Source: Cryptosporangium phraense (GTDB lineage Bacteria > Actinomycetota > Actinomycetes > Mycobacteriales > Cryptosporangiaceae). Taken from it: DNA of 64,000 nt. Shown here piece by piece: positions 1 to 64,000 of this stretch (the stretch's first letter is position 1; every line of letters starts with the position of its first letter). The notes beneath the pieces are model-generated. The model ran no database searches. It saw only the letters and a program-made list of their open reading frames with translations, and was not told where the DNA came from. The position numbers and the translations under genes are program-made. The stretch spans positions 310,001-374,000 of the forward strand of contig NZ_VIRS01000003.1 of the NCBI RefSeq assembly GCF_006912135.1. The letters are read 5' to 3'.

Positions 1-320
1 CCCTGCACGACCGCGTTGGCCAACGCGGTGGACAGCCGCCCACGCGGCTCGGGCTCGGGCGGGCTCCCTAGCGGCTTACGGGTGATCCGGATCCAGTTGC
101 CGCCGGGGTCGATCACGCTGAAGCCGCTCACGCCGTCGGCGTTCGCCCGCGCCCGCGGACGGGTCATCCTCGGAGTGCCCGACACCAGCACTTTGCCGTA
201 CGCGGCCCGCATCCCGTCCGCGAACGCCCGGTGCATCCCTTCGAGATCGGACGTCAGGACCAGGCACGACCCGTACGACGCGGCCGGGTCGAACCCGGCC
301 AGCTCGAAGAAGTCGTCGGG
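1..320 (-). pseudogene. C-terminal part of a VOC (glyoxalase/bleomycin-resistance) protein, 5' end missing, runs off left edge
   Basis: On the minus strand the frame reads a typical second lobe of a bleomycin-resistance-like VOC protein: 'GFDPAASYGSCLVLTSDLEG', then 'MRAAYGKVLVSGTPRMTRPR', then 'VIDPGGNWIRITR'. VOC proteins bind or modify small molecules with a paired beta-alpha-beta-beta-beta fold. The N-terminal lobe that should precede 'FFELAGFDP' is absent: upstream the frame runs into the 3' end of the next hydrolase gene with no start codon that fits. The gene therefore looks 5'-truncated. The true 3' end lies outside the window. Confidence 0.6.
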
Positions 321-342
321 CTGGCCGGACCGTTCGGACGAG

Positions 343-879
343 TCACCCGGGCCAGCGGATCGCGTCCAGAAAGGTCTCGACCGCCACCACGATCCGGGCC
401 AGCACCTCCACGGACGCGGTCAGCGGGCCCGGGACGTAGAGCCCGTGATCGGCGTCCGGGATCTCCAGGACGTGCGGCGTCAGCCGCCGGGCCGCCGGAC
501 CGTCCCAGACGCGGTCGCCGGTGCCCCCGATCAGCAGGAACGGCGCGGTCGCGGCGGCCAGGGCCGACACCGCCCAGGGCTCGGTCAGCAACGGCGTCAG
601 CCACACCGCCGGCAGCCCCCGCTCGGCCGCCAGCGGCGCGGCCAGCGACCCGAGCGACTTCCCGATCAGCAGCGGCGTCCCGTCGACGGAGTCCAGCAGC
701 CCGGCGACCTCGCCGCGCACCCATTCGACCCGCTCGGCCCCGAGCGAGACCGGCGGCGATCCGGCCCACGAGTGCCGGTGCACGGTCGCCCCCCGCCGCG
801 CCGCGACGTCGCCCGCGTACATCAACGTCGGCGCGCCGGGCCCGAACAACCGCCCCGGGATCACCACCGCGTCCGCCAC
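343..879 (-). CDS. Small alpha/beta hydrolase
   Basis: 178 residues from a GTG start ('VADAVVIPGRLFGPG'). An in-frame ATG further up would overlap the divergent gene. The nucleophile elbow reads 'LLIGKSLGS', a later strand carries 'FLLIGGTGDRVWD' with the likely acid, and 'IPDADHGL' supplies the histidine. The order fits a compact serine hydrolase of about 180-200 residues, but the substrate cannot be told. It is divergent from the gene at 917 with about 37 bp between the starts, so the two promoters must be close or overlapping. Confidence 0.75.
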   Translation of the reverse strand: MADAVVIPGRLFGPGAPTLMYAGDVAARRGATVHRHSWAGSPPVSLGAERVEWVRGEVAGLLDSVDGTPLLIGKSLGSLAAPLAAERGLPAVWLTPLLTEPWAVSALAAATAPFLLIGGTGDRVWDGPAARRLTPHVLEIPDADHGLYVPGPLTASVEVLARIVVAVETFLDAIRWPG

Positions 880-916
880 GCGGCCGACGCTACGCCCGCC
901 ACCTAGGGTGGCCCCC

Positions 917-1444
917 ATGACCGCGGAGATTTGGACGCTCACCGGACCGGCGCGGTACGACGCCTACCTGGCGCTGATGGAGCCGACGTCCTGGGACCCG
1001 GACGCGTGGGACGAGGTCGTCGCCCACCTCGACGACCCCGACCACCACAACCGCTCGCTCGCCGCCCAGTGGCTGTGCAATCTGGCCTCGCAGGACGCGA
1101 GCGGCCGGATCGAAACCGATCTCGACGCGCTGATGGCGGTCACCCGGGATCCGAGATTCGTCACCGCCCGGCACGCCCTGCAGTCGCTCTGGAAGATCGG
1201 CCTCGGCGGCGCCGGGCAACGCCGGCTGATCCTCGAGCGGATCGACGGTCGCTTCCGGGAGAGCGCCGGGGAGAAGAACGGCACGCTGATCCGCAGCGAC
1301 CTCGTCGAGAGCCTCCGCCGCCTGTTCGACGCCACCGCCGACCCGGACGTCGAGGCCACCGCCCGGGCCCTCGTCGAGTGCGAGCCCGACCCCAAGTACC
1401 AGCGCAAACTCCGGAAGCTGCTAGAAGTCGGTCGACGCGGCTAG
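917..1444 (+). CDS. Hypothetical protein, helical repeat (HEAT-like)
   Basis: 175 residues starting at ATG after 'cctagggtggcccccc'-type sequence, a weak ribosome site. The product is acidic at the N terminus ('WTLTGPARYDAYLALMEPT') and then mostly helical with amphipathic repeats such as 'HNRSLAAQWLCNLAS' and 'TARHALQSLWKIGLGG', which resemble HEAT/armadillo scaffolds. It has no signal peptide or membrane segment. Such proteins usually bind other proteins; no partner is evident here. Family assignment is by appearance only. Confidence 0.6.
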   Translation: MTAEIWTLTGPARYDAYLALMEPTSWDPDAWDEVVAHLDDPDHHNRSLAAQWLCNLASQDASGRIETDLDALMAVTRDPRFVTARHALQSLWKIGLGGAGQRRLILERIDGRFRESAGEKNGTLIRSDLVESLRRLFDATADPDVEATARALVECEPDPKYQRKLRKLLEVGRRG

Positions 1445-1499
1445 GCCTTGCTGGGCGCGCAGCGCGGTGAGGCGGTCAGGGCCACTCTCGCCCCGGCTA

Positions 1500-1655
1500 T
1501 CGTCGAAGATCGTGGCCGCGAACAGCACCACCACCCACCTGCACCCCGCGTACGTCCACGGGCGCCACCTCGACGCGCTCGCGGCCAACCCGATGGCCCG
1601 GGCGCGCTCCCGGTCCGCCGAGGCGCTCGCCCACCTGGCCACGGTCGCGGTATGA
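1500..1655 (+). pseudogene. Possible 3' end of an unidentified gene upstream of the GH76 gene
   Basis: A plus-strand frame reads 'IVAANSTTTHLHPAYVHGRH' and ends '...ALAHLATVAV' with a TGA that overlaps the next gene's ATG (ATGA), the usual sign of translational coupling. No credible start lies upstream, because the frame soon meets a minus-strand frame ending 'TALRAQQGLAASTDF' with its stop at 1421. The segment looks like two gene tails joined head to head near 1500-1510. The family is not recognised. Confidence 0.3.
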
Positions 1656-2614
1656 CCTGGCCCGAGCGCGCGGCCGCCGCGCACGCGGTGCTGCTGCACC
1701 GCTTCGGCCGCCGCGGCGGCCTCTTCCGGCTCTCCGACCCGCCGTTGCCCGGCGACCGGTGGCGCCTCGGCTACTGGTGGCAGGCCCAGGCTCTGGACGC
1801 TCTGGTGGACGCCCAGCAGCGCGCGCCGTCCGCGGCCGGGACGCATCGGATCCGGGCGTTCGTGGCCGCCCTGTACGCGGTGCGCGGCGGCCGTCTGGTC
1901 AACGACTACTACGACGACGTGGCCTGGATGGCGCTCGCGCTGTTACGCGCCGGCCACCCCCGCACGGCCCGTCGGCTGTGGCGGCACCTGCAGTCCGGCT
2001 GGAGCGACGTCCACGGCGGCGGTATCTGCTGGTCACGCGGGCAGCCGGACTACAAGAACGTGCCGGCCAACGGCCCGTGCGCGATCCTGGCCGCCCGGCT
2101 GTACCGCCACGACGGCGACCCGGCCGACCTCGACTGGGCCCGCCGGATCGTCGCCTGGATCGACGACACGCTGGTCGACCACCGCACCGGCCTGGTCGCC
2201 GACGGCATCGGCCGCCGGGGCGACGACCATATCGACGCCGACTGGCTGTTCACCTACACCCACGGCGTGGTGATCGGCGCCCACGACGAGCTGTTCGCGC
2301 TCACCGGCGACGCCCACCACGCCGAGCGGGCCGCGGCCACCGTCCGCGCGGTCGAGACGCACCTGGCCCCGGACGGGATCCTCCCCGACGAGGGGGACGG
2401 CGACGGGGCGATGTTCCGCGGAATCCTGGCCCGCTACCTCGCCCCGCGCGAACTGCCTCTGTTGCGACGTTCCGCGGAACAGACCTGGGCGCACCGGGAC
2501 ACCGAGGGCCGGTTCGGCCCGACCCTGGCCGCGCACCTGTCCGGGCTGTCCCTCTGTGAACAGCTGGCCCGGTTCTCCCAAAATTCACAGCCCCCTGGCG
2601 CCCACCGCCCGTAA
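1652..2614 (+). CDS. Glycoside hydrolase family 76-like protein (alpha-1,6-mannanase type)
   Basis: 320 residues. GH76 enzymes cut alpha-1,6-linked mannan in an (alpha/alpha)6 barrel with a paired aspartate. Family-like blocks are 'LVNDYYDDVAWMALALLRAG' (the D-D pair), 'GGGICWSRGQPDYKNVPANG', 'DWLFTYTHGVVIGAHDELFA' and 'GAMFRGILARYLAP'. There is no signal peptide, so it may act inside the cell or on imported oligosaccharide. The ATG at 1652 overlaps the stop of the upstream fragment. A downstream convergent partner is absent; the haloperoxidase-like gene follows in the same direction after 45 bp. Confidence 0.8.
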   Translation: MTWPERAAAAHAVLLHRFGRRGGLFRLSDPPLPGDRWRLGYWWQAQALDALVDAQQRAPSAAGTHRIRAFVAALYAVRGGRLVNDYYDDVAWMALALLRAGHPRTARRLWRHLQSGWSDVHGGGICWSRGQPDYKNVPANGPCAILAARLYRHDGDPADLDWARRIVAWIDDTLVDHRTGLVADGIGRRGDDHIDADWLFTYTHGVVIGAHDELFALTGDAHHAERAAATVRAVETHLAPDGILPDEGDGDGAMFRGILARYLAPRELPLLRRSAEQTWAHRDTEGRFGPTLAAHLSGLSLCEQLARFSQNSQPPGAHRP

Positions 2615-2659
2615 ACCCAGGTTACGGTCACGGAGGCTTTAACGATCCAGGAGGCACCA

Positions 2660-3484
2660 ATGGGCACAATCACCACCGACGACGGTACCGAGATCTTCTT
2701 CAAGGACTGGGGCACCGGGCAGCCGATCGTCTTCAGCCACGGCTGGCCGCTGTCGTCCGACGACTGGGACGCCCAGCTCATGTTCTTCCTGTCGCACGGC
2801 TACCGGGTCATCGCCCACGACCGGCGCGGCCACGGACGCTCGACGCAGACCAGCGACGGCCACGACATGGACCACTACGCCGACGACCTGGCCGCGCTGA
2901 CCGCGCACCTCGAGCTGCGCGACGCGATCCACGTCGGGCACTCGACCGGCGGCGGCGAGGTCGTCCACTACATCGCCCGGCACGGTGAGGAGCGGGTCGC
3001 GCGGGCGGTGCTGATCAGCGCGGTACCGCCGATCATGGTGCAGACCGAGTCGAACCCGGGCGGCCTGCCCAAGAGCGTGTTCGACGACATCCAGACCCAG
3101 GTCGCCACCCGGCGCTCGCAGTTCTACCGCGACCTCCCGTCGACCGCGTTCTACGGCTTCAACCGTGAGGGCGTGGAGCCGATCGAGGCCGTCATCCAGA
3201 ACTGGTGGCGCCAGGGCATGATGGGCGGCGCGAAGGCCCACTACGACGGCGTCGTCGCGTTCTCGCAGACCGACTTCACCGAGGACCTGAAGAAGATCAC
3301 GGTGCCCGCGCTGGTCATGCACGGCGACGACGACCAGGTCGTGCCGTACGCCGACTCGGGCCCGCTCTCGGCCGAGCTCCTGCAGAACGGCACGCTCAAG
3401 ACCTACGCGGGCTTCCCGCACGGCATGCCGACCACCCAGGCCGAGACGATCAACGCGGACCTGCTGGAGTGGCTCCAGTCCTAG
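2660..3484 (+). CDS. Cofactor-free haloperoxidase/perhydrolase-type alpha/beta hydrolase
   Basis: 274 residues, the normal size for the non-haem chloroperoxidase family. These serine hydrolases act as esterases and can form peracids. The triad is visible: Ser95 in 'VGHSTGGGE', Asp225 in 'MHGDDDQVVP', His254 in 'GFPHGMP'. The N terminus 'MGTITTDDGTEIFFKDWG' is typical. A strong ribosome site ('aggaggcacca') precedes ATG. No signal peptide, so cytosolic. Its 3' end overlaps the convergent peroxiredoxin-like fragment by 35 bp. Confidence 0.88.
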   Translation: MGTITTDDGTEIFFKDWGTGQPIVFSHGWPLSSDDWDAQLMFFLSHGYRVIAHDRRGHGRSTQTSDGHDMDHYADDLAALTAHLELRDAIHVGHSTGGGEVVHYIARHGEERVARAVLISAVPPIMVQTESNPGGLPKSVFDDIQTQVATRRSQFYRDLPSTAFYGFNREGVEPIEAVIQNWWRQGMMGGAKAHYDGVVAFSQTDFTEDLKKITVPALVMHGDDDQVVPYADSGPLSAELLQNGTLKTYAGFPHGMPTTQAETINADLLEWLQS

Positions 3485-3926
3485 CCTGGGCCAGGATCTC
3501 GTCGACGCTCCACTGGTCGTAGGCGTGCTCGCCGTGCTTCTCGGCGACGACCGTGCCGTCGGGCGCGATGAGGAAATCCGCGGGTAGACCCAGACGCCCG
3601 CCGGGCTGTGAGCGGCTCGGCGGGCGTTCGCGATCCCGCGCCACCGCGATCGCGCTGCGGAACACCGCGAGCGCGATCACCGGCCACACCCGCGAGTTCA
3701 GCAGCGCGCCCCGGCCGGATTCGACCCCGAACTCCCGGTACAGCCGCTTGCCCGGGTCGGCCACGACCGCGAACGGCAGGTCCGCGGCGTGCTCGCGCAG
3801 CTCGTCGGCCGGCGAGTGGAAGACCACGACTTCTTCGACGCCTCCGGCGACCAGCTCGCCGTGCCGCTGGACGACCGTCCGCAAATGGAGATTGCAGACG
3901 GGGCAGCCGGCGAACCGGCGGAACTG
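3450..3926 (-). pseudogene. Peroxiredoxin-like (AhpC/TSA fold) gene, 5' end missing
   Basis: The minus-strand frame gives most of a thioredoxin-fold peroxiredoxin-like protein: 'QFRRFAGCPVCNLHLRTVV' with the CxxC pair, 'VVVFHSPADELREHAADLPF', and 'RLGLPADFLIAPDGTVVAEK'. Family members have about 45 more residues before 'QFRRFAGCPVC', including the first strand and helix. Here homology stops at codon Q (about 3926) and is followed directly by the coding start of the oppositely oriented TetR gene. Promoter and start of this gene are therefore missing. If expressed at all it would need a start inside the TetR gene. Confidence 0.65.
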
Positions 3927-4538
3927 TCGCTCACCACCGACCAGCTCGCTGCCGCCGCGCTCGCGGTCGTCGATCGGAGCGGGCTGGCGGGGCTGTCGAT
4001 GCGCACGGTCGGGGGCGAGCTCGGGATGAGCACGATGGGGCTGTACCGGTACGTCGCCGACCGGGACGAGCTCGAGCGGCTCGTCGTCGACCGCGTGTTC
4101 GACGCGGTCGACGTCCGACCTCCGGCCGAGGGACCGTGGGAGCGCCAGGTCGAAGACCTGGTCGGGCGGGTGCGGAACGCGTTCGCCGAACATCCGGCGG
4201 TGGTCGCGCTGACGCTGGTCCACCGGCACCGCTCCCCGGGCGCGCTGCGCTGGGCCGAGACGCTGCTGGCGGTCCTGAGCGACGCCGGATTCACCGACCG
4301 GGAGCGGCTGATCGCGCTGCGGGCGCTGTTCAGCTACCTGGTCGGCGCGCTGCAGCTCGAACACCTCGGGCCGCTCGCCGGCGCCGGCACCCGTGAGCTG
4401 GCCGGTCTGCCGCCGGACGAGTTCCCGCACACCACGGCCAACGCCCGCTACGCACAGGGCGTCACCGCGGACGAGGAGTTCACCGAGGGCCTCCGTATGC
4501 TCCTGCGGGGTTTGTCACCGACCCCGAGGGACCCATGA
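3885..4538 (+). CDS. TetR-family regulator with C-terminal TetR_C domain, probably 5'-altered
   Basis: 217 residues from ATG 3885. The HTH is clear: 'LTTDQLAAAALAVVDRSGLA', 'LSMRTVGGELGMSTMGLYRY', 'VADRDELERLVVDRVF'. The C-terminal half is a TetR_C-type ligand domain ending near 'GLRMLLRGLSPTPRDP'. The first 14 or so residues ('MEIADGAAGEP...') are not TetR-like: they are antisense of the peroxiredoxin fragment, and no ribosome site precedes the ATG. The natural start and the shared divergent promoter seem to have been lost. The stop overlaps the next start (ATGA), so it was coupled to the DUF1345 gene. Confidence 0.7.
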   Translation: MEIADGAAGEPAELSLTTDQLAAAALAVVDRSGLAGLSMRTVGGELGMSTMGLYRYVADRDELERLVVDRVFDAVDVRPPAEGPWERQVEDLVGRVRNAFAEHPAVVALTLVHRHRSPGALRWAETLLAVLSDAGFTDRERLIALRALFSYLVGALQLEHLGPLAGAGTRELAGLPPDEFPHTTANARYAQGVTADEEFTEGLRMLLRGLSPTPRDP

Positions 4539-5025
4539 CCAGCAAGGCGACGTTCTTCCTCTCGCGCACGATCGAGACGGCGACGACCACACGATCTGGC
4601 TCAGCCGCGGCCTCGGCGGCCGCACCGGCCTGGCCTTCACGATCTTCACCAGCATCGTCGGCATTGGGGCCGGGTTCCAGATCGTGCTGAGCACCAACGC
4701 CGACTCGAAACTGCTGGCCGAGGTCGTCGGGTTGCCCTGCGTGCTGCTGGCCTGGGGGATCCTGCACTTCGGCTACGCCGAGCGCTACGCCAAGACCTTC
4801 TACGCCGCCGATCCGGACGACCCGCCACTGGCGTTCCCGAACATCGACAAGCCGACGTACGTCGAGTTCGCGTACTTCTCGTTCACGCTCGGCACGACGT
4901 TCTCGGTGTCGGACGTCGAGACCCGGACCAGCGAGATCCGGCTGCAGGTCTTGTCGCACAGCATCCTGTCGTTCCTCTACAACACCGCGACGATCGGCAT
5001 CGCGGTCAGCGTCCTGACCAGCTGA
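4535..5025 (+). pseudogene. DUF1345 membrane protein gene with internal deletion and frameshift
   Basis: A good start ('gaggg' then ATG at 4535, overlapping the TetR stop) opens 'MTSKATFFLSRTIET', but within about 15 codons the family sequence continues in another frame: 'DDHTIWLSRGLGG', then 'YVEFAYFSFTLGTTFSVSDV' and 'LQVLSHSILSFLYNTATIGI'. These are the conserved late membrane segments of DUF1345 proteins, normally about 210-230 residues. Roughly the first two or three membrane helices are missing. The reading is a deletion that also shifted the frame near 4570-4590. Confidence 0.6.
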
Positions 5026-5060
5026 CGACAACCGGGCCCGGTGCGGGACGGGAGCGCGGG

Positions 5061-5087
5061 GCCGGGGTCGCTGCAGACGACCCCGGC
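5061..5087. terminator. Hairpin terminator
   Basis: A perfect 10-bp inverted repeat (GCCGGGGTCG / CGACCCCGGC) with a 7-nt loop lies 36 bp after the DUF1345 stop. There is no U-tract, as usual for high-GC actinomycetes. It probably ends the TetR-DUF1345 transcript. Confidence 0.55.
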
Positions 5088-5105
5088 GCAACCGACTAGT
5101 GGGGC

Positions 5106-5396
5106 ATGACCCAGGTATCCAGCATCACGACGGCGGCGGCGCCGCAGGCGGTAGCGGCGCCGTTGGCGTCGCTCGCCGACAAGCCGTTCGCCTACGTGCT
5201 GCGCGGCCTGGTCGAGGCCCAGCTGCCCCGCCCGACGGCCGCGGCTGAGCGGCCGGAGCGGCCCGGGCCCGTCGTCGACTCCGGCGCCCCGACGGCCGTC
5301 GTGACCAAGCACGGGCCGGTCACGCTGGGCGCGTTCGCCCTCTGGCACCGGTTCGCGAACGCGTCCCCGTTCGGCGAGGGCGCGTCAGCCGGCTGA
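5106..5396 (+). CDS. Small hypothetical protein
   Basis: 96 residues, alanine- and proline-rich, beginning 'MTQVSSITTAAAPQAVAAPL'. The middle is low complexity ('AERPERPGPVV'). The C terminus 'TLGAFALWHRFANASPFGEG' could form a short helix. No family recognised. It starts 18 bp after the hairpin at 5061-5087, so its own promoter would have to overlap that hairpin. It overlaps the 3' end of the LLM gene by 12 bp. Codon use fits coding DNA but evidence is modest. Confidence 0.45.
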   Translation: MTQVSSITTAAAPQAVAAPLASLADKPFAYVLRGLVEAQLPRPTAAAERPERPGPVVDSGAPTAVVTKHGPVTLGAFALWHRFANASPFGEGASAG

Positions 5397-6239
5397 CGGC
5401 GTGATGATCTCGTCGGCCACCCAGCGGGCGACGCCCTCGGGGTAGGGCGGGGACACGCTCAGCACCACGTGCCGGAAACCGGCGTCCAGCGCCGCACCGA
5501 TCGCGCGTCGCGTCGCGTCCGCCTGGTCGTAGGAGACGCCGAGGTGGATCGACCGGACGATCGACGCGGGGTCGCGGCCGATCTCGGCGCAGTAGGCGTC
5601 GAGCATCGCGCTGCGTTCGACGACGTCGGCGAGGTCACCACCGGGGATGTTCCACACGTCGGCGTGCTCGGCGACGACGCGCAGCGTCGCCTTCGCCCGG
5701 CCGCCGATCACGATCGGCGGGTGGGGACGCTGGACCGGCTGCGGCCGCTGGAACGCACCCTTCAGGTCGCCGGAGTCGAACGGCTCGGCCGAGGTCCAGA
5801 TCCGCTTGATCGCGGTCAGCGCCTCCGCGAGGTTCGCGGTCGCGGTGGCCGCGTCGTCGTACGGCAGGCCGAGGCCGTCGTACTCCCGGCGCGCGATCGG
5901 CATGCTCGGACGGGATCCGACGCCGATCCCGAAGTCCAGCCGCCCGTTCGAGACGACGTCGACGGTCGTGGCGATCTTGGCCAGCACCGCCGGGGGCCGG
6001 AACCGGTTGCTCGTGACGAGCAGGCCGAGCCGGAGCCGCTCGGTGCGGGCGGCGAGCGCCGAGAGCAGCGTCCAGCCCTCGAGGATCGGGCCGTCCGGAG
6101 GGCCGCCGATCGGCATGAAGTGGTCGAACAGCCAGGCGTGCTCGATCGCCGGCAGCGCGTCCGCCTCCTCCCAGACGCGGAGGATGTCGGCGTAGCCGAC
6201 CTGCATGGGTGCGGTCATGAGACCGATGCTGGGGTTCAC
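5385..6239 (-). CDS. LLM-class flavin/F420-dependent oxidoreductase
   Basis: 284 residues from a GTG start. Luciferase-like (beta/alpha)8 monooxygenase or F420-dependent reductase. Typical blocks: 'HAWLFDHFMPIGG', 'TERLRLGLLVTSNRFRPPA', 'VVSNGRLDFGIGVGSRPSM', 'HPPIVIGGRAKATLRVVAEH'. The GTG overlaps the TGA of the upstream aldo/keto reductase (GTGA), so the two redox enzymes are translationally coupled. Both should be controlled from the operator at 7275-7313. The substrate is unknown; F420 rather than FMN use is inferred from similar actinobacterial proteins. Confidence 0.87.
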   Translation of the reverse strand: MNPSIGLMTAPMQVGYADILRVWEEADALPAIEHAWLFDHFMPIGGPPDGPILEGWTLLSALAARTERLRLGLLVTSNRFRPPAVLAKIATTVDVVSNGRLDFGIGVGSRPSMPIARREYDGLGLPYDDAATATANLAEALTAIKRIWTSAEPFDSGDLKGAFQRPQPVQRPHPPIVIGGRAKATLRVVAEHADVWNIPGGDLADVVERSAMLDAYCAEIGRDPASIVRSIHLGVSYDQADATRRAIGAALDAGFRHVVLSVSPPYPEGVARWVADEIITPSAG

Positions 6240-7258
6240 GGGCGCCGCCGCAGGGCCGGGTCGAGGAGCGCGGGCGGGGTCGCGAACTTCTCGTCCGGGG
6301 CCAGGTCGAGGCCGGGGGCGACGATCGCGTCGATCGCGTCGAGGACGTCCGGGCCGAGCACCGTGTCGGCGGCCTCCAGCTGACCGCGCAGGTGCTCGAG
6401 CGTGCGCGGGCCGACGATCGCCGAGGTGACGCCGGGGTGCGCGGTGACGAACCCGAGCGCGAGCTGGACCATCGTGAGGCCGGCCTGCTCGGCGACCTTG
6501 GCGAGCTGCTCGACGGCGTCGAGGCGGCGCTGGTTGGCCGGGATGCTCGTGTCGAACCGCTGGGGCATCACGGAGGCGCGGTACGTGTCGGCGTTCTGGC
6601 CGGCGCGGATCGCGCCGGAGAGCCAGCCGGAGGCGAGCGGGCTCCAGACCAGCACGCCCATTCCGTACTCGCTCGTCACGGGGAGTACGTCGGCCTCGAT
6701 TCCGCGCTGCAGGATCGAGTAGCTGGGCTGTTCGGTGGCGTACTTCCGGAGGCCGTTCTCCGTGGCCGCGTGGTGGGCCTGGACGATGCGGTAGGCCGGG
6801 AACGTCGAGGACCCGAAGTAGCGGATCTTGCCCGCGCGCTGCAGGTCGGTGAGCGCCGAGAGGGTCTCCTCGTCGCTGGTCGTGGGGTCCCAGCGGTGGA
6901 TCTGGTAGAGGTCGACGTGGTCGGTGCCGAGCCGTTTCAGGCTGTCGTCGAGGGCGGTGTAGAGCCAGCGGCGGGAGCTGCCGCGGTGGTTGCGCTCGTC
7001 GCCCATCGGCTCGTTGGCCTTGGTGGCCAGCACGATGTCGTCGCGGCGGCCCTTGATGGCCCGGCCGACCATCTCCTCCGACTGGCCCTGGCTGTACATG
7101 TCCGCGGTGTCGATGAGGTTGATGCCGGCGTCGAGGGCGGCGTCGACGATCGCGGTGGCGTCCTCCTGGGTGGTGCGTCCGATCGCGCCGAAGTTCATCG
7201 TGCCCAGCACGAGCGTGCTGACCTGCGTCCCGGTCCGTCCCAGCGTGCGGTACTGCAT
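6236..7258 (-). CDS. Aldo/keto reductase
   Basis: 340 residues. NADPH-dependent carbonyl reductase of the (beta/alpha)8 AKR superfamily. It shows 'DTADMYSQGQSEE' (catalytic Asp/Tyr), 'DIVLATKAN' (Lys), 'VDLYQIHRWDP' (His), 'YATEQPSYSILQRGIE', 'VLVWSPLASGWLSG' and 'TSAIVGPRTLEHL' for cofactor binding. The start is ATG 7258, chosen for the ribosome site 'aaggagtacggc'. It is the first gene of the AKR-LLM operon, divergent from the TetR gene and next to two matched palindromes. Confidence 0.9.
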   Translation of the reverse strand: MQYRTLGRTGTQVSTLVLGTMNFGAIGRTTQEDATAIVDAALDAGINLIDTADMYSQGQSEEMVGRAIKGRRDDIVLATKANEPMGDERNHRGSSRRWLYTALDDSLKRLGTDHVDLYQIHRWDPTTSDEETLSALTDLQRAGKIRYFGSSTFPAYRIVQAHHAATENGLRKYATEQPSYSILQRGIEADVLPVTSEYGMGVLVWSPLASGWLSGAIRAGQNADTYRASVMPQRFDTSIPANQRRLDAVEQLAKVAEQAGLTMVQLALGFVTAHPGVTSAIVGPRTLEHLRGQLEAADTVLGPDVLDAIDAIVAPGLDLAPDEKFATPPALLDPALRRRP

Positions 7259-7274
7259 GCCGTACTCCTTAAGT

Positions 7275-7313
7275 GGAACCTTGTTCCGCCTAACGTAGCG
7301 GAACATTGTTCCG
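7275..7313. promoter_or_regulatory. Two tandem palindromic TetR-type operators between divergent operons
   Basis: Site 1 is GGAAC-CTT-GTTCC (7275-7287). Site 2 is CGGAAC-ATT-GTTCCG (7299-7313). The centres are 25 bp apart. They fill the 75-bp gap between the AKR start (7258) and the TetR start (7334). The likely reader is the adjacent TetR protein, repressing both directions until its ligand appears. Confidence 0.8.
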
Positions 7314-7333
7314 GTTGCCAGGGGTAGGGCAGA

Positions 7334-7903
7334 ATGGCGGGCATGGCAGCACCGACGAGGCGGGCCGACGCCCAGCGCAACGCGAAGGCGCTGCTCGACG
7401 CGGCCGCGGCCGAGTTCGTCCGCTCGGGCGTCGAGGCGCCGGTGCGCGACATCGCCGCGCGGGCCGGCGTCGGAGTGGGCACGTTCTACCGGCACTTCCC
7501 GACGCGCGCCGACCTGATCGTCGCGGTCTACCGGCACCAGGTCGAGGAGTGCGTGGCGGCCGGCCCGGCGCTGCTCGCGAGCGAGTCGTCGCCGTTCGTG
7601 GCGCTCGAACGTTGGGTCGGGCTGTTCGTCGACTTCCTGGTCACCAAGCACGGGCTGGCCGCCGCGCTACGCTCGGACGACGCCCAGTTCGAGGCGCTGC
7701 ACACGTACTTCCTGGACCGGCTGGTGCCGGTGCTGACGGGACTGTTCGAGGCCGCGGTGTCGGCCGGGGAGGTCCGGGGGGACGTCGACCCGTTCGCGTT
7801 CATGTTCGGGGTCGGGAACCTGTGCGCGGGCGAGGGCATGGATCCCCGGTACGACGCCCGCCAGCTGGTCGGGCTGTTGATCACGGGCCTGCGCGTCCGA
7901 TGA
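7334..7903 (+). CDS. TetR-family repressor (SbtR-like C-terminal domain)
   Basis: 189 residues. HTH: 'RRADAQRNAKALLDAAAAEF', 'VRDIAARAGVGVGTFYRHFP', 'TRADLIVAVYRHQVEEC'. The ligand domain has the short form seen in SbtR-like regulators. Start chosen at ATG 7334 behind 'aggggtaggg'; ATG 7343 is an alternative. It is coupled to the FAD monooxygenase by an ATGA overlap. Placement beside the GGAAC-N3-GTTCC sites implies autoregulation and control of the divergent AKR-LLM pair. Confidence 0.9.
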   Translation: MAGMAAPTRRADAQRNAKALLDAAAAEFVRSGVEAPVRDIAARAGVGVGTFYRHFPTRADLIVAVYRHQVEECVAAGPALLASESSPFVALERWVGLFVDFLVTKHGLAAALRSDDAQFEALHTYFLDRLVPVLTGLFEAAVSAGEVRGDVDPFAFMFGVGNLCAGEGMDPRYDARQLVGLLITGLRVR

Positions 7904-8943
7904 GGGCGCTGGTCGTCGGGGCCGGCATCGGCGGATCGACGGCCGCGCTGGCGCTGTCCGCGGCCGGCTGGGACGTCACCGTGCACGAGGCGCACCCGAA
8001 GCTGGCCGGAAGCGGCCCCGGCGCGTTCCTGACGCTGGCGCCGAACGGGTTGCTCGCGCTGGAGCAGGTGGGCGCCGCCTCGGTCGCGCGATCGGTCGGG
8101 TTCGAACTGTCGACCCTGGCGCTGCTCGACGCCTCCGGATTCGAGGTCGCGGTGCGGCCGATGGGGGAGTTCCGGTGCCTGCTGTGGATCGAGTTGGTGG
8201 CCGCGTTACACCGGGAGGTGCGGCAGCGGGGTATTCCGGTGCTGCACGACCGGCGGGTGGAGTCGGTGTCCGGCCGGGAGGCCGATGTCGTGGTCGGCGC
8301 CGACGGGCTGTGGTCGACGCTGCGCCGGGCGATCGATCCGGCCCGCCCCCGCTACACCGGCCAGCGGGTGTTCTTCGGCTACACGCCCGGTGCGGTGTCG
8401 GTCGCCGGAGTCTCGGCCGCGCCGGGCCGGTTCACCATTATTCGCGGCTCGGCCTCGGTGTTCGGGTACACGGTCTCCCCGTCGGGGGTCGCCTACTGGT
8501 TCGCGCGGGTGACCGACGCCCTCGGATCCGACGAGTCGCCCGGCTACCTGCTCGACCGTCTGCGGCCCGACGCCACCCCGGCCGCCGGGCTCGCCGCCGC
8601 GTCCGGCGGCCGCATCCGCGTCACCGACGCCTACGACCTGCCGGGCGTCCGGCGGTGGCGCGCCGGTCGCCTACTGCTTCTGGGGGACGCCGCGCACGCG
8701 GCCGCCCCGGCGACCGGACAGGGCGCCTCGATGGCGATGGAGGACGCGGTGATCCTGGCCAAGGCGCTGCGCGATTCCGACGATGTGGACGCGGCGTTGG
8801 CGCTGTACGAGCGGGTGCGGCGACCGCGGGTGGAGGCGAACACCGAGGCGTCGGCGCGGTCGACCGCCGGTTCTGCTCCTGGCCCGGGGGTCGAGACCGA
8901 CATCGCGGCGCAGCTGGACTGGGGGCGCAGGCTAGGCGGGTAG
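7900..8943 (+). CDS. FAD-dependent monooxygenase/oxidoreductase
   Basis: 347 residues. Class A flavoprotein hydroxylase fold: N-terminal GxGxxG Rossmann motif in 'ALVVGAGIGGSTAALALSAA', then 'VVVGADGLWSTLRRAI' (the DG motif), then 'RLLLLGDAAHAAAPATGQGA' (the GD FAD-ribose motif) followed by 'SMAMEDAVILAKAL'. It uses FAD and NAD(P)H to hydroxylate an aromatic or polyketide-like substrate, not identifiable here. It overlaps the TetR stop by 4 bp, so it belongs to the TetR operon. Its last 12 bp overlap the convergent gene. Confidence 0.88.
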   Translation: MRALVVGAGIGGSTAALALSAAGWDVTVHEAHPKLAGSGPGAFLTLAPNGLLALEQVGAASVARSVGFELSTLALLDASGFEVAVRPMGEFRCLLWIELVAALHREVRQRGIPVLHDRRVESVSGREADVVVGADGLWSTLRRAIDPARPRYTGQRVFFGYTPGAVSVAGVSAAPGRFTIIRGSASVFGYTVSPSGVAYWFARVTDALGSDESPGYLLDRLRPDATPAAGLAAASGGRIRVTDAYDLPGVRRWRAGRLLLLGDAAHAAAPATGQGASMAMEDAVILAKALRDSDDVDAALALYERVRRPRVEANTEASARSTAGSAPGPGVETDIAAQLDWGRRLGG

Positions 8944-9435
8944 TTCGGTGAGCGCGCCGTCGTGGTCTCGTCTCCACTCGACGCCGGCTGCGTCCCGGAA
9001 CGTCAGGACGACCCGGCGCCGGTTGGTCGTCGCCGGGACCATCACCCGGATCTCGTTGTCGCCGGGCGCCGCGAATTCGCGGAATCGTCCCTGCGGACCG
9101 CCGGACGAGGCGACCTCGGTGAACCCGTCGTCGCTGCGAACCACGATCGCGACCAGGACCCGATAGACGGGAAGCGTGCTGTTGTTGCGGACCAGGACGC
9201 GGATCGTCGCCTGGTCGAGGCCTTCGCGGTCAGTGGCGTCGGGTATCCAGGCGGCGATCAGCCCGGCCTGAGCGCGCCGGGCGTCGTCGGCGGCCTGGCG
9301 GTCGCGCGTCCGCTCGGTGACGAGCAGCTTCCACGCGATCCACGCCGCGGTGCCGGCCGCCACCAGCGAGAGCAGCCCACCGACGGAGGAGATCCAGGTC
9401 GGCACGTCGCCGTAGTCGATCTGCGCGGTGGACAC
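8932..9435 (-). CDS. Hypothetical single-pass membrane protein
   Basis: 167 residues from a GTG start giving 'VSTAQIDYGDVPTWISSVGG'. One membrane helix ('LLSLVAAGTAAWIAWKLLV') follows a short outside N terminus, then a charged coiled stretch ('TERTRDRQAADDARRAQAG') and a beta-rich domain ('IRVLVRNNSTLPVYRVLVAI', 'VVLTFRDAAGVEWRRDHDG'). This architecture is common in actinobacteria with no known function. A longer upstream frame is rejected because it is antisense to the divergent gene, whose start lies 25 bp away. Confidence 0.7.
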   Translation of the reverse strand: MSTAQIDYGDVPTWISSVGGLLSLVAAGTAAWIAWKLLVTERTRDRQAADDARRAQAGLIAAWIPDATDREGLDQATIRVLVRNNSTLPVYRVLVAIVVRSDDGFTEVASSGGPQGRFREFAAPGDNEIRVMVPATTNRRRVVLTFRDAAGVEWRRDHDGALTELPA

Positions 9436-9460
9436 GAGGGTCGACAGTAACGTTCGGGCG

Positions 9461-9757
9461 GTGGGGGAACCAGAACGGACCGAAGACGGGCACTTCGTCG
9501 TCATCGAAGGACGGCGGTGGCGGGCCACCGACCCGGCCATTCCCGACGACGTCGCGGCCGAACTGCGGAAGGTGCTGATGGCGGCCCGGCGGGCCGTCGG
9601 AGTGGCGCTGCGGGCGGGGGAAGACCCGGCGCCGGCCCGGGCGCGGGTGCAGGCGGCCAAGGTCGCGCTGGGGGAGCGCGGAACCCCCTGGTGGGAGCAG
9701 ACCCTCGAGGAGCGCCGGGCCCGCTGGGAGCGGGGCCTCCCTCACCACGAGAGCTAG
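9461..9757 (+). CDS. Conserved small protein ('VIEGRRWRATDP' family)
   Basis: 98 residues from GTG 9461; an in-frame GTG at 9428 would overlap the divergent gene's start. The motif 'DGHFVVIEGRRWRATDPAIP', a helix 'LRKVLMAARRAVGVAL', and the tail 'VQAAKVALGERGTPWWEQ' recur in small actinobacterial proteins without assigned function. It is soluble, basic and all-helical after the first 25 residues. It lies divergent from the membrane protein gene and convergent with the P450. Confidence 0.75.
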   Translation: MGEPERTEDGHFVVIEGRRWRATDPAIPDDVAAELRKVLMAARRAVGVALRAGEDPAPARARVQAAKVALGERGTPWWEQTLEERRARWERGLPHHES

Positions 9758-9815
9758 CCGGGCGCCTGCGGCGCCAGCCGGGCCTAGCTAGCCGGGCGCT
9801 TACGGCGCTAGCCGG
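9752..9815. repeat. Tandem direct repeat of about 30 bp with hairpin potential
   Basis: Two copies (9752-9785 and 9786-9815) share the start 'agctagccgggcgc' and differ by a few bases. Each contains a short inverted repeat around GGCGC. The second copy covers the P450 stop. Lying between convergent genes, it may act as a bidirectional terminator that has been duplicated. Confidence 0.6.
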
Positions 9816-11025
9816 TGTGGACCGGGCGGGTGAGGAAGCCCTTCAGGCTCAGGCTGTCGCGGCGCTGCGCCTCCCCGGTGAGCCGCAGCTCCGGGAACCT
9901 GCGCAGCAGCGCCGGGAACGCGACCTGCGCCTCGAGCCGGGCCAGCGGCGCCCCCAGGCAGTAGTGGATCCCGCCGCCGAACGACAGCGGCGCGTTGTCG
10001 GCCCGATCCAGCCGCAGCTCCGACGGCGCTGCGAACCGGCGCGGGTCGTGGTTGCCCGCACCCAGATACGCGACCACCCGCTCACCCGCCCCGACCGCAA
10101 CCCCGGCCAGCTCCACCGGCTCGGCCGTGAGCCGGGCACTGATCTGCACCGGGCTGTCGAACCGCAGCAGCTCCTCGACCGCCGGCCGGGCCAGCTCCTC
10201 GGGCCGCGACGCCAGCGCCTCGGCCTGCTCGGGATGCGTCAGCAACGCGGTCAGACCGTTGGCCAGCAGGCCGGTCGTCGTCTCGAAGCCGGCCGCGAAC
10301 AGCAGCGCCGCGTTGGCCAGGATCTCGTCGTCGGTGAGGCGCTCGTCGTCGGTCTGGGCCTGGACGAGCGCCGACAGCAGGTCGTCGGCCGGGAACCGGC
10401 GGCGCTCGTCGGCCAGCTCGGCCAGGTAGTCCCGGATCGTCTCGGCGGCCGGATCGGCCGTCTCCAGCACCGACGGCGTGATCACCTCGAGCACCTGCGT
10501 CCAGTCCCGGACCAGCGTCCGGAACTGCGCCCGATCGTTCTCCGGCACGCCGAGCAGCTCGCCGATCACCCCCACCGGCAGCGGAAACGCGAACGACTCG
10601 ACGAAATCCACGTCGCCGCTCATCGCGTCCAGCAAATCGTCCACCATGGACTCGATCGCCGGACGGAGGGCCTGGACCCGGCGGGCGGTGAACGCGGAGC
10701 TGACCAACCGGCGGAGCCGGGTGTGGTCGGGCGGGTTGAGCAGCAGCATGCTGGTGAACATCTGCTGCAGCGCGGGATGGTCCTCCCAGTCGGGGAAGCC
10801 GAGCAGCGACAGCACCTCCGACGGCGGGTGCACGAACCGGCCGTCGCGGACCACCGTGGTGCACTCCGGGTAGCCGGTCACGACCAGCGCGCCGTCGTCG
10901 GCCCGGACGATCGGCGAGATCTCCCGGAGCCGGGCGTACCGAGGATACGGGTCCTGCCGACCCTCCATCCGGGTCAGCTCGTCCAGCAGACGGGACACTT
11001 CCGGGCTCTGCACGATCTCCGGCAC
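9808..11025 (-). CDS. Cytochrome P450
   Basis: 405 residues, the normal size of a soluble bacterial class I P450. I-helix 'AGFETTT' (245-251), ExxR in 'AVEELLRFDSPVQ' (Glu285/Arg288), haem loop 'FGGGIHYCLGAPLAR' with Cys356. The acid before Thr in the I helix (Glu248) replaces the more usual Asp. Start GTG 11025. No ferredoxin or reductase gene is adjacent, so redox partners come from elsewhere. It follows the GNAT-ABM gene in the same direction after 20 bp and may share its transcript. Confidence 0.93.
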   Translation of the reverse strand: MPEIVQSPEVSRLLDELTRMEGRQDPYPRYARLREISPIVRADDGALVVTGYPECTTVVRDGRFVHPPSEVLSLLGFPDWEDHPALQQMFTSMLLLNPPDHTRLRRLVSSAFTARRVQALRPAIESMVDDLLDAMSGDVDFVESFAFPLPVGVIGELLGVPENDRAQFRTLVRDWTQVLEVITPSVLETADPAAETIRDYLAELADERRRFPADDLLSALVQAQTDDERLTDDEILANAALLFAAGFETTTGLLANGLTALLTHPEQAEALASRPEELARPAVEELLRFDSPVQISARLTAEPVELAGVAVGAGERVVAYLGAGNHDPRRFAAPSELRLDRADNAPLSFGGGIHYCLGAPLARLEAQVAFPALLRRFPELRLTGEAQRRDSLSLKGFLTRPVHTG

Positions 11026-11045
11026 GGACCCACCCTAATGGAGGG

Positions 11046-11888
11046 TCACACCCCCAGACCGCCGACGACCGTCGTCTCCTGGCTGGTGAACTCGCCGGTG
11101 AGCATCGGCATCGCGGCCGCGATCGCGGCCCGGGTCTCGGGCAGTCGCAGCGACGCGTCGTGCGCCTCCTTGCTGCGCCAGACCTCGCTCACCCAGATCG
11201 TGACGTCGTCGTCGGCCGCGGCCGCCACCAGGTAGCGGGAGCAGCCGGCCCGGCGCAGGCCGTCGAGGCCGCTCAGCAGGATCGCGATGACCTCGTCCCG
11301 GTGACCCGGCGTGGTCTTCATCGAGCCGATGTACCCGTACTGCACCGCGACCTCCCCGCGCCGACCTCTGGAGCAGTAGGTAGCACGGTCGAGGACGTAC
11401 AGCACGAACGGCTCGCCCTCGATCGCGATCTCGCGGGTGAACCGGAACCCCAGCCGGCCCATCACCGCGCGCGACCGATGGTTGTGCGCCTCGGTGAACG
11501 CGATCACCTCGTCGGCACCGAGGTCGCCGAACGCGAACGCCAGGCCCTCCCGGCCGATCTCGGTCGCGTACCCCTCGCCCCAGTACCTCCGGTGCAGCGC
11601 CCACCCGAGCTCGAGGCGCTTCCGCCCCTCGACCTCCTTCACCGACAGACCACCCCGCCCTACCGGCACGCCGGTCACCCGGTGGTAGGCCATCCATTTG
11701 TGGACGCCGTCCAGCCGCCATTTCTCGGCGAACCGGGCTACCTCGCGCTCGACGTCCGCGCGGGTGCGTGGCCCGTACCAGCGTGCGACCGCCGGGTCCT
11801 GGTAGAGCGCGAGGAGGTGGTCGGTGTGCCGGGCGTCGATCGGCTCCAGACGGAGGCGGTCGGTCAGGCGGGCGGTCGGCTGGGGCAT
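11046..11888 (-). CDS. GNAT acetyltransferase fused to an antibiotic-biosynthesis-monooxygenase (ABM) domain
   Basis: 280 residues. Residues 1-170 are a RimJ/RimL-type GNAT domain ('TDRLRLEPIDARHTDHLLAL', 'ELGWALHRRYWGEGYATEIG', 'AHNHRSRAVMGRLGFRFTRE'). Residues 182-280 are an ABM-type dimeric alpha-beta barrel ('YGYIGSMKTTPGHRDEVIAI', 'VTIWVSEVWRSKEAHDASLR', 'LTGEFTSQETTVVGGLGV'). The join 'DRATYCSRGRRGEVAVQYG' has a GTG preceded by 'gggaggtcgc', which looks like the former ribosome site and start of a separate ABM gene. One base change (TGC from TGA) after 'ATY' could have fused them. Both proteins may be made. Confidence 0.8.
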   Translation of the reverse strand: MPQPTARLTDRLRLEPIDARHTDHLLALYQDPAVARWYGPRTRADVEREVARFAEKWRLDGVHKWMAYHRVTGVPVGRGGLSVKEVEGRKRLELGWALHRRYWGEGYATEIGREGLAFAFGDLGADEVIAFTEAHNHRSRAVMGRLGFRFTREIAIEGEPFVLYVLDRATYCSRGRRGEVAVQYGYIGSMKTTPGHRDEVIAILLSGLDGLRRAGCSRYLVAAAADDDVTIWVSEVWRSKEAHDASLRLPETRAAIAAAMPMLTGEFTSQETTVVGGLGV

Positions 11889-11955
11889 CGTTCCAGCGTC
11901 GGCGAGACGAACGGCGGGCGCATCCGGATATCCGGCCGTTCGCCCGCCGTTCGCA

Positions 11956-12228
11956 TCAGCGGTGCTCGTGGACGATGGCTTCGGCCAGGGCCCGGAGTTG
12001 GGTGGGGTCGGGGTCGAAGCCGGCGGCGATGTCCGGGTGCAAGCCCTTCTTGGCCGCGGTGACCAGCTCGTCCATCACCTGCTCGACGTCCTCGCCGGCG
12101 TAGGACTCGCCGACCTTGTCGGCCGCGGCCTTGAGGGCCGACGTCAGCTGGTCCTCCAGCGGGCCGCGCAGCCGCTGGGCGGCCGGGCTGAGCGTGTCCT
12201 CGTCGAGGCTGACGTGAGGGTCGACCAT
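11956..12228 (-). CDS. Small conserved hypothetical protein
   Basis: 90 residues, acidic and helical: 'LSPAAQRLRGPLEDQLTSAL', 'AAADKVGESYAGEDVEQVMD', 'HPDIAAGFDPDPTQLRALAE'. No signal peptide. No named family recognised; similar short proteins occur in actinomycetes. ATG 12228 is preceded by 'ggaggacttcc', a good ribosome site. It sits 34 bp after the methyltransferase stop in the same direction and may be in one transcript with it. Confidence 0.7.
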   Translation of the reverse strand: MVDPHVSLDEDTLSPAAQRLRGPLEDQLTSALKAAADKVGESYAGEDVEQVMDELVTAAKKGLHPDIAAGFDPDPTQLRALAEAIVHEHR

Positions 12229-12262
12229 GGAAGTCCTCCGGGAGATCGTGGCGTCGTATGCG

Positions 12263-12991
12263 CTATGACCCGGAGGCGCCCGGTTTACGCGCGAGGACCA
12301 GCAGGATGCGGGTGCTCCCGTCCCGGTAGTGGCCGGCGCCGGTCAGTTCGGCCGCGGTGACGTCGAACCCGGCCGCGGTCAGATCGGCGCGGACCGCCGG
12401 CAACCGGCTGTCGCGGTAGTACATGACGAACGGCGGACGCCACACCGTGTTCCGGACGCGCATCACCGAATCGAACCCGAGCGTGGCCCAGTACCAGGCG
12501 TCGTTGCGGGGCGGTCGGGCCTCCATCGCGAACGTGAACAGCCCGCCCGGACGCAGCGCCCGATGGACCCCGGCGAACACCGCCGGCCGCTCGGCCGGGA
12601 GGAAGTGCCCGAGGGCTCCGAACGTCACCGCGAGGTCGATGCTCCCGTCGGCCAGCGGGAGCGCCCGGGCGTCGGCCCGGACCCAGGTCGCCCGCGGGTG
12701 CGCGGCCCGGGCCTCGGCGAGCATCCCGGCGCTGAAGTCGACCCCGGTGATCCGGCCCCGGCACAGCGCCTCGAGCACGCCGACGCCCGCGCCGGTGCCG
12801 GTGCAGACGTCGAGACCGTCGTCGAACGGCCCCTCGCCGGCGAGCGCGGCGATCGTCGCGTCGAGGACGACGTCCGGCGTGCGGAACGGCGTCCGGTCGA
12901 ACTTCGGCGCGAGCAGGTCGTACCCGTGCTCCACCGACGAGAGCGCTTGGACGATGAGCTCACGCAGCGACGGGCCCTGGGACGAGAACAC
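12263..12991 (-). CDS. Class I SAM-dependent methyltransferase
   Basis: 242 residues. Rossmann-like methyltransferase with motif I 'GLDVCTGTGAGVGVLEAL', an acidic residue after strand 2 in 'ITGVDFSAGMLAEARAAHP', motif II-like 'WVRADARALPLADGSIDLAV', and 'FGALGHFLPAERPAVFAGVH'. These match the Methyltransf_11/25 group acting on small molecules or lipids. The C-terminal cap ('RPPFVMYYRDSRLPAVRADL') would choose the substrate, which is unknown. Starts at GTG, divergent from the membrane protein at 13030. Confidence 0.87.
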   Translation of the reverse strand: MFSSQGPSLRELIVQALSSVEHGYDLLAPKFDRTPFRTPDVVLDATIAALAGEGPFDDGLDVCTGTGAGVGVLEALCRGRITGVDFSAGMLAEARAAHPRATWVRADARALPLADGSIDLAVTFGALGHFLPAERPAVFAGVHRALRPGGLFTFAMEARPPRNDAWYWATLGFDSVMRVRNTVWRPPFVMYYRDSRLPAVRADLTAAGFDVTAAELTGAGHYRDGSTRILLVLARKPGASGS

Positions 12992-13029
12992 GGTCCGAGC
13001 GTATTGCGTCGGGGCGATTGGATACCGCC

Positions 13030-13659
13030 ATGCGTCTGGTTGCCGTGCTGCTGTCCGTTCTCGGCGTCGCTCTGGTGGGCGTCGCGGTGCTGGCCGTGCC
13101 GGGCGCGTTCTGGAACGGCCGGTACGTGCTCAACGGCGGCGACTACGCGGTCGCGAACCGGGTCTTCGAGCACCCGCTGCTGCTGCTGATCGCCGCGTTC
13201 GTCGTCGCGCTGCTGGCGCTGGCGGCCGGGGTGCGGGCGCGGTTCGTGCGGTTCGGGGCGGTGGGGGTGGCCGTGGTGCTCGCGCTGGTCACGGCCGGGT
13301 TCGCGGTGCCGCTCACGACCGGGCCCGGTCCGCGCACCGGCGGCCGGACCAGCGTCGACCACGCGTCGCCGGACGGGCGGTACACCGCCACCGTCGTGCG
13401 CTGGCGGAAGCTGCGGGGCGAGGCCTGGCTGATCACCGTGCGGACGAACGACGGGCTGAACAGCCGGGAACACGTGGTCGGCTGCCTGGACAGCGACGAC
13501 GGGCACGCCGGCCTCGACCACGTGGTCTGGGCCGGGCCTTCGTCGCTGCGGGTGGTCCGGCCCGGCGGGGAGGACTCCAGCGACATCCACCTGGACGCGA
13601 CCGCGTCCCCCGACCACCAGCTCTACCGCGGCGACGTCGGTAACTGCTACGAGCCGTGA
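13030..13659 (+). CDS. Hypothetical membrane protein
   Basis: 209 residues from ATG 13030; an upstream TTG would add four residues. Three membrane helices: 'LVAVLLSVLGVALVGVAVLA', 'PLLLLIAAFVVALLALAAGV', 'VGVAVVLALVTAGFAVPL'. Then an exported-looking domain of about 110 residues ('HASPDGRYTATVVRWRKLRG', 'LDHVVWAGPSSLRVVRPGGE') with two cysteines (one in 'EHVVGCL', one near the end in 'GNCYEP') that could pair. No family recognised. It stands alone between divergent and co-directional neighbours. Confidence 0.72.
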   Translation: MRLVAVLLSVLGVALVGVAVLAVPGAFWNGRYVLNGGDYAVANRVFEHPLLLLIAAFVVALLALAAGVRARFVRFGAVGVAVVLALVTAGFAVPLTTGPGPRTGGRTSVDHASPDGRYTATVVRWRKLRGEAWLITVRTNDGLNSREHVVGCLDSDDGHAGLDHVVWAGPSSLRVVRPGGEDSSDIHLDATASPDHQLYRGDVGNCYEP

Positions 13660-13768
13660 CGTTCGCATATCGCACAGAATCGGTCGCCTTTATTCGTTTC
13701 ACGGCTGTCCGCGCCCGGCCCTGGCAGGCAGGCTTGTCAGAATAAGTACACCAGCGGGAAGGTCTGCC

Positions 13769-14308
<540 letters not shown>

Positions 14309-15241
14309 CCCGGTACGTCCGGCGGTAGAGCGCGGCGAACCGGCCCGGGCTCGGGAACCCCCACCGGCACGCGACCGCCGCCACCGTGGTCGTCGTCGGG
14401 TCGGCCGCGCGCAGCGCCTCGTGCGCCCGGCTCAGGCGGACGCGTCGCAGGTACTCGGTCGGGGTCATGGCCAGGTGCCGCCGGAACGCCAGCTGCACCG
14501 CGCGGACGCTCACGTGCGCGGCGGCCGCGATGTCGGCGATCGCCACGTCGTCCTGGGGATGGTCCTCGATGAACGCGACGGCGCGCCGCAGGGCGTCCGG
14601 ATGGGCGTCGTGGCGGTCGACCGCGTCGGGATCGGTGAACGCGGTGTTCGGGAACGTGGCCAGCGTGGCCGCGGCGAGCAGCCGCGCCGCGCTGCCGACG
14701 ACGAGCGGCGCGCTCGCCGCGTCCGGATTCTCGAGCAGACCGGCGACGTACGAGCGGGTGGCCTGCCAGTGGGAGGCGGCGCCGGGGCTGAGCGGCTCCA
14801 GGGCGGTGAAGCGGATCGGCGCGGCGCGCCGGTCCGGCGCGCTCGCCGCGACCAGGCCCAGCAGGGCCGGATCGAGGACGCAGGTCTGCAGCTCGCCGGG
14901 GAACCAGCGGCTGGTATGCGGCCGGTCGGGGTCGTTCATCAGGAACAGCGCGCCGGCGTCGTAGCGGTCGTCGGCGCCGTCGGTGGTGCGGGCCAGCCGC
15001 GCGGTCGAGGTCCGGCACACGACGAAGACGTTGAGCGGCTCCACGTCGAACTGGAGATCGGCCGAGTGCCGGCCGGTCTCCACGGCGAACGTGCCGACGT
15101 CGGTGCGCCGGTGCCGGAACGTCGGGAAGTCGCCGGTGCTCCGGATGCGGATGGGGGTGTCGTAGGAGTCGACCAGGAACTGCTCGATCGCGTCCGCGGT
15201 GGTGAACTCGAGATCGGTCGTCCGCGGCGCGGTGGCTTCTC

Positions 15242-16225
15242 TCAAACGGTGCTCCTCCGCAGCGTGTGGCTGGGCAGGATCCCGAAGCGCTGCCGGTAGG
15301 CGACCGCGAACTGGCGCGAGCTGGCCCACCCCCAGCGGCGCGCGACCTCGGCCACGGTGAGCGGGCCGGCCGGGTCGGCGGCGCGCAGCTCCTGGTCGGC
15401 CCGTTCCAGGCGGATCCGGCGCAGGTAGCCGATCGGGGTGGCGTCGATGTGCCGCCGGAACGCGTACTGCAGCGCCCGCCCGCCGACGCCCGCGGCCGTC
15501 GCGATCTGGTCGAGCGTGATCGGCTCGTCGGCGTGGGCCTGGATGAACGCGGCCGCCCGGCGGACCGCGGCCGCCGCGACCCAGCCCGGGCCGGGCTGGT
15601 AGGCGACGGTCAGCGCGCTGTTCGGGAAGGTGTGCAGTGCGGTGACCGCGGCCGTGCGGGTGATCTCCTCGGCGAGCAGCTGGTCCGGCCCCGGGGCGTC
15701 GTCGGGCAAAAGGATCGAGCCGGCCATCGCGACCAACGCCGACCATTGCCGGCTGAGCGCGGCCGAGAGCGGCTGCGTCGAGTCGAAGCGCAGGTCCTGG
15801 GGGCGGACGCCGGCGAGCTGCTCCGCGGTCTCCGCGATCCGGCCCGCGGGCAGCTGCAGCGTCCGGAGCTTCATGTCGAACAGATCGACGCCGAGCGGGG
15901 CCCCCAGTGGGTAGAAGTAGTTGTCGCCGGCCTGCAGGAGCGCCTCGTCGTGGCCGTTCGTGACCCTGAGGCGGCCGTAGCGGATCGACAGGAACAGGTA
16001 GTGGTCGAACGGGTCGGTCACCGCGTGGTAGTCGACGGCCGAGCGGACCTCGCCGGCCGCGATGCTGGTGAGGTCGGCGATCGTCGCGGTGAAGCGGGCG
16101 CCGTCGGGGGTGCCGATGAACCGCAGACGGGTGCCCACGTACATCTGCCGGATGAATTCCTCGGTCTCGGCCTCGTCCTGGGTCGAGATGCGGGTTCGGT
16201 GCACGGCAGTGACCGCGTCGTCCAT
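15242..16225 (-). CDS. AraC-family regulator (first of a tandem pair)
   Basis: 327 residues from ATG 16225, which has 'ggaggtgatg' at suitable spacing; ATG 16237 lies too close to it. Cupin-like N-terminal domain ('YGRLRVTNGHDEALLQAGDN', 'YFYPLGAPLGVDLFDMKLRT'). DNA-binding domain: 'PITLDQIATAAGVGGRALQY', 'AFRRHIDATPIGYLRRIRLE', 'WGWASSRQFAVAYRQRFGIL'. Its stop overlaps the TTG start of the downstream AraC gene. The two proteins share domain order and HTH pattern, which suggests a tandem duplication with possible hetero-interaction. Confidence 0.88.
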   Translation of the reverse strand: MDDAVTAVHRTRISTQDEAETEEFIRQMYVGTRLRFIGTPDGARFTATIADLTSIAAGEVRSAVDYHAVTDPFDHYLFLSIRYGRLRVTNGHDEALLQAGDNYFYPLGAPLGVDLFDMKLRTLQLPAGRIAETAEQLAGVRPQDLRFDSTQPLSAALSRQWSALVAMAGSILLPDDAPGPDQLLAEEITRTAAVTALHTFPNSALTVAYQPGPGWVAAAAVRRAAAFIQAHADEPITLDQIATAAGVGGRALQYAFRRHIDATPIGYLRRIRLERADQELRAADPAGPLTVAEVARRWGWASSRQFAVAYRQRFGILPSHTLRRSTV

Positions 16226-16352
16226 GCCAGGCATCACCTCCGGACCGAAGCGGACCCGAAAATCCTACGGAGGGAAACACCGTTAGTGATGCCCCGCTCA
16301 CTCGGTAGTGGTGAGATCAGCGCCACCGTCACCGATCGATCCGGGGGATGCC

Positions 16353-17267
16353 ATGGCTGAGGCGACTACGGAGATTCCGGGCTTCCTCACCGACCGGGAG
16401 CTGGACGACCGGATCTCCGACGACGAGCACTCGACGAGGGTCTCGGCTCGGAGCTGGGGCCTGGGGCTCGCGCTCGTGGGCGTGGCCTTGGGGGTGGGCG
16501 GGGCGGTGGTTCTCGCGCCCGGGCGGGACGGGATCGCGCCGGCGCTGCCGGCCTGGGCCGGGGCGGCCGCCTTCCTGGCTGCCGCGGTCGTGGTCTGGAA
16601 CCTGCTGACGGTCCGGGAACGTACCCGGGCCGAGCGGCTCAAGGAGAGACAGCGGAGCTGTAAGCAGTTGCTCGCGATGTTCGAGGGCGGGGTCGACGAG
16701 ACCGTCCGCCGGTTGGTCGCGTTCAACTTCCAAGAGATGGACCGGTTCGTCACGATCGCGCTCACCCAGGCTCAGTTCTCGTTCCTCGCGAGCGTGGTGG
16801 CCGGCGCGGCGGCGTTATTGGTGCTGCTGGGCGGCACGACCGGGGTGCTGCTGTCGGACAGCGCGGCGACCGGGATCAGTACGGCGGTGCTGTCGGCGGT
16901 CGGGTCGATGTTGTCGGGGTTCGTGAGCGTGACGTTCCTGCGGACGTACCAGATGGCGACCCGGCAGATGAGCTATTACTACGGCCAGCCGCTGGTGCAC
17001 TGTTATCTGTTGCATGCAGAGTGGCTCGCGCAGCGGTTTGACCTCGAATCCAGCGTCAAGGACCGGTTGGTGGACGCGACGCTCGACGCGAGCCGGGCGG
17101 CGCAGCGCCACCTGCTCGACGCCCAGCGCGCGGAGATCGCCGCCTCGGCCGGCCGCCGCGCGACCGTCCTACTACCGAGCCCACCCGCTCCGAGCCCGGC
17201 GATCGTCCCGGCGACGGCCGGGCCGGTCGGCCAGCCACCCGCCCCGCGCCCGAGAACGGGCAGCTAG
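16353..17267 (+). CDS. Membrane protein resembling the TRADD-N-associated 2TM domain family
   Basis: 304 residues. A first helix pair occurs at about 35-85 ('GLGLALVGVALGVGGAVVLA', 'AGAAAFLAAAVVVWNLLTVR'), then a charged stretch. The block 'FNFQEMDRFVTIALTQAQFS' is followed by two membrane helices, then 'RTYQMATRQMSYYYGQPLVH' and a helix. This resembles the 2TM domain found beside TRADD-N in predicted immune or signalling proteins: a Y/F-x-Q-A-x-x-S-F entry helix, two TM helices, and a conserved exit helix. The tail is disordered and Pro/Ala-rich. The assignment is from motif memory only. No effector domain is present. Confidence 0.55.
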   Translation: MAEATTEIPGFLTDRELDDRISDDEHSTRVSARSWGLGLALVGVALGVGGAVVLAPGRDGIAPALPAWAGAAAFLAAAVVVWNLLTVRERTRAERLKERQRSCKQLLAMFEGGVDETVRRLVAFNFQEMDRFVTIALTQAQFSFLASVVAGAAALLVLLGGTTGVLLSDSAATGISTAVLSAVGSMLSGFVSVTFLRTYQMATRQMSYYYGQPLVHCYLLHAEWLAQRFDLESSVKDRLVDATLDASRAAQRHLLDAQRAEIAASAGRRATVLLPSPPAPSPAIVPATAGPVGQPPAPRPRTGS

Positions 17268-18025
17268 CGGGTGGTCAGTTCGTCCCAGCCGTGGCGGGCC
17301 AGCGCCGCCGCGATCTGGGCGTGCCCCTCGGCGTCCGGGTGATCGCCGTCGTCGGCCAGTAGCGCCGTCGGATCCGGGCCGAACGGGCCGGCCAGGTCGA
17401 CGCAGGTCGCGGCCTCCGATCTCGCCCCGGCGCAGATCGCCGTGTCGGCCAGCGCGGTCACCTGACGGCTGACCGTGCGGTAGGCCGCACCGAGCGACGC
17501 GGCCTGGTCGCCGTCGCGGAAGACGTTCCAGTAGTCGGTCACCAGCACCTCGGTCGGCTGGCCGTCGCGCAGCTCGCGGATCCGCCGGACGGTGGCGGCG
17601 ACGTTCGCCCGGATCGCCGGGATGTCGGACTGGAAGCACCCGACGTCGCAGTCGCCGTCCTGCCACGCGGCCAGGTCACCGGCGAGATCGTTCGCCCCGA
17701 TCGTCACGACGACGATGTCGCTGTCGGCGACGTCCCACGACGCGGACGTGCCGCCGGCCAGCGCGGCCAGCAGCTCGTCGCTCGTCTGGCCGGGGACGCC
17801 GAGGTTGCGGGCGGTCGTCCGCACGCCGGCGCCGGCCTCGGTCAGGCCGGCGTACAGCGCCACGAACGGCGCACAGTCGCACGCGCTCCCGGCCGTCACC
17901 GAGTCGCCCAGCGCGGTGATCGTCCACGGCCCGGCCGGACGCGTCGCCGACGCGACCGGCGTCGGGGCGTAGTCCAGCACGAACAGCACGGCGACCAGCG
18001 CCACCACCAGCCGGATCGTTGCCAT
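17264..18025 (-). CDS. Secreted SGNH/GDSL hydrolase
   Basis: 253 residues with an N-terminal signal-like segment 'LVVALVAVLFVLDYAPTPVA'. SGNH blocks: block I 'ITALGDSVTAG' (Ser nucleophile), block III 'VVVTIGANDLAG' (Asn), block V 'ADDGDHPDAEGH' (Asp-x-x-His form). Cysteines in 'SACDCAPF', 'DGDCDVGCF', 'TAICAG' and 'ATCVD' could make three disulphides, which fits an exported esterase or lipase. Start at ATG 18025; ATG 18028 also possible. It shares its stop bases (CTAG) with the convergent upstream gene. Confidence 0.85.
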   Translation of the reverse strand: MATIRLVVALVAVLFVLDYAPTPVASATRPAGPWTITALGDSVTAGSACDCAPFVALYAGLTEAGAGVRTTARNLGVPGQTSDELLAALAGGTSASWDVADSDIVVVTIGANDLAGDLAAWQDGDCDVGCFQSDIPAIRANVAATVRRIRELRDGQPTEVLVTDYWNVFRDGDQAASLGAAYRTVSRQVTALADTAICAGARSEAATCVDLAGPFGPDPTALLADDGDHPDAEGHAQIAAALARHGWDELTTR

Positions 18026-18051
18026 CACGGCGGACCGTAACCCGCGAACCT

Positions 18052-18073
18052 GTGTACAGCGAGTTTTCAGGTT
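18052..18073 (+). promoter_or_regulatory. Direct-repeat box upstream of the esterase-kinase operon
   Basis: Half-sites GTGTACAGCGA and GTTTTCAGGTT, 11-bp period, ending exactly 20 nt before GTG 18094. It matches 17 of 22 positions of the box in front of the MprF-like gene (22931-22952), also 20 nt from its start. OmpR/PhoB-type regulators bind such 11-bp-period direct repeats. The local response regulator is the likely reader. Confidence 0.65.
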
Positions 18074-18093
18074 CGGCCGACCACACTGCGAGC

Positions 18094-19212
18094 GTGACTC
18101 TGACCGGCGTTCCCCTCCTCGTGCTCTTCGTGGTCGGCCTGGTACTGGCGCTCGCCGGGACCGTCGCCCTGTGGATCCGGCCGCCTGGTCCGGTCCTGGC
18201 CTGGCCGTTGCGGATCGCCTGCCTGGCGCTGGTCATCGTGCTGCCGATCGGCCTGACCGCCGACGTCGTCAACCGCAGCCTGGGCTTCTACAGCTCCTGG
18301 TCCGACCTGTTGAACTCTCCCGGGGACGCCCGGCTGGCCGCCGCCGCGCAGCTGCGTCACCAGCAGCTGCCCACCGCCGACCTGCACCGGGCGGCCGAGC
18401 TGGCCGCGCGTGGGCACGGGTCGATCGTGCCGTGGACGATCCCCGGCCCCAAGTCCGGCATCACCCGGAACGGGCTGGTCTACCTGCCGGCCGCCTACTT
18501 CGACCGGGCCCGGCCGCAGCAACGCTTTCCGGTCATCGAGCTGCTGCACGGCTACTCCGGCAGCCCCGGGAACTGGGCCCACGCGCTGCACATCGCGAGC
18601 TTCCTCGACACCGAGATCGCGGCCGGGCGCATCCCGCCGGTCATCGCCGTCGCCCCGAAGCTCTACGACACCCACGACGGCGAGTGCGTGGACGCGGTCC
18701 GGGGCCAGCGCAACGAGACCTACCTGGCCGTCGACGTCCCGGCCGACATCAGCGGCGCGTTCCGGACCGCGACCGCGCCCGGCTCCTGGGCCACGCTCGG
18801 CTTCTCCACCGGCGGGTTCTGCGCGGTGAACATGGCGCTGCACTACCCGAGGCGCTACCGGGCCGCGGTGTCGCTGAGCGGCTACTTCACCGCGATCACC
18901 GACCCCACGACCGGCAACCTCTACCGGGGGAACGCGGCCGTCCGGCGGGCCAACTCGCCGCAGTGGTGGGTGCGGCACCACCCGGTGCAGCCCGCGCTGT
19001 ACGTGTTCGCCAGCGGGGGGGACCGCAGCGCGATGCGCGCGGCCCGGGCCTTCCGGGCCGTGGTGCACAACGCCGACCTGACCACGGTGACGGTCCCCTC
19101 GGGCGGCCACAACATCGGCGTCTGGAAGGCCGCGCTTCCGCCCGCGCTGGACTGGCTCGGCCAGCGGATCCCCGGCCCCACCTCCCCGGCTGTGGTCGAG
19201 AGCCCGAGTTAG
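18094..19212 (+). CDS. Membrane-anchored esterase of the antigen 85/esterase D-like family
   Basis: 372 residues from GTG 18094. Two N-terminal membrane helices ('LLVLFVVGLVLALAGTVALW', 'PLRIACLALVIVLPIGLTAD') precede an alpha/beta hydrolase domain: 'FPVIELLHGYSGSPGNWAHA', nucleophile elbow 'TLGFSTGGFCAVN', and 'TVPSGGHNIGVWKAAL' with the catalytic His. It resembles mycolyltransferase-like esterases that face the envelope. The histidine kinase gene follows 9 bp later, so an envelope enzyme and its sensor are co-transcribed. A direct-repeat box sits 20 nt before the start codon. Confidence 0.82.
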   Translation: MTLTGVPLLVLFVVGLVLALAGTVALWIRPPGPVLAWPLRIACLALVIVLPIGLTADVVNRSLGFYSSWSDLLNSPGDARLAAAAQLRHQQLPTADLHRAAELAARGHGSIVPWTIPGPKSGITRNGLVYLPAAYFDRARPQQRFPVIELLHGYSGSPGNWAHALHIASFLDTEIAAGRIPPVIAVAPKLYDTHDGECVDAVRGQRNETYLAVDVPADISGAFRTATAPGSWATLGFSTGGFCAVNMALHYPRRYRAAVSLSGYFTAITDPTTGNLYRGNAAVRRANSPQWWVRHHPVQPALYVFASGGDRSAMRAARAFRAVVHNADLTTVTVPSGGHNIGVWKAALPPALDWLGQRIPGPTSPAVVESPS

Positions 19213-19221
19213 CCTGCCCCC

Positions 19222-20586
19222 ATGAGCCCGTTGCTGGCCCGGTGGCGCGGTACCGGGATCCGCACCCAGTCGGCCGTGGCCGCGGCCCTCGTCGTCGCGG
19301 TCGCGCTCACGGTGGCGACCGGTGCGTTCCTCGCCCTCTACCGGGAAGCCCTGCTCCAGCGGGTCGACGACGCGGTGACCGAGCGGGCCACGACCGTCGC
19401 GGCCGACGTCCGCGAGTCGGGCGGCGCGCCGGCCCAACCCCGCCGGCACGCCGGGGAGACGGCCGGCGTCGTCGTGCTGGGGCCGGGGAGCCGAGCCGAC
19501 GAGCGCTGGCCGGCGGCGGTCACCCGGGTTCGCGCCGGGCAACTCGTCCGCATGAACGTCGTGCAGGGCGAGGACCAGCGGATCCACCTGGTCGCGGTCG
19601 GCGTCTCGACCGCGCGCGGGACCTACCGTGTGGTGGCCTTCCGGCCCCTCGGGCCGGTGGGCGACAGCGTCCGCGACGCGGCCGGTCTCCTGCTGCTGGT
19701 CAACACCGTGCTGCTGGCCATCGTCGCGACCGCGACCTGGTGGTTCACCGGCCGGTCGCTGCAGCCGGTCGAGCGGATCCGGGCGAAGGTCGCCGGCATC
19801 ACCGCCGAGGACCTCGGGGCCCGGGTGCCGGTTCCCGGCACCCGGGACGAGATCGGTCAGCTCGCCGGGACGATGAACCGCATGCTCGACCGCCTGGAGG
19901 GCGCGGTCACCGCCCAGCGCCGGTTCGTCGCCGACGCGAGCCACGAGCTCCGTAGTCCGCTGGCCACCGTGCTCACCGCGCTCGACCTGCTCGACGACGA
20001 CGCGCTGCCGGCCGGTTCCCGGCCGACGCTGCGCCTGGCCCGCCAGGAGTCCGAGCGGCTGGGGCTGATCATCGACGATCTGCTGCTGCTGGCCCGGGCC
20101 GACGAGCAGGCCCTGCGACGGCGCGACGACGACGTCGATCTGGACGACCTGGTGGTCGCCGAGCGGGGGCGGCTGACCACCGCGGGCACGGTGAAGGTCA
20201 CGTCGGCGGTCGAGGCCGTGCGCGTGCGCGGAGACCGGTTCCAGCTGGCCCGGGCGATCCGCAACCTGGCCGACAACGCGGCGCGGCACGCGTCCACCAA
20301 GGTCTCCCTGTCGGTCTACCGCGACGGCGGGGAGGCCGTCATCGAGGTGGCCGACGACGGCGCGGGGGTCGCGCCGGCCGACCGCGCGCGGATCTTCGAC
20401 CGCTTCGTGCGGCTGGACGGCAGCCGGGAGCGGGGGTCGGGGGGAAGCGGGCTCGGGCTCGCGATCGTGTGGGAGATCGTGGTGGCCCACGGCGGGACGG
20501 TGACCGTCGGTGACGGTGCCTGCTTCCGGATCCGGCTACCCGCCGTCGGCCGCCAGGAGGTAGCCGGCCCCACGGACGGTCCGTAG
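19222..20586 (+). CDS. Sensor histidine kinase
   Basis: 454 residues. TM1 (about 17-40), extracytoplasmic sensor (about 41-150), TM2 ('GLLLLVNTVLLAIVATATWW'), HAMP ('GRSLQPVERIRAKVAGITAE'), HisKA with phospho-acceptor His241 in 'FVADASHELRSPLATV', N box 'IRNLADNAARHA', G boxes 'VADDGAGV' and 'GSGGSGLGLAIV'. It phosphorylates an OmpR-type regulator, almost certainly the one encoded convergently at 20536-21213, with which it overlaps by 51 bp at the 3' ends. That arrangement is unusual, since kinase and regulator normally share an operon. Confidence 0.93.
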   Translation: MSPLLARWRGTGIRTQSAVAAALVVAVALTVATGAFLALYREALLQRVDDAVTERATTVAADVRESGGAPAQPRRHAGETAGVVVLGPGSRADERWPAAVTRVRAGQLVRMNVVQGEDQRIHLVAVGVSTARGTYRVVAFRPLGPVGDSVRDAAGLLLLVNTVLLAIVATATWWFTGRSLQPVERIRAKVAGITAEDLGARVPVPGTRDEIGQLAGTMNRMLDRLEGAVTAQRRFVADASHELRSPLATVLTALDLLDDDALPAGSRPTLRLARQESERLGLIIDDLLLLARADEQALRRRDDDVDLDDLVVAERGRLTTAGTVKVTSAVEAVRVRGDRFQLARAIRNLADNAARHASTKVSLSVYRDGGEAVIEVADDGAGVAPADRARIFDRFVRLDGSRERGSGGSGLGLAIVWEIVVAHGGTVTVGDGACFRIRLPAVGRQEVAGPTDGP

Positions 20587-21213
20587 CGCTGCGCGCCCGA
20601 ACGGCAGGTCGATCTTCCGACGCAGGTAGCCGACGTACACCTCGACGATGTTGGAGTCGCCGTCGTAGTTCTCGTCCCAGACGCTCTCCAGCACCTCGGT
20701 CTTGGTGACGACGTTCCCGGCGTGACGCATCAGGTGTTCGAGCACGCTGAACTCACGCGGAGTGACGGTGATCTCGGTGCCGGCCCGGGCCACCTGGCGC
20801 CGGGCCGGGTCGAGCGTGAGGTCGCCGGCCTTGAGCACGGCGGGCCGCTCCGGGGCACCGCGCCGGACCAGCGCGCGTAGCCGCGCGGTGAGCACGACCA
20901 GGCTGAACGGCTTCACCAGGTAGTCGTCGGCTCCGGTGTCGAACGCCTCGGCCTGGTCGTACTCGCCGTCCTTGGCCGTGAGGATCAGGATCGGCGTCCA
21001 CACCTTGTCGGCGCGCAGCTGCTCGCACACCTGGTAGCCGTTGAGGCCGGGCAGCATGAGGTCCAGCACGATCACGTCGTAGTGGCGTTCGGTGGCGGCC
21101 CAGACGCCGTCGATGCCGTTGTCGGCGACGTCGACGGCCCAGCCCTCGCGGGTCAGGCCGATCTTCAGCGTGGCCGCGAGCCCGGCTTCGTCCTCGACCA
21201 GCAGCACACGCAT
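20536..21213 (-). CDS. OmpR/PhoB-family response regulator
   Basis: 225 residues. Receiver domain with acidic pocket 'VEDEAG', phospho-Asp51 in 'VIVLDLMLPGLNGY', 'ILTAKDGEYD' (Thr switch) and 'DYLVKPFS' (Lys). Winged-helix output: 'ITVTPREFSVLEHLMRHAGN', 'SNIVEVYVGYLRRKIDLPFG', 'LRTVRGAGYLLA'. ATG 21213 lies 23 bp after the MprF-like gene, so it is the second gene of that operon. Its expected binding motif (direct repeats, 11-bp period) is present in front of both operons. Confidence 0.93.
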   Translation of the reverse strand: MRVLLVEDEAGLAATLKIGLTREGWAVDVADNGIDGVWAATERHYDVIVLDLMLPGLNGYQVCEQLRADKVWTPILILTAKDGEYDQAEAFDTGADDYLVKPFSLVVLTARLRALVRRGAPERPAVLKAGDLTLDPARRQVARAGTEITVTPREFSVLEHLMRHAGNVVTKTEVLESVWDENYDGDSNIVEVYVGYLRRKIDLPFGRAALRTVRGAGYLLAADGG

Positions 21214-21236
21214 GTCGGCACCCCCTGGCGTCGATC

Positions 21237-22910
21237 TTAGGAGCGGCCGCGCAGCAGCACCTGCGGCGCGACCAGGAACGCCTCGGCCCGCAGCGCGGCC
21301 ATCGCGATCCGGGGGACGTCCCGGGCGGACGCGAAGCACAGGAACCGCGGCTCCCAGCGCGGCCGGAACTTCGCGTTCGCCCGGTACAGGGATTCCAGCT
21401 GCCAGAACCGGGACGCGAACAGCAGCAGGGCGCGCCAGAACCGCAGCACCGGGCCGGCGCCGATCCGCTCACCGCGGGCGAACACCGAGCGGAACACCGC
21501 GAAGTTCAGCGAGATCCGGTCGACGCCGAGCGCGGCGGCCTCGCGGGCGGCCGCGACGACGAGGAACTCGACCATCCCGTTGACGCTGTCGCGCTCGCGT
21601 CGCATCAGGTCGAGCGACAGGCCGTCCGGGCCCCAGGGGACGAAGTGCAGCAGGCCCTTGATCTGGTTGTCCTGGCGGGCGACGACCACGACGCAATCGG
21701 GGTCGGAGGGGTCGCCGAGGCGGGACAGCGCCATCGAGAAGCCCCGCTCGACCGGCCCGTCGCGGAACGCGTCGGCGGCCGTGATGAGCTCGGCGATCTC
21801 GGCCGGGTCGAGGTCGCTGACCCGGTGCACGGTCGCGGTGACGCCGGAGCGCTCGACCCGGTTGACGGCCTGGCGCACGACCCGCATCGTCCGCCCGTCG
21901 AGCGTGAAGTCGTTCACGTCGAGGATCGCTTCGTCGCCGAGTTCGAGCGCGTTGAGGCCGCCGAACCGCGCGTAGCACTCCCCGGCGCGCTCGCCGCAGC
22001 CGAGCACGGCGGGCGCCCAGCCGTGGGCCCGGGCCTCGGTCAGCCAGGCGTCGATCGCGCCCGGCCAGGCCTCGGGGTCGCCGATCGGATCGCCGGCGGC
22101 CAGGCTGACGCCGCCGAGCACCCGGTAGCCGATCGCCGCCTTGCCGCTGGCCGAGAAGATCACCGACTTGTCCTGGCGGAGCGTGAAGTAGCCGAGCGAG
22201 TCGTTGCCGCCGTAGCGGTCGAGCAGGTGGCGCAGCGCGGTCTCGTCGGCCGGGCACAGCCCCGGTTCGCGGCGTCCGGTCCGGAGCACGGTCCAGCCCA
22301 GCAGGACGATCGTGAGCAGGCCGAACGCGCCGGTGATCGTCCCGAACTGCCAGCGGGTCGCGGTGTCGGTGAAGTGCAGCGTGGACTGGCCGCCCAGCCC
22401 GGCGAACGCCTGCGCGGCCAGCTCGGCCGGGTTCGTCGGCCCGGCCAGGTGGTCGCGGCGGAGCGTCAGGAACGCCACCCCGTAGATGACGCCGAGCACC
22501 GGCGCGCCGGCCGCGAACAGCGGCACCCACCACCGCGTCTGCGGCGGCGCGGCCCGGAACTGGTCGCGCAGCAGGACCAGCAGGAGGGCCAGCGCGCCGG
22601 CCAGCAGCGACTCCTCGATGTCGAGACCCTTGACGACGTTGAGCACGACCGCCGCCGCGCACAGCGCCAGCACCGCCCGCCAGGCCGCCCGCTGACGTCG
22701 GCGCAGCCCCCCGGCCAGCAGCACGATCAGCACCCCGACCGCCGCGACGGCCGCGTTGGCGGTCGCCGTCAGCTCCACCGGGAGGAACTCGGCCAGCAGG
22801 TGCGCGCGCCGGGGGAGCGCGGGCAGCAGCGCCGAGATCAGCATGACGACGCCGGTGGCGAACGTCAGACGAGCGGCCCAGCGTGCGGCTGCGGCCCGGG
22901 AAAGTCTCAT
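21237..22910 (-). CDS. MprF-like aminoacyl-phosphatidylglycerol synthase (DUF2156)
   Basis: 557 residues. The N-terminal part has about six membrane helices (roughly 15-130 and 195-215). The C-terminal half is a dupli-GNAT DUF2156 catalytic domain: 'NDSLGYFTLRQDKSVIFSAS', 'GVSLAAGDPIGDPEAWPGAI', 'DDLIRRERD'-type region seen here as 'LSLDLMRRERDSVNGMVEFL', and 'ISLNFAVFRSVFARGERIGA'. MprF proteins add Lys or Ala to phosphatidylglycerol and reduce killing by cationic peptides. It has fewer TM helices than full MprF, so a separate flippase may be used. Co-transcribed with the response regulator. Confidence 0.85.
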   Translation of the reverse strand: MRLSRAAAARWAARLTFATGVVMLISALLPALPRRAHLLAEFLPVELTATANAAVAAVGVLIVLLAGGLRRRQRAAWRAVLALCAAAVVLNVVKGLDIEESLLAGALALLLVLLRDQFRAAPPQTRWWVPLFAAGAPVLGVIYGVAFLTLRRDHLAGPTNPAELAAQAFAGLGGQSTLHFTDTATRWQFGTITGAFGLLTIVLLGWTVLRTGRREPGLCPADETALRHLLDRYGGNDSLGYFTLRQDKSVIFSASGKAAIGYRVLGGVSLAAGDPIGDPEAWPGAIDAWLTEARAHGWAPAVLGCGERAGECYARFGGLNALELGDEAILDVNDFTLDGRTMRVVRQAVNRVERSGVTATVHRVSDLDPAEIAELITAADAFRDGPVERGFSMALSRLGDPSDPDCVVVVARQDNQIKGLLHFVPWGPDGLSLDLMRRERDSVNGMVEFLVVAAAREAAALGVDRISLNFAVFRSVFARGERIGAGPVLRFWRALLLFASRFWQLESLYRANAKFRPRWEPRFLCFASARDVPRIAMAALRAEAFLVAPQVLLRGRS

Positions 22911-22930
22911 GGGAGGAGATCACCGCAGTC

Positions 22931-22952
22931 GACCTGAAGACACGCTGAAGAC
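22931..22952 (-). promoter_or_regulatory. Direct-repeat box upstream of the MprF-like gene
   Basis: On the minus strand, half-sites GTCTTCAGCGT and GTCTTCAGGTC follow each other with an 11-bp period, and the second ends exactly 20 nt before ATG 22910. Same sequence pattern and distance as the box at 18052-18073. Upstream of it the DNA is a GC minisatellite, so the promoter must be compact. Confidence 0.65.
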
Positions 22953-22977
22953 CTGCTGCCGCGCCGGGGGCCGGGGG

Positions 22978-23103
22978 CTGGGCCCGGGGCCGGGCCGGGG
23001 GCCGGGCCTGCTGCCGGGCCTGCTGCCGGGCCTGCTGCCGGGCCTGCTGCCGGGCCTGCTGCCGGGCCTGCTGCCGGGCCGGGGGCCGGGCCGGGGGCCG
23101 GGC
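22978..23103. repeat. 12-bp GC minisatellite
   Basis: Six perfect copies of 'gggcctgctgcc' occupy 23004-23075, flanked by 'gggccgggggcc' variants. It encodes GLLP-like repeats in one frame, but no gene contains it. It lies about 70 bp upstream of the MprF-like start. Confidence 0.9.
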
Positions 23104-23220
23104 CAGGTTGGCGTACCTGCCGGCGCCCGAGTGCGGGCCACCGCGAGCGCGGAGCGCGCCCTCGATGGGGCGGGTCCGGCTCGCGCCGATCTGGTGCCCG
23201 GCGCCGGTGGGCTGGGGTGG

Positions 23221-23450
23221 GCGTGTTGCGGGTGGTGTCTGGGTCGGTGGGCTGGGGTGGGCGTGCCGCGCGTGGTCGCCGGGCTGGTCGGCTCGAGCGG
23301 GCGTGCCGCGCGTGGTCGCCGGGCTGGTCGGCTCGAGCGGGCGTGCCGCGCGCGGTCTCCGGGCTGGCCGGCTCGAGCGGGCGTGCCGCGCGTGGTCGCC
23401 GGGCCGGCCGGCTCGAGCGGACGCGCCGCACGCGGTCCGGTCGGCTGGAG
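23221..23450. repeat. 40-bp tandem repeat
   Basis: Four good copies at 23261, 23301, 23341 and 23381 (unit begins 'gcgtgccgcgcgtggtcgcc'), with degenerate copies on both sides. Forty is not a multiple of three, so each copy changes reading frame. This argues against coding function. Confidence 0.9.
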
Positions 23451-23589
23451 CGTGCGTGCTGCACGCTGTCCGCGCGCCGTCCGCCACCTCGCCGGCGTTG
23501 CCGATCGGCACCTCAGAGGACCAGCCGCCACCGGCGCCGGTCCGGCCGATTCGGGACCGGCCTACCGACAATCCCGACGAGCGAGTCTT

Positions 23590-24190
23590 CCTGCGGGCTC
23601 GGGCGGCGATCTAGCCGTGTTTGCCGACTTCGGCCGGGGCGCCGGCGGCGTGATCACCGACAGGTCACCGATGCGATCTCGTGGAAGCCATCCAGCCGGG
23701 GATCCTCGATCACGTGATCGTCGAAGACGACGCGGTGGGCGAACGTCGAGTGGGTCATCAGCGTCGATTCCAGCGTGGTGCGGCACATCGGCACGCGGCC
23801 GGAGCCGGCTGCGGAACAGGTTCGGGCCGCGGGATCGACGTCGAAGCTTTCGCGGTCGGAGGCGAAGGTCTCGGTCGGTCCCGCGGCGGGTCGAGCACCG
23901 AGCTCCACCTGGCCGCCGACGGGCGGGGCTGCCGATGTGGATCCTGGTCACCCCGGGCCAGGCCGACGACAACCCCCAGCTGCTGCCGCTGCTTGGCGCC
24001 ATTCGAGTCACCCGGATCGGCCCGCGCCCGCGGCTCGCACGAAGGCCGGCAGTCCACCTTCGACCGGCGGATCGCCGGGGAGTATCGCTGGATGGACGCA
24101 GGCGGTTGGCGCGGAAAATGCGTTGGTGGCGTCCGTATCGTTGAAGGCAGAACAACCGAGGAGCAGAACGTCTCTCACCAGCGCTTGAGC
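23590..24190 (+). mobile_element. Decayed IS5-type transposase gene
   Basis: Transposase pieces occur in order on the plus strand in different frames: 'RARAAI*PCLPTSAGA', then 'DHRQVTDAIS', then 'DHVIVEDDAVGE', 'EWVISVDSSVVRHIG', 'ELHLAADGRG', and 'LVTPGQADDNPQLLPLLGAI' followed by 'RVTRIGPRPR'. In IS5-family (DDE) transposases these correspond to the N-terminal 'RDHRQV...' block, the 'VDSTxVRAHQHAAGA' block with the first Asp, and the 'LTPGQAGDNPQLLPLLDAIRV' block. Stop codons, frameshifts and missing segments make it inactive. No terminal inverted repeats could be defined. Confidence 0.7.
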
Positions 24191-24453
24191 TGACGCCGGG
24201 CTTCCGGACCTCATCGATCCGGGCCGTGCTGTCGCCGCGCTGACAGCGCCGGCCGGCGGTCGCTACACCGCCGGCCGGCGCGCTCATCCACGACCCGCGG
24301 CCGCCCCCGACACGATCGGCCCGCCGCGATCCGCGTCGTGCGGCGGGCCGGTCGGCGATCGACTCGATGGCGTGGCCGAAGAGGACGCTGGTGCGACCGC
24401 GGCGGCACCACCGCTCGACGACGTCCCGGGCGCTGCACGCCCCGAACGGCCGG
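24191..24453. other. Intergenic, no gene seen
   Basis: After the transposase remnant this stretch contains only GC-rich sequence with small inverted repeats (around 'gccggccggcgg'). No start codon with a ribosome site opens a credible gene. It separates the remnant from the convergent serine hydrolase gene. Confidence 0.5.
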
Positions 24454-25575
24454 TCAGCCGGCCGCGAGGCCCTCGTACGCGGCCATCAGGACGGTCAGCG
24501 CCCGCGTGTCGCCCCCCTCCGACGGCGCCATCATCCGGTTCACCACGACGGCCACGGTCAGGTCCGCGTCCAGGTCGGCCAGGACGAGCGATCCGCCCCA
24601 CCCTCCCCAGAAACACGTCCGCGGGTTCGGCAGCATCCCGGAATCGAGCGCGTACCCGATGCCCCACCGCATCGGGATCCCGAGCACCTGATCCGGCCCC
24701 TGGTACTGCTCCTCGAACACCCGCTCGCAGGTGGCCGCCGACAGCAGCCGGACCCCGCGTGCCGTCCCGCCCCCGGCCACCACCGACTGCACCGCGGCCA
24801 CCGAGCGGGCGTTCCCCTGCCCGTTCGCCGCCGGGATCTCGGCCCGTCGCCAGGCGGTCGTGTTCGCGACGGCCGGATCGATCGTCGGATTGCCCGGGCG
24901 GTTGCGCGGGTCCGGGTCGTCCGGAGACGGCGGCGGCCCGTCCGGCGGGATCACCTGCGCGACCCGGACGTCCTCCGACGCCGGTGATCCGATGAAGAAG
25001 TCCGCGCCGAGCGGCCCGGCGATCTCCTCGGCGAAGAACGTCCCGAGGGTCCGTCCGGTCAGCCGGCGGACGACCTCGCCGATCAGGTACCCGTACGTCA
25101 CCGCGTGGTACCCGCCCAGCGTGCCGGGCTCCCAGGCCGGGGCCTGCGCGGCCAGCCGGTCGGTGACGAGGCCCCAGTCGTACAGGTCCTCGACGGTGAG
25201 CGGCTCGGCGAACGTCGGCAGGCCGGCGGTGTGTCCGAGCAGGTGCCGGACCAGCACCTTCTCCTTGCCCGCGGCCGCGAACTCGGGCCAGTGGGCGGCG
25301 ACCGGGTCGTCCAGGTCCAACTCGCCGCGGTCGGCGAGGACCAGCGCGCACAGCGCGGTCATCGTCTTCGTCGTCGACCAGGTGTTGACGATCGTGTCGC
25401 GCTGCCAGGGCGTCGTGCGGGCGGCGTCGGTGTGTCCCCCCCAGAGGTCGGCGACCGGTTCGCCACCCACGTACACGGCCGCGGCCACGCCGACGTCACC
25501 GCCGTCGAGCAGCGCGCCGAGCGCGTCGTGGACCGCGCGGAATCGCGGGTCGAAGGAGCCTCGGATCTCGCCCAT
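24454..25575 (-). CDS. Serine hydrolase of the class C beta-lactamase/EstB type
   Basis: 373 residues from ATG 25575. Catalytic SxxK is Ser67-Thr-Thr-Lys70 in 'VNTWSTTKTMTALCALVLAD'. The Tyr motif is 'GGYHAVTYGYLIGEVVRRLT', and 'CFWGGWGGSLVLADLDADLT' is the third-block region. There is no signal peptide, so it is likely a cytosolic esterase rather than a true beta-lactamase. A longer upstream frame is antisense to the PARG-like gene and was not used. The gene lies 41 bp after the PARG-like gene in the same direction. Confidence 0.88.
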   Translation of the reverse strand: MGEIRGSFDPRFRAVHDALGALLDGGDVGVAAAVYVGGEPVADLWGGHTDAARTTPWQRDTIVNTWSTTKTMTALCALVLADRGELDLDDPVAAHWPEFAAAGKEKVLVRHLLGHTAGLPTFAEPLTVEDLYDWGLVTDRLAAQAPAWEPGTLGGYHAVTYGYLIGEVVRRLTGRTLGTFFAEEIAGPLGADFFIGSPASEDVRVAQVIPPDGPPPSPDDPDPRNRPGNPTIDPAVANTTAWRRAEIPAANGQGNARSVAAVQSVVAGGGTARGVRLLSAATCERVFEEQYQGPDQVLGIPMRWGIGYALDSGMLPNPRTCFWGGWGGSLVLADLDADLTVAVVVNRMMAPSEGGDTRALTVLMAAYEGLAAG

Positions 25576-25616
25576 GCCCGGGAATGTAGGGCGGGTCGGT
25601 CCGTCCGGCCATCGAT

Positions 25617-26408
25617 TTATGCGCGCGGGAAGACGTCCGCGAAAGCCGTGTACGTAGGGGTGCCGGGAGCGCGGTCGAGGACCGCGAACACGACCTGGTC
25701 GAAGCGCGGACCGCGGCGCAGCGCGGCCGCGAAGACCTGCGCCACGACGGCGGGGTCGTTGCCGAACACGCCGCACCCCCAGGCGCCGAGCACGAGGTGG
25801 CGATGGCCGTGCGCGGCCGCGACCGCGAGGACGCGGTCCGCGCGGCGGGCCAGCACGGCGGGGACCTCGGGCCACCGGTCGGGGTCCAGCGCCGTCCGGT
25901 TGGGTGCGGCGGCGGTCAGGAACGACACCGGGTACGGCTCGGGAAGCAGGTTGCCCTCGTCGTCGCGGAAGACCGGGACCGCGGGGGAGTAGATCACGCG
26001 GTCGGTGTACATCGGGTCGCGGTGCGCGCGGTGGTACTCGTAGTACGCGTCCGCCGCGCGCAGGCAGGGGTAGAGCGCGGACGCGCGCGCCAGGCTCTCC
26101 TCCTGCGCTTCCGCGCCGTTGAGAAAGCCCCCGCCCGGGCTCCGCGCCGAGGCGAAGTTCAGACAGGCCATGGGGACGCCGCCCCGGCGGGCGGCGGCGA
26201 GCGAGGTCTCGTTCGTCACCTGGATCTCGGGGTCACCGCCGCCGTCCGGCGCGGGCAGCGGATCGTCGGGGAGGTGGAGACGCGTACCGGCCACCGCCCG
26301 CTCGACCGCCTCGGTGAGCCGTACGTCGCCGTATCCGCCTCGCTCGATGATCTCGACGGTTTCCTGGGCGATCGCCCGGCGGGTCTCCCGCGTCACTAAG
26401 GTCTCCAT
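25617..26408 (-). CDS. TIGR02452-type microbial poly(ADP-ribose) glycohydrolase-like protein
   Basis: 263 residues, the normal size. The N-terminal helical part ('TRRAIAQETVEIIERGGYGD') precedes a macrodomain-like core. The signature loop 'SPGGGFLNGAEAQEESLARA' contains GGG and the QEE catalytic glutamates of bacterial PARG. Later blocks are 'VIYSPAVPVFRDDEGNLLPE', 'VSFLTAAAPNR' and 'HLVLGAWGCGVFGNDPAVVA', which form the ADP-ribose pocket. The enzyme removes ADP-ribose modifications. No ADP-ribosyltransferase is adjacent, so its partner is unknown. Confidence 0.88.
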   Translation of the reverse strand: METLVTRETRRAIAQETVEIIERGGYGDVRLTEAVERAVAGTRLHLPDDPLPAPDGGGDPEIQVTNETSLAAARRGGVPMACLNFASARSPGGGFLNGAEAQEESLARASALYPCLRAADAYYEYHRAHRDPMYTDRVIYSPAVPVFRDDEGNLLPEPYPVSFLTAAAPNRTALDPDRWPEVPAVLARRADRVLAVAAAHGHRHLVLGAWGCGVFGNDPAVVAQVFAAALRRGPRFDQVVFAVLDRAPGTPTYTAFADVFPRA

Positions 26409-26489
26409 TGTCCACTTGAGAACGGTGGCGCGCCCGCCGAGCGGAGGCGTTGCGGGCTCGCGACCGTTCCGAACAGAAGAGGAGCCCGT

Positions 26490-26879
26490 ATGACGTTACG
26501 CAAGCCTATTGCCCTGGCAGTGTCCGCGTTGGCGCTCGGTGCCGGCCTGGCCCTGGCCCCGGCGACCACGGCGTCGGCCGCATACCAGTGCGACATGGTC
26601 GAGTCGGCGAACGGCACCGTGTACGCCGGTTACTACACCGGCAACACGATCCAGCCGTCGAGCACCGGGGTGTCCGATGCCGGGATCGAGGCCCAGTGCA
26701 TCCTGCGCTACAAGGGCTTCAACCCCGGCACGATCGACGGGGTGTTCGGCTCGAACTCGCGGGCCGCGGCCCTGGCATTCCAGAAGAAGATGAACCGGGA
26801 CCACCACGCCGGCCTGACCGAGGACGGCAAGGTCGGCAAGAACACCTGGCCCTGGCTCCGTAACTCGAGCTACTACTAG
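26490..26879 (+). CDS. Secreted peptidoglycan-binding protein
   Basis: 129 residues. A Sec signal peptide ('LRKPIALAVSALALGAGLAL' to 'ATTASAA') is followed by a short linker and one PG_binding_1 domain: 'EAQCILRYKGFNPGTIDGVF', 'GSNSRAAALAFQKKMNRDHH', 'AGLTEDGKVGKNTWPWL'. Two cysteines (Cys34 in 'YQCDM', Cys in 'EAQCIL') may pair. There is no catalytic domain, so it may be a cell-wall-binding or cell-wall-shielding protein. Strong ribosome site 'agaggagcccgt'. Confidence 0.85.
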   Translation: MTLRKPIALAVSALALGAGLALAPATTASAAYQCDMVESANGTVYAGYYTGNTIQPSSTGVSDAGIEAQCILRYKGFNPGTIDGVFGSNSRAAALAFQKKMNRDHHAGLTEDGKVGKNTWPWLRNSSYY

Positions 26880-26887
26880 AGCGGCCC

Positions 26888-26915
26888 GGCCGGCGGCTCA
26901 CCGGGGCCGCCGGCC
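26888..26915. terminator. Bidirectional hairpin terminator
   Basis: A perfect 10-bp inverted repeat (GGCCGGCGGC / GCCGCCGGCC) with an 8-nt loop fills the 36-bp gap between the convergent stops of the peptidoglycan-binding gene and the ArsR-SRPBCC gene. No U-tract is present. Confidence 0.6.
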
Positions 26916-27710
26916 CTACTTCGCCTCGGCCAGTACCCGGCCGGTCTCCAGCAGAGTCTTGAGGTCGGAGAGCAGACGGGACCAGCCACCGCGGAGCATG
27001 TCGGGCAGCAGGCCGTCGGCGTCGAGGTCGCCGTGGACCACGGTCAGCTTCACGACGCCGTCCTCGGCCGGCTCGAGGTCGAACGTGACCGTCGAGCGGG
27101 GTTCGGCGGCGATCGTCGCGCGGGTCTGCTCGTCGACGCCCATCGCCTGCGCCCACTCGGGCGTGAACGTGTGCCAGGTGTACGAGAGGCGCCGGTACGG
27201 CTCGGCGACGAGGACGCGCTGGTCGGGGTGCTCGGTGACGGTGCCCTTCTCTGCCCAGGTCATGGGCGCGTCCGGCGTCCAGTCGGTGCGGAACTCCACG
27301 CCCCAGTAGGCCCGGGTGAACCCGGGATCCTGCAGCGCTTTCCACAGCCGCTCGGGCGTCGTCCGGATGTAGGTCGTGTACACGAATTCGGTGCTGCCCA
27401 TCGGGTTCTCCAATGCGTTTTCGAGGTCGGCGAGGGCGCGCGCGTGCGGGCGGTGGTAGCGGGTGATCCAGCGGTCGGCGATCGCGGTGATCGGGCCGGC
27501 GTCCAGATAGTGCAGTTTTTCGCGGCCGTGCCGCGCGACGCGGATGAGGCCGGCCGCCTCGAGCACCGCGAGGTGCTTGCTGACCGCCTGACGGGTCAGG
27601 TCGAGATCGGCGCAGAGCTCGCGCAGGCTCTGGCCGTTGCGCTCGTTCAGCCGGTCGAGGAGCAGCCGGCGGGACGGGTCGGCGAGCGCTTTGAAGACCG
27701 GATCGTCCAT
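26916..27710 (-). CDS. ArsR-type HTH fused to an AHSA1/SRPBCC domain
   Basis: 264 residues. Residues 1-95 are an ArsR/SmtB winged helix ('VFKALADPSRRLLLDRLNER', 'LCADLDLTRQAVSKHLAVLE', 'HGREKLHYLDAGPI'). Residues 105-264 are a START/AHSA1 barrel ('TYIRTTPERLWKALQDPGFT', 'YTWHTFTP', 'LTVVHGDLDADGLLPDMLRG'). No metal-binding CxC is seen in the HTH, so the barrel probably senses a hydrophobic ligand. A 37-bp near-perfect palindrome begins 5 bp upstream of the ATG, strongly suggesting autorepression. Confidence 0.9.
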   Translation of the reverse strand: MDDPVFKALADPSRRLLLDRLNERNGQSLRELCADLDLTRQAVSKHLAVLEAAGLIRVARHGREKLHYLDAGPITAIADRWITRYHRPHARALADLENALENPMGSTEFVYTTYIRTTPERLWKALQDPGFTRAYWGVEFRTDWTPDAPMTWAEKGTVTEHPDQRVLVAEPYRRLSYTWHTFTPEWAQAMGVDEQTRATIAAEPRSTVTFDLEPAEDGVVKLTVVHGDLDADGLLPDMLRGGWSRLLSDLKTLLETGRVLAEAK

Positions 27711-27714
27711 GGGT

Positions 27715-27751
27715 AACCTCCCGGTTGCCTAAGTTAGGGAACCGGGAGGTT
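27715..27751. promoter_or_regulatory. Nested palindromic operator of the ArsR-SRPBCC regulator
   Basis: Outer arms AACCTCCCGGTT (27715-27726) and AACCGGGAGGTT (27740-27751) are exact complements. Between them sits a second palindrome CCTAA-G-TTAGG (27728-27738). The whole is symmetric but for one base pair in the spacer. It lies 5 bp before the regulator's ATG and 12 bp from the lipoprotein stop. Confidence 0.75.
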
Positions 27752-27762
27752 GCGTGTCAAGG

Positions 27763-28368
27763 TCAACCGCGCTCGAACGGGGACGTGAACACGCGGTTCC
27801 CGCAGATCGAGCCGGTCGTGCCGGTGGGCCACCAGACCGGGACGTCGCCGCCGTGGTTCGGGAGCCCGACCAGCAGGCGGGTCGGGCGCACGACGCATTC
27901 GTCGCCGTTACCGCCGATCCGGGCCCACTCCAGGTAGGCGAACGCCTTCTGGTGCGGGGCGAGCCGGATGGTCGCCGGCGGTTCGGTGCCGGGCTGCCTC
28001 GCCGTGGTCGTCTTCCACTTGTCGTTGCCGTTGACCAGGGTCAGGGTCGGGTAGCCGGTCAGCGTGCAGGTGTGGGACTCGGCGGTGATCACGAGCGTGG
28101 CGACCGCGTTGCCGCTGGCGCCCTCGGGTTCGGGCATCTGCACGTCGACGTTTCCGGCCGCGCACTCGGGGTCGGGCAGCTTCGACGGCGGCGGTCCGGA
28201 CGGGGAGTCCGACGGGACCGGAGTGGTGACCGACGGGACCGGGTAGGCGTGCTCGGCCTCCGCGTGGCGGCGAACCGTGCGGCGGGTGGTGGAGTGCGAG
28301 GAGGTGCAGGCGGTGACCGCGGCGAGCAGCGCCGCCGCGGCGGCGAGAACGCGGAGGCGGGGTCCCAT
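27763..28368 (-). CDS. Lipoprotein with DUF4232-like domain
   Basis: 201 residues. The signal ends in a lipobox ('LLAAVTACTSS', lipidated Cys21). A Pro/Ser-rich linker ('PSVTTPVPSDSPSGPPPSKL') leads to a beta-sandwich of the DUF4232 kind: 'GNAVATLVITAESHTCTLTG', 'YPTLTLVNGNDKWKTTTARQ', 'IRLAPHQKAFAYLEWARIGG'. Cysteines before and after could form disulphides. Common in actinomycetes, function unknown, anchored outside the membrane. Divergent from prs. Confidence 0.82.
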   Translation of the reverse strand: MGPRLRVLAAAAALLAAVTACTSSHSTTRRTVRRHAEAEHAYPVPSVTTPVPSDSPSGPPPSKLPDPECAAGNVDVQMPEPEGASGNAVATLVITAESHTCTLTGYPTLTLVNGNDKWKTTTARQPGTEPPATIRLAPHQKAFAYLEWARIGGNGDECVVRPTRLLVGLPNHGGDVPVWWPTGTTGSICGNRVFTSPFERG

Positions 28369-28442
28369 GTCTACGGACGCTATTCACTGTGCGCAACCGC
28401 TAGTCTTCGGGTGCTGACGTTGCCTCTGACCTGGAGCGTTTC

Positions 28443-29399
28443 GTGCGGGAGATCGCTGTCTTCAGCGGTAGTGCCCACCCCGGCCTCGCGGCCGCCATCT
28501 GCGAGTACCTCGACACCCCACTGCTGCCGGTCCGCGTCGACCGGTTCGCCAACGACTGTCTCGAAGTGCAGTTGCAGGGCAACTGCCGGGAACGCGACGT
28601 GTTCCTCGTCCAACCGCTGGTGCGGCCGGTGCAGGAGCACCTCGTCGAACTACTGATGATGATCGACGCCGCGCGCGGCGCGTCGGCGGCCCGCACCACG
28701 GTCGTCCTGCCGCACTACGCCTACGCGCGGTCCGACAAGAAGGACACCCCGCGGATCTCGATCGGCGGCCGGCTGGTCGCGGACCTGCTGGTCGCCGCGG
28801 GTGCGAGCCGGATCCTCACGATGACGCTCCACTCGCCCCAGGTGCACGGGTTCTTCAGCGTGCCGGTCGATCACCTCCATGCGCTGCGCGAGCTGGCCGG
28901 GTATTTCGCCCAGTACGACCTCTCGAACACCACCGTCGTGTCGCCCGACCTCGGCAACGCCAAGGAGGCGGCCCGGTTCGCCCGCCGGCTAGGCGTCCCG
29001 GTAGCGGCCGGCGCCAAGCAGCGGTTCGCCGACGATCGGGTGTCGATCAGCTCGGTGATCGGCGACGTCGCCGGGCGGGACATCATCGTGCTGGACGACG
29101 AGATCGCGAAGGGCAGCACGGTGCTCGAGCTGCTCGACCGGTTGCGTGAGTTGGGTGCGCGTTCGGTGCGGCTCGCGTGTACGCACGGGTTGTTCGCGGC
29201 CGGTGCGCTGAAGCGGCTCGGTGATCAGCCTGATGTCGTGGAGATCGTTTGCACCGATACGGTGCCGATTCCGGTGTCGGATCGGATCGAGAAGTTGAGG
29301 GTGCTGTCGATCGCGCCGGCGCTGGCCGAGGCGATGCGGCGGATTCATGATGGGGAGTCGGTTAGTGCGTTGTTCGATGTGCCTGGGACGGTGGACTGA
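28443..29399 (+). CDS. prs: Ribose-phosphate pyrophosphokinase (PRPP synthetase)
   Basis: 318 residues from GTG 28443. Makes PRPP from ribose-5-phosphate and ATP for nucleotide, His and Trp synthesis. Blocks: 'IAVFSGSAHPGLAAAICEYL', 'VVLPHYAYARSDKKDTPRIS', flexible catalytic region 'TMTLHSPQVHGFFSVPVDHL', and PRPP loop 'IIVLDDEIAKGSTVLELLDR'. The loop sequence DDEIAKGST differs from the classical DD-x-x-x-TGGT, as in the second PRPP synthetase of many actinobacteria. Housekeeping prs is usually linked to glmU, which is not here, so this may be a paralogue. Confidence 0.92.
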   Translation: MREIAVFSGSAHPGLAAAICEYLDTPLLPVRVDRFANDCLEVQLQGNCRERDVFLVQPLVRPVQEHLVELLMMIDAARGASAARTTVVLPHYAYARSDKKDTPRISIGGRLVADLLVAAGASRILTMTLHSPQVHGFFSVPVDHLHALRELAGYFAQYDLSNTTVVSPDLGNAKEAARFARRLGVPVAAGAKQRFADDRVSISSVIGDVAGRDIIVLDDEIAKGSTVLELLDRLRELGARSVRLACTHGLFAAGALKRLGDQPDVVEIVCTDTVPIPVSDRIEKLRVLSIAPALAEAMRRIHDGESVSALFDVPGTVD

Positions 29400-29500
29400 G
29401 GCGCGGGATGTTCGGTGCGGGGGCGGGGGCGGGTGCGGGTGCGGGTGCCGGCTTTGCCGGCGAGCGCCCTCGGCGCCGGTGGGGCCGGTGGGGCCGCTGA

Positions 29501-29790
29501 GGCCAGCGAGGTCGGCGGTGTGCCCGAGGCCGACGGGGCAGGAGGTGCTTGAGGTCGGCGGGGCCGGGGGCGGATGAGGCCAGCGAGGTCGGCGTGGCCC
29601 CTGAGGCCAGGGCGGCAGGGGATCCCGAGGCCGGCAGGGCCGGGGGTGCCTGAGACCAGCGAGGTCGGCGGGCGTCTGAGGCCGGTGGGACCGGGGTGCC
29701 CGAGGCCAGCGGGGCAGGAGTGCGCTGAGGCCGGCGGGGTAGAGGGCGCTGAGGCCAGCGAGGCAGCCGGGGGCGGCTGAAGCCGTTGGG
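29501..29790. repeat. Degenerate 24-27 bp minisatellite
   Basis: About twelve diverged units, each starting 'gaggccrgcgrgg' and ending in a G-rich stretch. Unit length drifts between 24 and 28 bp. Stop codons and variable length argue against coding. It follows the prs stop by about 100 bp. Confidence 0.75.
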
Positions 29791-30161
29791 ACAGACCGGT
29801 CCACTGGGGTCCGAGGGCTCAGCGGGACTGCTGAGGCCGGGACAGCTCGTGGAACAGCTGAGGCGATCGGGGTCGGCGAGGCTGTTGAGACAGTGGGGTT
29901 GGGTGGGGGCGCTGAGGCCGGTGGGGCGTAGGGCAGCGGGGTCGGTGGGGCAGCGGGTCGGCGGGGCCGCTGGGGCGGCGGGCAGGCCATCCGGCTTCAC
30001 GTTGTCCGCTCGGCCATTGGGCATCGGCCAGCGACCGCAACGCGGTGCGCAGCGCTGCGGGGAGCACCTCGGGCGCCGTCGCGGAGAACGCGGTCGGGCT
30101 GAAGCCACTGGTCGACGCGTTGCGCGCGTAGAGCCGACCGTCCGGCAGCATCGCGGCCAGC
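29791..30161 (-). other. Repeat-flanked region with a possible gene fragment
   Basis: Mostly continuing degenerate GC repeats. At 29980-30150 the minus strand reads a non-repetitive, protein-like segment: 'GLAAMLPDGRLYARNASTSG', 'FSPTAFSATAPEVLPAALRT', 'ALRSLADAQWPSG'. It is cut off on both sides by repeats. The family is not recognised; it may be the tail of a lost gene. Confidence 0.3.
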
Positions 30162-30280
30162 CCTCGGCCTCCGCGCGGCCTCGGCCTCCGCGCGGCCTCG
30201 GCCTCCGCGCGGCCTCGGCCTCCGCGCGGCCTCGGCCTCCACGCGGCCTCGGCCTCCGTATGGCCCTGGCCTCCGCGTGG
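30162..30280. repeat. 17-bp tandem repeat, seven copies
   Basis: Unit 'cctcggcctccgcgcgg' occurs seven times without gaps; the first four are identical and the last three carry one to three changes. It continues into degenerate GGCC-rich repeats to about 30540. Period 17 shifts frame each unit, so it is not a protein repeat. Confidence 0.92.
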
Positions 30281-30550
30281 CCCGGCCATCAGCCCTCGGC
30301 ATTCTGCCTGGGCCGGCTTCCATCCCTGGCCCTGGCCCCCGCCCGGCCCCGGCCCTTGGCCTCGGCCCGGCTTCCATCCTTGGCCGGCCGCCCCGGCCCC
30401 GGCCTTACCGCCGGCCCCGCGGCCCGACCCCGGCCCCGCGGCCCGGCCCTGCGGCCCGGCCCCCGGCCTCACCCCCGGCCCCCGCGGCCCGGCCCCCGGG
30501 CCCCGCAGCCCGGCCCCCGGCCCGGCCCCGGCGCGACTCCGGCCCCCGCG

Positions 30551-30907
30551 TCAGCTGACGCAGAGGCAGAACGGGTGGCCGGCTGGGTCGAGGAAGACGC
30601 GGAACGTCTCGCCGGGCTGATGGTCGTGTTTGGTCGCACCCAGCGCCACTACCGCCGCCTCGCCCCCGTCGAGATCGTCGACGATCACATCCAGGTGCAT
30701 CTGCTGAGGAACGTCCTGCCCCGGCCACTGCGGCGGCCGGTAGTTCTCGACCTGCTGGAACGAGATGACCTGCCCGTACTCGGCGCGAATCTCGGCCCAG
30801 CCGGGAGACGTCTCGACCTTCCAGTCGAGCATCGTGCCGTAGAACGTCGCGAGCGCGCCCGGATCGGCGCAGTCGAGCACCAGGCTCGGAAAGCGTGCGA
30901 TAGCCAT
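30551..30907 (-). CDS. VOC-family (glyoxalase-like) protein
   Basis: 118 residues, one VOC module pair: 'ARFPSLVLDCADPGALATFY', 'GTMLDWKVETSPGWAEIRAE', 'QQMHLDVIVDDLDGGEAAVV', 'FRVFLDPAGHPFCLCVS'. Matches the Glyoxalase_6 subgroup of actinomycetes. Metal ligands are not obvious beyond 'MHLD' His and the C-terminal acid, so catalysis is uncertain. Its 3' end abuts the GC repeat tract. It is 36 bp downstream of the FMN-binding protein gene in the same direction. Confidence 0.85.
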   Translation of the reverse strand: MAIARFPSLVLDCADPGALATFYGTMLDWKVETSPGWAEIRAEYGQVISFQQVENYRPPQWPGQDVPQQMHLDVIVDDLDGGEAAVVALGATKHDHQPGETFRVFLDPAGHPFCLCVS

Positions 30908-30943
30908 GCCGACTTGCTACCACCCACCCCCGACAAAACCCGC

Positions 30944-31357
30944 TCAGATCGCGAAGCGGCTGACCTTCTCCGGGCGCAGGACGATCCGGACGACGCCGGT
31001 CTCGCGCCAGTCGTCGAGGAGCTTCTGCTGGTCGGCGTCGAGCGGGCCGTAGTAGCGCCCGGCCAGGCGCGTCGCCAGCTCGAGGCCGCCGTCATCGTGG
31101 AGCGTGACCGGGCCCTCGGCCGCGACCCAGCGCTCCGGCTCCCCGGTCGGCGACGCGACGACGACCGACGCCCGGGGCTGCTCTCGGAGGCGGGCGAGCT
31201 TCGGCGCGCCCTGGACCGAGAACATCTGCAGGTCGCCGCCGTCGGTGACCTCGAACCACACCGGACGCGGCGCGGGCCAGCGGTCCGCCTTCGGGGCCAC
31301 GGTCAGGAACGCGTAGAGCGGACGGGTGAGCAGGGCCAGATCGTCGTCGCGGAACAC
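30944..31357 (-). CDS. Pyridoxamine 5'-phosphate oxidase-like FMN/F420-binding protein
   Basis: 137 residues from GTG. Split-barrel fold typical of PNPOx-like proteins: 'DLALLTRPLYAFLTVAPKAD', 'PRPVWFEVTDGGDLQMFSVQ', 'GAPKLARLREQPRASVVVAS', 'VAAEGPVTLHDDGGLELATR', 'GVVRIVLRPEKVSRFAI'. Actinobacterial members often use F420H2 or bind haem or biliverdin. Which one applies here cannot be told. Cytosolic. Confidence 0.85.
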   Translation of the reverse strand: MFRDDDLALLTRPLYAFLTVAPKADRWPAPRPVWFEVTDGGDLQMFSVQGAPKLARLREQPRASVVVASPTGEPERWVAAEGPVTLHDDGGLELATRLAGRYYGPLDADQQKLLDDWRETGVVRIVLRPEKVSRFAI

Positions 31358-31380
31358 CCGCCCACCCTATGACGACCGCG

Positions 31381-32400
31381 TCACCGCACCGGGGACGTGC
31401 TCCACGTCGACTCGGTGTTGAAAGTCCCGACGCGCTGCACCGAGCCGATCACCCGTTCACACTCCGCGCGCACGGCCGCGACCGTGCTGCCCTTCCGGAC
31501 CTGACAGCTGACCGTGAGCACCTCCGATCCGGAGTGCTGGGAGATCCTCACCTCGAGTGAGCCGGCGTCGACCCGCGCCGACCGGCCGGCGACGGTGGCG
31601 TTCTCCTGCAGGTCACCCGCGGGTGTGCCCGGCTCCAGGCCGACCGACACCGCGTGCGCGACGCCCCGCTCGCCGTTGAACGCGATCCCCACGTGCGGGG
31701 CGCCCACCAGGTGCTCGATCCGGCTCTGTATCAGCGCCAACCCGTCCGGACGGGCCACCGTGAACGGCATCGCCATCGGCTTCCCGCCGCCTACCCGCAA
31801 CGACGACGCCACCCGCACGGCGATCGCGCGCGGGTCGTCGAAACCCAGGACCCGGACGATGGCGGTGGCGCCGGGCGCCCAATCCCAGGTCAGCCACCCG
31901 CTGTCCGGCCCACCCCGCGACGAGCCGGCGGTCCAGGTCGACGGCGCCCCGTTGACGTCGGGCCCCGCGACCGGCGACGCGATCGCGCCCCCGTAGAGCG
32001 GCGACGTCGCCCCGGGAACGGCGAGGTCGATCGTGATCTCCTCGGACCCCTGCCCCGTCGCCAGGTAGTTCTCGTGCTGAAGGGTGACGTTCCGAATCCG
32101 CTGCGTCAGCTCGTGGGGCAACCAACCGGGCTCGATGAGCGTCCGCAAGGGATTGAAGGTAGTGGGAGCAGCGACCGGGGCGGTCACGACCGGAGCCGGC
32201 CGGTCGGCCGGGGTCGGGCGGAAGAACACGACCGCCGTCACGATCACCACGGCGGCTGCGGCCGCGGCCGCGACCCACTGCCGGGGCCGGTGCCGCCGGC
32301 GGCGGCCGAGCGCGACGACGCGGTCGAGGTCGACGCCGGTCGGAGGCGCCGGATCGGCGGAGATCTCGGCCAGCAGAGCGCGGGTGCGGGTCTCGTCCAT
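31381..32400 (-). CDS. Membrane protein partner of the ECF sigma factor
   Basis: 339 residues. A short cytoplasmic N-terminal segment ('MDETRTRALLAEISADPAPP', 'GVDLDRVVALGRRRRHR') is followed by one membrane helix ('WVAAAAAAAVVIVTAVVFF') and an exported beta-rich domain with 'LTVSCQVRKGSTVAAVRAEC', where two cysteines could pair. Starts 2 bp after the sigma factor stop. This layout fits sigma/anti-sigma-like pairs, but no zinc anti-sigma motif (HxxxCxxC) is present. Role as regulator of the sigma factor is inferred from position. Confidence 0.75.
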   Translation of the reverse strand: MDETRTRALLAEISADPAPPTGVDLDRVVALGRRRRHRPRQWVAAAAAAAVVIVTAVVFFRPTPADRPAPVVTAPVAAPTTFNPLRTLIEPGWLPHELTQRIRNVTLQHENYLATGQGSEEITIDLAVPGATSPLYGGAIASPVAGPDVNGAPSTWTAGSSRGGPDSGWLTWDWAPGATAIVRVLGFDDPRAIAVRVASSLRVGGGKPMAMPFTVARPDGLALIQSRIEHLVGAPHVGIAFNGERGVAHAVSVGLEPGTPAGDLQENATVAGRSARVDAGSLEVRISQHSGSEVLTVSCQVRKGSTVAAVRAECERVIGSVQRVGTFNTESTWSTSPVR

Positions 32401-32402
32401 GG

Positions 32403-32912
32403 TCAGCTCCACCGCCCATTCGTGTGTTCGCTCTCCGGGAGGGCCCGGCGCAGGGTCGCCAGGGCCTTGGACGTCTGGCTCTTCACGGTGCCGGGGGAGC
32501 AGCTCAGCGCGTCGGCGGTCTGGTCGACAGACAGGTCGGTGTAGAACCGCAGGACGAGTACCGCGCGCTGGCGCGGCGGCAGCGCGGCGAGCGCGGTCCG
32601 CAGCGTGACCGAGTCCTCGACCTCCGGGGAAGCCCCGGCCAGTTCCGGCGGCGAGTCGACGAGCACGACCCTTCGCGACCACGAGGTCCGGCGCTCGTTC
32701 AGGAACACCCGGACGAGGACGGTCCGCGCGTAGGCGGCCCGGTCGGTCGCGGCGGACGCCTTGTCCCAGTGGACGTAGAGCTGGAGCAGCGCGCCCTGCA
32801 CCAGGTCGTCGGCGCGGTGCCAGTCCTGGCACAGCACGTACGCCAGCCGGTGCAGGCCCGGCAGGTGCCCCTGCGCGAACTCGCGGTAGGCCTGTTCCCG
32901 TGGGTCGACCAC
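32403..32912 (-). CDS. SigE-family ECF RNA polymerase sigma factor
   Basis: 169 residues from GTG 32912, preceded by 'gaaggggatggc'. Region 2: 'AYREFAQGHLPGLHRLAYVL', 'CQDWHRADDLVQGALLQLYV', 'WDKASAATDRAAYARTVLVR'. Region 4: 'LRTALAALPPRQRAVLVLRF', 'YTDLSVDQTADALSCSPGTV', 'KSQTSKALATLRRAL'. This is the SigE/SigM-like actinobacterial group often paired with a downstream membrane protein, as here. The longer upstream frame lacks homology and was rejected. Confidence 0.9.
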   Translation of the reverse strand: MVDPREQAYREFAQGHLPGLHRLAYVLCQDWHRADDLVQGALLQLYVHWDKASAATDRAAYARTVLVRVFLNERRTSWSRRVVLVDSPPELAGASPEVEDSVTLRTALAALPPRQRAVLVLRFYTDLSVDQTADALSCSPGTVKSQTSKALATLRRALPESEHTNGRWS

Positions 32913-32977
32913 GCCATCCCCTTCGCTGCCGGACGTCCCTCCTTTCGACAGAGGCGCCCGGCCCGCGATTCGGTTGC

Positions 32978-33280
32978 CTACCGGTTCAACCAGGCCGCGG
33001 CCCGGCGGGCCGACGCCCGGGACAGCCACGCGTCCTGCACGATCTCGACGAGTTCCTCCCGGCTCAGCTCACCCAGGCGCGAGGCCCGGACCAGCACCGA
33101 CGGGTGGCCGTCGAAGTGCTTGGTGGTGAAGTCCGGGTCGACCGCGTCCGGGCGCGGGTTGCGGAAGAACACGAACGACTTCCCGCCGACCTGGTAGACC
33201 GGGTTGTCCCCGGAGCCGCCGTCGACCGTGACGTGCGGCATCGCGAGCGCGAGCTCGTGGACGTCGTCGACGGTTGCCAT
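32978..33280 (-). CDS. MmcQ/YjbR-like protein
   Basis: 100 residues, typical length. CyaY-like fold of the MmcQ/YjbR family: 'DDVHELALAMPHVTVDGGSG', 'VYQVGGKSFVFFRNPRPDAV', 'LVRASRLGELSREELVEIVQ', 'DAWLSRASARRAAAWL'. Often thought to bind DNA or small ligands, without proof. ATG 33280 lies 2 bp after the stop of the small membrane protein gene, which in turn overlaps helR, so the three genes form one transcript. Confidence 0.85.
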   Translation of the reverse strand: MATVDDVHELALAMPHVTVDGGSGDNPVYQVGGKSFVFFRNPRPDAVDPDFTTKHFDGHPSVLVRASRLGELSREELVEIVQDAWLSRASARRAAAWLNR

Positions 33281-33282
33281 CG

Positions 33283-33660
33283 TCAGTCGTCCAGCGACGC
33301 CAGCGTCGCGGAGTCCCAGGTGAGCACCGGGCCGGCGTCGGCGACGCGGACGCTCACCCCGCCGTCGGCCCAGCGGATCGAGACCTCGTCGCCGGGGAAC
33401 GGGTTGGCCGCGTACAGGTACCGCGGCGACCCGTCGTGGTTGATCCGGATCTCGTCGCGCGCGACGAGCAGCCCCGAGTCGGGCCGGTGCACGACCTCGA
33501 GGCAGTAGCCGCCGTGACACGACCGCGCCTCGACGGAGTTCCCGACCGTCAGGTTGGACGACACCCAGCGCACGACCAGCACGACGATCAGCAGCGCGAC
33601 GAGCGCAGCCGCGACGAACCATCCGCGCCGGGACTTCACTGGGGTCTCAACCGTGGTCAT
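33283..33660 (-). CDS. Small hypothetical membrane protein
   Basis: 125 residues from ATG 33660, overlapping the helR stop by 14 bp. One N-terminal membrane helix ('GWFVAAALVALLIVVLVVRW') and an outside beta domain with a close cysteine pair ('ARSCHGGYCLEVVHRPDSGL') and 'PFPGDEVSIRWADGGVSVRV'. No family recognised. Overlap with helR suggests co-expression, possibly rifamycin-inducible if the element at 35807 works. Confidence 0.7.
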   Translation of the reverse strand: MTTVETPVKSRRGWFVAAALVALLIVVLVVRWVSSNLTVGNSVEARSCHGGYCLEVVHRPDSGLLVARDEIRINHDGSPRYLYAANPFPGDEVSIRWADGGVSVRVADAGPVLTWDSATLASLDD

Positions 33661-35782
33661 GCTCCACATCGTACGAACGCCCGACAAGGATCACGAGCTG
33701 CTGCGTCGCCCGGGTCATGGCCACGTACCGGTCGACCGCGGTCTCGAATTTCTCCGGCTCGACCAGCACGACCAGGTCGAACTCCAGCCCCTTGGCCAGC
33801 TCCGGCGTCAGCGAACGGACCCGCGGCCGCTCCTCGAATGTCGGATCCCCGATCACACACGCGACCCCCTCGGTATGCGAGCTCAACCACGCCTCGACGA
33901 TCGCATCCCGGTCCGACAGAATTCCGTGCACCACCGGCAACCCGTTGCTGCGGATCGACGTCGGCACGTTCGCGTCGGGCAGCGCGGCCCGGATCACCGG
34001 CTCGGCCTCGGCCATGACCTCGGCCGGCGTCCGGTAGTTGATCGTCAGCGACGCCAGCTCGATGCGGTCGAGCCCGATCCGGCGCAGCCGCTCCTCCCAC
34101 GACTCGGCGAACCCGTGCCGGGCCTGGGCCCGGTCGCCGACGATCGTGAAGCTCCGCGACGGGCACCGCAGCAGCAGCATCTGCCACTCCGCGTCGGTCA
34201 GTTCCTGGGCCTCGTCGACGACGATGTGCGCGAACGGGCCGGCCAGCGCGTCCGGATCGGCGACCGGCAGCCCGCTGTCGTCGACCAGCACGTCGTCGAA
34301 GTCCTCGACCCGCAGCATCGAGACCAGGCCCATCCCGTACTCGTCGTCGGACCGAGCCAGGTCGTCGACGACCTGGTCCATGCGCTCGCGCTGGGCGGCC
34401 AGCGCGGCCCGCCGCTGCCGGTCACGCCGGCCCGCGGACGCGTCCCCGAGCCGCTGCCGGGCTGCGTCCAGGATCGGCAGGTCCTCCACCGTCCAGGCTT
34501 TCGCGTCCGTCCGCTGCAGGGTGCGGACCTCGTCCGGGCTCAGCCAGGGTGCGCAGCGCCGCAGGTACGCGGGCACCGACCACAGATCACTGACGAGATC
34601 GGCCGCGTCCAGCAGCGGCCAGGCCCGGTTGAGCGTCGACCGCAGGTCCCGGTGGTGGGCCAGCGTCTTCCGGAGGTCGTCCTCCTTCTCCTCGTCGTCG
34701 AGCTTGGCCACCAGGATCTCGACGAGTTCCTCCCAGATCGCCTCCCGGGCCTCGTTGTGCGGAGTGCCGTGTCCCGGCGCGTCGAACGCTTCCCGCCAGT
34801 CGTCGGCGGTCAGCGACAGGCCCGCGATCCGCGTCACCGCCGTAGGTGGTTCCTCGTAGAACCGCACGGCCGCGTCCACGGCCTTCACCCATTTGGCGGA
34901 CGCCTTGAGGCGCGCCGTTCCGGCGTCGGCTTCAGGTGCGGCGGACGCGCCCTCGGGCAGGAGGTCACGCAGCGTGCAGGTCTGGACGTCCTCCTCGCCG
35001 AGGCTCGGGAGGACGTCGGCGACGTAGGCGAGGTAGGGGTGGTGCGGTCCGACGAAGAGGACGCCGCCCCGCCGGGAGCCGAGCCGCGGATCGGAGTAGA
35101 GCAGGTACGCGGTGCGGTGCAGCGCGACGACGGTCTTGCCGGTGCCGGGCCCGCCGTCGACGACCAGCGCGCCGCGGGAGCCGGCCCGGATGATCGCGTC
35201 CTGGTCGGCCTGGATCGTGCCGAGCACGTCACGCATCTGGGCCGACCGGTTCGTGCCGAGGCTGGCGATGAACGCCGACTGGTCGTCGAGGGCGGCGTGC
35301 CCCTCGAGCCCGTCGGGCGTGAAGACCTCGTCCCAGTAGTCGCTGATCCGGCCCCGGGTCCAGCGGTAGCGACGGCGGCTGACCAGGCCCATCGGGTTGG
35401 CGTGGGTCGCGCCGAAGAACGGTTCGGCGGCGGCCGTGCGCCAGTCGACGAGAAGCCGGTGGCCGTTCGGGTCGGTCAGGCCGAGGCGCCCGATGTAGGT
35501 CGGCCCGGACTCGTCGACGATGCGGCCGAGCGTCAGGTCGAGGCCGTAGCGACGGATCGTGCGGAGGCGGGCGGTGAGCCGGTGCACCTCCAGGTCGCGG
35601 TCCAGGGCGGTCTGTCCGATGCCGCCGGGCGCCCGGCGTTCGGCGTCCAGACGCGCTTCGAGGTCGGCGATCGTCGCCTCGAGGCTCTCCGCGATCGCCG
35701 CGAAATGCTTCTCGTCGTCGGCGATCAGGCCCGGGTCGGCTTTGGCGGCGAGGGCCGCGGGAAGGGCGAAAGGAGAACTCAC
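33647..35782 (-). CDS. helR: HelR, helicase-like RNA polymerase recycling motor
   Basis: 711 residues from GTG 35782; the upstream TTG at 35821 lies inside the regulatory element and is unlikely. UvrD/HelD-like: the N-terminal coiled coil ('AIAESLEATIADLEARLDAE') reaches into the polymerase channel. Walker A is 'VVDGGPGTGKTVVALHRTAY' (about 210-217), Walker B 'AHIVVDEAQELTDAEWQMLL', later motifs 'FTIVGDRAQARHG', 'LTINYRTPAEVM', 'VDRYVAMTRATQQLVIL'. HelR displaces rifamycins from RNA polymerase and recycles stalled complexes, giving intrinsic resistance. The upstream RAE-like site supports HelR over plain HelD. Confidence 0.88.
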   Translation of the reverse strand: MSSPFALPAALAAKADPGLIADDEKHFAAIAESLEATIADLEARLDAERRAPGGIGQTALDRDLEVHRLTARLRTIRRYGLDLTLGRIVDESGPTYIGRLGLTDPNGHRLLVDWRTAAAEPFFGATHANPMGLVSRRRYRWTRGRISDYWDEVFTPDGLEGHAALDDQSAFIASLGTNRSAQMRDVLGTIQADQDAIIRAGSRGALVVDGGPGTGKTVVALHRTAYLLYSDPRLGSRRGGVLFVGPHHPYLAYVADVLPSLGEEDVQTCTLRDLLPEGASAAPEADAGTARLKASAKWVKAVDAAVRFYEEPPTAVTRIAGLSLTADDWREAFDAPGHGTPHNEAREAIWEELVEILVAKLDDEEKEDDLRKTLAHHRDLRSTLNRAWPLLDAADLVSDLWSVPAYLRRCAPWLSPDEVRTLQRTDAKAWTVEDLPILDAARQRLGDASAGRRDRQRRAALAAQRERMDQVVDDLARSDDEYGMGLVSMLRVEDFDDVLVDDSGLPVADPDALAGPFAHIVVDEAQELTDAEWQMLLLRCPSRSFTIVGDRAQARHGFAESWEERLRRIGLDRIELASLTINYRTPAEVMAEAEPVIRAALPDANVPTSIRSNGLPVVHGILSDRDAIVEAWLSSHTEGVACVIGDPTFEERPRVRSLTPELAKGLEFDLVVLVEPEKFETAVDRYVAMTRATQQLVILVGRSYDVEHDHG

Positions 35783-35806
35783 GATGAGTGAGTGTGCGCG
35801 CTGACC

Positions 35807-35828
35807 GGGGCCTTGCCGCAAGATCCCC
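35807..35828 (-). promoter_or_regulatory. Rifamycin-associated element (RAE) upstream of helR
   Basis: On the minus strand, GGGG, two bases, the core CTTGCGGCAAG, then GCCCC. The published actinobacterial RAE is GGGGCTTGCGGCAAGGCCC, so core and flanks agree with a 2-bp difference on one side. It lies 24 bp before GTG 35782, just downstream of a possible -10 'tatagc' (35836-35841). This matches the known position between promoter and start. Confidence 0.85.
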
Positions 35829-35888
35829 CCTCTGCTATACGTTCAAGAGGGAACGAAGCTGACCTCCTTCGCCGCTAGCGTCGGCGCC

Positions 35889-36251
35889 ATGGACTGGAAG
35901 ATCGAACTCATCCCCGTGCCGGTCACCGACGTCGACCGGGCCAAGGCCTTCTACGAGAAGATCGGTTTCCACGCCGATCACGATCACGCCGTGCGTCCCG
36001 GGCTGCGGTTCGTGCAGTTCACCCCGCCGGGGTCGGCGTGCTCGATCGTCCTCGGCGAGGGCATCACCGAGAAGACGCCCGGCAGCCAGGAGATCCAGGT
36101 CGTCGTCGGCGACGCCGAGGAGGCGCGGGCCCAGTTGATCGCGGCCGGCGTGGAGGCGAGCGACGTCGACCCGCAGCCCTGGGGCAACTTCGTCTACTTC
36201 CGCGATCCCGATGGCAACTCCTGGGCCCTGCAAGCGATCGGTCACCGATAG
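35889..36251 (+). CDS. VOC-family protein
   Basis: 120 residues. Glyoxalase-like: 'KIELIPVPVTDVDRAKAFYE', 'IGFHADHDHAVRPGLRFVQF', 'TPPGSACSIVLGEGI', 'IQVVVGDAEEARAQLIAAGV', 'GNFVYFRDPDGNSWALQAI'. This exact pattern, with a small-substrate cavity and partial metal ligands, is widespread in actinomycetes. Reaction unknown. Divergent from helR, with the RAE and a 60-bp gap between, so it might respond to the same signal. Confidence 0.87.
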   Translation: MDWKIELIPVPVTDVDRAKAFYEKIGFHADHDHAVRPGLRFVQFTPPGSACSIVLGEGITEKTPGSQEIQVVVGDAEEARAQLIAAGVEASDVDPQPWGNFVYFRDPDGNSWALQAIGHR

Positions 36252-36470
36252 GACGGTCGCTGGGCAGCGTCCTCGCCGCCAGGCGGTAGCGGCATCCCGC
36301 GCGCTCGCCGCCGGTCACGAGCTGGGTGCGCTCGATGAGCTGCGCCGGTGGGCCGCTCGACCGCGTCGGACCGGCGATCGCGATCTCGGTCGGGGTCACC
36401 TTGGCGGGCATTGGTGGCCTGGCCTGCCGACCGGCGTTCCTTCGAGCGGCGGGGCAGGCCCGCCTGGGCG
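36252..36470 (+). other. Gap with a weak transporter-like fragment
   Basis: No complete gene. One plus-strand frame reads 'AGGPLDRVGPAIAISVGVTL' and 'AGIGGLACRPAFL', which looks like the DRxG loop and next helix of a major facilitator protein. It has no start and ends in a stop about 60 codons later. Could be a remnant or chance. Confidence 0.2.
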
Positions 36471-37394
36471 TCAGGCCGTGAGCGGGTGGGCGTCCAGCGC
36501 GGTGGTGAGCCAGCGGACCACCGGTTGGAGGGTCGGCATCTCCGGTGTCCCGGAGATCCGCGCGACCAGCTGGAAATACCGCTCGGCGTGCGGGTCGCCG
36601 CCGATCTCGACCCGGGTGCGCAGCGCGGCCCGGTAGGCCGGCGAGTCGACCGCGCCGAACTCGGCCGTGTATGCGGCGACGATCTCGTCGACGATCGGCC
36701 CGGCGTCGGCCGCGGCCGGGTCGACGCCGTCGGCCAGGGCTCGTTCGACCGTCGCGCGGACGGTCTCGGTGAGCGCGCCGTGCAGGCCCTCCTCGCGGTT
36801 CGCCGCCTGGTGCTCGGCGGCCCGCCGGGCGCTGGCCCGGAACTCCGGGTCGTTGATCAGCTCGGCGAGCGTGACCCAGTCGTCGAGCTGCTGCGGGGTC
36901 GGCTCGGCCGGCAACTCCGGCAGCGACGCCCGCATCAGCGCGACGAAGTCGGGGTTGGCGTCGACGTTGCCGAACGTCTCGTCGATGAACGTGGTCAGCA
37001 GGCGCTCCCGCTCGGCGGCGGAGAGACGGGCGAGGCGGTTCAAGAGGGACACCTCCGCGGGCTGGGTGCCCCGCGCGGCGATCAGGGAGAGCACCGCGCG
37101 ACGGGCCTGGAGTAACCGGATCTGTGCTGTCGCCGCGGCCGCGTGGGCGGCCGCGACGCCGGCGAGATCGACCTGTCGCTCCACGACCTGCCGGATCGTC
37201 GCCAGGTCGAGGCCCAGCTCACGCAGCGCGCAGACCAGTTCGAGCCGGGCCAGCGCTCCGTCGTCGTAACGGCGGTACCCGGCCGGGGTGCGGCCCGATT
37301 CCGGGACCACCCCGACGTCCGCATAGAAGCGGATCGTGCGGACCGGCAGACCGGTCCGCACGGACAGCTCACCGATGGAGTACAGGTCTTTCAC
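36471..37394 (-). CDS. MerR-family regulator
   Basis: 307 residues from GTG 37394. N-terminal MerR HTH: 'DLYSIGELSVRTGLPVRTIR', 'FYADVGVVPESGRTPAGYRR', 'ALARLELVCALRELGLDLAT', then a dimer helix. The long helical C-terminal domain ('RLSAAERERLLTTFIDETFG', 'VTLAELINDPEFRASARRAA') belongs to the kind that binds organic ligands. Its own promoter has the MerR hallmark, a 19-bp spacer containing a dyad (37402-37432). The target is probably its own gene, since the neighbours face other ways or end here. Confidence 0.88.
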   Translation of the reverse strand: MKDLYSIGELSVRTGLPVRTIRFYADVGVVPESGRTPAGYRRYDDGALARLELVCALRELGLDLATIRQVVERQVDLAGVAAAHAAAATAQIRLLQARRAVLSLIAARGTQPAEVSLLNRLARLSAAERERLLTTFIDETFGNVDANPDFVALMRASLPELPAEPTPQQLDDWVTLAELINDPEFRASARRAAEHQAANREEGLHGALTETVRATVERALADGVDPAAADAGPIVDEIVAAYTAEFGAVDSPAYRAALRTRVEIGGDPHAERYFQLVARISGTPEMPTLQPVVRWLTTALDAHPLTA

Positions 37395-37401
37395 GCGGAC
37401 C

Positions 37402-37432
37402 AGCGTGCCGCCTCCAGTGGGTGGAGACTCAA
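37402..37432 (-). promoter_or_regulatory. MerR-type promoter with 19-bp spacer and dyad
   Basis: On the minus strand: -35 TTGAGT, a 19-bp spacer containing CTCCA-N5-TGGAG, then -10 CACGCT, 7 bp before GTG 37394. Overlong spacers with a central dyad are the target of MerR-type activators, which untwist them. Confidence 0.6.
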
Positions 37433-38373
37433 GCCCGGATCTTCGCGAGCCGGGCCTCGGTCGGCCAGCGGACGTCGTAAGCCCAGCCGAAGCGCTCGAA
37501 GAGCCAGATCGTCCGGGCCGAGATGTCGATCTCGCCGCGGCGGACGCCGTGCCGGGCCTGGGTCGGGTCGGCGTGGTGCAGGTTGTGCCAGGCCTCACCC
37601 ATGCTCAGGATGGCCAGTGGCCAGAAGTTCGTCGCCTTGTCGCGGGCCGCGAACGGCCGCTCGCCGATCATGTGGCAGACCGAGTTCACCGACCAGGTGA
37701 CGTGGTGCAGCAACGTGATCCGGACCAGCCCGGCCCAGAAGAACGCGGTCAGCGCCCCGAACCACGACCAGGTGATCAGCCCGCCCAGCACGGCCGGCAG
37801 CACCAGCGTCACGATCGTCAGCGGGCCGAACAGCCGGTGCACGATCCGGATGTCCTTGTCCTCGATCAGGTCGGGCGCGAAGCGCCGCTGGTTGGTCAGC
37901 GACCGGTCGAGGATCCAGCCCAGGTGGGCGTGCCAGAAGCCCCGGGCCAGCGCGACCGGTGAGGTGCCGAACAGCCAGGGCGAGTGCGGGTCGCCCTCCT
38001 TGTCGGCAAAGGCGTGGTGCCTGCGGTGGTCGGCCACCCAGTGCCGGACCGGCCCCTGCACGGCCATGCTTCCGGCCACCGCGAGCGCCACCCGCAGCGG
38101 TCGTTTCGCTTTGAACGACCCGTGGGTGAAATAGCGGTGGTAGCCCACCGTCGTCCCCAGACAGGTCACGACGTAGAAGAACACCGCCAGCCCGACGTCG
38201 ACCCAGCTCAGGCCCCAGCCCCAGGCGAACGGGACGGCGGCCAGCAGGGCCAGGAACGGCAGGATGACGAACAGGTACACGGTGAAGTGGGCGGGAATCG
38301 GTCGTCGGCCCTCGAGCAGGCTCTTCGGCCCGCGCTGCGGCGTGCCGGATTCTTCGTCAACAGCAGTGGACAC
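37429..38373 (-). CDS. Acyl-CoA/acyl-lipid delta-9 fatty acid desaturase
   Basis: 314 residues. Membrane di-iron desaturase: three His boxes 'GYHRYFTHGSFK', 'ADHRRHHAFADKEGDPHSPW', 'EAWHNLHHADPTQARHG'. Four membrane helices in two pairs ('YLFVILPFLALLAAVPFAWG', 'VGLAVFFYVVTCLGTTVGYH', 'FGPLTIVTLVLPAVLGGLIT', 'FGALTAFFWAGLVRITLLHH'). It introduces a cis double bond into stearoyl or palmitoyl chains to adjust membrane fluidity. Start is GTG 38373. No adjacent ferredoxin gene. Confidence 0.93.
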   Translation of the reverse strand: MSTAVDEESGTPQRGPKSLLEGRRPIPAHFTVYLFVILPFLALLAAVPFAWGWGLSWVDVGLAVFFYVVTCLGTTVGYHRYFTHGSFKAKRPLRVALAVAGSMAVQGPVRHWVADHRRHHAFADKEGDPHSPWLFGTSPVALARGFWHAHLGWILDRSLTNQRRFAPDLIEDKDIRIVHRLFGPLTIVTLVLPAVLGGLITWSWFGALTAFFWAGLVRITLLHHVTWSVNSVCHMIGERPFAARDKATNFWPLAILSMGEAWHNLHHADPTQARHGVRRGEIDISARTIWLFERFGWAYDVRWPTEARLAKIRA

Positions 38374-38487
38374 GGCCGTCCCTTACGCAGTAGGTAGTGG
38401 CGCGGGACCTACGCCCGGAACGTAACCCCATTGCAGGACTACCCGTAGAACGGCGGCATTCCACCACGTGAAGTGCGCGGGTTGCGT

Positions 38488-38868
38488 CTACCTCGGGATT
38501 CGGGCCCGGTAGGCCTCGCGGCTGGCCTCGATGCCGGGGACGTGCTCGATCGCCCAACCGGCCAGCGCGAGGGCGGGAGGGATGAGGCTCTGGCCGGTGG
38601 GAGTGAGGGCGTATTCGACCCGGGGTGGGGCTTCCGGGTAGGCGGTGCGCGAGACCAGCCCGTCGCGTTCGAGGTTCCGGAGCGTCAGCGTGAGCATGCG
38701 CTGGGAGATGCCCGGGATCTGCTGGTGCAGGTCGGTGAAGCGCACCGCGCCCTGGTCGAGCGTGACGACGATCAGCAGCGTCCATTTGTTGCAGATCTGG
38801 TCGAGGATCGCGCGCAGCGTCTGGCCGTTGTCGCCGCGGATCATGCAGGTGTGCTGGTACTCCGACAT
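38488..38868 (-). CDS. HxlR-family regulator
   Basis: 126 residues. Winged helix of the HxlR type: 'TLRAILDQICNKWTLLIVVT', 'RFTDLHQQIPGISQRMLTLT', 'LRNLERDGLVSRTAYPEAPP', 'RVEYALTPTGQSLIPPALAL'. A cysteine near the N terminus ('QHTCMIRGD') and one in 'DQICNKW' could make it redox- or quinone-sensitive, as in HypR/QorR-like members. Divergent from the DoxX gene, which is its probable target. Confidence 0.9.
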   Translation of the reverse strand: MSEYQHTCMIRGDNGQTLRAILDQICNKWTLLIVVTLDQGAVRFTDLHQQIPGISQRMLTLTLRNLERDGLVSRTAYPEAPPRVEYALTPTGQSLIPPALALAGWAIEHVPGIEASREAYRARIPR

Positions 38869-38935
38869 CGGTGCTCCTCGCGCACACGCGTGTGCCTTTT
38901 ACAGGCCGGTTCGTGGTGACGCATCATGTGCCTAC

Positions 38936-38948
38936 TTACTGATCGTAA
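38936..38948. promoter_or_regulatory. Possible HxlR operator
   Basis: Palindrome TTAC-N5-GTAA in the 94-bp gap between the divergent HxlR and DoxX genes, 15 bp before the DoxX ATG. The position suits repression of DoxX. The site is short, so the evidence is moderate. Confidence 0.45.
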
Positions 38949-38962
38949 CTAACGAGGTCACC

Positions 38963-39328
38963 ATGGAAATCGCCTACTGGATCGTCGCCGGCCTGCTCGC
39001 GGTCTTCTACCTGTACGCGGGCGGGCAGAAGGTGCTCCGGAGCCAGGATCAGCTGCGGCCGATGATGGGGTGGGTCGACCAGGTCGGGATGCCGCTGACG
39101 CGGACGATCGGTGTGCTGGAGGTGCTCGGCGCGATCGGGCTGATCCTGCCGCCGCTGACCGGGATCGCCGCCTGGCTCGCGGTGGCGGCGGCGATCGGCC
39201 TGGTGCTGGTGCAGGCCGGGGGGATCGTCACGCACTTACTGCGCGGCGAGGTGAAGGTGATCGGGCTGAACGTGGTGCTGCTGGCCTTGGCCGCGGTGGC
39301 CGCCTGGCTGGCCACGTCGGTCGTCTGA
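38963..39328 (+). CDS. DoxX-family membrane protein
   Basis: 121 residues, four membrane helices: 'YWIVAGLLAVFYLYAGGQKV', 'TRTIGVLEVLGAIGLILPPL', 'AAWLAVAAAIGLVLVQAGGI', 'VIGLNVVLLALAAVAAWLAT'. The pattern 'AGGQKVLRS' after helix 1 is typical of DoxX/DoxD-like proteins, linked in mycobacteria to redox or thiol stress. With a divergent HxlR regulator the pair looks like a redox-responsive unit. ATG 38963 follows 'gaggtcacc'. Confidence 0.87.
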   Translation: MEIAYWIVAGLLAVFYLYAGGQKVLRSQDQLRPMMGWVDQVGMPLTRTIGVLEVLGAIGLILPPLTGIAAWLAVAAAIGLVLVQAGGIVTHLLRGEVKVIGLNVVLLALAAVAAWLATSVV

Positions 39329-39410
39329 CCCTTCGTCCCTCGAGGGGCAGCGCGGAGAGCGCTCGGCCGACTACAATCCGCGACTACTCGCGTCGCTGGG
39401 GGGCCGACAG

Positions 39411-40160
39411 TTGCTCAGACGTAAGCAGTCGCCGCGGAGACCGTCCACCGCGCCGTTACCGCGAGAACCGTCCGTCTACACCGTGCTCCAGCGGGTCAGC
39501 GTCATGATCGGGTTGTTCGCGCTGGCCCCGCTGACGCGGATCTGGGATCGGCCCTGGCCGGTCCGGCTCGTCTTCGCCCTGGCCGTCGTGACGTTGCTCG
39601 CGGCGACGACGTACGACCTGTTGCCGCGCTGGTTCCGGCGGCGGTCGGTGCTGCTGGTGGGGGTGTTGGGCGTCTCGATCGTGGCCGCGCTGGTGCCGGC
39701 CGCGCTCAGCGAGCCGGAGGCGGCGGTGGGGCAGTTGCCGGAGGCGGCCGGCCGGGCGACGTTCACGACGCCGCGGCCGGGACAGTCCTTCGCGCTCGTG
39801 GAGCGGAAGGGCGGTGAGTACACCGACGGGTTCGTCGCGACCGGTACGTGCACGGTGCCGCCGGAGTACAGCGCGGTGATCGGGTACCGGGCCACCGACG
39901 GGTCGGGCTACTGGCTGCTCAGCGACGGGATCCTGGGCGACTGCGCGTCCGACGGCGTCACCCGGCGGTGGACGGCCGGGCGGGTCGATCCGAGCTGGGG
40001 CGCTCCCGGGGTGCGGCGGGCGGCGGCGCTCGTCGTGATCGTGATGCGGCGGGATTTGGCTCTGCGCGCTCAGGTCGACAAGCAGAAAGGCGAGCCGCTG
40101 CGGCTGCCCAGGCCGGCCGCTTCGGTCACGGTCTTCACGACTCGGGTCGCCCTGAGGTAG
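39411..40160 (+). CDS. Hypothetical membrane protein
   Basis: 249 residues from TTG 39411 behind 'ctggggggccgacag'. Three membrane helices ('VSVMIGLFALAPLTRIW', 'VRLVFALAVVTLLAATTYDL', 'VLLVGVLGVSIVAALVPAAL'), then an outside beta-rich domain with a cysteine pair ('ATGTCTVPPEYSAVIGYRAT', 'GILGDCASDGVTRRWTAGRV'). No family recognised. Overlaps the convergent P450-like gene by 26 bp. Confidence 0.65.
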   Translation: MLRRKQSPRRPSTAPLPREPSVYTVLQRVSVMIGLFALAPLTRIWDRPWPVRLVFALAVVTLLAATTYDLLPRWFRRRSVLLVGVLGVSIVAALVPAALSEPEAAVGQLPEAAGRATFTTPRPGQSFALVERKGGEYTDGFVATGTCTVPPEYSAVIGYRATDGSGYWLLSDGILGDCASDGVTRRWTAGRVDPSWGAPGVRRAAALVVIVMRRDLALRAQVDKQKGEPLRLPRPAASVTVFTTRVALR

Positions 40161-40803
40161 CGGCCCGGTGCGCGAGGGCGAGGGCGTGGGCTCGGCCGGG
40201 GCAGCGGTGTTCGCCGGCGCCGAAGGCCAGGCCGTCGGCCAGGGCCACGAGGACGACCTCGCCGGCGTCGACGGTGAGGTCGCCGAGCCGGGTCGGGGTC
40301 AGCGCGACCCGCTTCGTGGTCGGGGCCGGTGGGTCGTCGCGGAGGACGTCGTCGATCGGCCTGGTCCGGGCGCGCTCGATGAGCGTCGTCGTGGCCTGGC
40401 AGGCCTGGACCAGGAGGCCGATCCGGGCCGCGGTGGCCTCGTCGTGGTCGCCGCCCAGGATGTCGACCAGGCGGTCGACGGCCGCGTCGGCTCGGGGCTC
40501 GTCGCCGGTGCCGGGCTGGTAGGCCTGGGCTACGTCCGCGACGAGCGCCACCGGCACGTCCAGCCCGAGCGCCCGCGCCAGCGTGGCGACCGGATGGTCG
40601 TCGGACTCGGTTGACCGGAGGGCGTCCGGGGGAACCGTCGCCAGGAGGTCGACGACCAGGGCCCGGCGTCGGCGATGGGGCTCGCCGGAGCTGAACCGGG
40701 CCACCGAGGCCCGCAGCCACCCCACCCCGCGGTCGCCGGGCGGCACGCCCGGCACCGCGAACGTGGGGGAGGTGAGCACGGCCTCGGCCGGAAGCTGCTG
40801 CAT
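40135..40803 (-). CDS. Short cytochrome P450-like protein
   Basis: 222 residues, about half a normal P450. The I-helix-like 'ARIGLLVQACQATTTLIERA' and the haem loop 'LAFGAGEHRCPGRAHALALA' with the Cys ligand are present, but the classic ExxR and the A-to-H helices are reduced. The N terminus 'VGWLRASVARFSSGEPHRRR' appears in other short actinobacterial proteins of this type, so the size is probably natural, not a truncation. Whether it binds haem or has activity is unknown. Confidence 0.65.
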   Translation of the reverse strand: MQQLPAEAVLTSPTFAVPGVPPGDRGVGWLRASVARFSSGEPHRRRRALVVDLLATVPPDALRSTESDDHPVATLARALGLDVPVALVADVAQAYQPGTGDEPRADAAVDRLVDILGGDHDEATAARIGLLVQACQATTTLIERARTRPIDDVLRDDPPAPTTKRVALTPTRLGDLTVDAGEVVLVALADGLAFGAGEHRCPGRAHALALAHRAATSGRPES

Positions 40804-40893
40804 CCGGCGACGCTAGCCCGCGGACGGTTCGCCCAGGGCCGAACGATCCCCCCGGCCGCTCTCGCCGCCCACCTGCGCGTCCGCGGGCCGGGG

Positions 40894-41610
40894 TCACCAG
40901 GGAATCGGGCCGGCGTCCTCGAAGTAGCCGCCGGTCGGGCCGTCGTCCGGGAGCGTCGCGAGCCGGATCGCGATCGCCGCGCCCTGCTCGGGCGTCCGGA
41001 CACCGCGGAAACCGTTGAGGTCGGTCGCGACGAAGCCCGGGCAGCCGAGATTGATCAGGATGTTCGTGTCCTTCAGCGCCTTCGCGTACTGGACCGTGAT
41101 CCCGTTGAGGAACGTCTTCGACGGCGCGTAGGCCATGCTCAGCGGGCCGGTGTCGCCCTGGTCGGCGGTCTGCCGGGTCAGCGACCCGACGCTGCTCGAC
41201 ATGTTCACGATCCTCGGCTTCGCCGAGCGGCGCAGCAGCGGCAGCAGCGCGTCGGTGACCCGCACGACGCCGATGATGTTGGTCTCCACGACGGTCCGGA
41301 TCACCGCCGGGTCGGCCTTCGTCGGCTCCTGGCCGAAGCCACCGGTGATCCCCGCGTTGTTGACCAGCACGTCCAGTCCGCCGCGCTCCTCCAGCAGCGC
41401 GGCCGCCGCCGCGACGCTCGCGTCGTCGGTGACGTCGAGCGGGACGCCGAACGCGTCGACGCCGGCTGCCCGCAGCTTCTCGACCGCGGCCTCGCGACGC
41501 GCGTCGTCCCGGGCGCCGACGCCGACGCTCCAGCCGAGCGCGCCCAGCCCGGCCGCGATCTCGTACCCGATGCCCTTGTTCGCGCCGGTGACCAGCGCCG
41601 TGGTGTTCAT
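40894..41610 (-). CDS. Short-chain dehydrogenase/reductase
   Basis: 238 residues. Classical SDR: cofactor motif 'ALVTGANKGIGYEIAAGLGA', 'VPLDVTDDASV', 'DVLVNNAGITGGFGQ', catalytic Ser in 'RIVNMSSSVGSLTR', Tyr and Lys in 'SMAYAPSKTFLNGITVQYAK', and 'LGCPGFVATDLNGFRG'. Arg at 'VGARDD' suggests NADPH preference. Divergent from the LysR gene, with a clear palindrome between them. Confidence 0.92.
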   Translation of the reverse strand: MNTTALVTGANKGIGYEIAAGLGALGWSVGVGARDDARREAAVEKLRAAGVDAFGVPLDVTDDASVAAAAALLEERGGLDVLVNNAGITGGFGQEPTKADPAVIRTVVETNIIGVVRVTDALLPLLRRSAKPRIVNMSSSVGSLTRQTADQGDTGPLSMAYAPSKTFLNGITVQYAKALKDTNILINLGCPGFVATDLNGFRGVRTPEQGAAIAIRLATLPDDGPTGGYFEDAGPIPW

Positions 41611-41663
41611 GTCCCGATCGTGGCCCCGGCCGGCGGCGCGGGGCCAACACCGTGTGGGTGGCG

Positions 41664-41686
41664 ATCGATACCTCTGGAGTATCGAT
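41664..41686. promoter_or_regulatory. LysR-type operator between SDR and LysR genes
   Basis: Perfect 8-bp inverted repeat ATCGATAC-N7-GTATCGAT, containing the LysR T-N11-A pattern. It ends 20 bp before the LysR ATG (41707) and starts 53 bp from the SDR ATG (41610), suitable for autorepression and activation of the SDR. Confidence 0.75.
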
Positions 41687-41706
41687 GCGCGGGTAGCGTG
41701 GTCGGC

Positions 41707-42546
41707 ATGGAGACGCGCGAGCTGCGGTATTTCGTCGCGGTGGCCGAGGAACTGCACTTCGGGCGGGCGGCGGAACGACTCGGGATCGCCCAGCCGCCGC
41801 TGTCGCGGACGATCCAGCAGCTCGAGCGGCGTCTCGGGGTGCCGCTGTTCGAGCGCACCAGCCGGGCCGTGGCGCTGACCGAGGCCGGGGCCGTGCTGCT
41901 GCGCGAGGGGCTGGCCGCCCTCGACGCGGTGGCCGCGGCCGAGCGCCGGACCCGCCGGGCCGCCCCCGGCTCGCCCGCCGTCGTGCTCGCGTCGAAGGCC
42001 GGGGCGTCCAGCGAGCTGCTGGCCAAACTCCTCGACGCGTACGCCGCCGAGCCCGGCGCGGTGACCGTCGACGTGCAGTTGTGCGGGATCGGCGAGCAGG
42101 AGGCGTACCTGCGCGACGGCCGGGCCGACGTCGCGCTGCTGCACCGTCCGTTCGACAACACGGCCGGGTTCGACTACGAGGAGCTGCGGACCGAGGGGCA
42201 GGTCGTGCTGGTCCCGTCGGGTCACCCGGCCGCGACCCGGCCGTCGATGACCCTGGCCGAGGCCGGCGCGCTGCCCGGCCTGCCGTCGGCCCGCTGGCCG
42301 CTGCGCGACGGGACCTACCCGGCCGGCCCCGGCCCCGAGGTGCACGAGCACCTGCAGATGGTGCAGCTGATCGAGCTCGGCCGGGCCTCGGCGGTGATCC
42401 CGGAGTCGGCCCGCCTGCACCTGCGCGACGGCCTGGCGGCGGTGCCGGTGGTGGACGCTCCGCCGGTCACGACCGTGATCGCGTGGCCGCCGCACAGCCG
42501 CTCCCAGGCCGTGGCCGCCCTGGTGCGAGCCGCTACCCGGCTGTGA
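41707..42546 (+). CDS. LysR-family regulator
   Basis: 279 residues. N-terminal HTH: 'TRELRYFVAVAEELHFGRAA', 'ERLGIAQPPLSRTIQQLERR', 'LGVPLFERTSRAVALTEAGA'. The C-terminal periplasmic-binding-like effector domain is recognisable ('CGIGEQEAYLRDGRADVALL', 'EGQVVLVPSGHPAATRPSMT'). The divergent SDR is the likely target; the inducer is probably its substrate or product. Start at ATG 41707. Confidence 0.92.
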   Translation: METRELRYFVAVAEELHFGRAAERLGIAQPPLSRTIQQLERRLGVPLFERTSRAVALTEAGAVLLREGLAALDAVAAAERRTRRAAPGSPAVVLASKAGASSELLAKLLDAYAAEPGAVTVDVQLCGIGEQEAYLRDGRADVALLHRPFDNTAGFDYEELRTEGQVVLVPSGHPAATRPSMTLAEAGALPGLPSARWPLRDGTYPAGPGPEVHEHLQMVQLIELGRASAVIPESARLHLRDGLAAVPVVDAPPVTTVIAWPPHSRSQAVAALVRAATRL

Positions 42547-42903
42547 GGGTTTCCGGGGACGGCTCGCCGCCGCCGGAGGTGCTCAGCGTGGCTCGCGCTC
42601 GTTGCCGGGCGCCCATCACCGCGGTGCCGACTCCCGCCGGCTGAGTCACCTTCCGTTGCCCCTGGCCCGAACCTGACCGACCGCCGGTCGGCGGCGGCCC
42701 CGCGCGCACGGCGCGGGCCGCGGCCGCTCCGGAGTTGTTCGCCCGGTACGAGACGGAACCCATCCAGGTCGTGCGCTCGATACAGCGTTTCCCCGATCTC
42801 GTTGACGCACCCAGCCCGCCCCCCGAGAGTCGATTTCGCCCCTCGGAGACCGAATCGCGCGATCGCGTCGACGTGGCGGCCTTCTCGAATCGGAGGTCCC
42901 GCC
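42547..42903. other. Intergenic, nothing recognised
   Basis: 357 bp between the LysR stop and the SGNH gene. A minus-strand frame ends 'GEPSPETLTAG' just after the LysR stop but has no recognisable family. The last part holds the ribosome site 'cggaggtcccgcc' for the SGNH gene. No clear hairpin seen. Confidence 0.4.
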
Positions 42904-43683
42904 ATGCTTCGTCGTCTTCCTCTACTGATCGCCGCCGTGCTCGCGTTGATCGCGGTCGGCGCCGCGCCCGCCCAGGCCGCAACCGACCGGTACGTCGCTC
43001 TCGGCGACTCGTACTCGGCCGGCAACGGCGCCGCGAGCAGCAACCTCAACCTCGGCTGCGGCCGGAACACCTACGCCTACCCCTATCTGGTCGCGGCGCA
43101 GCGTCCGAATACCGCTCTGACGTTCGCCGCCTGCCAGGGCGCGGTGACGACGGACGTCATCAACTCCCAGGTCGACAGCCTCAGCGCAGCCACCACCTAC
43201 GTCACGATCACGATCGGCGGGAACGACATCGGGTTCGTCAACCTGGTCGTGGGCTGCACGCTGGGGAACTGCGCCTCGACGATCACCTCGACGAACGCCC
43301 AGATCGCCAACCAGCTGCCGGCGAAACTCGACGCCGCCTACGCGGCGATCCGCAGCCACGCTCCGAACGCGACGGTCGTCGTGCTCGGCTACCCGAAGCC
43401 GTTCGCCGGTCGCACCTGCGCGGCCACGCCCGGCGTGACGCTCGCCGAGGAGACCGGCCTCAACGGCCTCGTCGACAACCTCGACGGCGTCATCCGGACG
43501 CGCGCCCAGGCGGCCGGCTTCACGTACGGTGACCCCGGCTCGTACTGGTCGGGGCACGACATCTGCGCGGCGACGCCGTACACGAACGGCTGGGTCGTGA
43601 TCCCGGCGACCGACAGCTATCACCCGACCCGGGCCGGCTACGCGAACGGCTACGCGCCGCTCGTCCGCTCGATCATCGGCTGA
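42904..43683 (+). CDS. Secreted SGNH/GDSL lipase-type hydrolase
   Basis: 259 residues. Sec signal 'LPLLIAAVLALIAVGAAPAQ' then AA. SGNH motifs: 'YVALGDSYSAGNGAASSNLN' (Ser), 'ACQGAVTTDVI' (Gly), 'VTITIGGNDIGFVNLV' (Asn), 'TDSYHPTRAGYANGYA' (His). Six cysteines fit the three disulphides of the Streptomyces coelicolor/rimosus extracellular lipase family. It hydrolyses esters outside the cell. ATG 42904 chosen for the ribosome site. Second SGNH enzyme of the window, from a different subgroup than 17264. Confidence 0.92.
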   Translation: MLRRLPLLIAAVLALIAVGAAPAQAATDRYVALGDSYSAGNGAASSNLNLGCGRNTYAYPYLVAAQRPNTALTFAACQGAVTTDVINSQVDSLSAATTYVTITIGGNDIGFVNLVVGCTLGNCASTITSTNAQIANQLPAKLDAAYAAIRSHAPNATVVVLGYPKPFAGRTCAATPGVTLAEETGLNGLVDNLDGVIRTRAQAAGFTYGDPGSYWSGHDICAATPYTNGWVVIPATDSYHPTRAGYANGYAPLVRSIIG

Positions 43684-44897
43684 GCCGCGTCAGCCGCGCC
43701 GACCACAGCCGACCGGACCGCATAGAGCGCCAGAGCGAGATCGACGAGGTCGCTGGGTCTGCCCAGCGACCTCGCGGTCAGTTCCTGGAGACGGCGCAGC
43801 CGGTACAGCACGGTGTTGCGGTGGCAGTACAGCGCCCGGGCGGTCGCGACCGCGGAGCCCTCGCAGCGCAGCCAGGCCTCGAGCGTGTCGAGCAGCGGCT
43901 CCCGGTGACGGGTCGGGAGGGCCAGCACCGCGCCGAGCACCTCCCGGACCAGGTCGTCGGCCAGATCGGGCTCGGCCAGCACCAGCGCGTGCGGCAACCG
44001 CCGGTCGAACCGCGCGATCTCCGGCGTCGTCCGGTCCGTGCACGTGCGGAGGGCCAGTTCGGCGCCGCGCAGGCTCTTGCCGACCTCGGTCAGCCGGCCG
44101 ACGCACGGCCCGATCCCGACCGCGTGCTGGGCCAGCGGGCGCAGCACGGTCTCGAACGCGTCGAGGGTCGCGTCGCCGAGCAGGACGAGGACCCGATCGG
44201 TGTCCCGGCCCCGGCGCCAGGAGAAGCGCATCCCGCCGTGGGTGGTGCGTCCGTAGGCGGCGGCCAGCGCCCGCGGAGCCCCGGGCCGCTGCACCGCGAC
44301 GACGTACCGTCCGGCTCCCGGCAGGTCGAGGAGATCGGCCGCCGCCTCGACCGCGGCGGCGTCCGCCGGACGTCCGCTCAGGAGCACGTCGATGGCCGAC
44401 GCGACGTGGGCCCGGCCGCGGGGCAGCAACCGGCCCTCGGTCTGCCGGTAGGCGGACGCGGCCGCGGTCGACTCCTGGTCGATGCCGCGGAGGACGCCGC
44501 CGACCTGATAGGCGAGCGTGCCCGCGCCGGCCGGGCCGACCGCCTGCAGGAGGCTCTCCCAGAGGACCTGGCCGGCGAGCCGGTAGAGGCGGAGCAGCGA
44601 GTCGAGCGGGAGGCCGCGCGCGGCCCACAGCGACCCGATGTCGCGGGCGACGCGCAGGTCGGGCCGGTCGCCGTCGGGGCGCTCGAGCGTGGCGATCGCG
44701 GCCTCGAGGCCGGAGCGGCAGAGCCCGGAGAGCGTCCGGCGCACCTCGGCGGCCAGGATCACGCCCTCGCGCCGGGCGAACTCGCTGACGAGGCGGTCGG
44801 TCAGCTCCGGCACCGCGATCAGCAGCGAGCGGGCGGCGGCGGTGACGATCGAGCGGTCGGAGGAGTCCACGTGTTCCGCTTGATCCGTGGCGACCAC
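43650..44897 (-). CDS. PucR/CdaR-family regulator
   Basis: 415 residues from GTG 44897, placed 8 nt after 'aggagg'; upstream residues in the frame lack support. An N-terminal helical sensor region ('VTAAARSLLIAVPELTDRLV'), a central GGDEF-like fold ('SWRRGRDTDRVLVLLGDATL'), and the C-terminal PucR HTH: 'LLDTLEAWLRCEGSAVATAR', 'ALYCHRNTVLYRLRRLQELT', 'DLVDLALALYAVRSAV'. Such proteins control secondary metabolism or nitrogen/sugar uptake. The last 34 bp overlap the convergent SGNH gene. Confidence 0.9.
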   Translation of the reverse strand: MVATDQAEHVDSSDRSIVTAAARSLLIAVPELTDRLVSEFARREGVILAAEVRRTLSGLCRSGLEAAIATLERPDGDRPDLRVARDIGSLWAARGLPLDSLLRLYRLAGQVLWESLLQAVGPAGAGTLAYQVGGVLRGIDQESTAAASAYRQTEGRLLPRGRAHVASAIDVLLSGRPADAAAVEAAADLLDLPGAGRYVVAVQRPGAPRALAAAYGRTTHGGMRFSWRRGRDTDRVLVLLGDATLDAFETVLRPLAQHAVGIGPCVGRLTEVGKSLRGAELALRTCTDRTTPEIARFDRRLPHALVLAEPDLADDLVREVLGAVLALPTRHREPLLDTLEAWLRCEGSAVATARALYCHRNTVLYRLRRLQELTARSLGRPSDLVDLALALYAVRSAVVGAADAAQPMIERTSGA

Positions 44898-45050
44898 ATC
44901 GATCACCTCCTGCCGGCCCGGCTCAGCCGTCGCAGAGGGGGCCAACCGACCGCCCGGCGACTCAATGTAACGCTACTGATACGTAGTGGCAATATGGACG
45001 GTCAGGGGCGCTGAACGAGCCCGAACCTCCGGCCGACTAGGCTGCGGCGC

Positions 45051-45848
45051 GTGACCGCCGGGATGCCACCCTCCTCACCCGCCACTCGGCCGAGCGCCGG
45101 GTCCGAGTTCGTCTGGGGGCTGCGCCTGCTCGGGCGCGGGTTCGGGATGTACGGGAAGTACCCCGGGCTGCTGCTGCTCGGCCTGATCCCGGCGGTGATC
45201 GCGTTCGTCGTGCTGCTGGCCGCGTTCGTCGTGCTGTTGGTGTTTCTGGACGACATCGGCAAGGGCATCGTCGGGTGGTTCGCCGACGGGTGGTCGAACG
45301 ACGCCCGGAGCGCGGTGCGGTTCCTGATCGAGGCGGCGATCGTGATCGGGGCACTCTGGCTCTCGGTCGTCACCTACACCGCGCTGACGCTGATCATCGG
45401 GGACCCGTTCTACGAGAAGATCTCCGAGGAGATCGAGCGGCGCCTCGGGCCGTACGACTTCCCCGAGCTGCCCTGGTATCGCACGCTGCCGCGGAACGCG
45501 ATGGACTCGATCCGGGTGATCGGGACGCAGCTCGTCGTGCTGGTGATCCCGGTGCTGCTGGTCGGGCTGATCCCGTTCGTCGGCCAGGTGCTGGCGCCGA
45601 TCCTGGGGCTGATCATCGGCGGCTGGCTGCTCACCACCGACCTGACCGGCATCCCGTTCAACCGGCGGGGGATCTTCCTGACCGAGCGGCGCCGGGTGCT
45701 GCGCCGGAACCGGGCGCTGGCGCTCGGGTTCGGGATCCCGGTCGCCGCGCTGTCGCTGATCCCGTTCGCGAACATCGTCGTGATCCCGGCCGCGATCGCC
45801 GGGGGGACGCTCCTCACCCGCCGGGTCCACGGCCAGCCGATCGACTGA
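45051..45848 (+). CDS. EI24-domain (CysZ-like) membrane protein
   Basis: 265 residues from GTG. EI24/CysZ fold: 'FVWGLRLLGRGFGMYGKYPG', several membrane helices ('LLLLGLIPAVIAFVVLLAAF', 'IEAAIVIGALWLSVVTYTAL', 'VVLVIPVLLVGLIPFVGQVL', 'IPFANIVVIPAAIAGGTLL'), and the conserved loops 'IIGDPFYEKISEEIERRLG' and 'LTERRRVLRRNRALALGFG'. CysZ moves sulphate in proteobacteria; actinobacterial members are uncharacterised. Confidence 0.88.
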   Translation: MTAGMPPSSPATRPSAGSEFVWGLRLLGRGFGMYGKYPGLLLLGLIPAVIAFVVLLAAFVVLLVFLDDIGKGIVGWFADGWSNDARSAVRFLIEAAIVIGALWLSVVTYTALTLIIGDPFYEKISEEIERRLGPYDFPELPWYRTLPRNAMDSIRVIGTQLVVLVIPVLLVGLIPFVGQVLAPILGLIIGGWLLTTDLTGIPFNRRGIFLTERRRVLRRNRALALGFGIPVAALSLIPFANIVVIPAAIAGGTLLTRRVHGQPID

Positions 45849-45851
45849 CCC

Positions 45852-46510
45852 CTACTCCGCGACCGCTTCGGTCAGCGCCTCGTCCGCCGGCGTCGTTTCC
45901 TGCGGACGTCCGGCCGGCACGCGAAACGGCCCGCGGACGACGGGCCCGATCGTGACGTCGACGACCAGCGTGATCGCGGCGAAGATGTGCGGGTCACCGG
46001 CCGGGACCCCGGGGAGCGTCCCGGTCCAGGCGCCGGGCGTGTGGCCGCCGAGGACGAGATCGCCGTCGCGGGCCCACGGCGCCGTACTGCGGGCCGGGCG
46101 CTCCGACCGGGAGGCGATCGGCCCGGGCTCGGTGGGCCACCAGTCGACGCCGTCGTGCAGGAGCGACGACGAGACCGGCGCCCTCGGCGCGGAGCGCGCC
46201 CGCGAGCCGCCGCACCCGCGCGGCCCGATCGGCCGCCGGCTCCGTCGCCGGAGCGAAGCGGTGTACCGCCGGATGGGTCAGCCCGATCACGCCGACCGGC
46301 CCGGCGTCCGTAGTGAGTAGTACGGAGCCGGGCAGGCCGACGTCGGCATCGGCGCAGAGCAGCGGGAACGGCAGCCGGGACGCGACCGCGCGCAGCGCGG
46401 TCACCGGTCCGACGGCGAGAGCCCCGGCGTCGAGCCAGATAGTCGGCTGACGGGAGGATCCGCAGCGTGGTGCCGGGCAACGGGCTGACGACGGCGTACG
46501 TCGGGGTCAC
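45852..46510 (-). pseudogene. Metallophosphatase/5'-nucleotidase (UshA-like) gene, broken
   Basis: Starts at GTG 46510, overlapping the upstream stop (GTGA): 'TPTYAVVSPLPGTTLRILPSAD' in part. Near 46440 homology jumps to another frame, 'IWLDAGALAVGPVTALRAVA', 'LTTDAGPVGVIGLTHPAVHR', up to 'LAGALRAEGAGLVV'. Near 46160 a 1- or 2-nt indel switches frame again to 'LLHDGVDWWP', 'GDLVLGGHTPGAWTGTLPGV' and 'PHIFAAITLVVDVTIGPVVR'. HDGVD and GGHT are calcineurin-like phosphatase motifs. A large part after the first 22 codons, including the first metal motif, is missing. Confidence 0.65.
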
Positions 46511-46866
46511 TGGCCGAACGTGAAGCGCAGGTCGGCGTTGATCAGGCGGTTCAGCCGTTTGCGGACGTGGCCGACCAGGGCCTGATCGTCGACCAGGGCG
46601 GGGGAGAGGGCGGTCCAGCGGAGGGTCGTGCCCCCGTCGACACGTGGAGCCAGATCGAAGCGGATCCGGACTTTCGGCAGCTTCGCCCAGAGCGAGGACC
46701 AGACGACGAGCGTCGGTTCGTCCGTGTCGAGGATCCGGGGCCGGGTCTCGTCGTCGAGAAGGGCGAGCCAGGGGCGGGCCGGGTCGCGGTCGGGGTGCGT
46801 GAGCGCTTCGAAGACCACCCAGGGCGGGGGTGGCTGGCTGCGGGCTCGGGACCCGATCTCGATCAC
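46507..46866 (-). CDS. SRPBCC-like protein
   Basis: 119 residues from GTG 46866; ATG 46902 would start inside the palindrome. 'VVFEALTHPDRDPARPWLAL', 'EPTLVVWSSLWAKLPKVRIR', 'GGTTLRWTALSPALVDDQAL' and 'VRKRLNRLINADLRFTFGQ' resemble a START/polyketide-cyclase barrel. Ligand unknown. Its stop overlaps the start of the broken nucleotidase gene. Divergent from the membrane-MarR unit, across the AT-rich operator. Confidence 0.7.
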   Translation of the reverse strand: MIEIGSRARSQPPPPWVVFEALTHPDRDPARPWLALLDDETRPRILDTDEPTLVVWSSLWAKLPKVRIRFDLAPRVDGGTTLRWTALSPALVDDQALVGHVRKRLNRLINADLRFTFGQ

Positions 46867-46887
46867 GGCGCCAGAGTAGCCATCGGC

Positions 46888-46916
46888 AACTAGTTGATTC
46901 AATGAATTAACTAGTT
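46888..46916. promoter_or_regulatory. Nested AT-rich palindromic operator (probable MarR site)
   Basis: AACTAGTT at 46888-46895 and again at 46909-46916, with ATTCA-A-TGAAT centred between them. The whole 29 bp is palindromic apart from one base pair. It is strikingly AT-rich in a 70% GC region. It lies 22 bp from the SRPBCC start and 36 bp from the membrane gene start. Confidence 0.75.
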
Positions 46917-46952
46917 TACGGTCGGGGTCATCTCTGGACGGGGAGGCGTTCG

Positions 46953-47942
46953 ATGATCGAGACCACGCCGAGGCACCGGTTCGCCCGCTTACGGACGCCC
47001 GTGGTGGGGCTGTTCGTGCTGGCGCCGCTGGTGGGCGAGTACCTGCTCGGGGACCTGCCGATCGTGCTGCTGCCGGCGATCGTGCTGCTGGCGCCGATGT
47101 ACGGCGGGGGTGCGCTGCTGATCCGCGAGGTCGCGCGGCGGCGGGGGCTGCGCTGGCCGGGGATCCTGCTGCTGGCGCTGGCGTACGGCGTCTTCGAGGA
47201 GGGGGTCGTCACGCAGTCGTTGTTCGACCCCGATTACGTCGGGGAGCATCTGCTGCGGCCGGCGCACGTGGCGTGGCTGGGGACCGGGCTCGTGTGGGCG
47301 TTCTTCGTGGTGAGCCTGCACGTGCTGGGGAGCATCGGGGCGCCGATCGCGCTGGTCGAAGCGTTGACTCCGGAGCGGCGGTACGAGCCGTGGCTCGGGC
47401 GGCGGGGTCTGATCGTGACGGCGGTGGTGTTCGTGGTCGGGTGCGTGCTCAATTTCGTGTTCACGCTGAGCACGCAGGACTTCGTGGCGCCGTGGTACCG
47501 GTTCGCCGAGGCGTTGGTCGTGGTGGTGGTGCTGGTCGCGTGCGCGCTGCTGGTGCCGGGGCGCCCGGGCCCGGCCGGGGCGGCCGCCGCCCCCGGGTAC
47601 GTGGTGGTCGGCGTCGTGGTGTTCGTGCTCGCTTCGGTGTACCTCAGCGCGCCGTGGGTGGTGGACGCACTGACCCCGTGGGGCACGGTCGCGATGCAGG
47701 TGCTCGTGGTGGCGGTGGCCACCGGCTTGCTGCTCGTCTGGAGCCGTCGGCCCGGGTGGAGCGCCCGGCACGTGCTGGCGGTGGCCGCCGCGGTGCTGGG
47801 GGTCTACGTCTGGCGGGGGTACCAGCACGTCGGGCTGAGCCTCGAGGGTGCGGTGTTCCTGGTCGGCAACCTGCTGCTCGACGCGCTCGTGCTGCGGCTC
47901 GTGGTGCTCGCCTTCCGGCGGACGCCGGCCGAGGAGGTGTGA
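46953..47942 (+). CDS. Polytopic membrane protein
   Basis: 329 residues, about eight membrane helices ('TPVVGLFVLAPLVGEYLLGD', 'IVLLPAIVLLAPMYGGGALL', 'GTGLVWAFFVVSLHVLGSIG', 'GLIVTAVVFVVGCVLNFVFT', and more). The EE in 'ILLLALAYGVFEEGVVTQSL' and His in 'VVSLHVLGSI' recall CPBP-type intramembrane proteases, though the full motif set is not present. Ribosome site 'gggaggcgttcg'. A MarR regulator follows 32 bp later, so the two form a unit controlled by the palindrome at 46888. Confidence 0.72.
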   Translation: MIETTPRHRFARLRTPVVGLFVLAPLVGEYLLGDLPIVLLPAIVLLAPMYGGGALLIREVARRRGLRWPGILLLALAYGVFEEGVVTQSLFDPDYVGEHLLRPAHVAWLGTGLVWAFFVVSLHVLGSIGAPIALVEALTPERRYEPWLGRRGLIVTAVVFVVGCVLNFVFTLSTQDFVAPWYRFAEALVVVVVLVACALLVPGRPGPAGAAAAPGYVVVGVVVFVLASVYLSAPWVVDALTPWGTVAMQVLVVAVATGLLLVWSRRPGWSARHVLAVAAAVLGVYVWRGYQHVGLSLEGAVFLVGNLLLDALVLRLVVLAFRRTPAEEV

Positions 47943-47974
47943 GGTGACGGGCCCGGTTGGCTTACGGTCGACGC

Positions 47975-48445
47975 ATGCCGCCGAGCCGTGAGTCCGTCGC
48001 CGAGATGTCGGCCGTGCTGGTGCGGGTGAGCGGCAACGTGGCCCGCGCCAGCCGCGCCCGGACCGGCGCGGCCCGGCTGGCGATCCTGCGCGCGGTCGCC
48101 GAGGGGTCCGAACCGCGCCCGTCCGACCTCGCCACCCACCTGGCGCTCTCCCGGGCGTCGGTCACCAAGCAACTGCAGGAGCTCTCGGCCGACGGCCTGG
48201 TCGAGCTGACCGTCGACGAGAACGACCGCCGGTCGTTCTTCGTCTCGCTCACCGAGGCCGGCCGGGCCCAGTACGACGCGCTCACCGAGCGAGGCCTCCA
48301 GCGCTTCGCGCTGTTCACCGCCGAGTGGGACGACGACGACGTACGCGAGCTCGCCCGGCTGCTCACCAAGCTAGAGTCCTCGATCGCCCACGCCGTCCGC
48401 AACGACACCCCGATAGCCGGCCGCCCCTGGCAGCGCCGCGACTGA
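47975..48445 (+). CDS. MarR-family regulator
   Basis: 156 residues from ATG 47975. Winged helix: 'ARLAILRAVAEGSEPRPSDL', 'ATHLALSRASVTKQLQELSA', 'DGLVELTVDENDRRSFFVSL', 'TEAGRAQYDALTERGLQRFA'. It lies downstream of the membrane protein gene and probably binds the 29-bp palindrome upstream of that gene. The stop borders an IS5 remnant. Confidence 0.88.
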   Translation: MPPSRESVAEMSAVLVRVSGNVARASRARTGAARLAILRAVAEGSEPRPSDLATHLALSRASVTKQLQELSADGLVELTVDENDRRSFFVSLTEAGRAQYDALTERGLQRFALFTAEWDDDDVRELARLLTKLESSIAHAVRNDTPIAGRPWQRRD

Positions 48446-48860
48446 AGCCCTTGTCGGCGGAGTCGCCTCCGGCCGGGCCCTTCGCGGCTCGCCGGGCGGT
48501 CTGGTCGGAGCGTTCCGGACAGGTGAACGGGATCCGCCGCTCGCGCGGGTCGGCCTCGTTCGCAATGACCCGGTCAGGTCGGGTGCGGGGTCGCCCGGGC
48601 CGATCCGGGCGACCCGGATGTCGTCGGGGGTTGTCGCCAGCCTGACCGCCGGTGAGCAGATACGCATCGGCTCCGTCGGCGGCGGGGTGGCTCGCGGTGC
48701 GGTCTTCAACGGACCGTAGCGTTCGGGCAGGTCACGCCACCGAGCGTCGGTTTGCCGCTGTCACCGGATGGCGTTGATGACCTGTCGGTGATCACGCCAC
48801 TGCTGGCCCCGGCCGGACGTTGGAAACAACGGCTCGATCGCCGCCCGCGCCCGATCGGTC
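48446..48860 (-). mobile_element. Decayed IS5-type transposase gene
   Basis: Minus-strand pieces in order: 'RARAAIEPLFPTSGRGQQW', 'RDHRQVINAIR', stop, 'RWRDLPERYGPLKT', 'ADAYLLTGGQAGDNP', 'PGRPRTRPDRVIANEADPRE', 'RRIPFTCPERSDQTARRAAK'. These are successive blocks of an IS5-family DDE transposase, with internal deletions, and the C-terminal third ('RPPAFD...NVVERCF' region) missing where the MarR gene ends. Its N-terminal ~80 bp is closely similar to the remnant at 23590-23670. Confidence 0.75.
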
Positions 48861-48938
48861 AGCTCTCCACCACCAACCGCGACACGAATACCGGAAGGCG
48901 CAGCTCAACCACTGAGTGGGCGGGCGGGCGGCCTCGGG

Positions 48939-49730
48939 TCAGAGCTCCTGCTGGCGGAGCCAGTTCAGGACCGTGTCGGCGATCTCGCCCCAGCCGTGGT
49001 CGATCGTCAGCGAGTGACCGCGGTCGGGGAAGTCGATCAGGTCGGTGACCGTGTCGGAGTGGCGGTACTGCTTGAGCGTCGCCCGCGTCACCGCGTTCGG
49101 CACCGTGTGGTCCTGACCGCCGGTGATCAGCAGGAGCGGCCCGCGCGACCGGTTGGCGGTGTCGACCGCGGCCGGCGAGTGCGGGTCGAAGTTCGCGGTC
49201 GCGGCCTCGAACAGCGGACGGCCGGGCGCCGGGATCGTCCACCGGTCGAAGAGCTCGTCGGACTCCGACGGCGGGATCGCGTTGCCGAACGCGTACCGGA
49301 ACTGCTCGGCGGTCAGCGACACGGTGCGGTGCCGGTTGGCCGGGTTCCGGAACACCGGCAGCGTCGAGCGCAGCGCCGACAGCGGGAGCGGCAGCACGCC
49401 CTTGATCTGGGCCGCGTCGATCGCGACGGCCGCGAGCGCGAGGTCCTGCCCGAGCAGCTTCTGAGCGAACATGCCGCCGAACGAGTGCCCGACCAGGATC
49501 GGCTTGCTGCCCAGCCCGTCGATGAGCTTGGCGTAGTGCGCGACGACCTCGTCGATGCCGTCGGCGGCGAGCGCGTCGGCGTCCGCGCGGGCCTCGGCGA
49601 CCGTCGCGGCCTCCCCGGGCCAGCCGGGGGCGAGCGGGGCGTAGCCCGCGTCCCGGAACCGGGCGACCCAGGGCTCCCACGAGGACGAGTGCAGCCAGAG
49701 GCCGTGGACGAAGAGGACGGGAGTGCTCAT
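48939..49730 (-). CDS. Alpha/beta hydrolase
   Basis: 263 residues. Triad region: 'PVLFVHGLWLHSSSWEPWVA' (oxyanion HG), 'SKPILVGHSFGGMFAQKLLG' (Ser nucleophile), 'LLLITGGQDHTVPNAVTRAT' (Asp), 'IDFPDRGHSLTIDHGWGEIA' (His). Cytosolic, no signal. Similar enzymes are annotated as lipase or lactone hydrolase, but the substrate is unknown. Divergent from the SARP gene with 53 bp between. Confidence 0.9.
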   Translation of the reverse strand: MSTPVLFVHGLWLHSSSWEPWVARFRDAGYAPLAPGWPGEAATVAEARADADALAADGIDEVVAHYAKLIDGLGSKPILVGHSFGGMFAQKLLGQDLALAAVAIDAAQIKGVLPLPLSALRSTLPVFRNPANRHRTVSLTAEQFRYAFGNAIPPSESDELFDRWTIPAPGRPLFEAATANFDPHSPAAVDTANRSRGPLLLITGGQDHTVPNAVTRATLKQYRHSDTVTDLIDFPDRGHSLTIDHGWGEIADTVLNWLRQQEL

Positions 49731-49783
49731 GCGCGCAGGTTAGAAAGGTGCGGTGACCATCGAGTGACCGTTACGGTCGAGGG

Positions 49784-51121
49784 GTGACCGAGGAGGAGCT
49801 GCTCCCCGGGCCGAAGGTCTACTTCGGCCTGTTCGGCGGGGTACGGGCCTGGCGCACCCAGCAGCGGCTGGAGCTGGGGCCGCCGCAGCGGCGGGCGCTG
49901 CTCGCGATCCTGCTGGCCGCCGACGGCCGGACGGTCAGCGTCTCCGACCTCGTCGACCTGATCTGGGCCGAGCGGCCCAGCGCGAGCGCGGTCAACCTGC
50001 TGCACCGGCACGTGGGCGCGCTCCGCCGGCTCTTCGAGCCCGGCCTTCCGGCCCGGACCGCCGGGCGGTGGCTCGTCCGGTCGGGCTCCGGTTATCTGGT
50101 GCGGGTCGACGCCACGTCGTGCGACGTCCGCCGGTTCCGGCAGTTCGTCCTCCGGGCGCAGGACCAGACGGACGCCGGGACGGCGGCCGACCTGTGGCTG
50201 CGGGCGCTGGAGCTCGCGGCCGGCGAGCCGGGGGCGGGGTTGCCGTTCCCGCTGGCCCAGGCCGCGCCGTTCCAGGCGCTGGAGCGGGAGCGGGTGAACG
50301 CGGCCGTGGCCGCGGCCGACGCGGCTCGGCGCGCCGGGCGGGAACGGCCGGTGGTGCCGCACCTGGTCGCGATCGCCGCCCGGCATCCGCTGGACGAACC
50401 GTTGCACGCCCGTTTGATCGAGGCGTTGGCCGGCGCCGGTCAGCGGGCCGAGGCGCTCGCGGTGTTCGCGGGGATCCGGGACCGGCTCGCCGCCGATCTG
50501 GGCGTAGCTCCGAGCCCGGCGCTCCTCGACGCCCACCGGCGCGTCGGGGAGACGGCTCAGCGTCCGCATGGAGGCAGGCACCCGGCGGACGTCGTCGCGC
50601 GGGCGGGGTTGCCGGACGGGCCCGGCCGGCTGATCGGGCGGGAGCGGGAGCTCACCGCGGCGAAGGCCGCGCTCACGCGGCCGCCCACGGCCGGGCATCG
50701 CATCCTGGCGGTCACCGGCGAGCCGGGCGTCGGCAAGACCGACTTCGCGCTCTACTGGGCGCACCAGATCGCCGACCAGTTCCCCGACGGTCAGTTCTAC
50801 GCGGGCCTGCGCGGGGAGGACCGGGCCGGGCTGAGCCCGACGCGGGTCCTCCGCGGTCTCCTCGACGCGCTCGGCGCGCCGCCTCCCGCTCCCGAGGCGG
50901 ACGCCGACGGCGTCGCCGCCGCGTTCCGGGACGCGGTCCGCGGCCGCCGCCTGCTGTTCGTGCTCGACGACGCGGCCGGTAGCCAGCAGGTCCGGGACGT
51001 CCTGCCCGGCGACCCGAACTGTCTGGTCGTCGCGGTCAGCCGGCACTGCCTCACCGGCCTGATCGCCCACGAGGGCGCCGCGCCCCTCCCGCTAACCGAT
51101 CAGGGCACCGGGAACGCGTAG
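49784..51121 (+). CDS. AfsR/SARP-type regulator truncated in its NB-ARC domain
   Basis: 445 residues from GTG 49784. N-terminal winged helix ('LELGPPQRRALLAILLAADG', 'VSVSDLVDLIWAERPSASAV'), bacterial transcriptional activation domain ('CDVRRFRQFVLRAQDQTDAG', 'ALAVFAGIRDRLAADLGVAP'), then NB-ARC with Walker A 'AVTGEPGVGKTDFALYWAHQ' and Walker B 'GRRLLFVLDDAAGSQQVRDV'. It stops right after 'GLIAHEGAAPLPL' with an unrelated 'TDQGTGNA'. Family proteins continue for 150-500 residues (rest of NB-ARC, TPRs). The last 30 bp overlap the transglutaminase gene. Confidence 0.82.
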   Translation: MTEEELLPGPKVYFGLFGGVRAWRTQQRLELGPPQRRALLAILLAADGRTVSVSDLVDLIWAERPSASAVNLLHRHVGALRRLFEPGLPARTAGRWLVRSGSGYLVRVDATSCDVRRFRQFVLRAQDQTDAGTAADLWLRALELAAGEPGAGLPFPLAQAAPFQALERERVNAAVAAADAARRAGRERPVVPHLVAIAARHPLDEPLHARLIEALAGAGQRAEALAVFAGIRDRLAADLGVAPSPALLDAHRRVGETAQRPHGGRHPADVVARAGLPDGPGRLIGRERELTAAKAALTRPPTAGHRILAVTGEPGVGKTDFALYWAHQIADQFPDGQFYAGLRGEDRAGLSPTRVLRGLLDALGAPPPAPEADADGVAAAFRDAVRGRRLLFVLDDAAGSQQVRDVLPGDPNCLVVAVSRHCLTGLIAHEGAAPLPLTDQGTGNA

Positions 51122-51880
51122 GTCGTCGTGCCGGTAGAGCCCGGCGACATCCTCGGACGCGCAGGCCTCGGCGACCCGGTCGATCAGCGCGTCGTAGTCG
51201 GGGCCGGTCTTGCCGTCGTAGGCGTCGGTCATCCGGCCCCACTCGTCCCAGGGGAGCATCTCGACCTTGTTCAGCGCGGCCAGGTCGCGGACGGCGTTGC
51301 CGCTGATCTCGGCCGGCCCCCAGTTCTCGGTGCCGAAGACCCCGAACGTCGACGCGTCGAGCTCACCGCGCCGGTGGGCGGCCCAGGCCTCGCCGCCGGT
51401 GAGGAACTCGCCCGGGCGCAGGTCGTCGGGGTGCGACAGCACGGTCAGGCCCATCGCCTCGGTGTCGATCCGGACCCACCGGGAGCCGTCGTGGTACTCG
51501 GTGATCCAGTGGTCGAGGCCGCGGCCGGGCTGGAAGTAGGTCGCGAACCCGCAGCGGGCCCGGGCGGGGATCCCGCGATAGCGGAGCAGCGCGCAGCTCA
51601 GCACCGCGTAGTGCCGGCAGGTTCCGACGACCCGCGCGGCCGGTGGGCGCACCGACGACAGCGGAGCGGGGTCGAGGTCGAGCAGCCGGGCGACGATCGC
51701 CGAGGCCGGCCGGAGCTGCTTCTCGTCGAGCCGATCGGGCGGGGCGCCGGGGTCGGTCGGCTGCACGATCAGCCCGTGCACCGGCGCGCACACCGCCACC
51801 GGGTCGGCCGCCACCGACGCCAGCGCCGGAGCGTCGGTCAGCGTCGTCAACGGCCCCGGCGCGGCGTAATCGATGGACAC
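51092..51880 (-). CDS. Transglutaminase-like protein
   Basis: 262 residues. Papain-like core: Cys in 'VVGTCRHYAVLSCALLRYRG', His in 'GRGLDHWITEYHDGSRWVRI', Asp in 'VRIDTEAMG'. The C-terminal helical extension 'NWGPAEISGNAVRDLAALNK', 'VEMLPWDEWGRMTDAYDG' is characteristic of an actinobacterial subgroup. It may hydrolyse or form amide bonds; the substrate is unknown. The stop lies inside the 3' end of the truncated SARP gene. Confidence 0.88.
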   Translation of the reverse strand: MSIDYAAPGPLTTLTDAPALASVAADPVAVCAPVHGLIVQPTDPGAPPDRLDEKQLRPASAIVARLLDLDPAPLSSVRPPAARVVGTCRHYAVLSCALLRYRGIPARARCGFATYFQPGRGLDHWITEYHDGSRWVRIDTEAMGLTVLSHPDDLRPGEFLTGGEAWAAHRRGELDASTFGVFGTENWGPAEISGNAVRDLAALNKVEMLPWDEWGRMTDAYDGKTGPDYDALIDRVAEACASEDVAGLYRHDDLRVPGALIG

Positions 51881-51918
51881 CTGTGCGATCTTAGGGGCCC
51901 GGCCTCACCTCGGGCCGG

Positions 51919-52584
51919 TCATTCGTCCACGGGCCGGCCGGCCGGGCCGCTGTCTTCGTCGTCGCCGAGGTCGTCGGGGAGCTCGACCGCCTTGCCCTCC
52001 CAGGTCAGCGCCTTCCAGCCGTCCGACGGCGAGCCCTCCAGGACGACGATCCCGGTGTTGTTCAGCGGGTTCTCGGCCGCGAAATCGACGTCCAGGTTCG
52101 TCGCCCGGGCCGCCACCCACATGCGGATCGCCGCGCCGTGGCTGACCATCGCCACGGTCTCGGCGCCGTCGGCGGCGGCCTCGGCGACGACCGCGTCGAA
52201 GCGGCCGAGCGCCTCGACGCCGGACTCGCCGCCGGGCATGCGCTCCTCGACGGCACCGCGGCTCCAGCCGAACACCGTCGTCAGGTAGGTGCGCACCGAG
52301 TCGTCGTCGCTGGCCATCTCCAGCGCGCCCGCCTCCACCTCGCGGATGCCCGGCCGGATCCGCGGCTCTAGACCGAACGCCTCGGCCAGCGGCGCCGCCG
52401 TCAGATGCGTCCGAATGAGGCTGGAGACGTAGATGGCCTCGATGGGTTCGCCGGACAGCTCGCCCGGCAGCGCAGCTGCCTGTTCGGAGCCGAGCTCCGT
52501 CAGACCTGGGCCCGGGGTCCCCGTGTCGAGGAGGTGGGCGAGGTTCGACGAGGTCTGGCCGTGGCGGATCAGGATCAGGCGCAT
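51919..52584 (-). CDS. Histidine phosphatase (phosphoglycerate mutase-like)
   Basis: 221 residues from ATG 52584 (ATG 52593 also possible). Phospho-His motif '[20 protein letters not shown]', '[20 protein letters not shown]', '[20 protein letters not shown]', acid in '[10 protein letters not shown]', second His in '[20 protein letters not shown]'. A broad-specificity phosphatase of the cofactor-dependent PGM group; true mutase activity is unlikely. 38 bp downstream of it lies the transglutaminase gene in the same orientation. Confidence 0.9.
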
Positions 52585-52729
52585 GGCCTCCATCCTCCCA
52601 AATGCCTCCGGGGTGCAGCCGAGTCGCGCCCGCGGTGCAAAACCCTCAGCGAGGTCGCCTTCCGGCCGATCGGAACTCACAACTGTCGGACGATCGGCGC
52701 GAGCCGGTCGGCGCGAGGTCGGAGCACGC

Positions 52730-54352
52730 ATGACCAGCTCGGTGGAGTCGAACACAAGTGCGGGGGGCCGGCTCGGCGGCCTCGGGGTCGGGCAGAAGAT
52801 CCTGCTCTCGGTCGCCGTCGTCGCGATCGTCGCGCTGGTGACCGGTGGGCTCGCCTGGCAGCGCCTGGGGAGCCTGGACAACAAGATCCAGGGCGTCAAG
52901 AACGACAACATCACCCGGCTGAACGCGCTGGTCGACATCGAGGCCGGCCTCGCCCAGATGTACCGGGGGATCCTGAACATCTACGTCGCGCCGACCGACA
53001 CGACCACCGAGCAGCAGGTGAAGAACGGCCAGGCCGCGGTCACCAAGGCGTTCACCGAGTTCAAGTCGCACCCGAACGACTCGGCCGAGTGGAAGAAGCA
53101 GGTCGGGGACTTCGACGAGGCGTTCACGACCTACGTGGCGCTGGCCAACAACATCCTGTTCAAGGACCCGATGCCGGCCGGGGTCAGCGCGCCGGCCAAC
53201 ACGGCGGCGATGAACGCCGAGTTCGCCCGGACCGAGAAGGCGTTCACGACGACGATGAGCGCGCTGAACAACCTGGAGAGCGAGGAGTCGGCGGCCGCGG
53301 CCAGCAGCGCCCACTCCTCGGCCGCCGGCGCCCGGACGCTGATCGCGATCGTGCTGGTCGTCGGCCTGATCGCGGCGATCGCGATCGCGGTGACGATCGG
53401 GCGGGGCATCAGCCGTCGCCTGAGCCGGGTCGAGGACGCGCTCAACCGGGTCGCCGACGGTGACCTCACCCAGCACGCGCCGGTCGACTCGGGCGACGAG
53501 GTGGGCCGGATGGCGACCGCGGTGAACCGGGCGATCGAGTCGATCCGGCAGACCGTGTCGGCACTGGCCAGCTCGGCCCGCACGCTGTCGGACTCCTCGC
53601 GCCAGCTCACCGCGTCCGCCGAGTCGATCTCCGGGACCGCGATGGACACGTCCGCCCAGACCAGCGTGCTCGCGTCGGCGTCGGAAGACGTCTCCCGGAG
53701 CGTGCAGACGGTCGCGGCCGGTACCGAGGAGATGGGGTCGGCGATCCGGGAGATCTCGCAGTCGGCCAACGACGCCGCCGGCGTCGCCTCGCAGGCCGTG
53801 GACGCGGCCGCGGCGACCAACGCGACGGTCGCGAAGCTGGGCGAGTCGTCGGTGGAGATCGGCAACGTGGTGAAGGTGATCACGAGCATCGCCGAGCAGA
53901 CGAACCTGCTGGCGCTGAACGCGACGATCGAGGCCGCCCGGGCCGGCGAGGCGGGCAAGGGCTTCGCGGTCGTCGCGAACGAGGTCAAGGACCTGGCCCA
54001 GGAGACCGCGAAGGCGACCGAGGACATCTCGAAGCGGGTCGAGGCGATCCAGGCCGACACCGAGTCGGCCGTGTCGGCTATCTCGGAGATCTCCGGGATC
54101 ATCGCCCAGATCAACGACTACCAGATGACGATCGCCTCGGCCGTCGAGGAGCAGACCGCCACCACGAACGAGATGAGCCGCTCGATCATGGAGGCCTCGA
54201 CCGGGTCGACCAGCATCGCCGACAACATCGCGAGCGTGGCCTCGGCGGCCCAGACGACGACCTCGACGGTCGCGGACACCCAGCGGTCGGCCGAGGAGCT
54301 GGCCCGGATGTCGTCGGATCTGCAGGCGCTGGTTTCTCGCTTCAGAATTTGA
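52730..54352 (+). CDS. Methyl-accepting chemotaxis protein
   Basis: 540 residues from ATG 52730. TM1 ('[20 protein letters not shown]'), a four-helix-bundle-like outside domain (about 47-195), TM2 ('[20 protein letters not shown]'), HAMP ('[20 protein letters not shown]'), and a long coiled-coil signalling domain. Its hairpin tip contains '[20 protein letters not shown]' and '[20 protein letters not shown]'. It signals to CheA/CheW; no che genes are in the window. The truncated haemoglobin gene follows after 13 bp, suggesting a shared transcript. Confidence 0.93.
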
Positions 54353-54365
54353 TTACAGTGTTGCA

Positions 54366-54824
54366 GTGACTCCTTCGCTGTACGACTGGGCCGGCGGCGG
54401 CGCTGCGTTCGAGCGCCTGATCAACGCGTTCTACGACCGGGTGGAGCAGGATCCGCTGCTCTCGCCGCTGTTCCCGGGCGGGGTGTCGGAGGAGCACCGC
54501 GTCCACGTGATCGCCTGGTGGAGCGAGGTGTTCGGCGGGCCGGCCGCCTACTCGGAGCGGTACGGCGGCTACCACCACATGGTGAACAAGCACGTCGGCC
54601 TGGGGATCACCACGGATCAGCGGTTCCGGTTCGCCTCGCTGATGAGCCTGGCCGCCGACGACGCCGGCCTGCCGGCCGACCCGGAGTTCCGCGCCGCGTT
54701 CGTCGGCTACGTCGAGTGGGGGACGCGGATCGCGCTGGCGAACTCGGCCCCCGGAGCCGACGTGGTGCAGGAGGCGCCGATGCCGCACTGGGGCTGGGGT
54801 GTGGCCCCGCCGTATCAGCCTTAG
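54366..54824 (+). CDS. Group II truncated haemoglobin
   Basis: 152 residues from GTG 54366. 2-on-2 globin: 'SLYDWAGGGAAFERLINAFY', 'DRVEQDPLLSPLFPGG', proximal His76 in 'HMVNKHVGLGITTDQRF', and Trp in 'VGYVEWGTRIALANS' at the G8 position typical of group II (trHbO). The C terminus 'MPHWGWGVAPPYQP' is common in actinobacterial members. It binds O2 or NO. Linked to a chemoreceptor, so a role in gas or redox taxis or in protecting it is possible. Confidence 0.9.
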   Translation: MTPSLYDWAGGGAAFERLINAFYDRVEQDPLLSPLFPGGVSEEHRVHVIAWWSEVFGGPAAYSERYGGYHHMVNKHVGLGITTDQRFRFASLMSLAADDAGLPADPEFRAAFVGYVEWGTRIALANSAPGADVVQEAPMPHWGWGVAPPYQP

Positions 54825-54833
54825 AGCCAGCCT

Positions 54834-55916
54834 CTATAGCCAGCCTCGGCGGCGGAGCAGCAGCCACAGGGCGCCGGACAGCACGATGATCACGGTCGTG
54901 CTGACGATCCAGCCGGCGTGGTGCTCGAAGCCGGGATACGGCACGTTCTGGCCGTAGTAGCCGGTCACCGCGGTCGGCACCGCGATGATCGCGGCCCACG
55001 CGGCCAGCTTCTTCGTCACCTCGTTGAGCTGCTGGCCCTGGATGTTCTGCTCGCTCTCGAGGATGCTGGCGATCCGGTCCCGCGCGTTCTCGGTGGTCTC
55101 CGCGGCCCGAAGGACGTGATCGTGGACGTCCTCGTAGTAGGGCGTCAGGAAATCGTGCGCGAGGTGGTGCTCGCCGGCGTTGCGCAGGATGCGCTCGATG
55201 ACCTCGCGCATCGGCGCGACGACCCGGCGCAGTTGCAGCGCGGCCCGCCGGAGCTCGAACGCCCGCCGCCGGATGTCGACGCCGGGGTCGCGGCGCGGCT
55301 CGAAGAGCCGGTCCTCCAGCGCGTCGAGGGAGTTGTCGAGCCGCTCGGTCGCGTCGTACTGCCCGTCGACGACCGCGTCGAGCAGCCCGTGCACGAGGAA
55401 GCCGATGCCGGCCGAGGCCAGCTCCGGGGTCGCGTCCCAGCGCGCCATCAGCGCGTCGACGTCGAACGCGGCCTTCCGCACGGTGATCAGCGCCCGCGGG
55501 GTGATGAACGCGCTGACCTCGCTGCTCGTCAGCTCCGCCGACTCGTCGTCGAACGCGACCGCGTACATGTTCGCGAACAGGTGGGTGCGGTAGCGGTCGA
55601 GCTTCGGCCGCTGATCCTGTTGGAGCGCGTCCTCGACCGCGAGCGGGTGCAGGCCGAATTCCCGCACGACGATGCCGAGGTCGGCCTCGTCCGGTTCGTG
55701 CAGGTCCAGCCACACGAACCCGTCGTCGGCCGACGCCAGGCGCGCGGCGATCTCCTCGGCCGGGAAGCCTTCCGCGACGACCTCGCCGTCCCGGTACAGG
55801 CGGGTGCGCGTCGGGCACTTCGGTGGGATCGCCTTCGTGACGCTCCGGTCGGTGCCGCCGGGCGTCTGCGGGTCGCCCGGGGCCGGTTCGGGGGCGGGAA
55901 CGTGCGCTTCGGTCAC
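54834..55916 (-). CDS. corA: CorA-family divalent cation channel
   Basis: 360 residues from GTG. CorA architecture: an N-terminal alpha/beta domain ('GFVWLDLHEPDEADLGIVVR', 'HPLAVEDALQQDQRPKLDRY'), a long helical funnel ('RRAALQLRRVVAPMREVIER', 'RIASILESEQNIQGQQLNEV'), then two TM helices flanking the signature loop. The loop reads 'GYYGQNVPYPGF' where most CorA have GMN, so position 2 is Gln. Selectivity may differ from the Mg2+/Co2+ type. It ends 10 bp from the haemoglobin stop, convergent. Confidence 0.9.
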   Translation of the reverse strand: MTEAHVPAPEPAPGDPQTPGGTDRSVTKAIPPKCPTRTRLYRDGEVVAEGFPAEEIAARLASADDGFVWLDLHEPDEADLGIVVREFGLHPLAVEDALQQDQRPKLDRYRTHLFANMYAVAFDDESAELTSSEVSAFITPRALITVRKAAFDVDALMARWDATPELASAGIGFLVHGLLDAVVDGQYDATERLDNSLDALEDRLFEPRRDPGVDIRRRAFELRRAALQLRRVVAPMREVIERILRNAGEHHLAHDFLTPYYEDVHDHVLRAAETTENARDRIASILESEQNIQGQQLNEVTKKLAAWAAIIAVPTAVTGYYGQNVPYPGFEHHAGWIVSTTVIIVLSGALWLLLRRRGWL

Positions 55917-55990
55917 AGTTGTTCAGCTTCGCATCTCCGCGAATCGACGCAGGCCTGCGTAGCTGCGTCGGTCTCGGGTAGAGCGTCGGC

Positions 55991-57016
55991 ATGGTGAGAC
56001 CGTTGAACGAACAGGTCGTCGTCGTGACCGGCGCGTCGACCGGAATCGGCCGCGCCGCGGCCGCGGCCCTGGCCGCGCGCGGCGCCCGGGTGGTGGTGGC
56101 GGCCCGCGGCGCGGACCGGCTCTCCACCTTGGTGGACGATATCCGGAGCGCCGGAGGCCGGGCCGTCGCCGTACCGACCGACGTGGCGGACGCGGACGCC
56201 GTGCGTGCGCTGGCCGACACCGCCGAACGCGAATTCGGACGGATCGACACCTGGGTGAACAACGCCGGGGTCGCGATCTGGGGGCGGATCGAGGACATCA
56301 CCGGCGAGGAGTTCGACCGCGTGATGCGGGTGAACTACCTGGGCTCGGTGCACGGAGTGCACGCGGCGCTGCCCGCGCTGCGCCGGGCCGGTGGCGGCGG
56401 GATCATCGGCGTCGCGTCGGTGGAGAGCATCCGCACGGTGCCGCTGCAGGCGCCGTACAGCGCGAGCAAGTTCGCGCTGCTGGCGTTCTACGACGCGTTG
56501 CGGGTCGAGTTGGCCCAGGACGGCGAGCCGATCTCGGTGACGACCGTGCTGCCGGCCGCGATCGACACCCCGCTCTACGACCACGGCCGGAGCAAGCTCG
56601 GGGCCTGGCCGAAGCCGCCGCCGCCGGTGTACGCGCCCGAGATCGTGGCCGACGCGATCGTCGCGGCCTGCGAACGGCCCCGGCGCGAGGTTCCGGTCGG
56701 CGACTCGGCGCTCGGGTTCTACGTCGCCCAGCGGGTGTCGCCGGCGCTCGCCGACGGGTTCATGGCCGTGCGCCGGCTCGCCCGGACGTCGCAGGAGTAC
56801 GAGCGGCCGGACAACGGAGTGGACAACCTCGACGGTCCGCTGAGCGAGCCCGGCGCGGTGCGCGGGACGTACCCGGGGCGGGTGCTGCAGCACAGCGCGC
56901 TGACCCGGCTGGCCGCGCGGGTGCCGCGGCCCGGGGAGCTGGTGACGTCGGTGGTGAGGGCGGTGCATGCCCGGCAGGTACGGTCGGCGGGTGGACGTAC
57001 GGCGGGGAGAGCCTGA
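55991..57016 (+). CDS. Short-chain dehydrogenase with C-terminal extension
   Basis: 341 residues. SDR core: 'VVVVTGASTGIGRAAAAALA', 'VPTDVADADAVRALADTAER', 'IDTWVNNAGVAIWGRIEDIT', Ser in 'IIGVASVESIRTVPLQ', Tyr/Lys in 'APYSASKFALLAFYDALRVE'. About 80 extra C-terminal residues ('RRLARTSQEYERPDNGVDNL') are typical of a membrane-associated SDR group in actinomycetes. The 3' end overlaps the GNAT start by 26 bp, so the next two genes are in the same operon. Confidence 0.92.
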   Translation: MVRPLNEQVVVVTGASTGIGRAAAAALAARGARVVVAARGADRLSTLVDDIRSAGGRAVAVPTDVADADAVRALADTAEREFGRIDTWVNNAGVAIWGRIEDITGEEFDRVMRVNYLGSVHGVHAALPALRRAGGGGIIGVASVESIRTVPLQAPYSASKFALLAFYDALRVELAQDGEPISVTTVLPAAIDTPLYDHGRSKLGAWPKPPPPVYAPEIVADAIVAACERPRREVPVGDSALGFYVAQRVSPALADGFMAVRRLARTSQEYERPDNGVDNLDGPLSEPGAVRGTYPGRVLQHSALTRLAARVPRPGELVTSVVRAVHARQVRSAGGRTAGRA

Positions 57017-57605
57017 GGATGCCGAGGCGCTGTATGCGCTGAGTGTGCGGGCTATTCGGGAGTCGGCGGCCGGGTTCTATTCGGCGGGGGAGCTGGAGGC
57101 TTGGGCCGGGCGCAGGTCGGTTTCTCAGCATCGGTTGCTGGTTCTGCACACGGTGACGTTGGTGGGGGTTGGCGGGGGCTGCGGGGGTGGCGGGGGCTTC
57201 GCCGCCGCGGGCGGGGGCTGCGGGGGTGGCGGGGGCTTCGCCGCCGCAGGCGGGGGATTCGCCGCCGCGGGCGGGGGCTGCGGGGGTGGCGGGGGCTTCG
57301 CCGCCGCAGGCGGGGGCCTCGCCGGGTTCGTGTCGGTGGCGTTGGAGCCGTGGGGGGCGCTCGAGCGGGGTGAGGTCGACCAGTTGTTCGTGGATCCGGC
57401 GTTCGGTGGGCGGGGCGTGGGAGCCGGGCTGCTCGCCGCGGTCGACGAGGTGGCGTCGGAGGCGGGGATCGACACGCTGGTGACGCACGCGTCGTGGCGG
57501 GCGGCGCCGGTGTTCGTCCGGTGCGGGTACGTGCGTGAGGCCGTCGAGAGCGTGGCGATCGATGGCGAGACGCTCACCCGGGTGCGGATGCGGCGCTCGC
57601 TTTGA
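56991..57605 (+). CDS. GNAT acetyltransferase with an inserted Gly/Ala-rich repeat
   Basis: 204 residues from GTG 56991. GNAT pieces: 'DVRRGEPEDAEALYALSVRA', 'EVDQLFVDPAFGGRGVGAGL' (acetyl-CoA loop), 'LVTHASWRAAPVFVRCGYVR'. Between strands 2 and 3, where most relatives have a tight turn, lies about 50 residues of low complexity: 'GGGCGGGGGFAAA' three times plus a partial copy, coded by a 39-bp tandem repeat. The frame is kept. Activity may survive because the insert is in a surface hairpin. The stop overlaps the sigma factor's TTG start (TTGA). Confidence 0.82.
   Translation: MDVRRGEPEDAEALYALSVRAIRESAAGFYSAGELEAWAGRRSVSQHRLLVLHTVTLVGVGGGCGGGGGFAAAGGGCGGGGGFAAAGGGFAAAGGGCGGGGGFAAAGGGLAGFVSVALEPWGALERGEVDQLFVDPAFGGRGVGAGLLAAVDEVASEAGIDTLVTHASWRAAPVFVRCGYVREAVESVAIDGETLTRVRMRRSL
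57168..57320. repeat. 39-bp in-frame minisatellite inside the GNAT gene
   Basis: Three copies of a 39-bp unit built from 'gcgggggct', 'gcgggggtg', 'gcgggggct', 'tcgccgccgcgg', plus one shortened unit and a tail. Length is a multiple of three, unlike the intergenic minisatellites at 23221 and 30162. Confidence 0.9.
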
Positions 57606-58513
57606 CACCGGAGGACTTCTCGCAGCTGGTCGCGCCGCTGCGCGGCGAACTGCACGCGCACTGCTATCGGATGCTGGGGTCCGTGCACGATGCCGACGAT
57701 GTGGTGCAGGAGACGTTGGTCCGGGCGTGGAAGGCGATCGAGCGGTTCGAGGATCGGGGGAGCGGGGTTCGGCCGTGGCTCTATCGGATCGCGACGAACC
57801 GGTGTTTGACGGTGCTTGGTGGGCGCGGTGTTTCGGAGTTCGTCGAGCCTTATCCGGGGCCGGAGGAGCTGGGGGCGGAGTCGTTGGGGGCAGAGTCGCT
57901 GGGGCCGGGGGCGCTGGGGGCGGAGGCGCCGGGGCCGGAGGCGCTGGTCGTGGGGCGGGAGCATTTGGAGCTGGCGTTCGTGACCGCGATCCAGGGTCTG
58001 CCCGGGCTGCAGCGGGCGGTGCTGTTGCTGCGGGAGGCTCAGGGGTTCTCGGCGGCCGAGGTGGCGGAGCTGTTGTCGACCAGTGTTCCGGCCGTGAACA
58101 GCGCGCTGCAGCGCGCCCGGCGTTCGGTTCCGCTGCCGGTGGCGGCGGATCCGGTCGATCCGGGGGTGTGGGAGTTGGCGCGGCGCTATGCGGCGGCCTG
58201 GGAGTCGGGGGATGTGGACGCGATCGTCGCGTTGTTCGCCGACGATGCACGGTATTCGATGCCGCCGGAGCCGGCGGTGTTCTCGGGGGTGGACGCGATC
58301 CGCGGGTTCTTGGTGGAGGGGCCGCTGGAGTATCGGTGGCGGTTCCGGGCGACGGTGGCGAATGGGCAGCCGGCTTTTGGGACGTATCTGTGGGAGGACG
58401 GTTGGCGGCCGGGGGGACTGGACGTACTGACGATGCGCGGGGGTCAAGTCACCGAGGTCGTCTCGTTCCTGACGGCGGATTTCGAGATTTTCGGCTTGCC
58501 GGCGGGGCTGTAG
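57602..58513 (+). CDS. ECF sigma factor with C-terminal SnoaL-like domain
   Basis: 303 residues from TTG 57602. Region 2: 'LVAPLRGELHAHCYRMLGSV', 'HDADDVVQETLVRAWKAIER'. Region 4: 'IQGLPGLQRAVLLLREAQGF', 'SAAEVAELLSTSVPAVNSAL'. A SnoaL/NTF2-like domain (about 200-303: 'YAAAWESGDVDAIVALFADD', 'YRWRFRATVANGQPAFGTYL') acts as a built-in regulator, as in SigJ/ECF41-like sigma factors. The linker between regions 2 and 4 is expanded by 'ELGAESLGAESLGPGALGAE'-type repeats. Coupled to the GNAT gene. Confidence 0.9.
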   Translation: MTPEDFSQLVAPLRGELHAHCYRMLGSVHDADDVVQETLVRAWKAIERFEDRGSGVRPWLYRIATNRCLTVLGGRGVSEFVEPYPGPEELGAESLGAESLGPGALGAEAPGPEALVVGREHLELAFVTAIQGLPGLQRAVLLLREAQGFSAAEVAELLSTSVPAVNSALQRARRSVPLPVAADPVDPGVWELARRYAAAWESGDVDAIVALFADDARYSMPPEPAVFSGVDAIRGFLVEGPLEYRWRFRATVANGQPAFGTYLWEDGWRPGGLDVLTMRGGQVTEVVSFLTADFEIFGLPAGL

Positions 58514-59978
58514 GGATTGGTGGGCGGAGCAACCGAGAAGGCCAGCCGAGCGCCCGAAGCAGCGAGTAACCGATTTTGAATCGGATTGCGCCGTGGTCGC
58601 CCGTTGTTCCTCCGCCCATGCTGTTCGGCTTGACCGCTTAGCGGACGCAACCTGAAGCCTGCAGTCGGAATCGTGCTCAAGCCCGAGAAGGGTTTATGGG
58701 GCAGTGGGTCGCCGAAGAGGCGATGGTGAGGCCTGGCGACCGTCGCCGAGAGCCTGCATGCAGCGAATGGGGCGAGGGAGCTGGCACCGTGGCCGGTCGG
58801 CATCACGAGGCGGTGGGCCGGACGGGCGGCGGGCAGCGGCAGCGCCGGTGCGCGAGCAGCGGCGACGGCGGCGGTCACGGGCGGCGGGCAGCCGCAACGG
58901 AGGGAAGTAGCAGCGGCAGCGGCGGTCGGGAGCGGCGCCAGCGGCGGGCGGGGGTCAGCGGCAGCGTCAGACGCGGAGGCAGCGCCAGCGTCGGGCGAAG
59001 GCCGCGGGCATTAGCGGGCGGAGGCCGCGGGCGGGGTCGCTGCGGAAGCCGGGGCAGTGGCGGCACGAGGCCGGGGCAGTGGCAGGGGCAGTGGCAGAGC
59101 GGAGGCCGGGGCAGTGGCAGGGCGGAGGGCGCGGGCAGTCGTGGTGCGGAGGCTGGGCTAGTGCAGGGCGGAGGCCGGGGCAGCGGCGGGCGGGCTATGG
59201 GTAGCGGCGCTTAAGAAGGCGGGCGGAGGAAGTGGCGGCGCGATCAAGGGGCGAGGCCTCGCGGTGGGCGGACATCGCAGTCGGCGGCCTTCGCGGCGGC
59301 GGCCAGGGCAGCGGCGAGCGAGTGGCGATGGCGGCGCGCAGTGGTGATAGGAGGAAGTCCGGGCGCCGAATTGGAGGCCCAACCCGAACGCAGGGCTAGC
59401 GGCCGCTCGTAAGCCACTCGCCGACCGGCCCATCCAAGAGCCGCGCGGCGATCGCCCATCTCGAGACGCAGCAACTGAGGTCTACACGAATGCCGAACGC
59501 CAGTCGCCCGCCGCCGCACCGCCGCGTCCTGCACCGCCGCCCCACCAGCGAGAGGCGGCGTCGCCGCGCTCCCCGTAGTCGCCGCGCTCCCTGCAATGGC
59601 CGGGCTTCACGTGATGGCCGGGCTTCGCGAGGGCGGCGATGAACGTTCGTCCACGGCCGCGCACCTCGCCGGCCGATGCATATTCCGCGACGCTCGCGAG
59701 AGCTCCCCGATGGCAGCGGCCGTAATGGTGTGCGCATTCTGTCGCCGCGAGGAGTGCTCTGCGGCGGTGGCGAGAGTCGTCAACTCTTGCCTCGGGCCGG
59801 CGCAACGGCAAATACGGTCAGCTGCCGCGTCGGGGCATCGACACTGCCCTCCTCGGCAGAGGTGGCGAGCATTCCGCACCGGCTCGGCGCATCGCCTGTG
59901 AGGCCGCGGCGGCCGGCGATGGACAGGCGCGGTCGAATCCGCGGCGTCGCAAGGTTCGCCGGCCCGAGCCTCACATCG
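58514..59978. other. 1.5-kb stretch without recognisable gene
   Basis: From 58790 to 59300 the DNA is built of degenerate GC units such as 'gcggaggccggggcagtggc' repeated with variation. Before and after it there is mixed sequence with many short frames, none with a family motif or good ribosome site. Long open frames on both strands reflect base composition. It may be decayed coding DNA or a repeat-rich spacer. Confidence 0.55.
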
Positions 59979-60488
59979 CTAAGCGCCAACCACCCCGTCA
60001 ACCCCCTCCCGAATCAAATCCGCGTGCCCATTGTGGCGCCCGTACTCCAGCAACACATGAACCATCACCATCCGCAGCGAAACATCCTCCCCCCACCGCG
60101 GCTGATGCCCCACCACCTCCAGCGACGCCGCCGCCCGCTCGATCCTCCGCGAATGCTCGATCTCACTGATCCAGGCCGCGAACGCCTCACTCCGACCCGA
60201 CCCACTCGCGTCATAAGCGGCCTGAAAATCCAGCGAGTCCGACCACACCAACGGAATGTCGGGCTCCTCGAACACCCGCCGGAACCACGTCCGCTCGACC
60301 TCGGCCAGATGCCGCACCAACCCCAGCAACGACAGCGTCGACGGCGGCATCGACTGCTCCCGCAACTGCTCGTCGGTCAGATCGGCGCACTTCATCGCGA
60401 GCGTCGCCCGGTGGTACTCCAGGTACGCCCGCAACGTCTCGCGCTCGCCCCCGGCCAACGGCGGCCCCACCCGAAGATCGTCGTCCAC
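59979..60488 (-). CDS. DinB/DUF664-family protein
   Basis: 169 residues from GTG. DinB-like four-helix bundle: 'GERETLRAYLEYHRATLAMK', 'PSTLSLLGLVRHLAEVERTW', 'FRRVFEEPDIP', 'SLRMVMVHVLLEYGRHNGHA', 'DLIREGVDG'. His in 'RHLAEVE' and in 'YGRHNGHADLIRE' supply the metal triad seen in mycothiol-dependent DinB enzymes. Probably a thiol-dependent transferase or hydrolase in the cytosol. Confidence 0.88.
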   Translation of the reverse strand: MDDDLRVGPPLAGGERETLRAYLEYHRATLAMKCADLTDEQLREQSMPPSTLSLLGLVRHLAEVERTWFRRVFEEPDIPLVWSDSLDFQAAYDASGSGRSEAFAAWISEIEHSRRIERAAASLEVVGHQPRWGEDVSLRMVMVHVLLEYGRHNGHADLIREGVDGVVGA

Positions 60489-60552
60489 ACCAGCCCCTTT
60501 CGCTCGGCCCCATCCTCTCCTACCCCTCCGACCAAATTCCGGAGCGTCGGCG

Positions 60553-61395
60553 ATGAGTCCGGCCGGCCCACCGGGTTACAGAGGTATGGAACAGATCCGA
60601 GAGCTGATCGAGCGCTGGGCGCTGGCCGTGCACACCGGCGACCTGGCCGGCGTGCTCGCGCACCACGCCCCCGACATCGTCATGTTCGACGTCCCTCCGC
60701 CGGAGAACGGCGTCCGCGGACTCGACGCCTACCGCGACACCTGGCCGCCGTTCTTCGCCTGGCAGGCATCGGGCGCCGTCTTCGAGTTCACCGAGCTCGA
60801 GATCACTGCCGGCGACGACGTCGCCTTCGCCTTCGCACTGCTGCGCTGCGGCAGCGCCGCCGAGCTCACGGCCGAGCCGGACCGCCGTCTCCGTCTGACC
60901 CTCGGCCTGCGCAAGGCCGACGGCCACTGGCTGATCGCCCACGAACACCACTCGTTCACCACTCCGGACGAGTCGGACGAACCGATCCGGGCGATCCACC
61001 AGCGCTGGTACGACGGCACCGCCGCCAAGGATCTGGACGCGATCGTAGCCGCGATCGCCACCGACGTCGTCTCCTATGAGCACGAAGCGCCGCTCGAACA
61101 CGTCGGGCGGGACGCCGTCCGGAAAGTGTGCGCGGAAGGCCTCGACGCGAGCACCGGGACCGTGACCTGGACCGTCCCCGACCTGCGGATTGTCGTCCGG
61201 AACGACCTCGCGGTCGCTTGGGGACTCAACCGGATGACGGCCGAGCAGCCGGACGGGTCGGTCCCGGAGACGTGGTCCCGCGGAACGCGGGTCTTCCGAC
61301 GCGTCGAGGGGTCGTGGCAGATGGTGCACCAGCACGTCTCCTGGCCGACCGACGCCACGACCGGCGCGGCCCGGACGGACTTGCGTCCGAAGTAG
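60553..61395 (+). CDS. Protein with two SnoaL/NTF2-like domains
   Basis: 280 residues from ATG 60553 ('ggag' 8 nt upstream); ATG 60586 would give 269. Domain 1 (about 12-135): 'IRELIERWALAVHTGDLAGV', 'FEFTELEITAGDDVAFAFAL'. Domain 2 (about 145-270): 'IRAIHQRWYDGTAAKDLDAI', 'RIVVRNDLAVAWGLNRMTAE', 'GSWQMVHQHVSWPTD'. Two tandem cone-shaped NTF2 folds, a steroid-isomerase-like class with unknown substrate. Divergent from the DinB-like gene. Confidence 0.85.
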   Translation: MSPAGPPGYRGMEQIRELIERWALAVHTGDLAGVLAHHAPDIVMFDVPPPENGVRGLDAYRDTWPPFFAWQASGAVFEFTELEITAGDDVAFAFALLRCGSAAELTAEPDRRLRLTLGLRKADGHWLIAHEHHSFTTPDESDEPIRAIHQRWYDGTAAKDLDAIVAAIATDVVSYEHEAPLEHVGRDAVRKVCAEGLDASTGTVTWTVPDLRIVVRNDLAVAWGLNRMTAEQPDGSVPETWSRGTRVFRRVEGSWQMVHQHVSWPTDATTGAARTDLRPK

Positions 61396-61486
61396 GAGCA
61401 GGGACGCGCGTATTGCGTCTTCGTCATTGGGTATGTCCGACCCTGGCGGCCTCAGCGGAGGCGCTACTGCTGGGGAGGAGACGCCG

Positions 61487-62563
61487 ATGAGGCTGCTGGG
61501 GAACCGCAAGCACGACCATGACGAGCACGAGGAGAACGACATCGATGCCGCCGCCACGACCCGCACCGGCGACGACGTACCCGACGACCTCTCCACCGTC
61601 CCGCCCCATGCCGGGCCGGACAGCCCGACCGCGCTGAAGGGCAAGGGCCTGTGGGCCGCGCTCAGACGCACGTTCAAGGAGTACTCCAGCGACAACCTGT
61701 CCGACTGGGCCGCGGCGCTGACCTACTACGGCGTGCTGTCGATCTTCCCCGGCCTGCTGGTGATCGTGTCGATCCTGGGCATGCTCAGCGACAACGGTCA
61801 GCAGACCGTCCAGGACGCGGTCAACGAGCTGGCGCCGAACCAGCAGTTGCGCGACCTCGTCGGCACGGTGCTGAACCAGGTCCAGGACCCGGGCGCGGCC
61901 GGCCTGGCCGCGGTCGTCGGTATTCTCGCCGCGTTCTGGTCGGCGTCGGGGTACGTCGCCGCGTTCATGCGCGCCTCCAACGCGGTGTACGACGTCCCGG
62001 AGGGCCGGCCGATCTGGAAGACGCTGCCGATCCGGGTCGGTGTGACCGCGGTGGTCGGCGTGATGCTGATCGTGTCGGCTGCGATCGTGATCTTCACCGG
62101 GGATCTGGCGCAGGTGGTGGGGGACAAGATCGGGCTCGGCTCGGCCGCGGTGACGACGTGGAGCATCGCGAAGTGGCCGGTGCTGCTGGTGCTGATCAGC
62201 TTGATGTTCGCGATTTTGTACTGGGCCTCCCCGAATGCGAAGACCGGCGGGTTCCGGTGGGTCAGCCCGGGCGGTCTGTTCGCGGTGGTCCTGTGGATCG
62301 TCGCGTCGATCGCTTTCGCGATCTACCTGGGTAATTTTGCGAATTACAACAAGACGTACGGGACGCTGGGCGGGGTGATCGCGTTCCTGGTCTGGATGTG
62401 GGTCTCGAATCTGGCGATTCTGCTCGGGGCGGAGTTGGATGCCGAGCTCGAACGTGGCCGGGCGGCGGCGGCGGGGCACGACCCGACGGACGAGCCGTTC
62501 CTGGAGCTCCGGGATGACCGTAAGCTCAAGAAGGGGAGTGAGCGGGGGCTGGGCGAGCATTAG
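61487..62563 (+). CDS. YihY/BrkB-family inner membrane protein
   Basis: 358 residues from ATG 61487 with 'ggggaggagacgccg'; upstream starts lack support. A charged acidic/His N terminus ('NRKHDHDEHEEND'), then six membrane helices with family blocks: 'DNLSDWAAALTYYGVLSIFP', 'ILAAFWSASGYVAAFMRASN', 'AVYDVPEGRPIWKTLPIRVG', 'GTLGGVIAFLVWMWVSNLAI', 'LLGAELDAELER'. YihY proteins are widespread, possibly involved in lipid or envelope transport. Once called RNase BN in error. Confidence 0.93.
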   Translation: MRLLGNRKHDHDEHEENDIDAAATTRTGDDVPDDLSTVPPHAGPDSPTALKGKGLWAALRRTFKEYSSDNLSDWAAALTYYGVLSIFPGLLVIVSILGMLSDNGQQTVQDAVNELAPNQQLRDLVGTVLNQVQDPGAAGLAAVVGILAAFWSASGYVAAFMRASNAVYDVPEGRPIWKTLPIRVGVTAVVGVMLIVSAAIVIFTGDLAQVVGDKIGLGSAAVTTWSIAKWPVLLVLISLMFAILYWASPNAKTGGFRWVSPGGLFAVVLWIVASIAFAIYLGNFANYNKTYGTLGGVIAFLVWMWVSNLAILLGAELDAELERGRAAAAGHDPTDEPFLELRDDRKLKKGSERGLGEH

Positions 62564-62745
62564 TCGCCGTCTTTTCGCGGCCGCAGTCCGGCGCCGCCGT
62601 CTCACCTCCGAGCCGGCGGCGCCGCGCTGTTCCGCCCCGCCGAGCCGTTGCCTCTGCTGTGCACCCTCCGCCGTGGTCCGGCGGCGCGGCCCGCAGTCCG
62701 CACCCCCGCTGCGGCGGCGCTGTGGCGGGCGCGTTGACAACGGGG

Positions 62746-63723
62746 CTACGCCAGACGATCGCCCTCGCGCTGGACCAGGATCCGTACACCGTCCGCCACC
62801 GCCGCATGGTGGCGGACATCCAGCCGGCGCCCCTCGATCCGGTTGGTGACGTACGCGTACGCCAGGCGACGCTCCGGGTCGGCCCAGCCGATGCAGCAAT
62901 TGCTGCCGTTGTGACCGAAAGTCCGCGCCGTACTCGAAGCACCCAGCGGCCCACCCCCACCCCCACCCAACTGAAACCCCTGCGCCCAGCGGATCGGCGC
63001 CCGCGCGACCGGGTCCATCCCTCCGTCGTTGCTCGGCGTGACCGCCGCGGCCAGCGACTCCGGCCTCAGCAACTCGCCGCGCAGCAGCGCGTCGTAGAAC
63101 CCCGCCAGGCCGCGGGCGGTCGTGGAGATCCCGGCGGCCGGGATCACCGCCTGCCGGGTGGCCCGGCGGTTGACGACCCCCTCGACTAGCAGCCCCAGAG
63201 GGTGACGCACGGTGATCGGTACCTGAAGATGCCACTGATCGTCGGGGATACCGAGGTAGGCACCGGGCACACGCTCGGCCATTACGTCACGCACGGCCCG
63301 GCCGGTCACCCGCTGAACCACCTCGCCGAGGATGAACCCGAACGCGATCGGGCTGTACGCCGACACCTCGCCGGCCGGCCAGCGCGGCCGGGCCCGGGCG
63401 ATCGCGCGGACCGAGCGGTCCCAGTCGGTCATCGTCAGGGCTCCGGTGAGCGTGCCGTACAGCCCGGAGCGGTGCCGTAACACGTGCCGGATCGTGATCT
63501 CCGGCTTCCCGAACCCCGGCCAGTGCCGGACGACCGGGTCGTCGAGGTCGAGCGCCCCCGCCTCGGCCAGCTGGTAGATCAGCACGGCCAGGTACGGCTT
63601 GCTCGCCGAGAAGAGCCAGAACAGCGCGTCCGGCTCGCAGCCGTAGGCCTCGTCGATCACGACCCGGCCGTCGTGGATCACGCACAACTGCGCGGCCGCC
63701 CCGCGCGCCTCGATCAGGTCCAC
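62746..63723 (-). CDS. Serine hydrolase (class C beta-lactamase-like)
   Basis: 325 residues from GTG 63723. SxxK is Ser39-Ala-Ser-Lys42 in 'ALFWLFSASKPYLAVLIYQL'; the Tyr motif is 'GEVSAYSPIAFGFILGEVVQ'; the third block is 'TARTFGHNGSNCCIGWADPE' (HNG). No signal peptide, so a cytosolic esterase is more likely than an antibiotic-hydrolysing enzyme. Ends '...VLVQREGDRLA'. The 182 bp between it and the yihY-like gene is GC-rich, with inverted-repeat potential, and convergent. Confidence 0.88.
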   Translation of the reverse strand: MDLIEARGAAAQLCVIHDGRVVIDEAYGCEPDALFWLFSASKPYLAVLIYQLAEAGALDLDDPVVRHWPGFGKPEITIRHVLRHRSGLYGTLTGALTMTDWDRSVRAIARARPRWPAGEVSAYSPIAFGFILGEVVQRVTGRAVRDVMAERVPGAYLGIPDDQWHLQVPITVRHPLGLLVEGVVNRRATRQAVIPAAGISTTARGLAGFYDALLRGELLRPESLAAAVTPSNDGGMDPVARAPIRWAQGFQLGGGGGGPLGASSTARTFGHNGSNCCIGWADPERRLAYAYVTNRIEGRRLDVRHHAAVADGVRILVQREGDRLA

Positions 63724-63811
63724 GCGCTCATCATCGTCTCGCCGACGAGCCGGAGCGCGGCTCCCGAGGGGAAACTTTTCGGCACCGTCCGGCGCACTCG
63801 GCCCTCCCGAC

Positions 63812-64000
63812 ATGGAGGGCATGCGTAACCTGCTGAACCTCCGGACCGCCTCCGCCCCGACCACCCCGGTCGCCGCGCTCGCTGCCCTCGCCGCCGCCGT
63901 CGCGGTCACCGCAGGCATCGCTGCTCCCGTCACCGAAGGCCCCGCCGACGCCCACGACGACGCTATCGTCCGCACCGCCCAGACCGTCTCCTACCAGGGC
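63812..64000 (+). CDS. N-terminal part of a secreted protein, runs off right edge
   Basis: At least 60 codons remain open to the window end. ATG 63812 or 63821 gives 'RNLLNLRTASAPTTPVAALA' followed by 'ALAAAVAVTAGIAAPVTEGP', a Sec-type signal with an Ala-rich core and likely cleavage around 'GIAAPV' or 'PADA'. The mature part begins 'HDDAIVRTAQTVSYQG'. No family can be assigned from this much. Confidence 0.6.
   Translation, partial: MEGMRNLLNLRTASAPTTPVAALAALAAAVAVTAGIAAPVTEGPADAHDDAIVRTAQTVSYQG

Follow-up and report, generated by a model that had tools for sequence, protein, structure and literature searches.

Two kinds of described repeat come closest to the array reported here: coding satellites and the phase-variable intragenic repeats of pathogens. 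The former were defined in a survey as tandem repeats with units of 10–200 bp, of a length divisible by three, that encode an amino-acid repeat, and in most of the long-repeat prokaryotic satellites it describes, unit length is a multiple of three (PMC6749651). Among the latter, the examples given in the source, CAAT and CTCTT, act by switching frame through units whose length is not divisible by three (PMC3899988).

How does the present locus compare with these systems? The array lies in a GNAT acetyltransferase gene of Cryptosporangium phraense, within a 64,000-nucleotide stretch of DNA that we refer to as the window. Like the phase-variable repeats, it is a tandem repeat in a coding region, but both of its unit lengths (18 and 21 bp) are divisible by three, unlike those of the pathogen examples (PMC3899988). 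It should not act as an on/off switch, because every unit keeps the frame. The survey of prokaryotic coding satellites asked for at least four repeats (PMC6749651), whereas Tandem Repeats Finder (TRF) counts 2.3 copies of 60 bp in this array, which can also be read as three 39-bp units plus a partial unit. Repeats like it are common in the genes we sampled and nearly always keep frame; we therefore regard the array as mostly ordinary. Among the papers listed by a literature search, none was on this repeat case, judged by title.

An in-frame array in an acetyltransferase turn

The array (Table 1) is built from two units: A (GGC GGG GGC TGC GGG GGT), 18 bp long and encoding GGGCGG, and B (GGC GGG GGC TTC GCC GCC GCR), 21 bp long and encoding GGGFAAA, with GGA as the third codon in one copy. 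The initial annotation had located the array correctly and had described three 39-bp units and a partial one. This is right in content, the order being AB, AB, B, AB, so that the 21-bp partial unit comes after two of the 39-bp units and before the last. The best-scoring TRF row has a period of 60 bp, 96% matches, and a score of 258; with 96–97% matches at the 60- and 39-bp periods and units of 18, 21, 39, and 60 bp, the array is a coding minisatellite. The differences between copies (GCG/GCA and GGC/GGA) are synonymous only, and their pattern fits the duplication of a 60-bp block (B A B, B A B). Each A unit contributes one cysteine to the encoded insert.

The array is predicted to be coding: its unit lengths are divisible by three, it sits within a gene recognized as a GNAT by Pfam, with orthologous sequence flanking both sides, and its 138 bp equal 3 x 46. 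It inserts 46 residues, seen as a 45-residue gap in the alignment with relatives; the earlier estimate was of about 50 residues added with frame kept.

Table 1. Coordinates of the array and neighboring features in the window
Feature	Position	Strand	Description and basis
GNAT acetyltransferase gene	56991..57605	+	GTG start, upstream ATG at 56967 possible; Pfam, orthologue alignment, Foldseek top match 2fiw
Four G5 runs at 5' edge of array	57164..57196	+	Sole window match to quadruplex-like pattern
Minisatellite A B A B B A B	57171..57308	+	138 bp = 46 residues (GGGCGG / GGGFAAA)
First 60-bp half, B A B	57189..57248	+	TRF period 60, 96% matches; unit table
Second 60-bp half, B A B	57249..57308	+	One synonymous base apart from first half (GGC to GGA); unit table
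GGC GGG GGC CTC GCC (GGGLA), directly 3' of array	57309..57323	+	Aligns with ordinary turn of orthologues (DGAVA and similar)
Sigma-70 family factor, SnoaL-like C-terminus	57602..58513	+	Pfam; 4-bp overlap with GNAT stop
Second in-frame array, 15-bp units, between sigma regions 2 and 4	57856..57947	+	

That the gene encodes a GNAT, as first annotated, is borne out by Pfam and by the alignment of orthologues. Three models score over their cut-offs (Acetyltransf_7, 3e-08; Acetyltransf_1, 1.3e-07; Acetyltransf_10, 1.5e-06). GNATs share an acetyl-CoA loop motif, R/Q-x-x-G-x-G/A; it is present here as GGRGVGAG, and its GGRG is invariant in all six aligned sequences. An AlphaFold2 model made from the six-sequence alignment has a mean pLDDT of 79.6 and a confident GNAT core, with pLDDT of at least 90 at 130 of 204 residues. 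In a Foldseek search with this model the best solved match was 2fiw (TM-score 0.85 by target length, E = 1.4e-11), consistent with a GNAT fold, and the same structure came first in a profile search (E = 9e-19, positions 3–158). The two proteins share the GNAT core, but the 46 extra residues of the window protein stand at what is a short turn in 2fiw and in the aligned orthologues. Alignment and model alike place the insert in the turn between strands 2 and 3, as had been proposed: in the model it is flanked by strands 55–60 and 110–116, and residues 65–107 fall below pLDDT 50. The insert is thus probably a floppy or disordered loop, although low pLDDT could equally come from the absence of homologues.

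Outside the array, the protein is 67–68% identical to its orthologues in three congeners. With dN of 0.26–0.28 and dS of 0.92–1.09 (NG86; dS near saturation), dN/dS against these congeners is 0.24–0.30, much like the 0.22–0.39 obtained for pairs of congeners; by these estimates the gene outside the array is under purifying selection. The stop codon is overlapped by the start of a sigma-70 family gene through TTGA at 57602–57605; in congener G001 the overlap is also 4 bp and reads GTGA. This sigma gene carries an in-frame array of its own, in a linker that is shorter in G001. In the fetched loci of the other two congeners, G002 and G003, no open reading frame (ORF) of at least 120 aa after the GNAT gene was recognized by eye as this sigma gene, and the neighbors appear to differ. 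Farther downstream, positions 58832–59193 hold a degenerate repeat region between called genes, with periods of 6 to 104.

The empty site and the origin of the array

Is the insert shared by related genomes? All four genus genomes compared, the window genome included, encode the GNAT gene, yet the insert is present in only one of the four species and absent from all three congeners (G001, G002, and G003). A short turn without the insert is also found in Modestobacter altitudinis, Geodermatophilus tzadiensis, and one more genome of the order (G145). Thus, none of the six other orthologues whose turns we aligned or read carries the insert, whereas an invariant insert shared by orthologues was the outcome that the initial annotation had named as counting against it. 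In a wider orthologue search at E <= 1e-15, 5 of 150 genomes matched within the order and 9 of 396 within the phylum. Leaving the window genome aside, the other eight matches in the phylum scored 62–74 bits, against 271 for the window, and, judged by span, left no room for a 46-residue insert (420–459 bases per 145–158 model positions). A Modestobacter metagenome-assembled genome that the alignment does not include has a match of 288 bases to query residues 3–143, which fits no insert.

Where did the units come from? An exact 15-mer of unit B, GGCGGGGGCTTCGCC, has three matches in the window genome, all within the array, and one match elsewhere in G001, with none in G002 or G003. Because it is absent from the rest of the genome, the array appears to have been born in place. 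The 15 bases directly 3' of the array equal the start of unit B at 14 positions, and since the GGGLA codons there line up with the turn that relatives ordinarily have, the units were probably seeded by the turn itself. Slippage or unequal recombination would have turned copies of these G-rich turn codons into the 18- and 21-bp units, after which a 60-bp block would have been duplicated. Ordinary purifying selection, acting on the acetyltransferase and perhaps on the overlapping sigma gene too, would then have eliminated versions that shifted the frame, and the in-frame product may have survived because the tip of the hairpin tolerates a long, flexible Gly/Ala loop. The array may well be recent; with congeners only 67–68% identical here, that dating leans mainly on the near-identity of the copies, which recombination could also maintain.

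Three candidate causes of repeat formation were also considered. Hairpin-driven slippage found no clear support in DNA folding, with z-scores of -0.86, 0.07, and -1.84; in the third case, 8 of 200 shuffles folded at least as well. Seeding by a G-quadruplex is suggestive only. We searched for four runs of at least four G with loops of 1–7, a pattern matched once in the 400-kb stretch holding the array and six times in the second 400-kb stretch of the window genome; across 50 simple 2-mer shuffles of the window, matches averaged 1.46, with a maximum of 5. The single motif is therefore no excess: the array itself supplies most of the G runs, the second stretch has six motifs, and the shuffles average more than one. 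Finally, the repeats cannot be put down to a loss of NucS mismatch repair, because a NucS_C match over the cut-off is present in all four genomes.

Frame-keeping in the sampled genomes

How general is frame-keeping among such repeats? We sampled 800 kb of the window genome and 400 kb from each of three congeners (2.0 Mb in all), calling arrays with TRF and genes with a simple, home-made codon-bias caller. TRF rows that overlapped a better-scoring row by at least 30% of their length were dropped, and periods below 9 bp were left out. At TRF scores of at least 80, periods divisible by three were found in 102 of 103 in-gene arrays but in only 24 of 51 intergenic ones (Fisher P = 6e-15). Neither count includes arrays at gene edges (13/17 divisible by three at this score), and the caller may report spurious genes within repeats or overlook genuine ones—it started this GNAT gene too late—so that intergenic arrays divisible by three may include missed genes. 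The rule is weaker at scores of at least 50, where 153 of 176 in-gene arrays of the window genome follow it (76/87 and 77/89). It agrees with the unit lengths reported in the survey of prokaryotic satellites (PMC6749651). Codon-shuffled controls contained 0 to 0.8 arrays of score at least 80 per 100 kb, depending on the stretch, and in these controls, one for each of the seven sampled stretches, no array of score at least 120 appeared.

Selection thus holds the frame here as it does in nearly every strong in-gene array of the sampled stretches. The earlier suggestion that selection keeps this array in frame stands as a statement about a general force; as a property specific to the GNAT locus it does not, since frame-keeping is a general filter against frameshifts. 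That suggestion had been drawn from a contrast with frame-breaking intergenic repeats nearby. Arrays of 17-bp (30162–30287) and 40-bp (23259–23437) period do exist outside called genes, but the contrast was selective, because neighboring called-intergenic arrays also have periods divisible by three (36 at 22980–23104, 54 at 30306–30404, and 33 at 30392–30546). Mechanically called ORFs of at least 100 aa run through both the 17- and 40-bp array sites. The dense minisatellite clusters at 22968–23472 and 29414–30546 contain periods of both kinds and lie mostly outside called genes.

Array density varied several-fold, both between species and between stretches of one genome. Per 100 kb, all arrays of score at least 80 numbered 10.5 and 11.8 in the two stretches of the window genome, 4.0 in G001, 16.1 and 2.5 in G002, and 3.2 and 6.1 in G003. 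When the in-gene arrays of the window genome were compared with the sampled congener DNA, two-sided matches were obtained for 9 of 53 arrays (in 5 genes), all of them in G001; in four of these five genes the G001 match was in one piece and 11 to 83 residues shorter than in the window genome.

Are arrays usually found inside folded domains? The first 400 kb hold 27 strong in-gene arrays, and we scanned with Pfam the ten proteins that carry 22 of them; the GNAT and sigma proteins were scanned separately. Five of the 22 lie between two Pfam domains (e.g., kinase/WD40-like, lipoyl/E3-binding, and PfkB/cytidylyltransferase-like), five lie outside the listed Pfam matches, two overlap a domain edge, and one is in a protein without a match. 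Two are inside a Pfam match (LysE and an NRPS condensation domain), and seven, in the NRPS, were left unplaced, as only the best stretch per family was available. By these placements, the GNAT array probably belongs to a minority that lie within a folded domain, though it is not the only one there. Its site inside a compact catalytic fold is the mildly unusual point about it. The NRPS (3,642 aa; L027, positions 26–10954) carries eight arrays with periods divisible by three; one has 8.7 copies of a 15-bp unit at 99% match, and another is built on a 198-bp unit.

Alternative explanations and significance

We consider it very probable that the array is a recent, locally born, and tolerated minisatellite that lies between strands 2 and 3, in the hairpin turn of a working GNAT, and was filtered for frame like the others. 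The initial annotation suggested that copy number may vary between strains, and one can imagine an adaptive insert that tunes the enzyme through substrate access, partner binding, or cysteine sensing. Its place within a catalytic fold, its intact frame, and the cysteine in every A unit speak for such a role, and the array may be unstable, because its copies are nearly identical. We nevertheless find it quite improbable, given that the loop is missing from the six other orthologues aligned or read at the turn, that frame-keeping is general in the samples, and that such arrays are common in the sampled stretches of the window genome. Could the frame instead be held mainly for the downstream sigma factor, since translation across the 4-bp overlap would be uncoupled if the GNAT gene lost its frame? 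The conservation of that overlap in G001 and the in-frame array of the sigma gene itself are in keeping with this; yet this sigma gene was not recognized by eye after the GNAT gene in the fetched loci of G002 or G003, and in-gene arrays keep frame almost without exception anyway, which makes this unlikely as the main reason.

The two remaining alternatives concern whether the array is what it seems. The genome is a draft of 87 contigs, and GC-rich repeats are prone to collapse or expansion. Even so, an assembly artefact is very unlikely: the differences among the B copies fit the 60-bp duplication, and the in-gene arrays of the samples keep frame, unlike random errors. The small palindrome in unit B, GGC-TTC-GCC, might suggest the in-frame insertion of a palindromic or mobile element dispersed in the genome, but the uniqueness of its 15-mer to the array within the genome leads us to reject such an origin, and the six other genome matches of the array are only 70–83% identical; we rate it as extremely improbable. 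Tolerance of a locally born array, rather than benefit from it, is our preferred reading of the insert.

What might such arrays mean for the lineage? A long shot is that a mutational process of this lineage continually makes G-rich minisatellites in genes, that the in-frame survivors push long, flexible loops into compact folds and so become a source of rapidly varying enzyme loops, and that the length of the GNAT loop tunes activity between strains. The locus alone opens no new question. It does provide a clean empty-site case, in which the turn of a catalytic fold has gained 46 residues in frame, and many further, independent cases in the surrounding genome could be used to measure how selection filters the growth of repeats.
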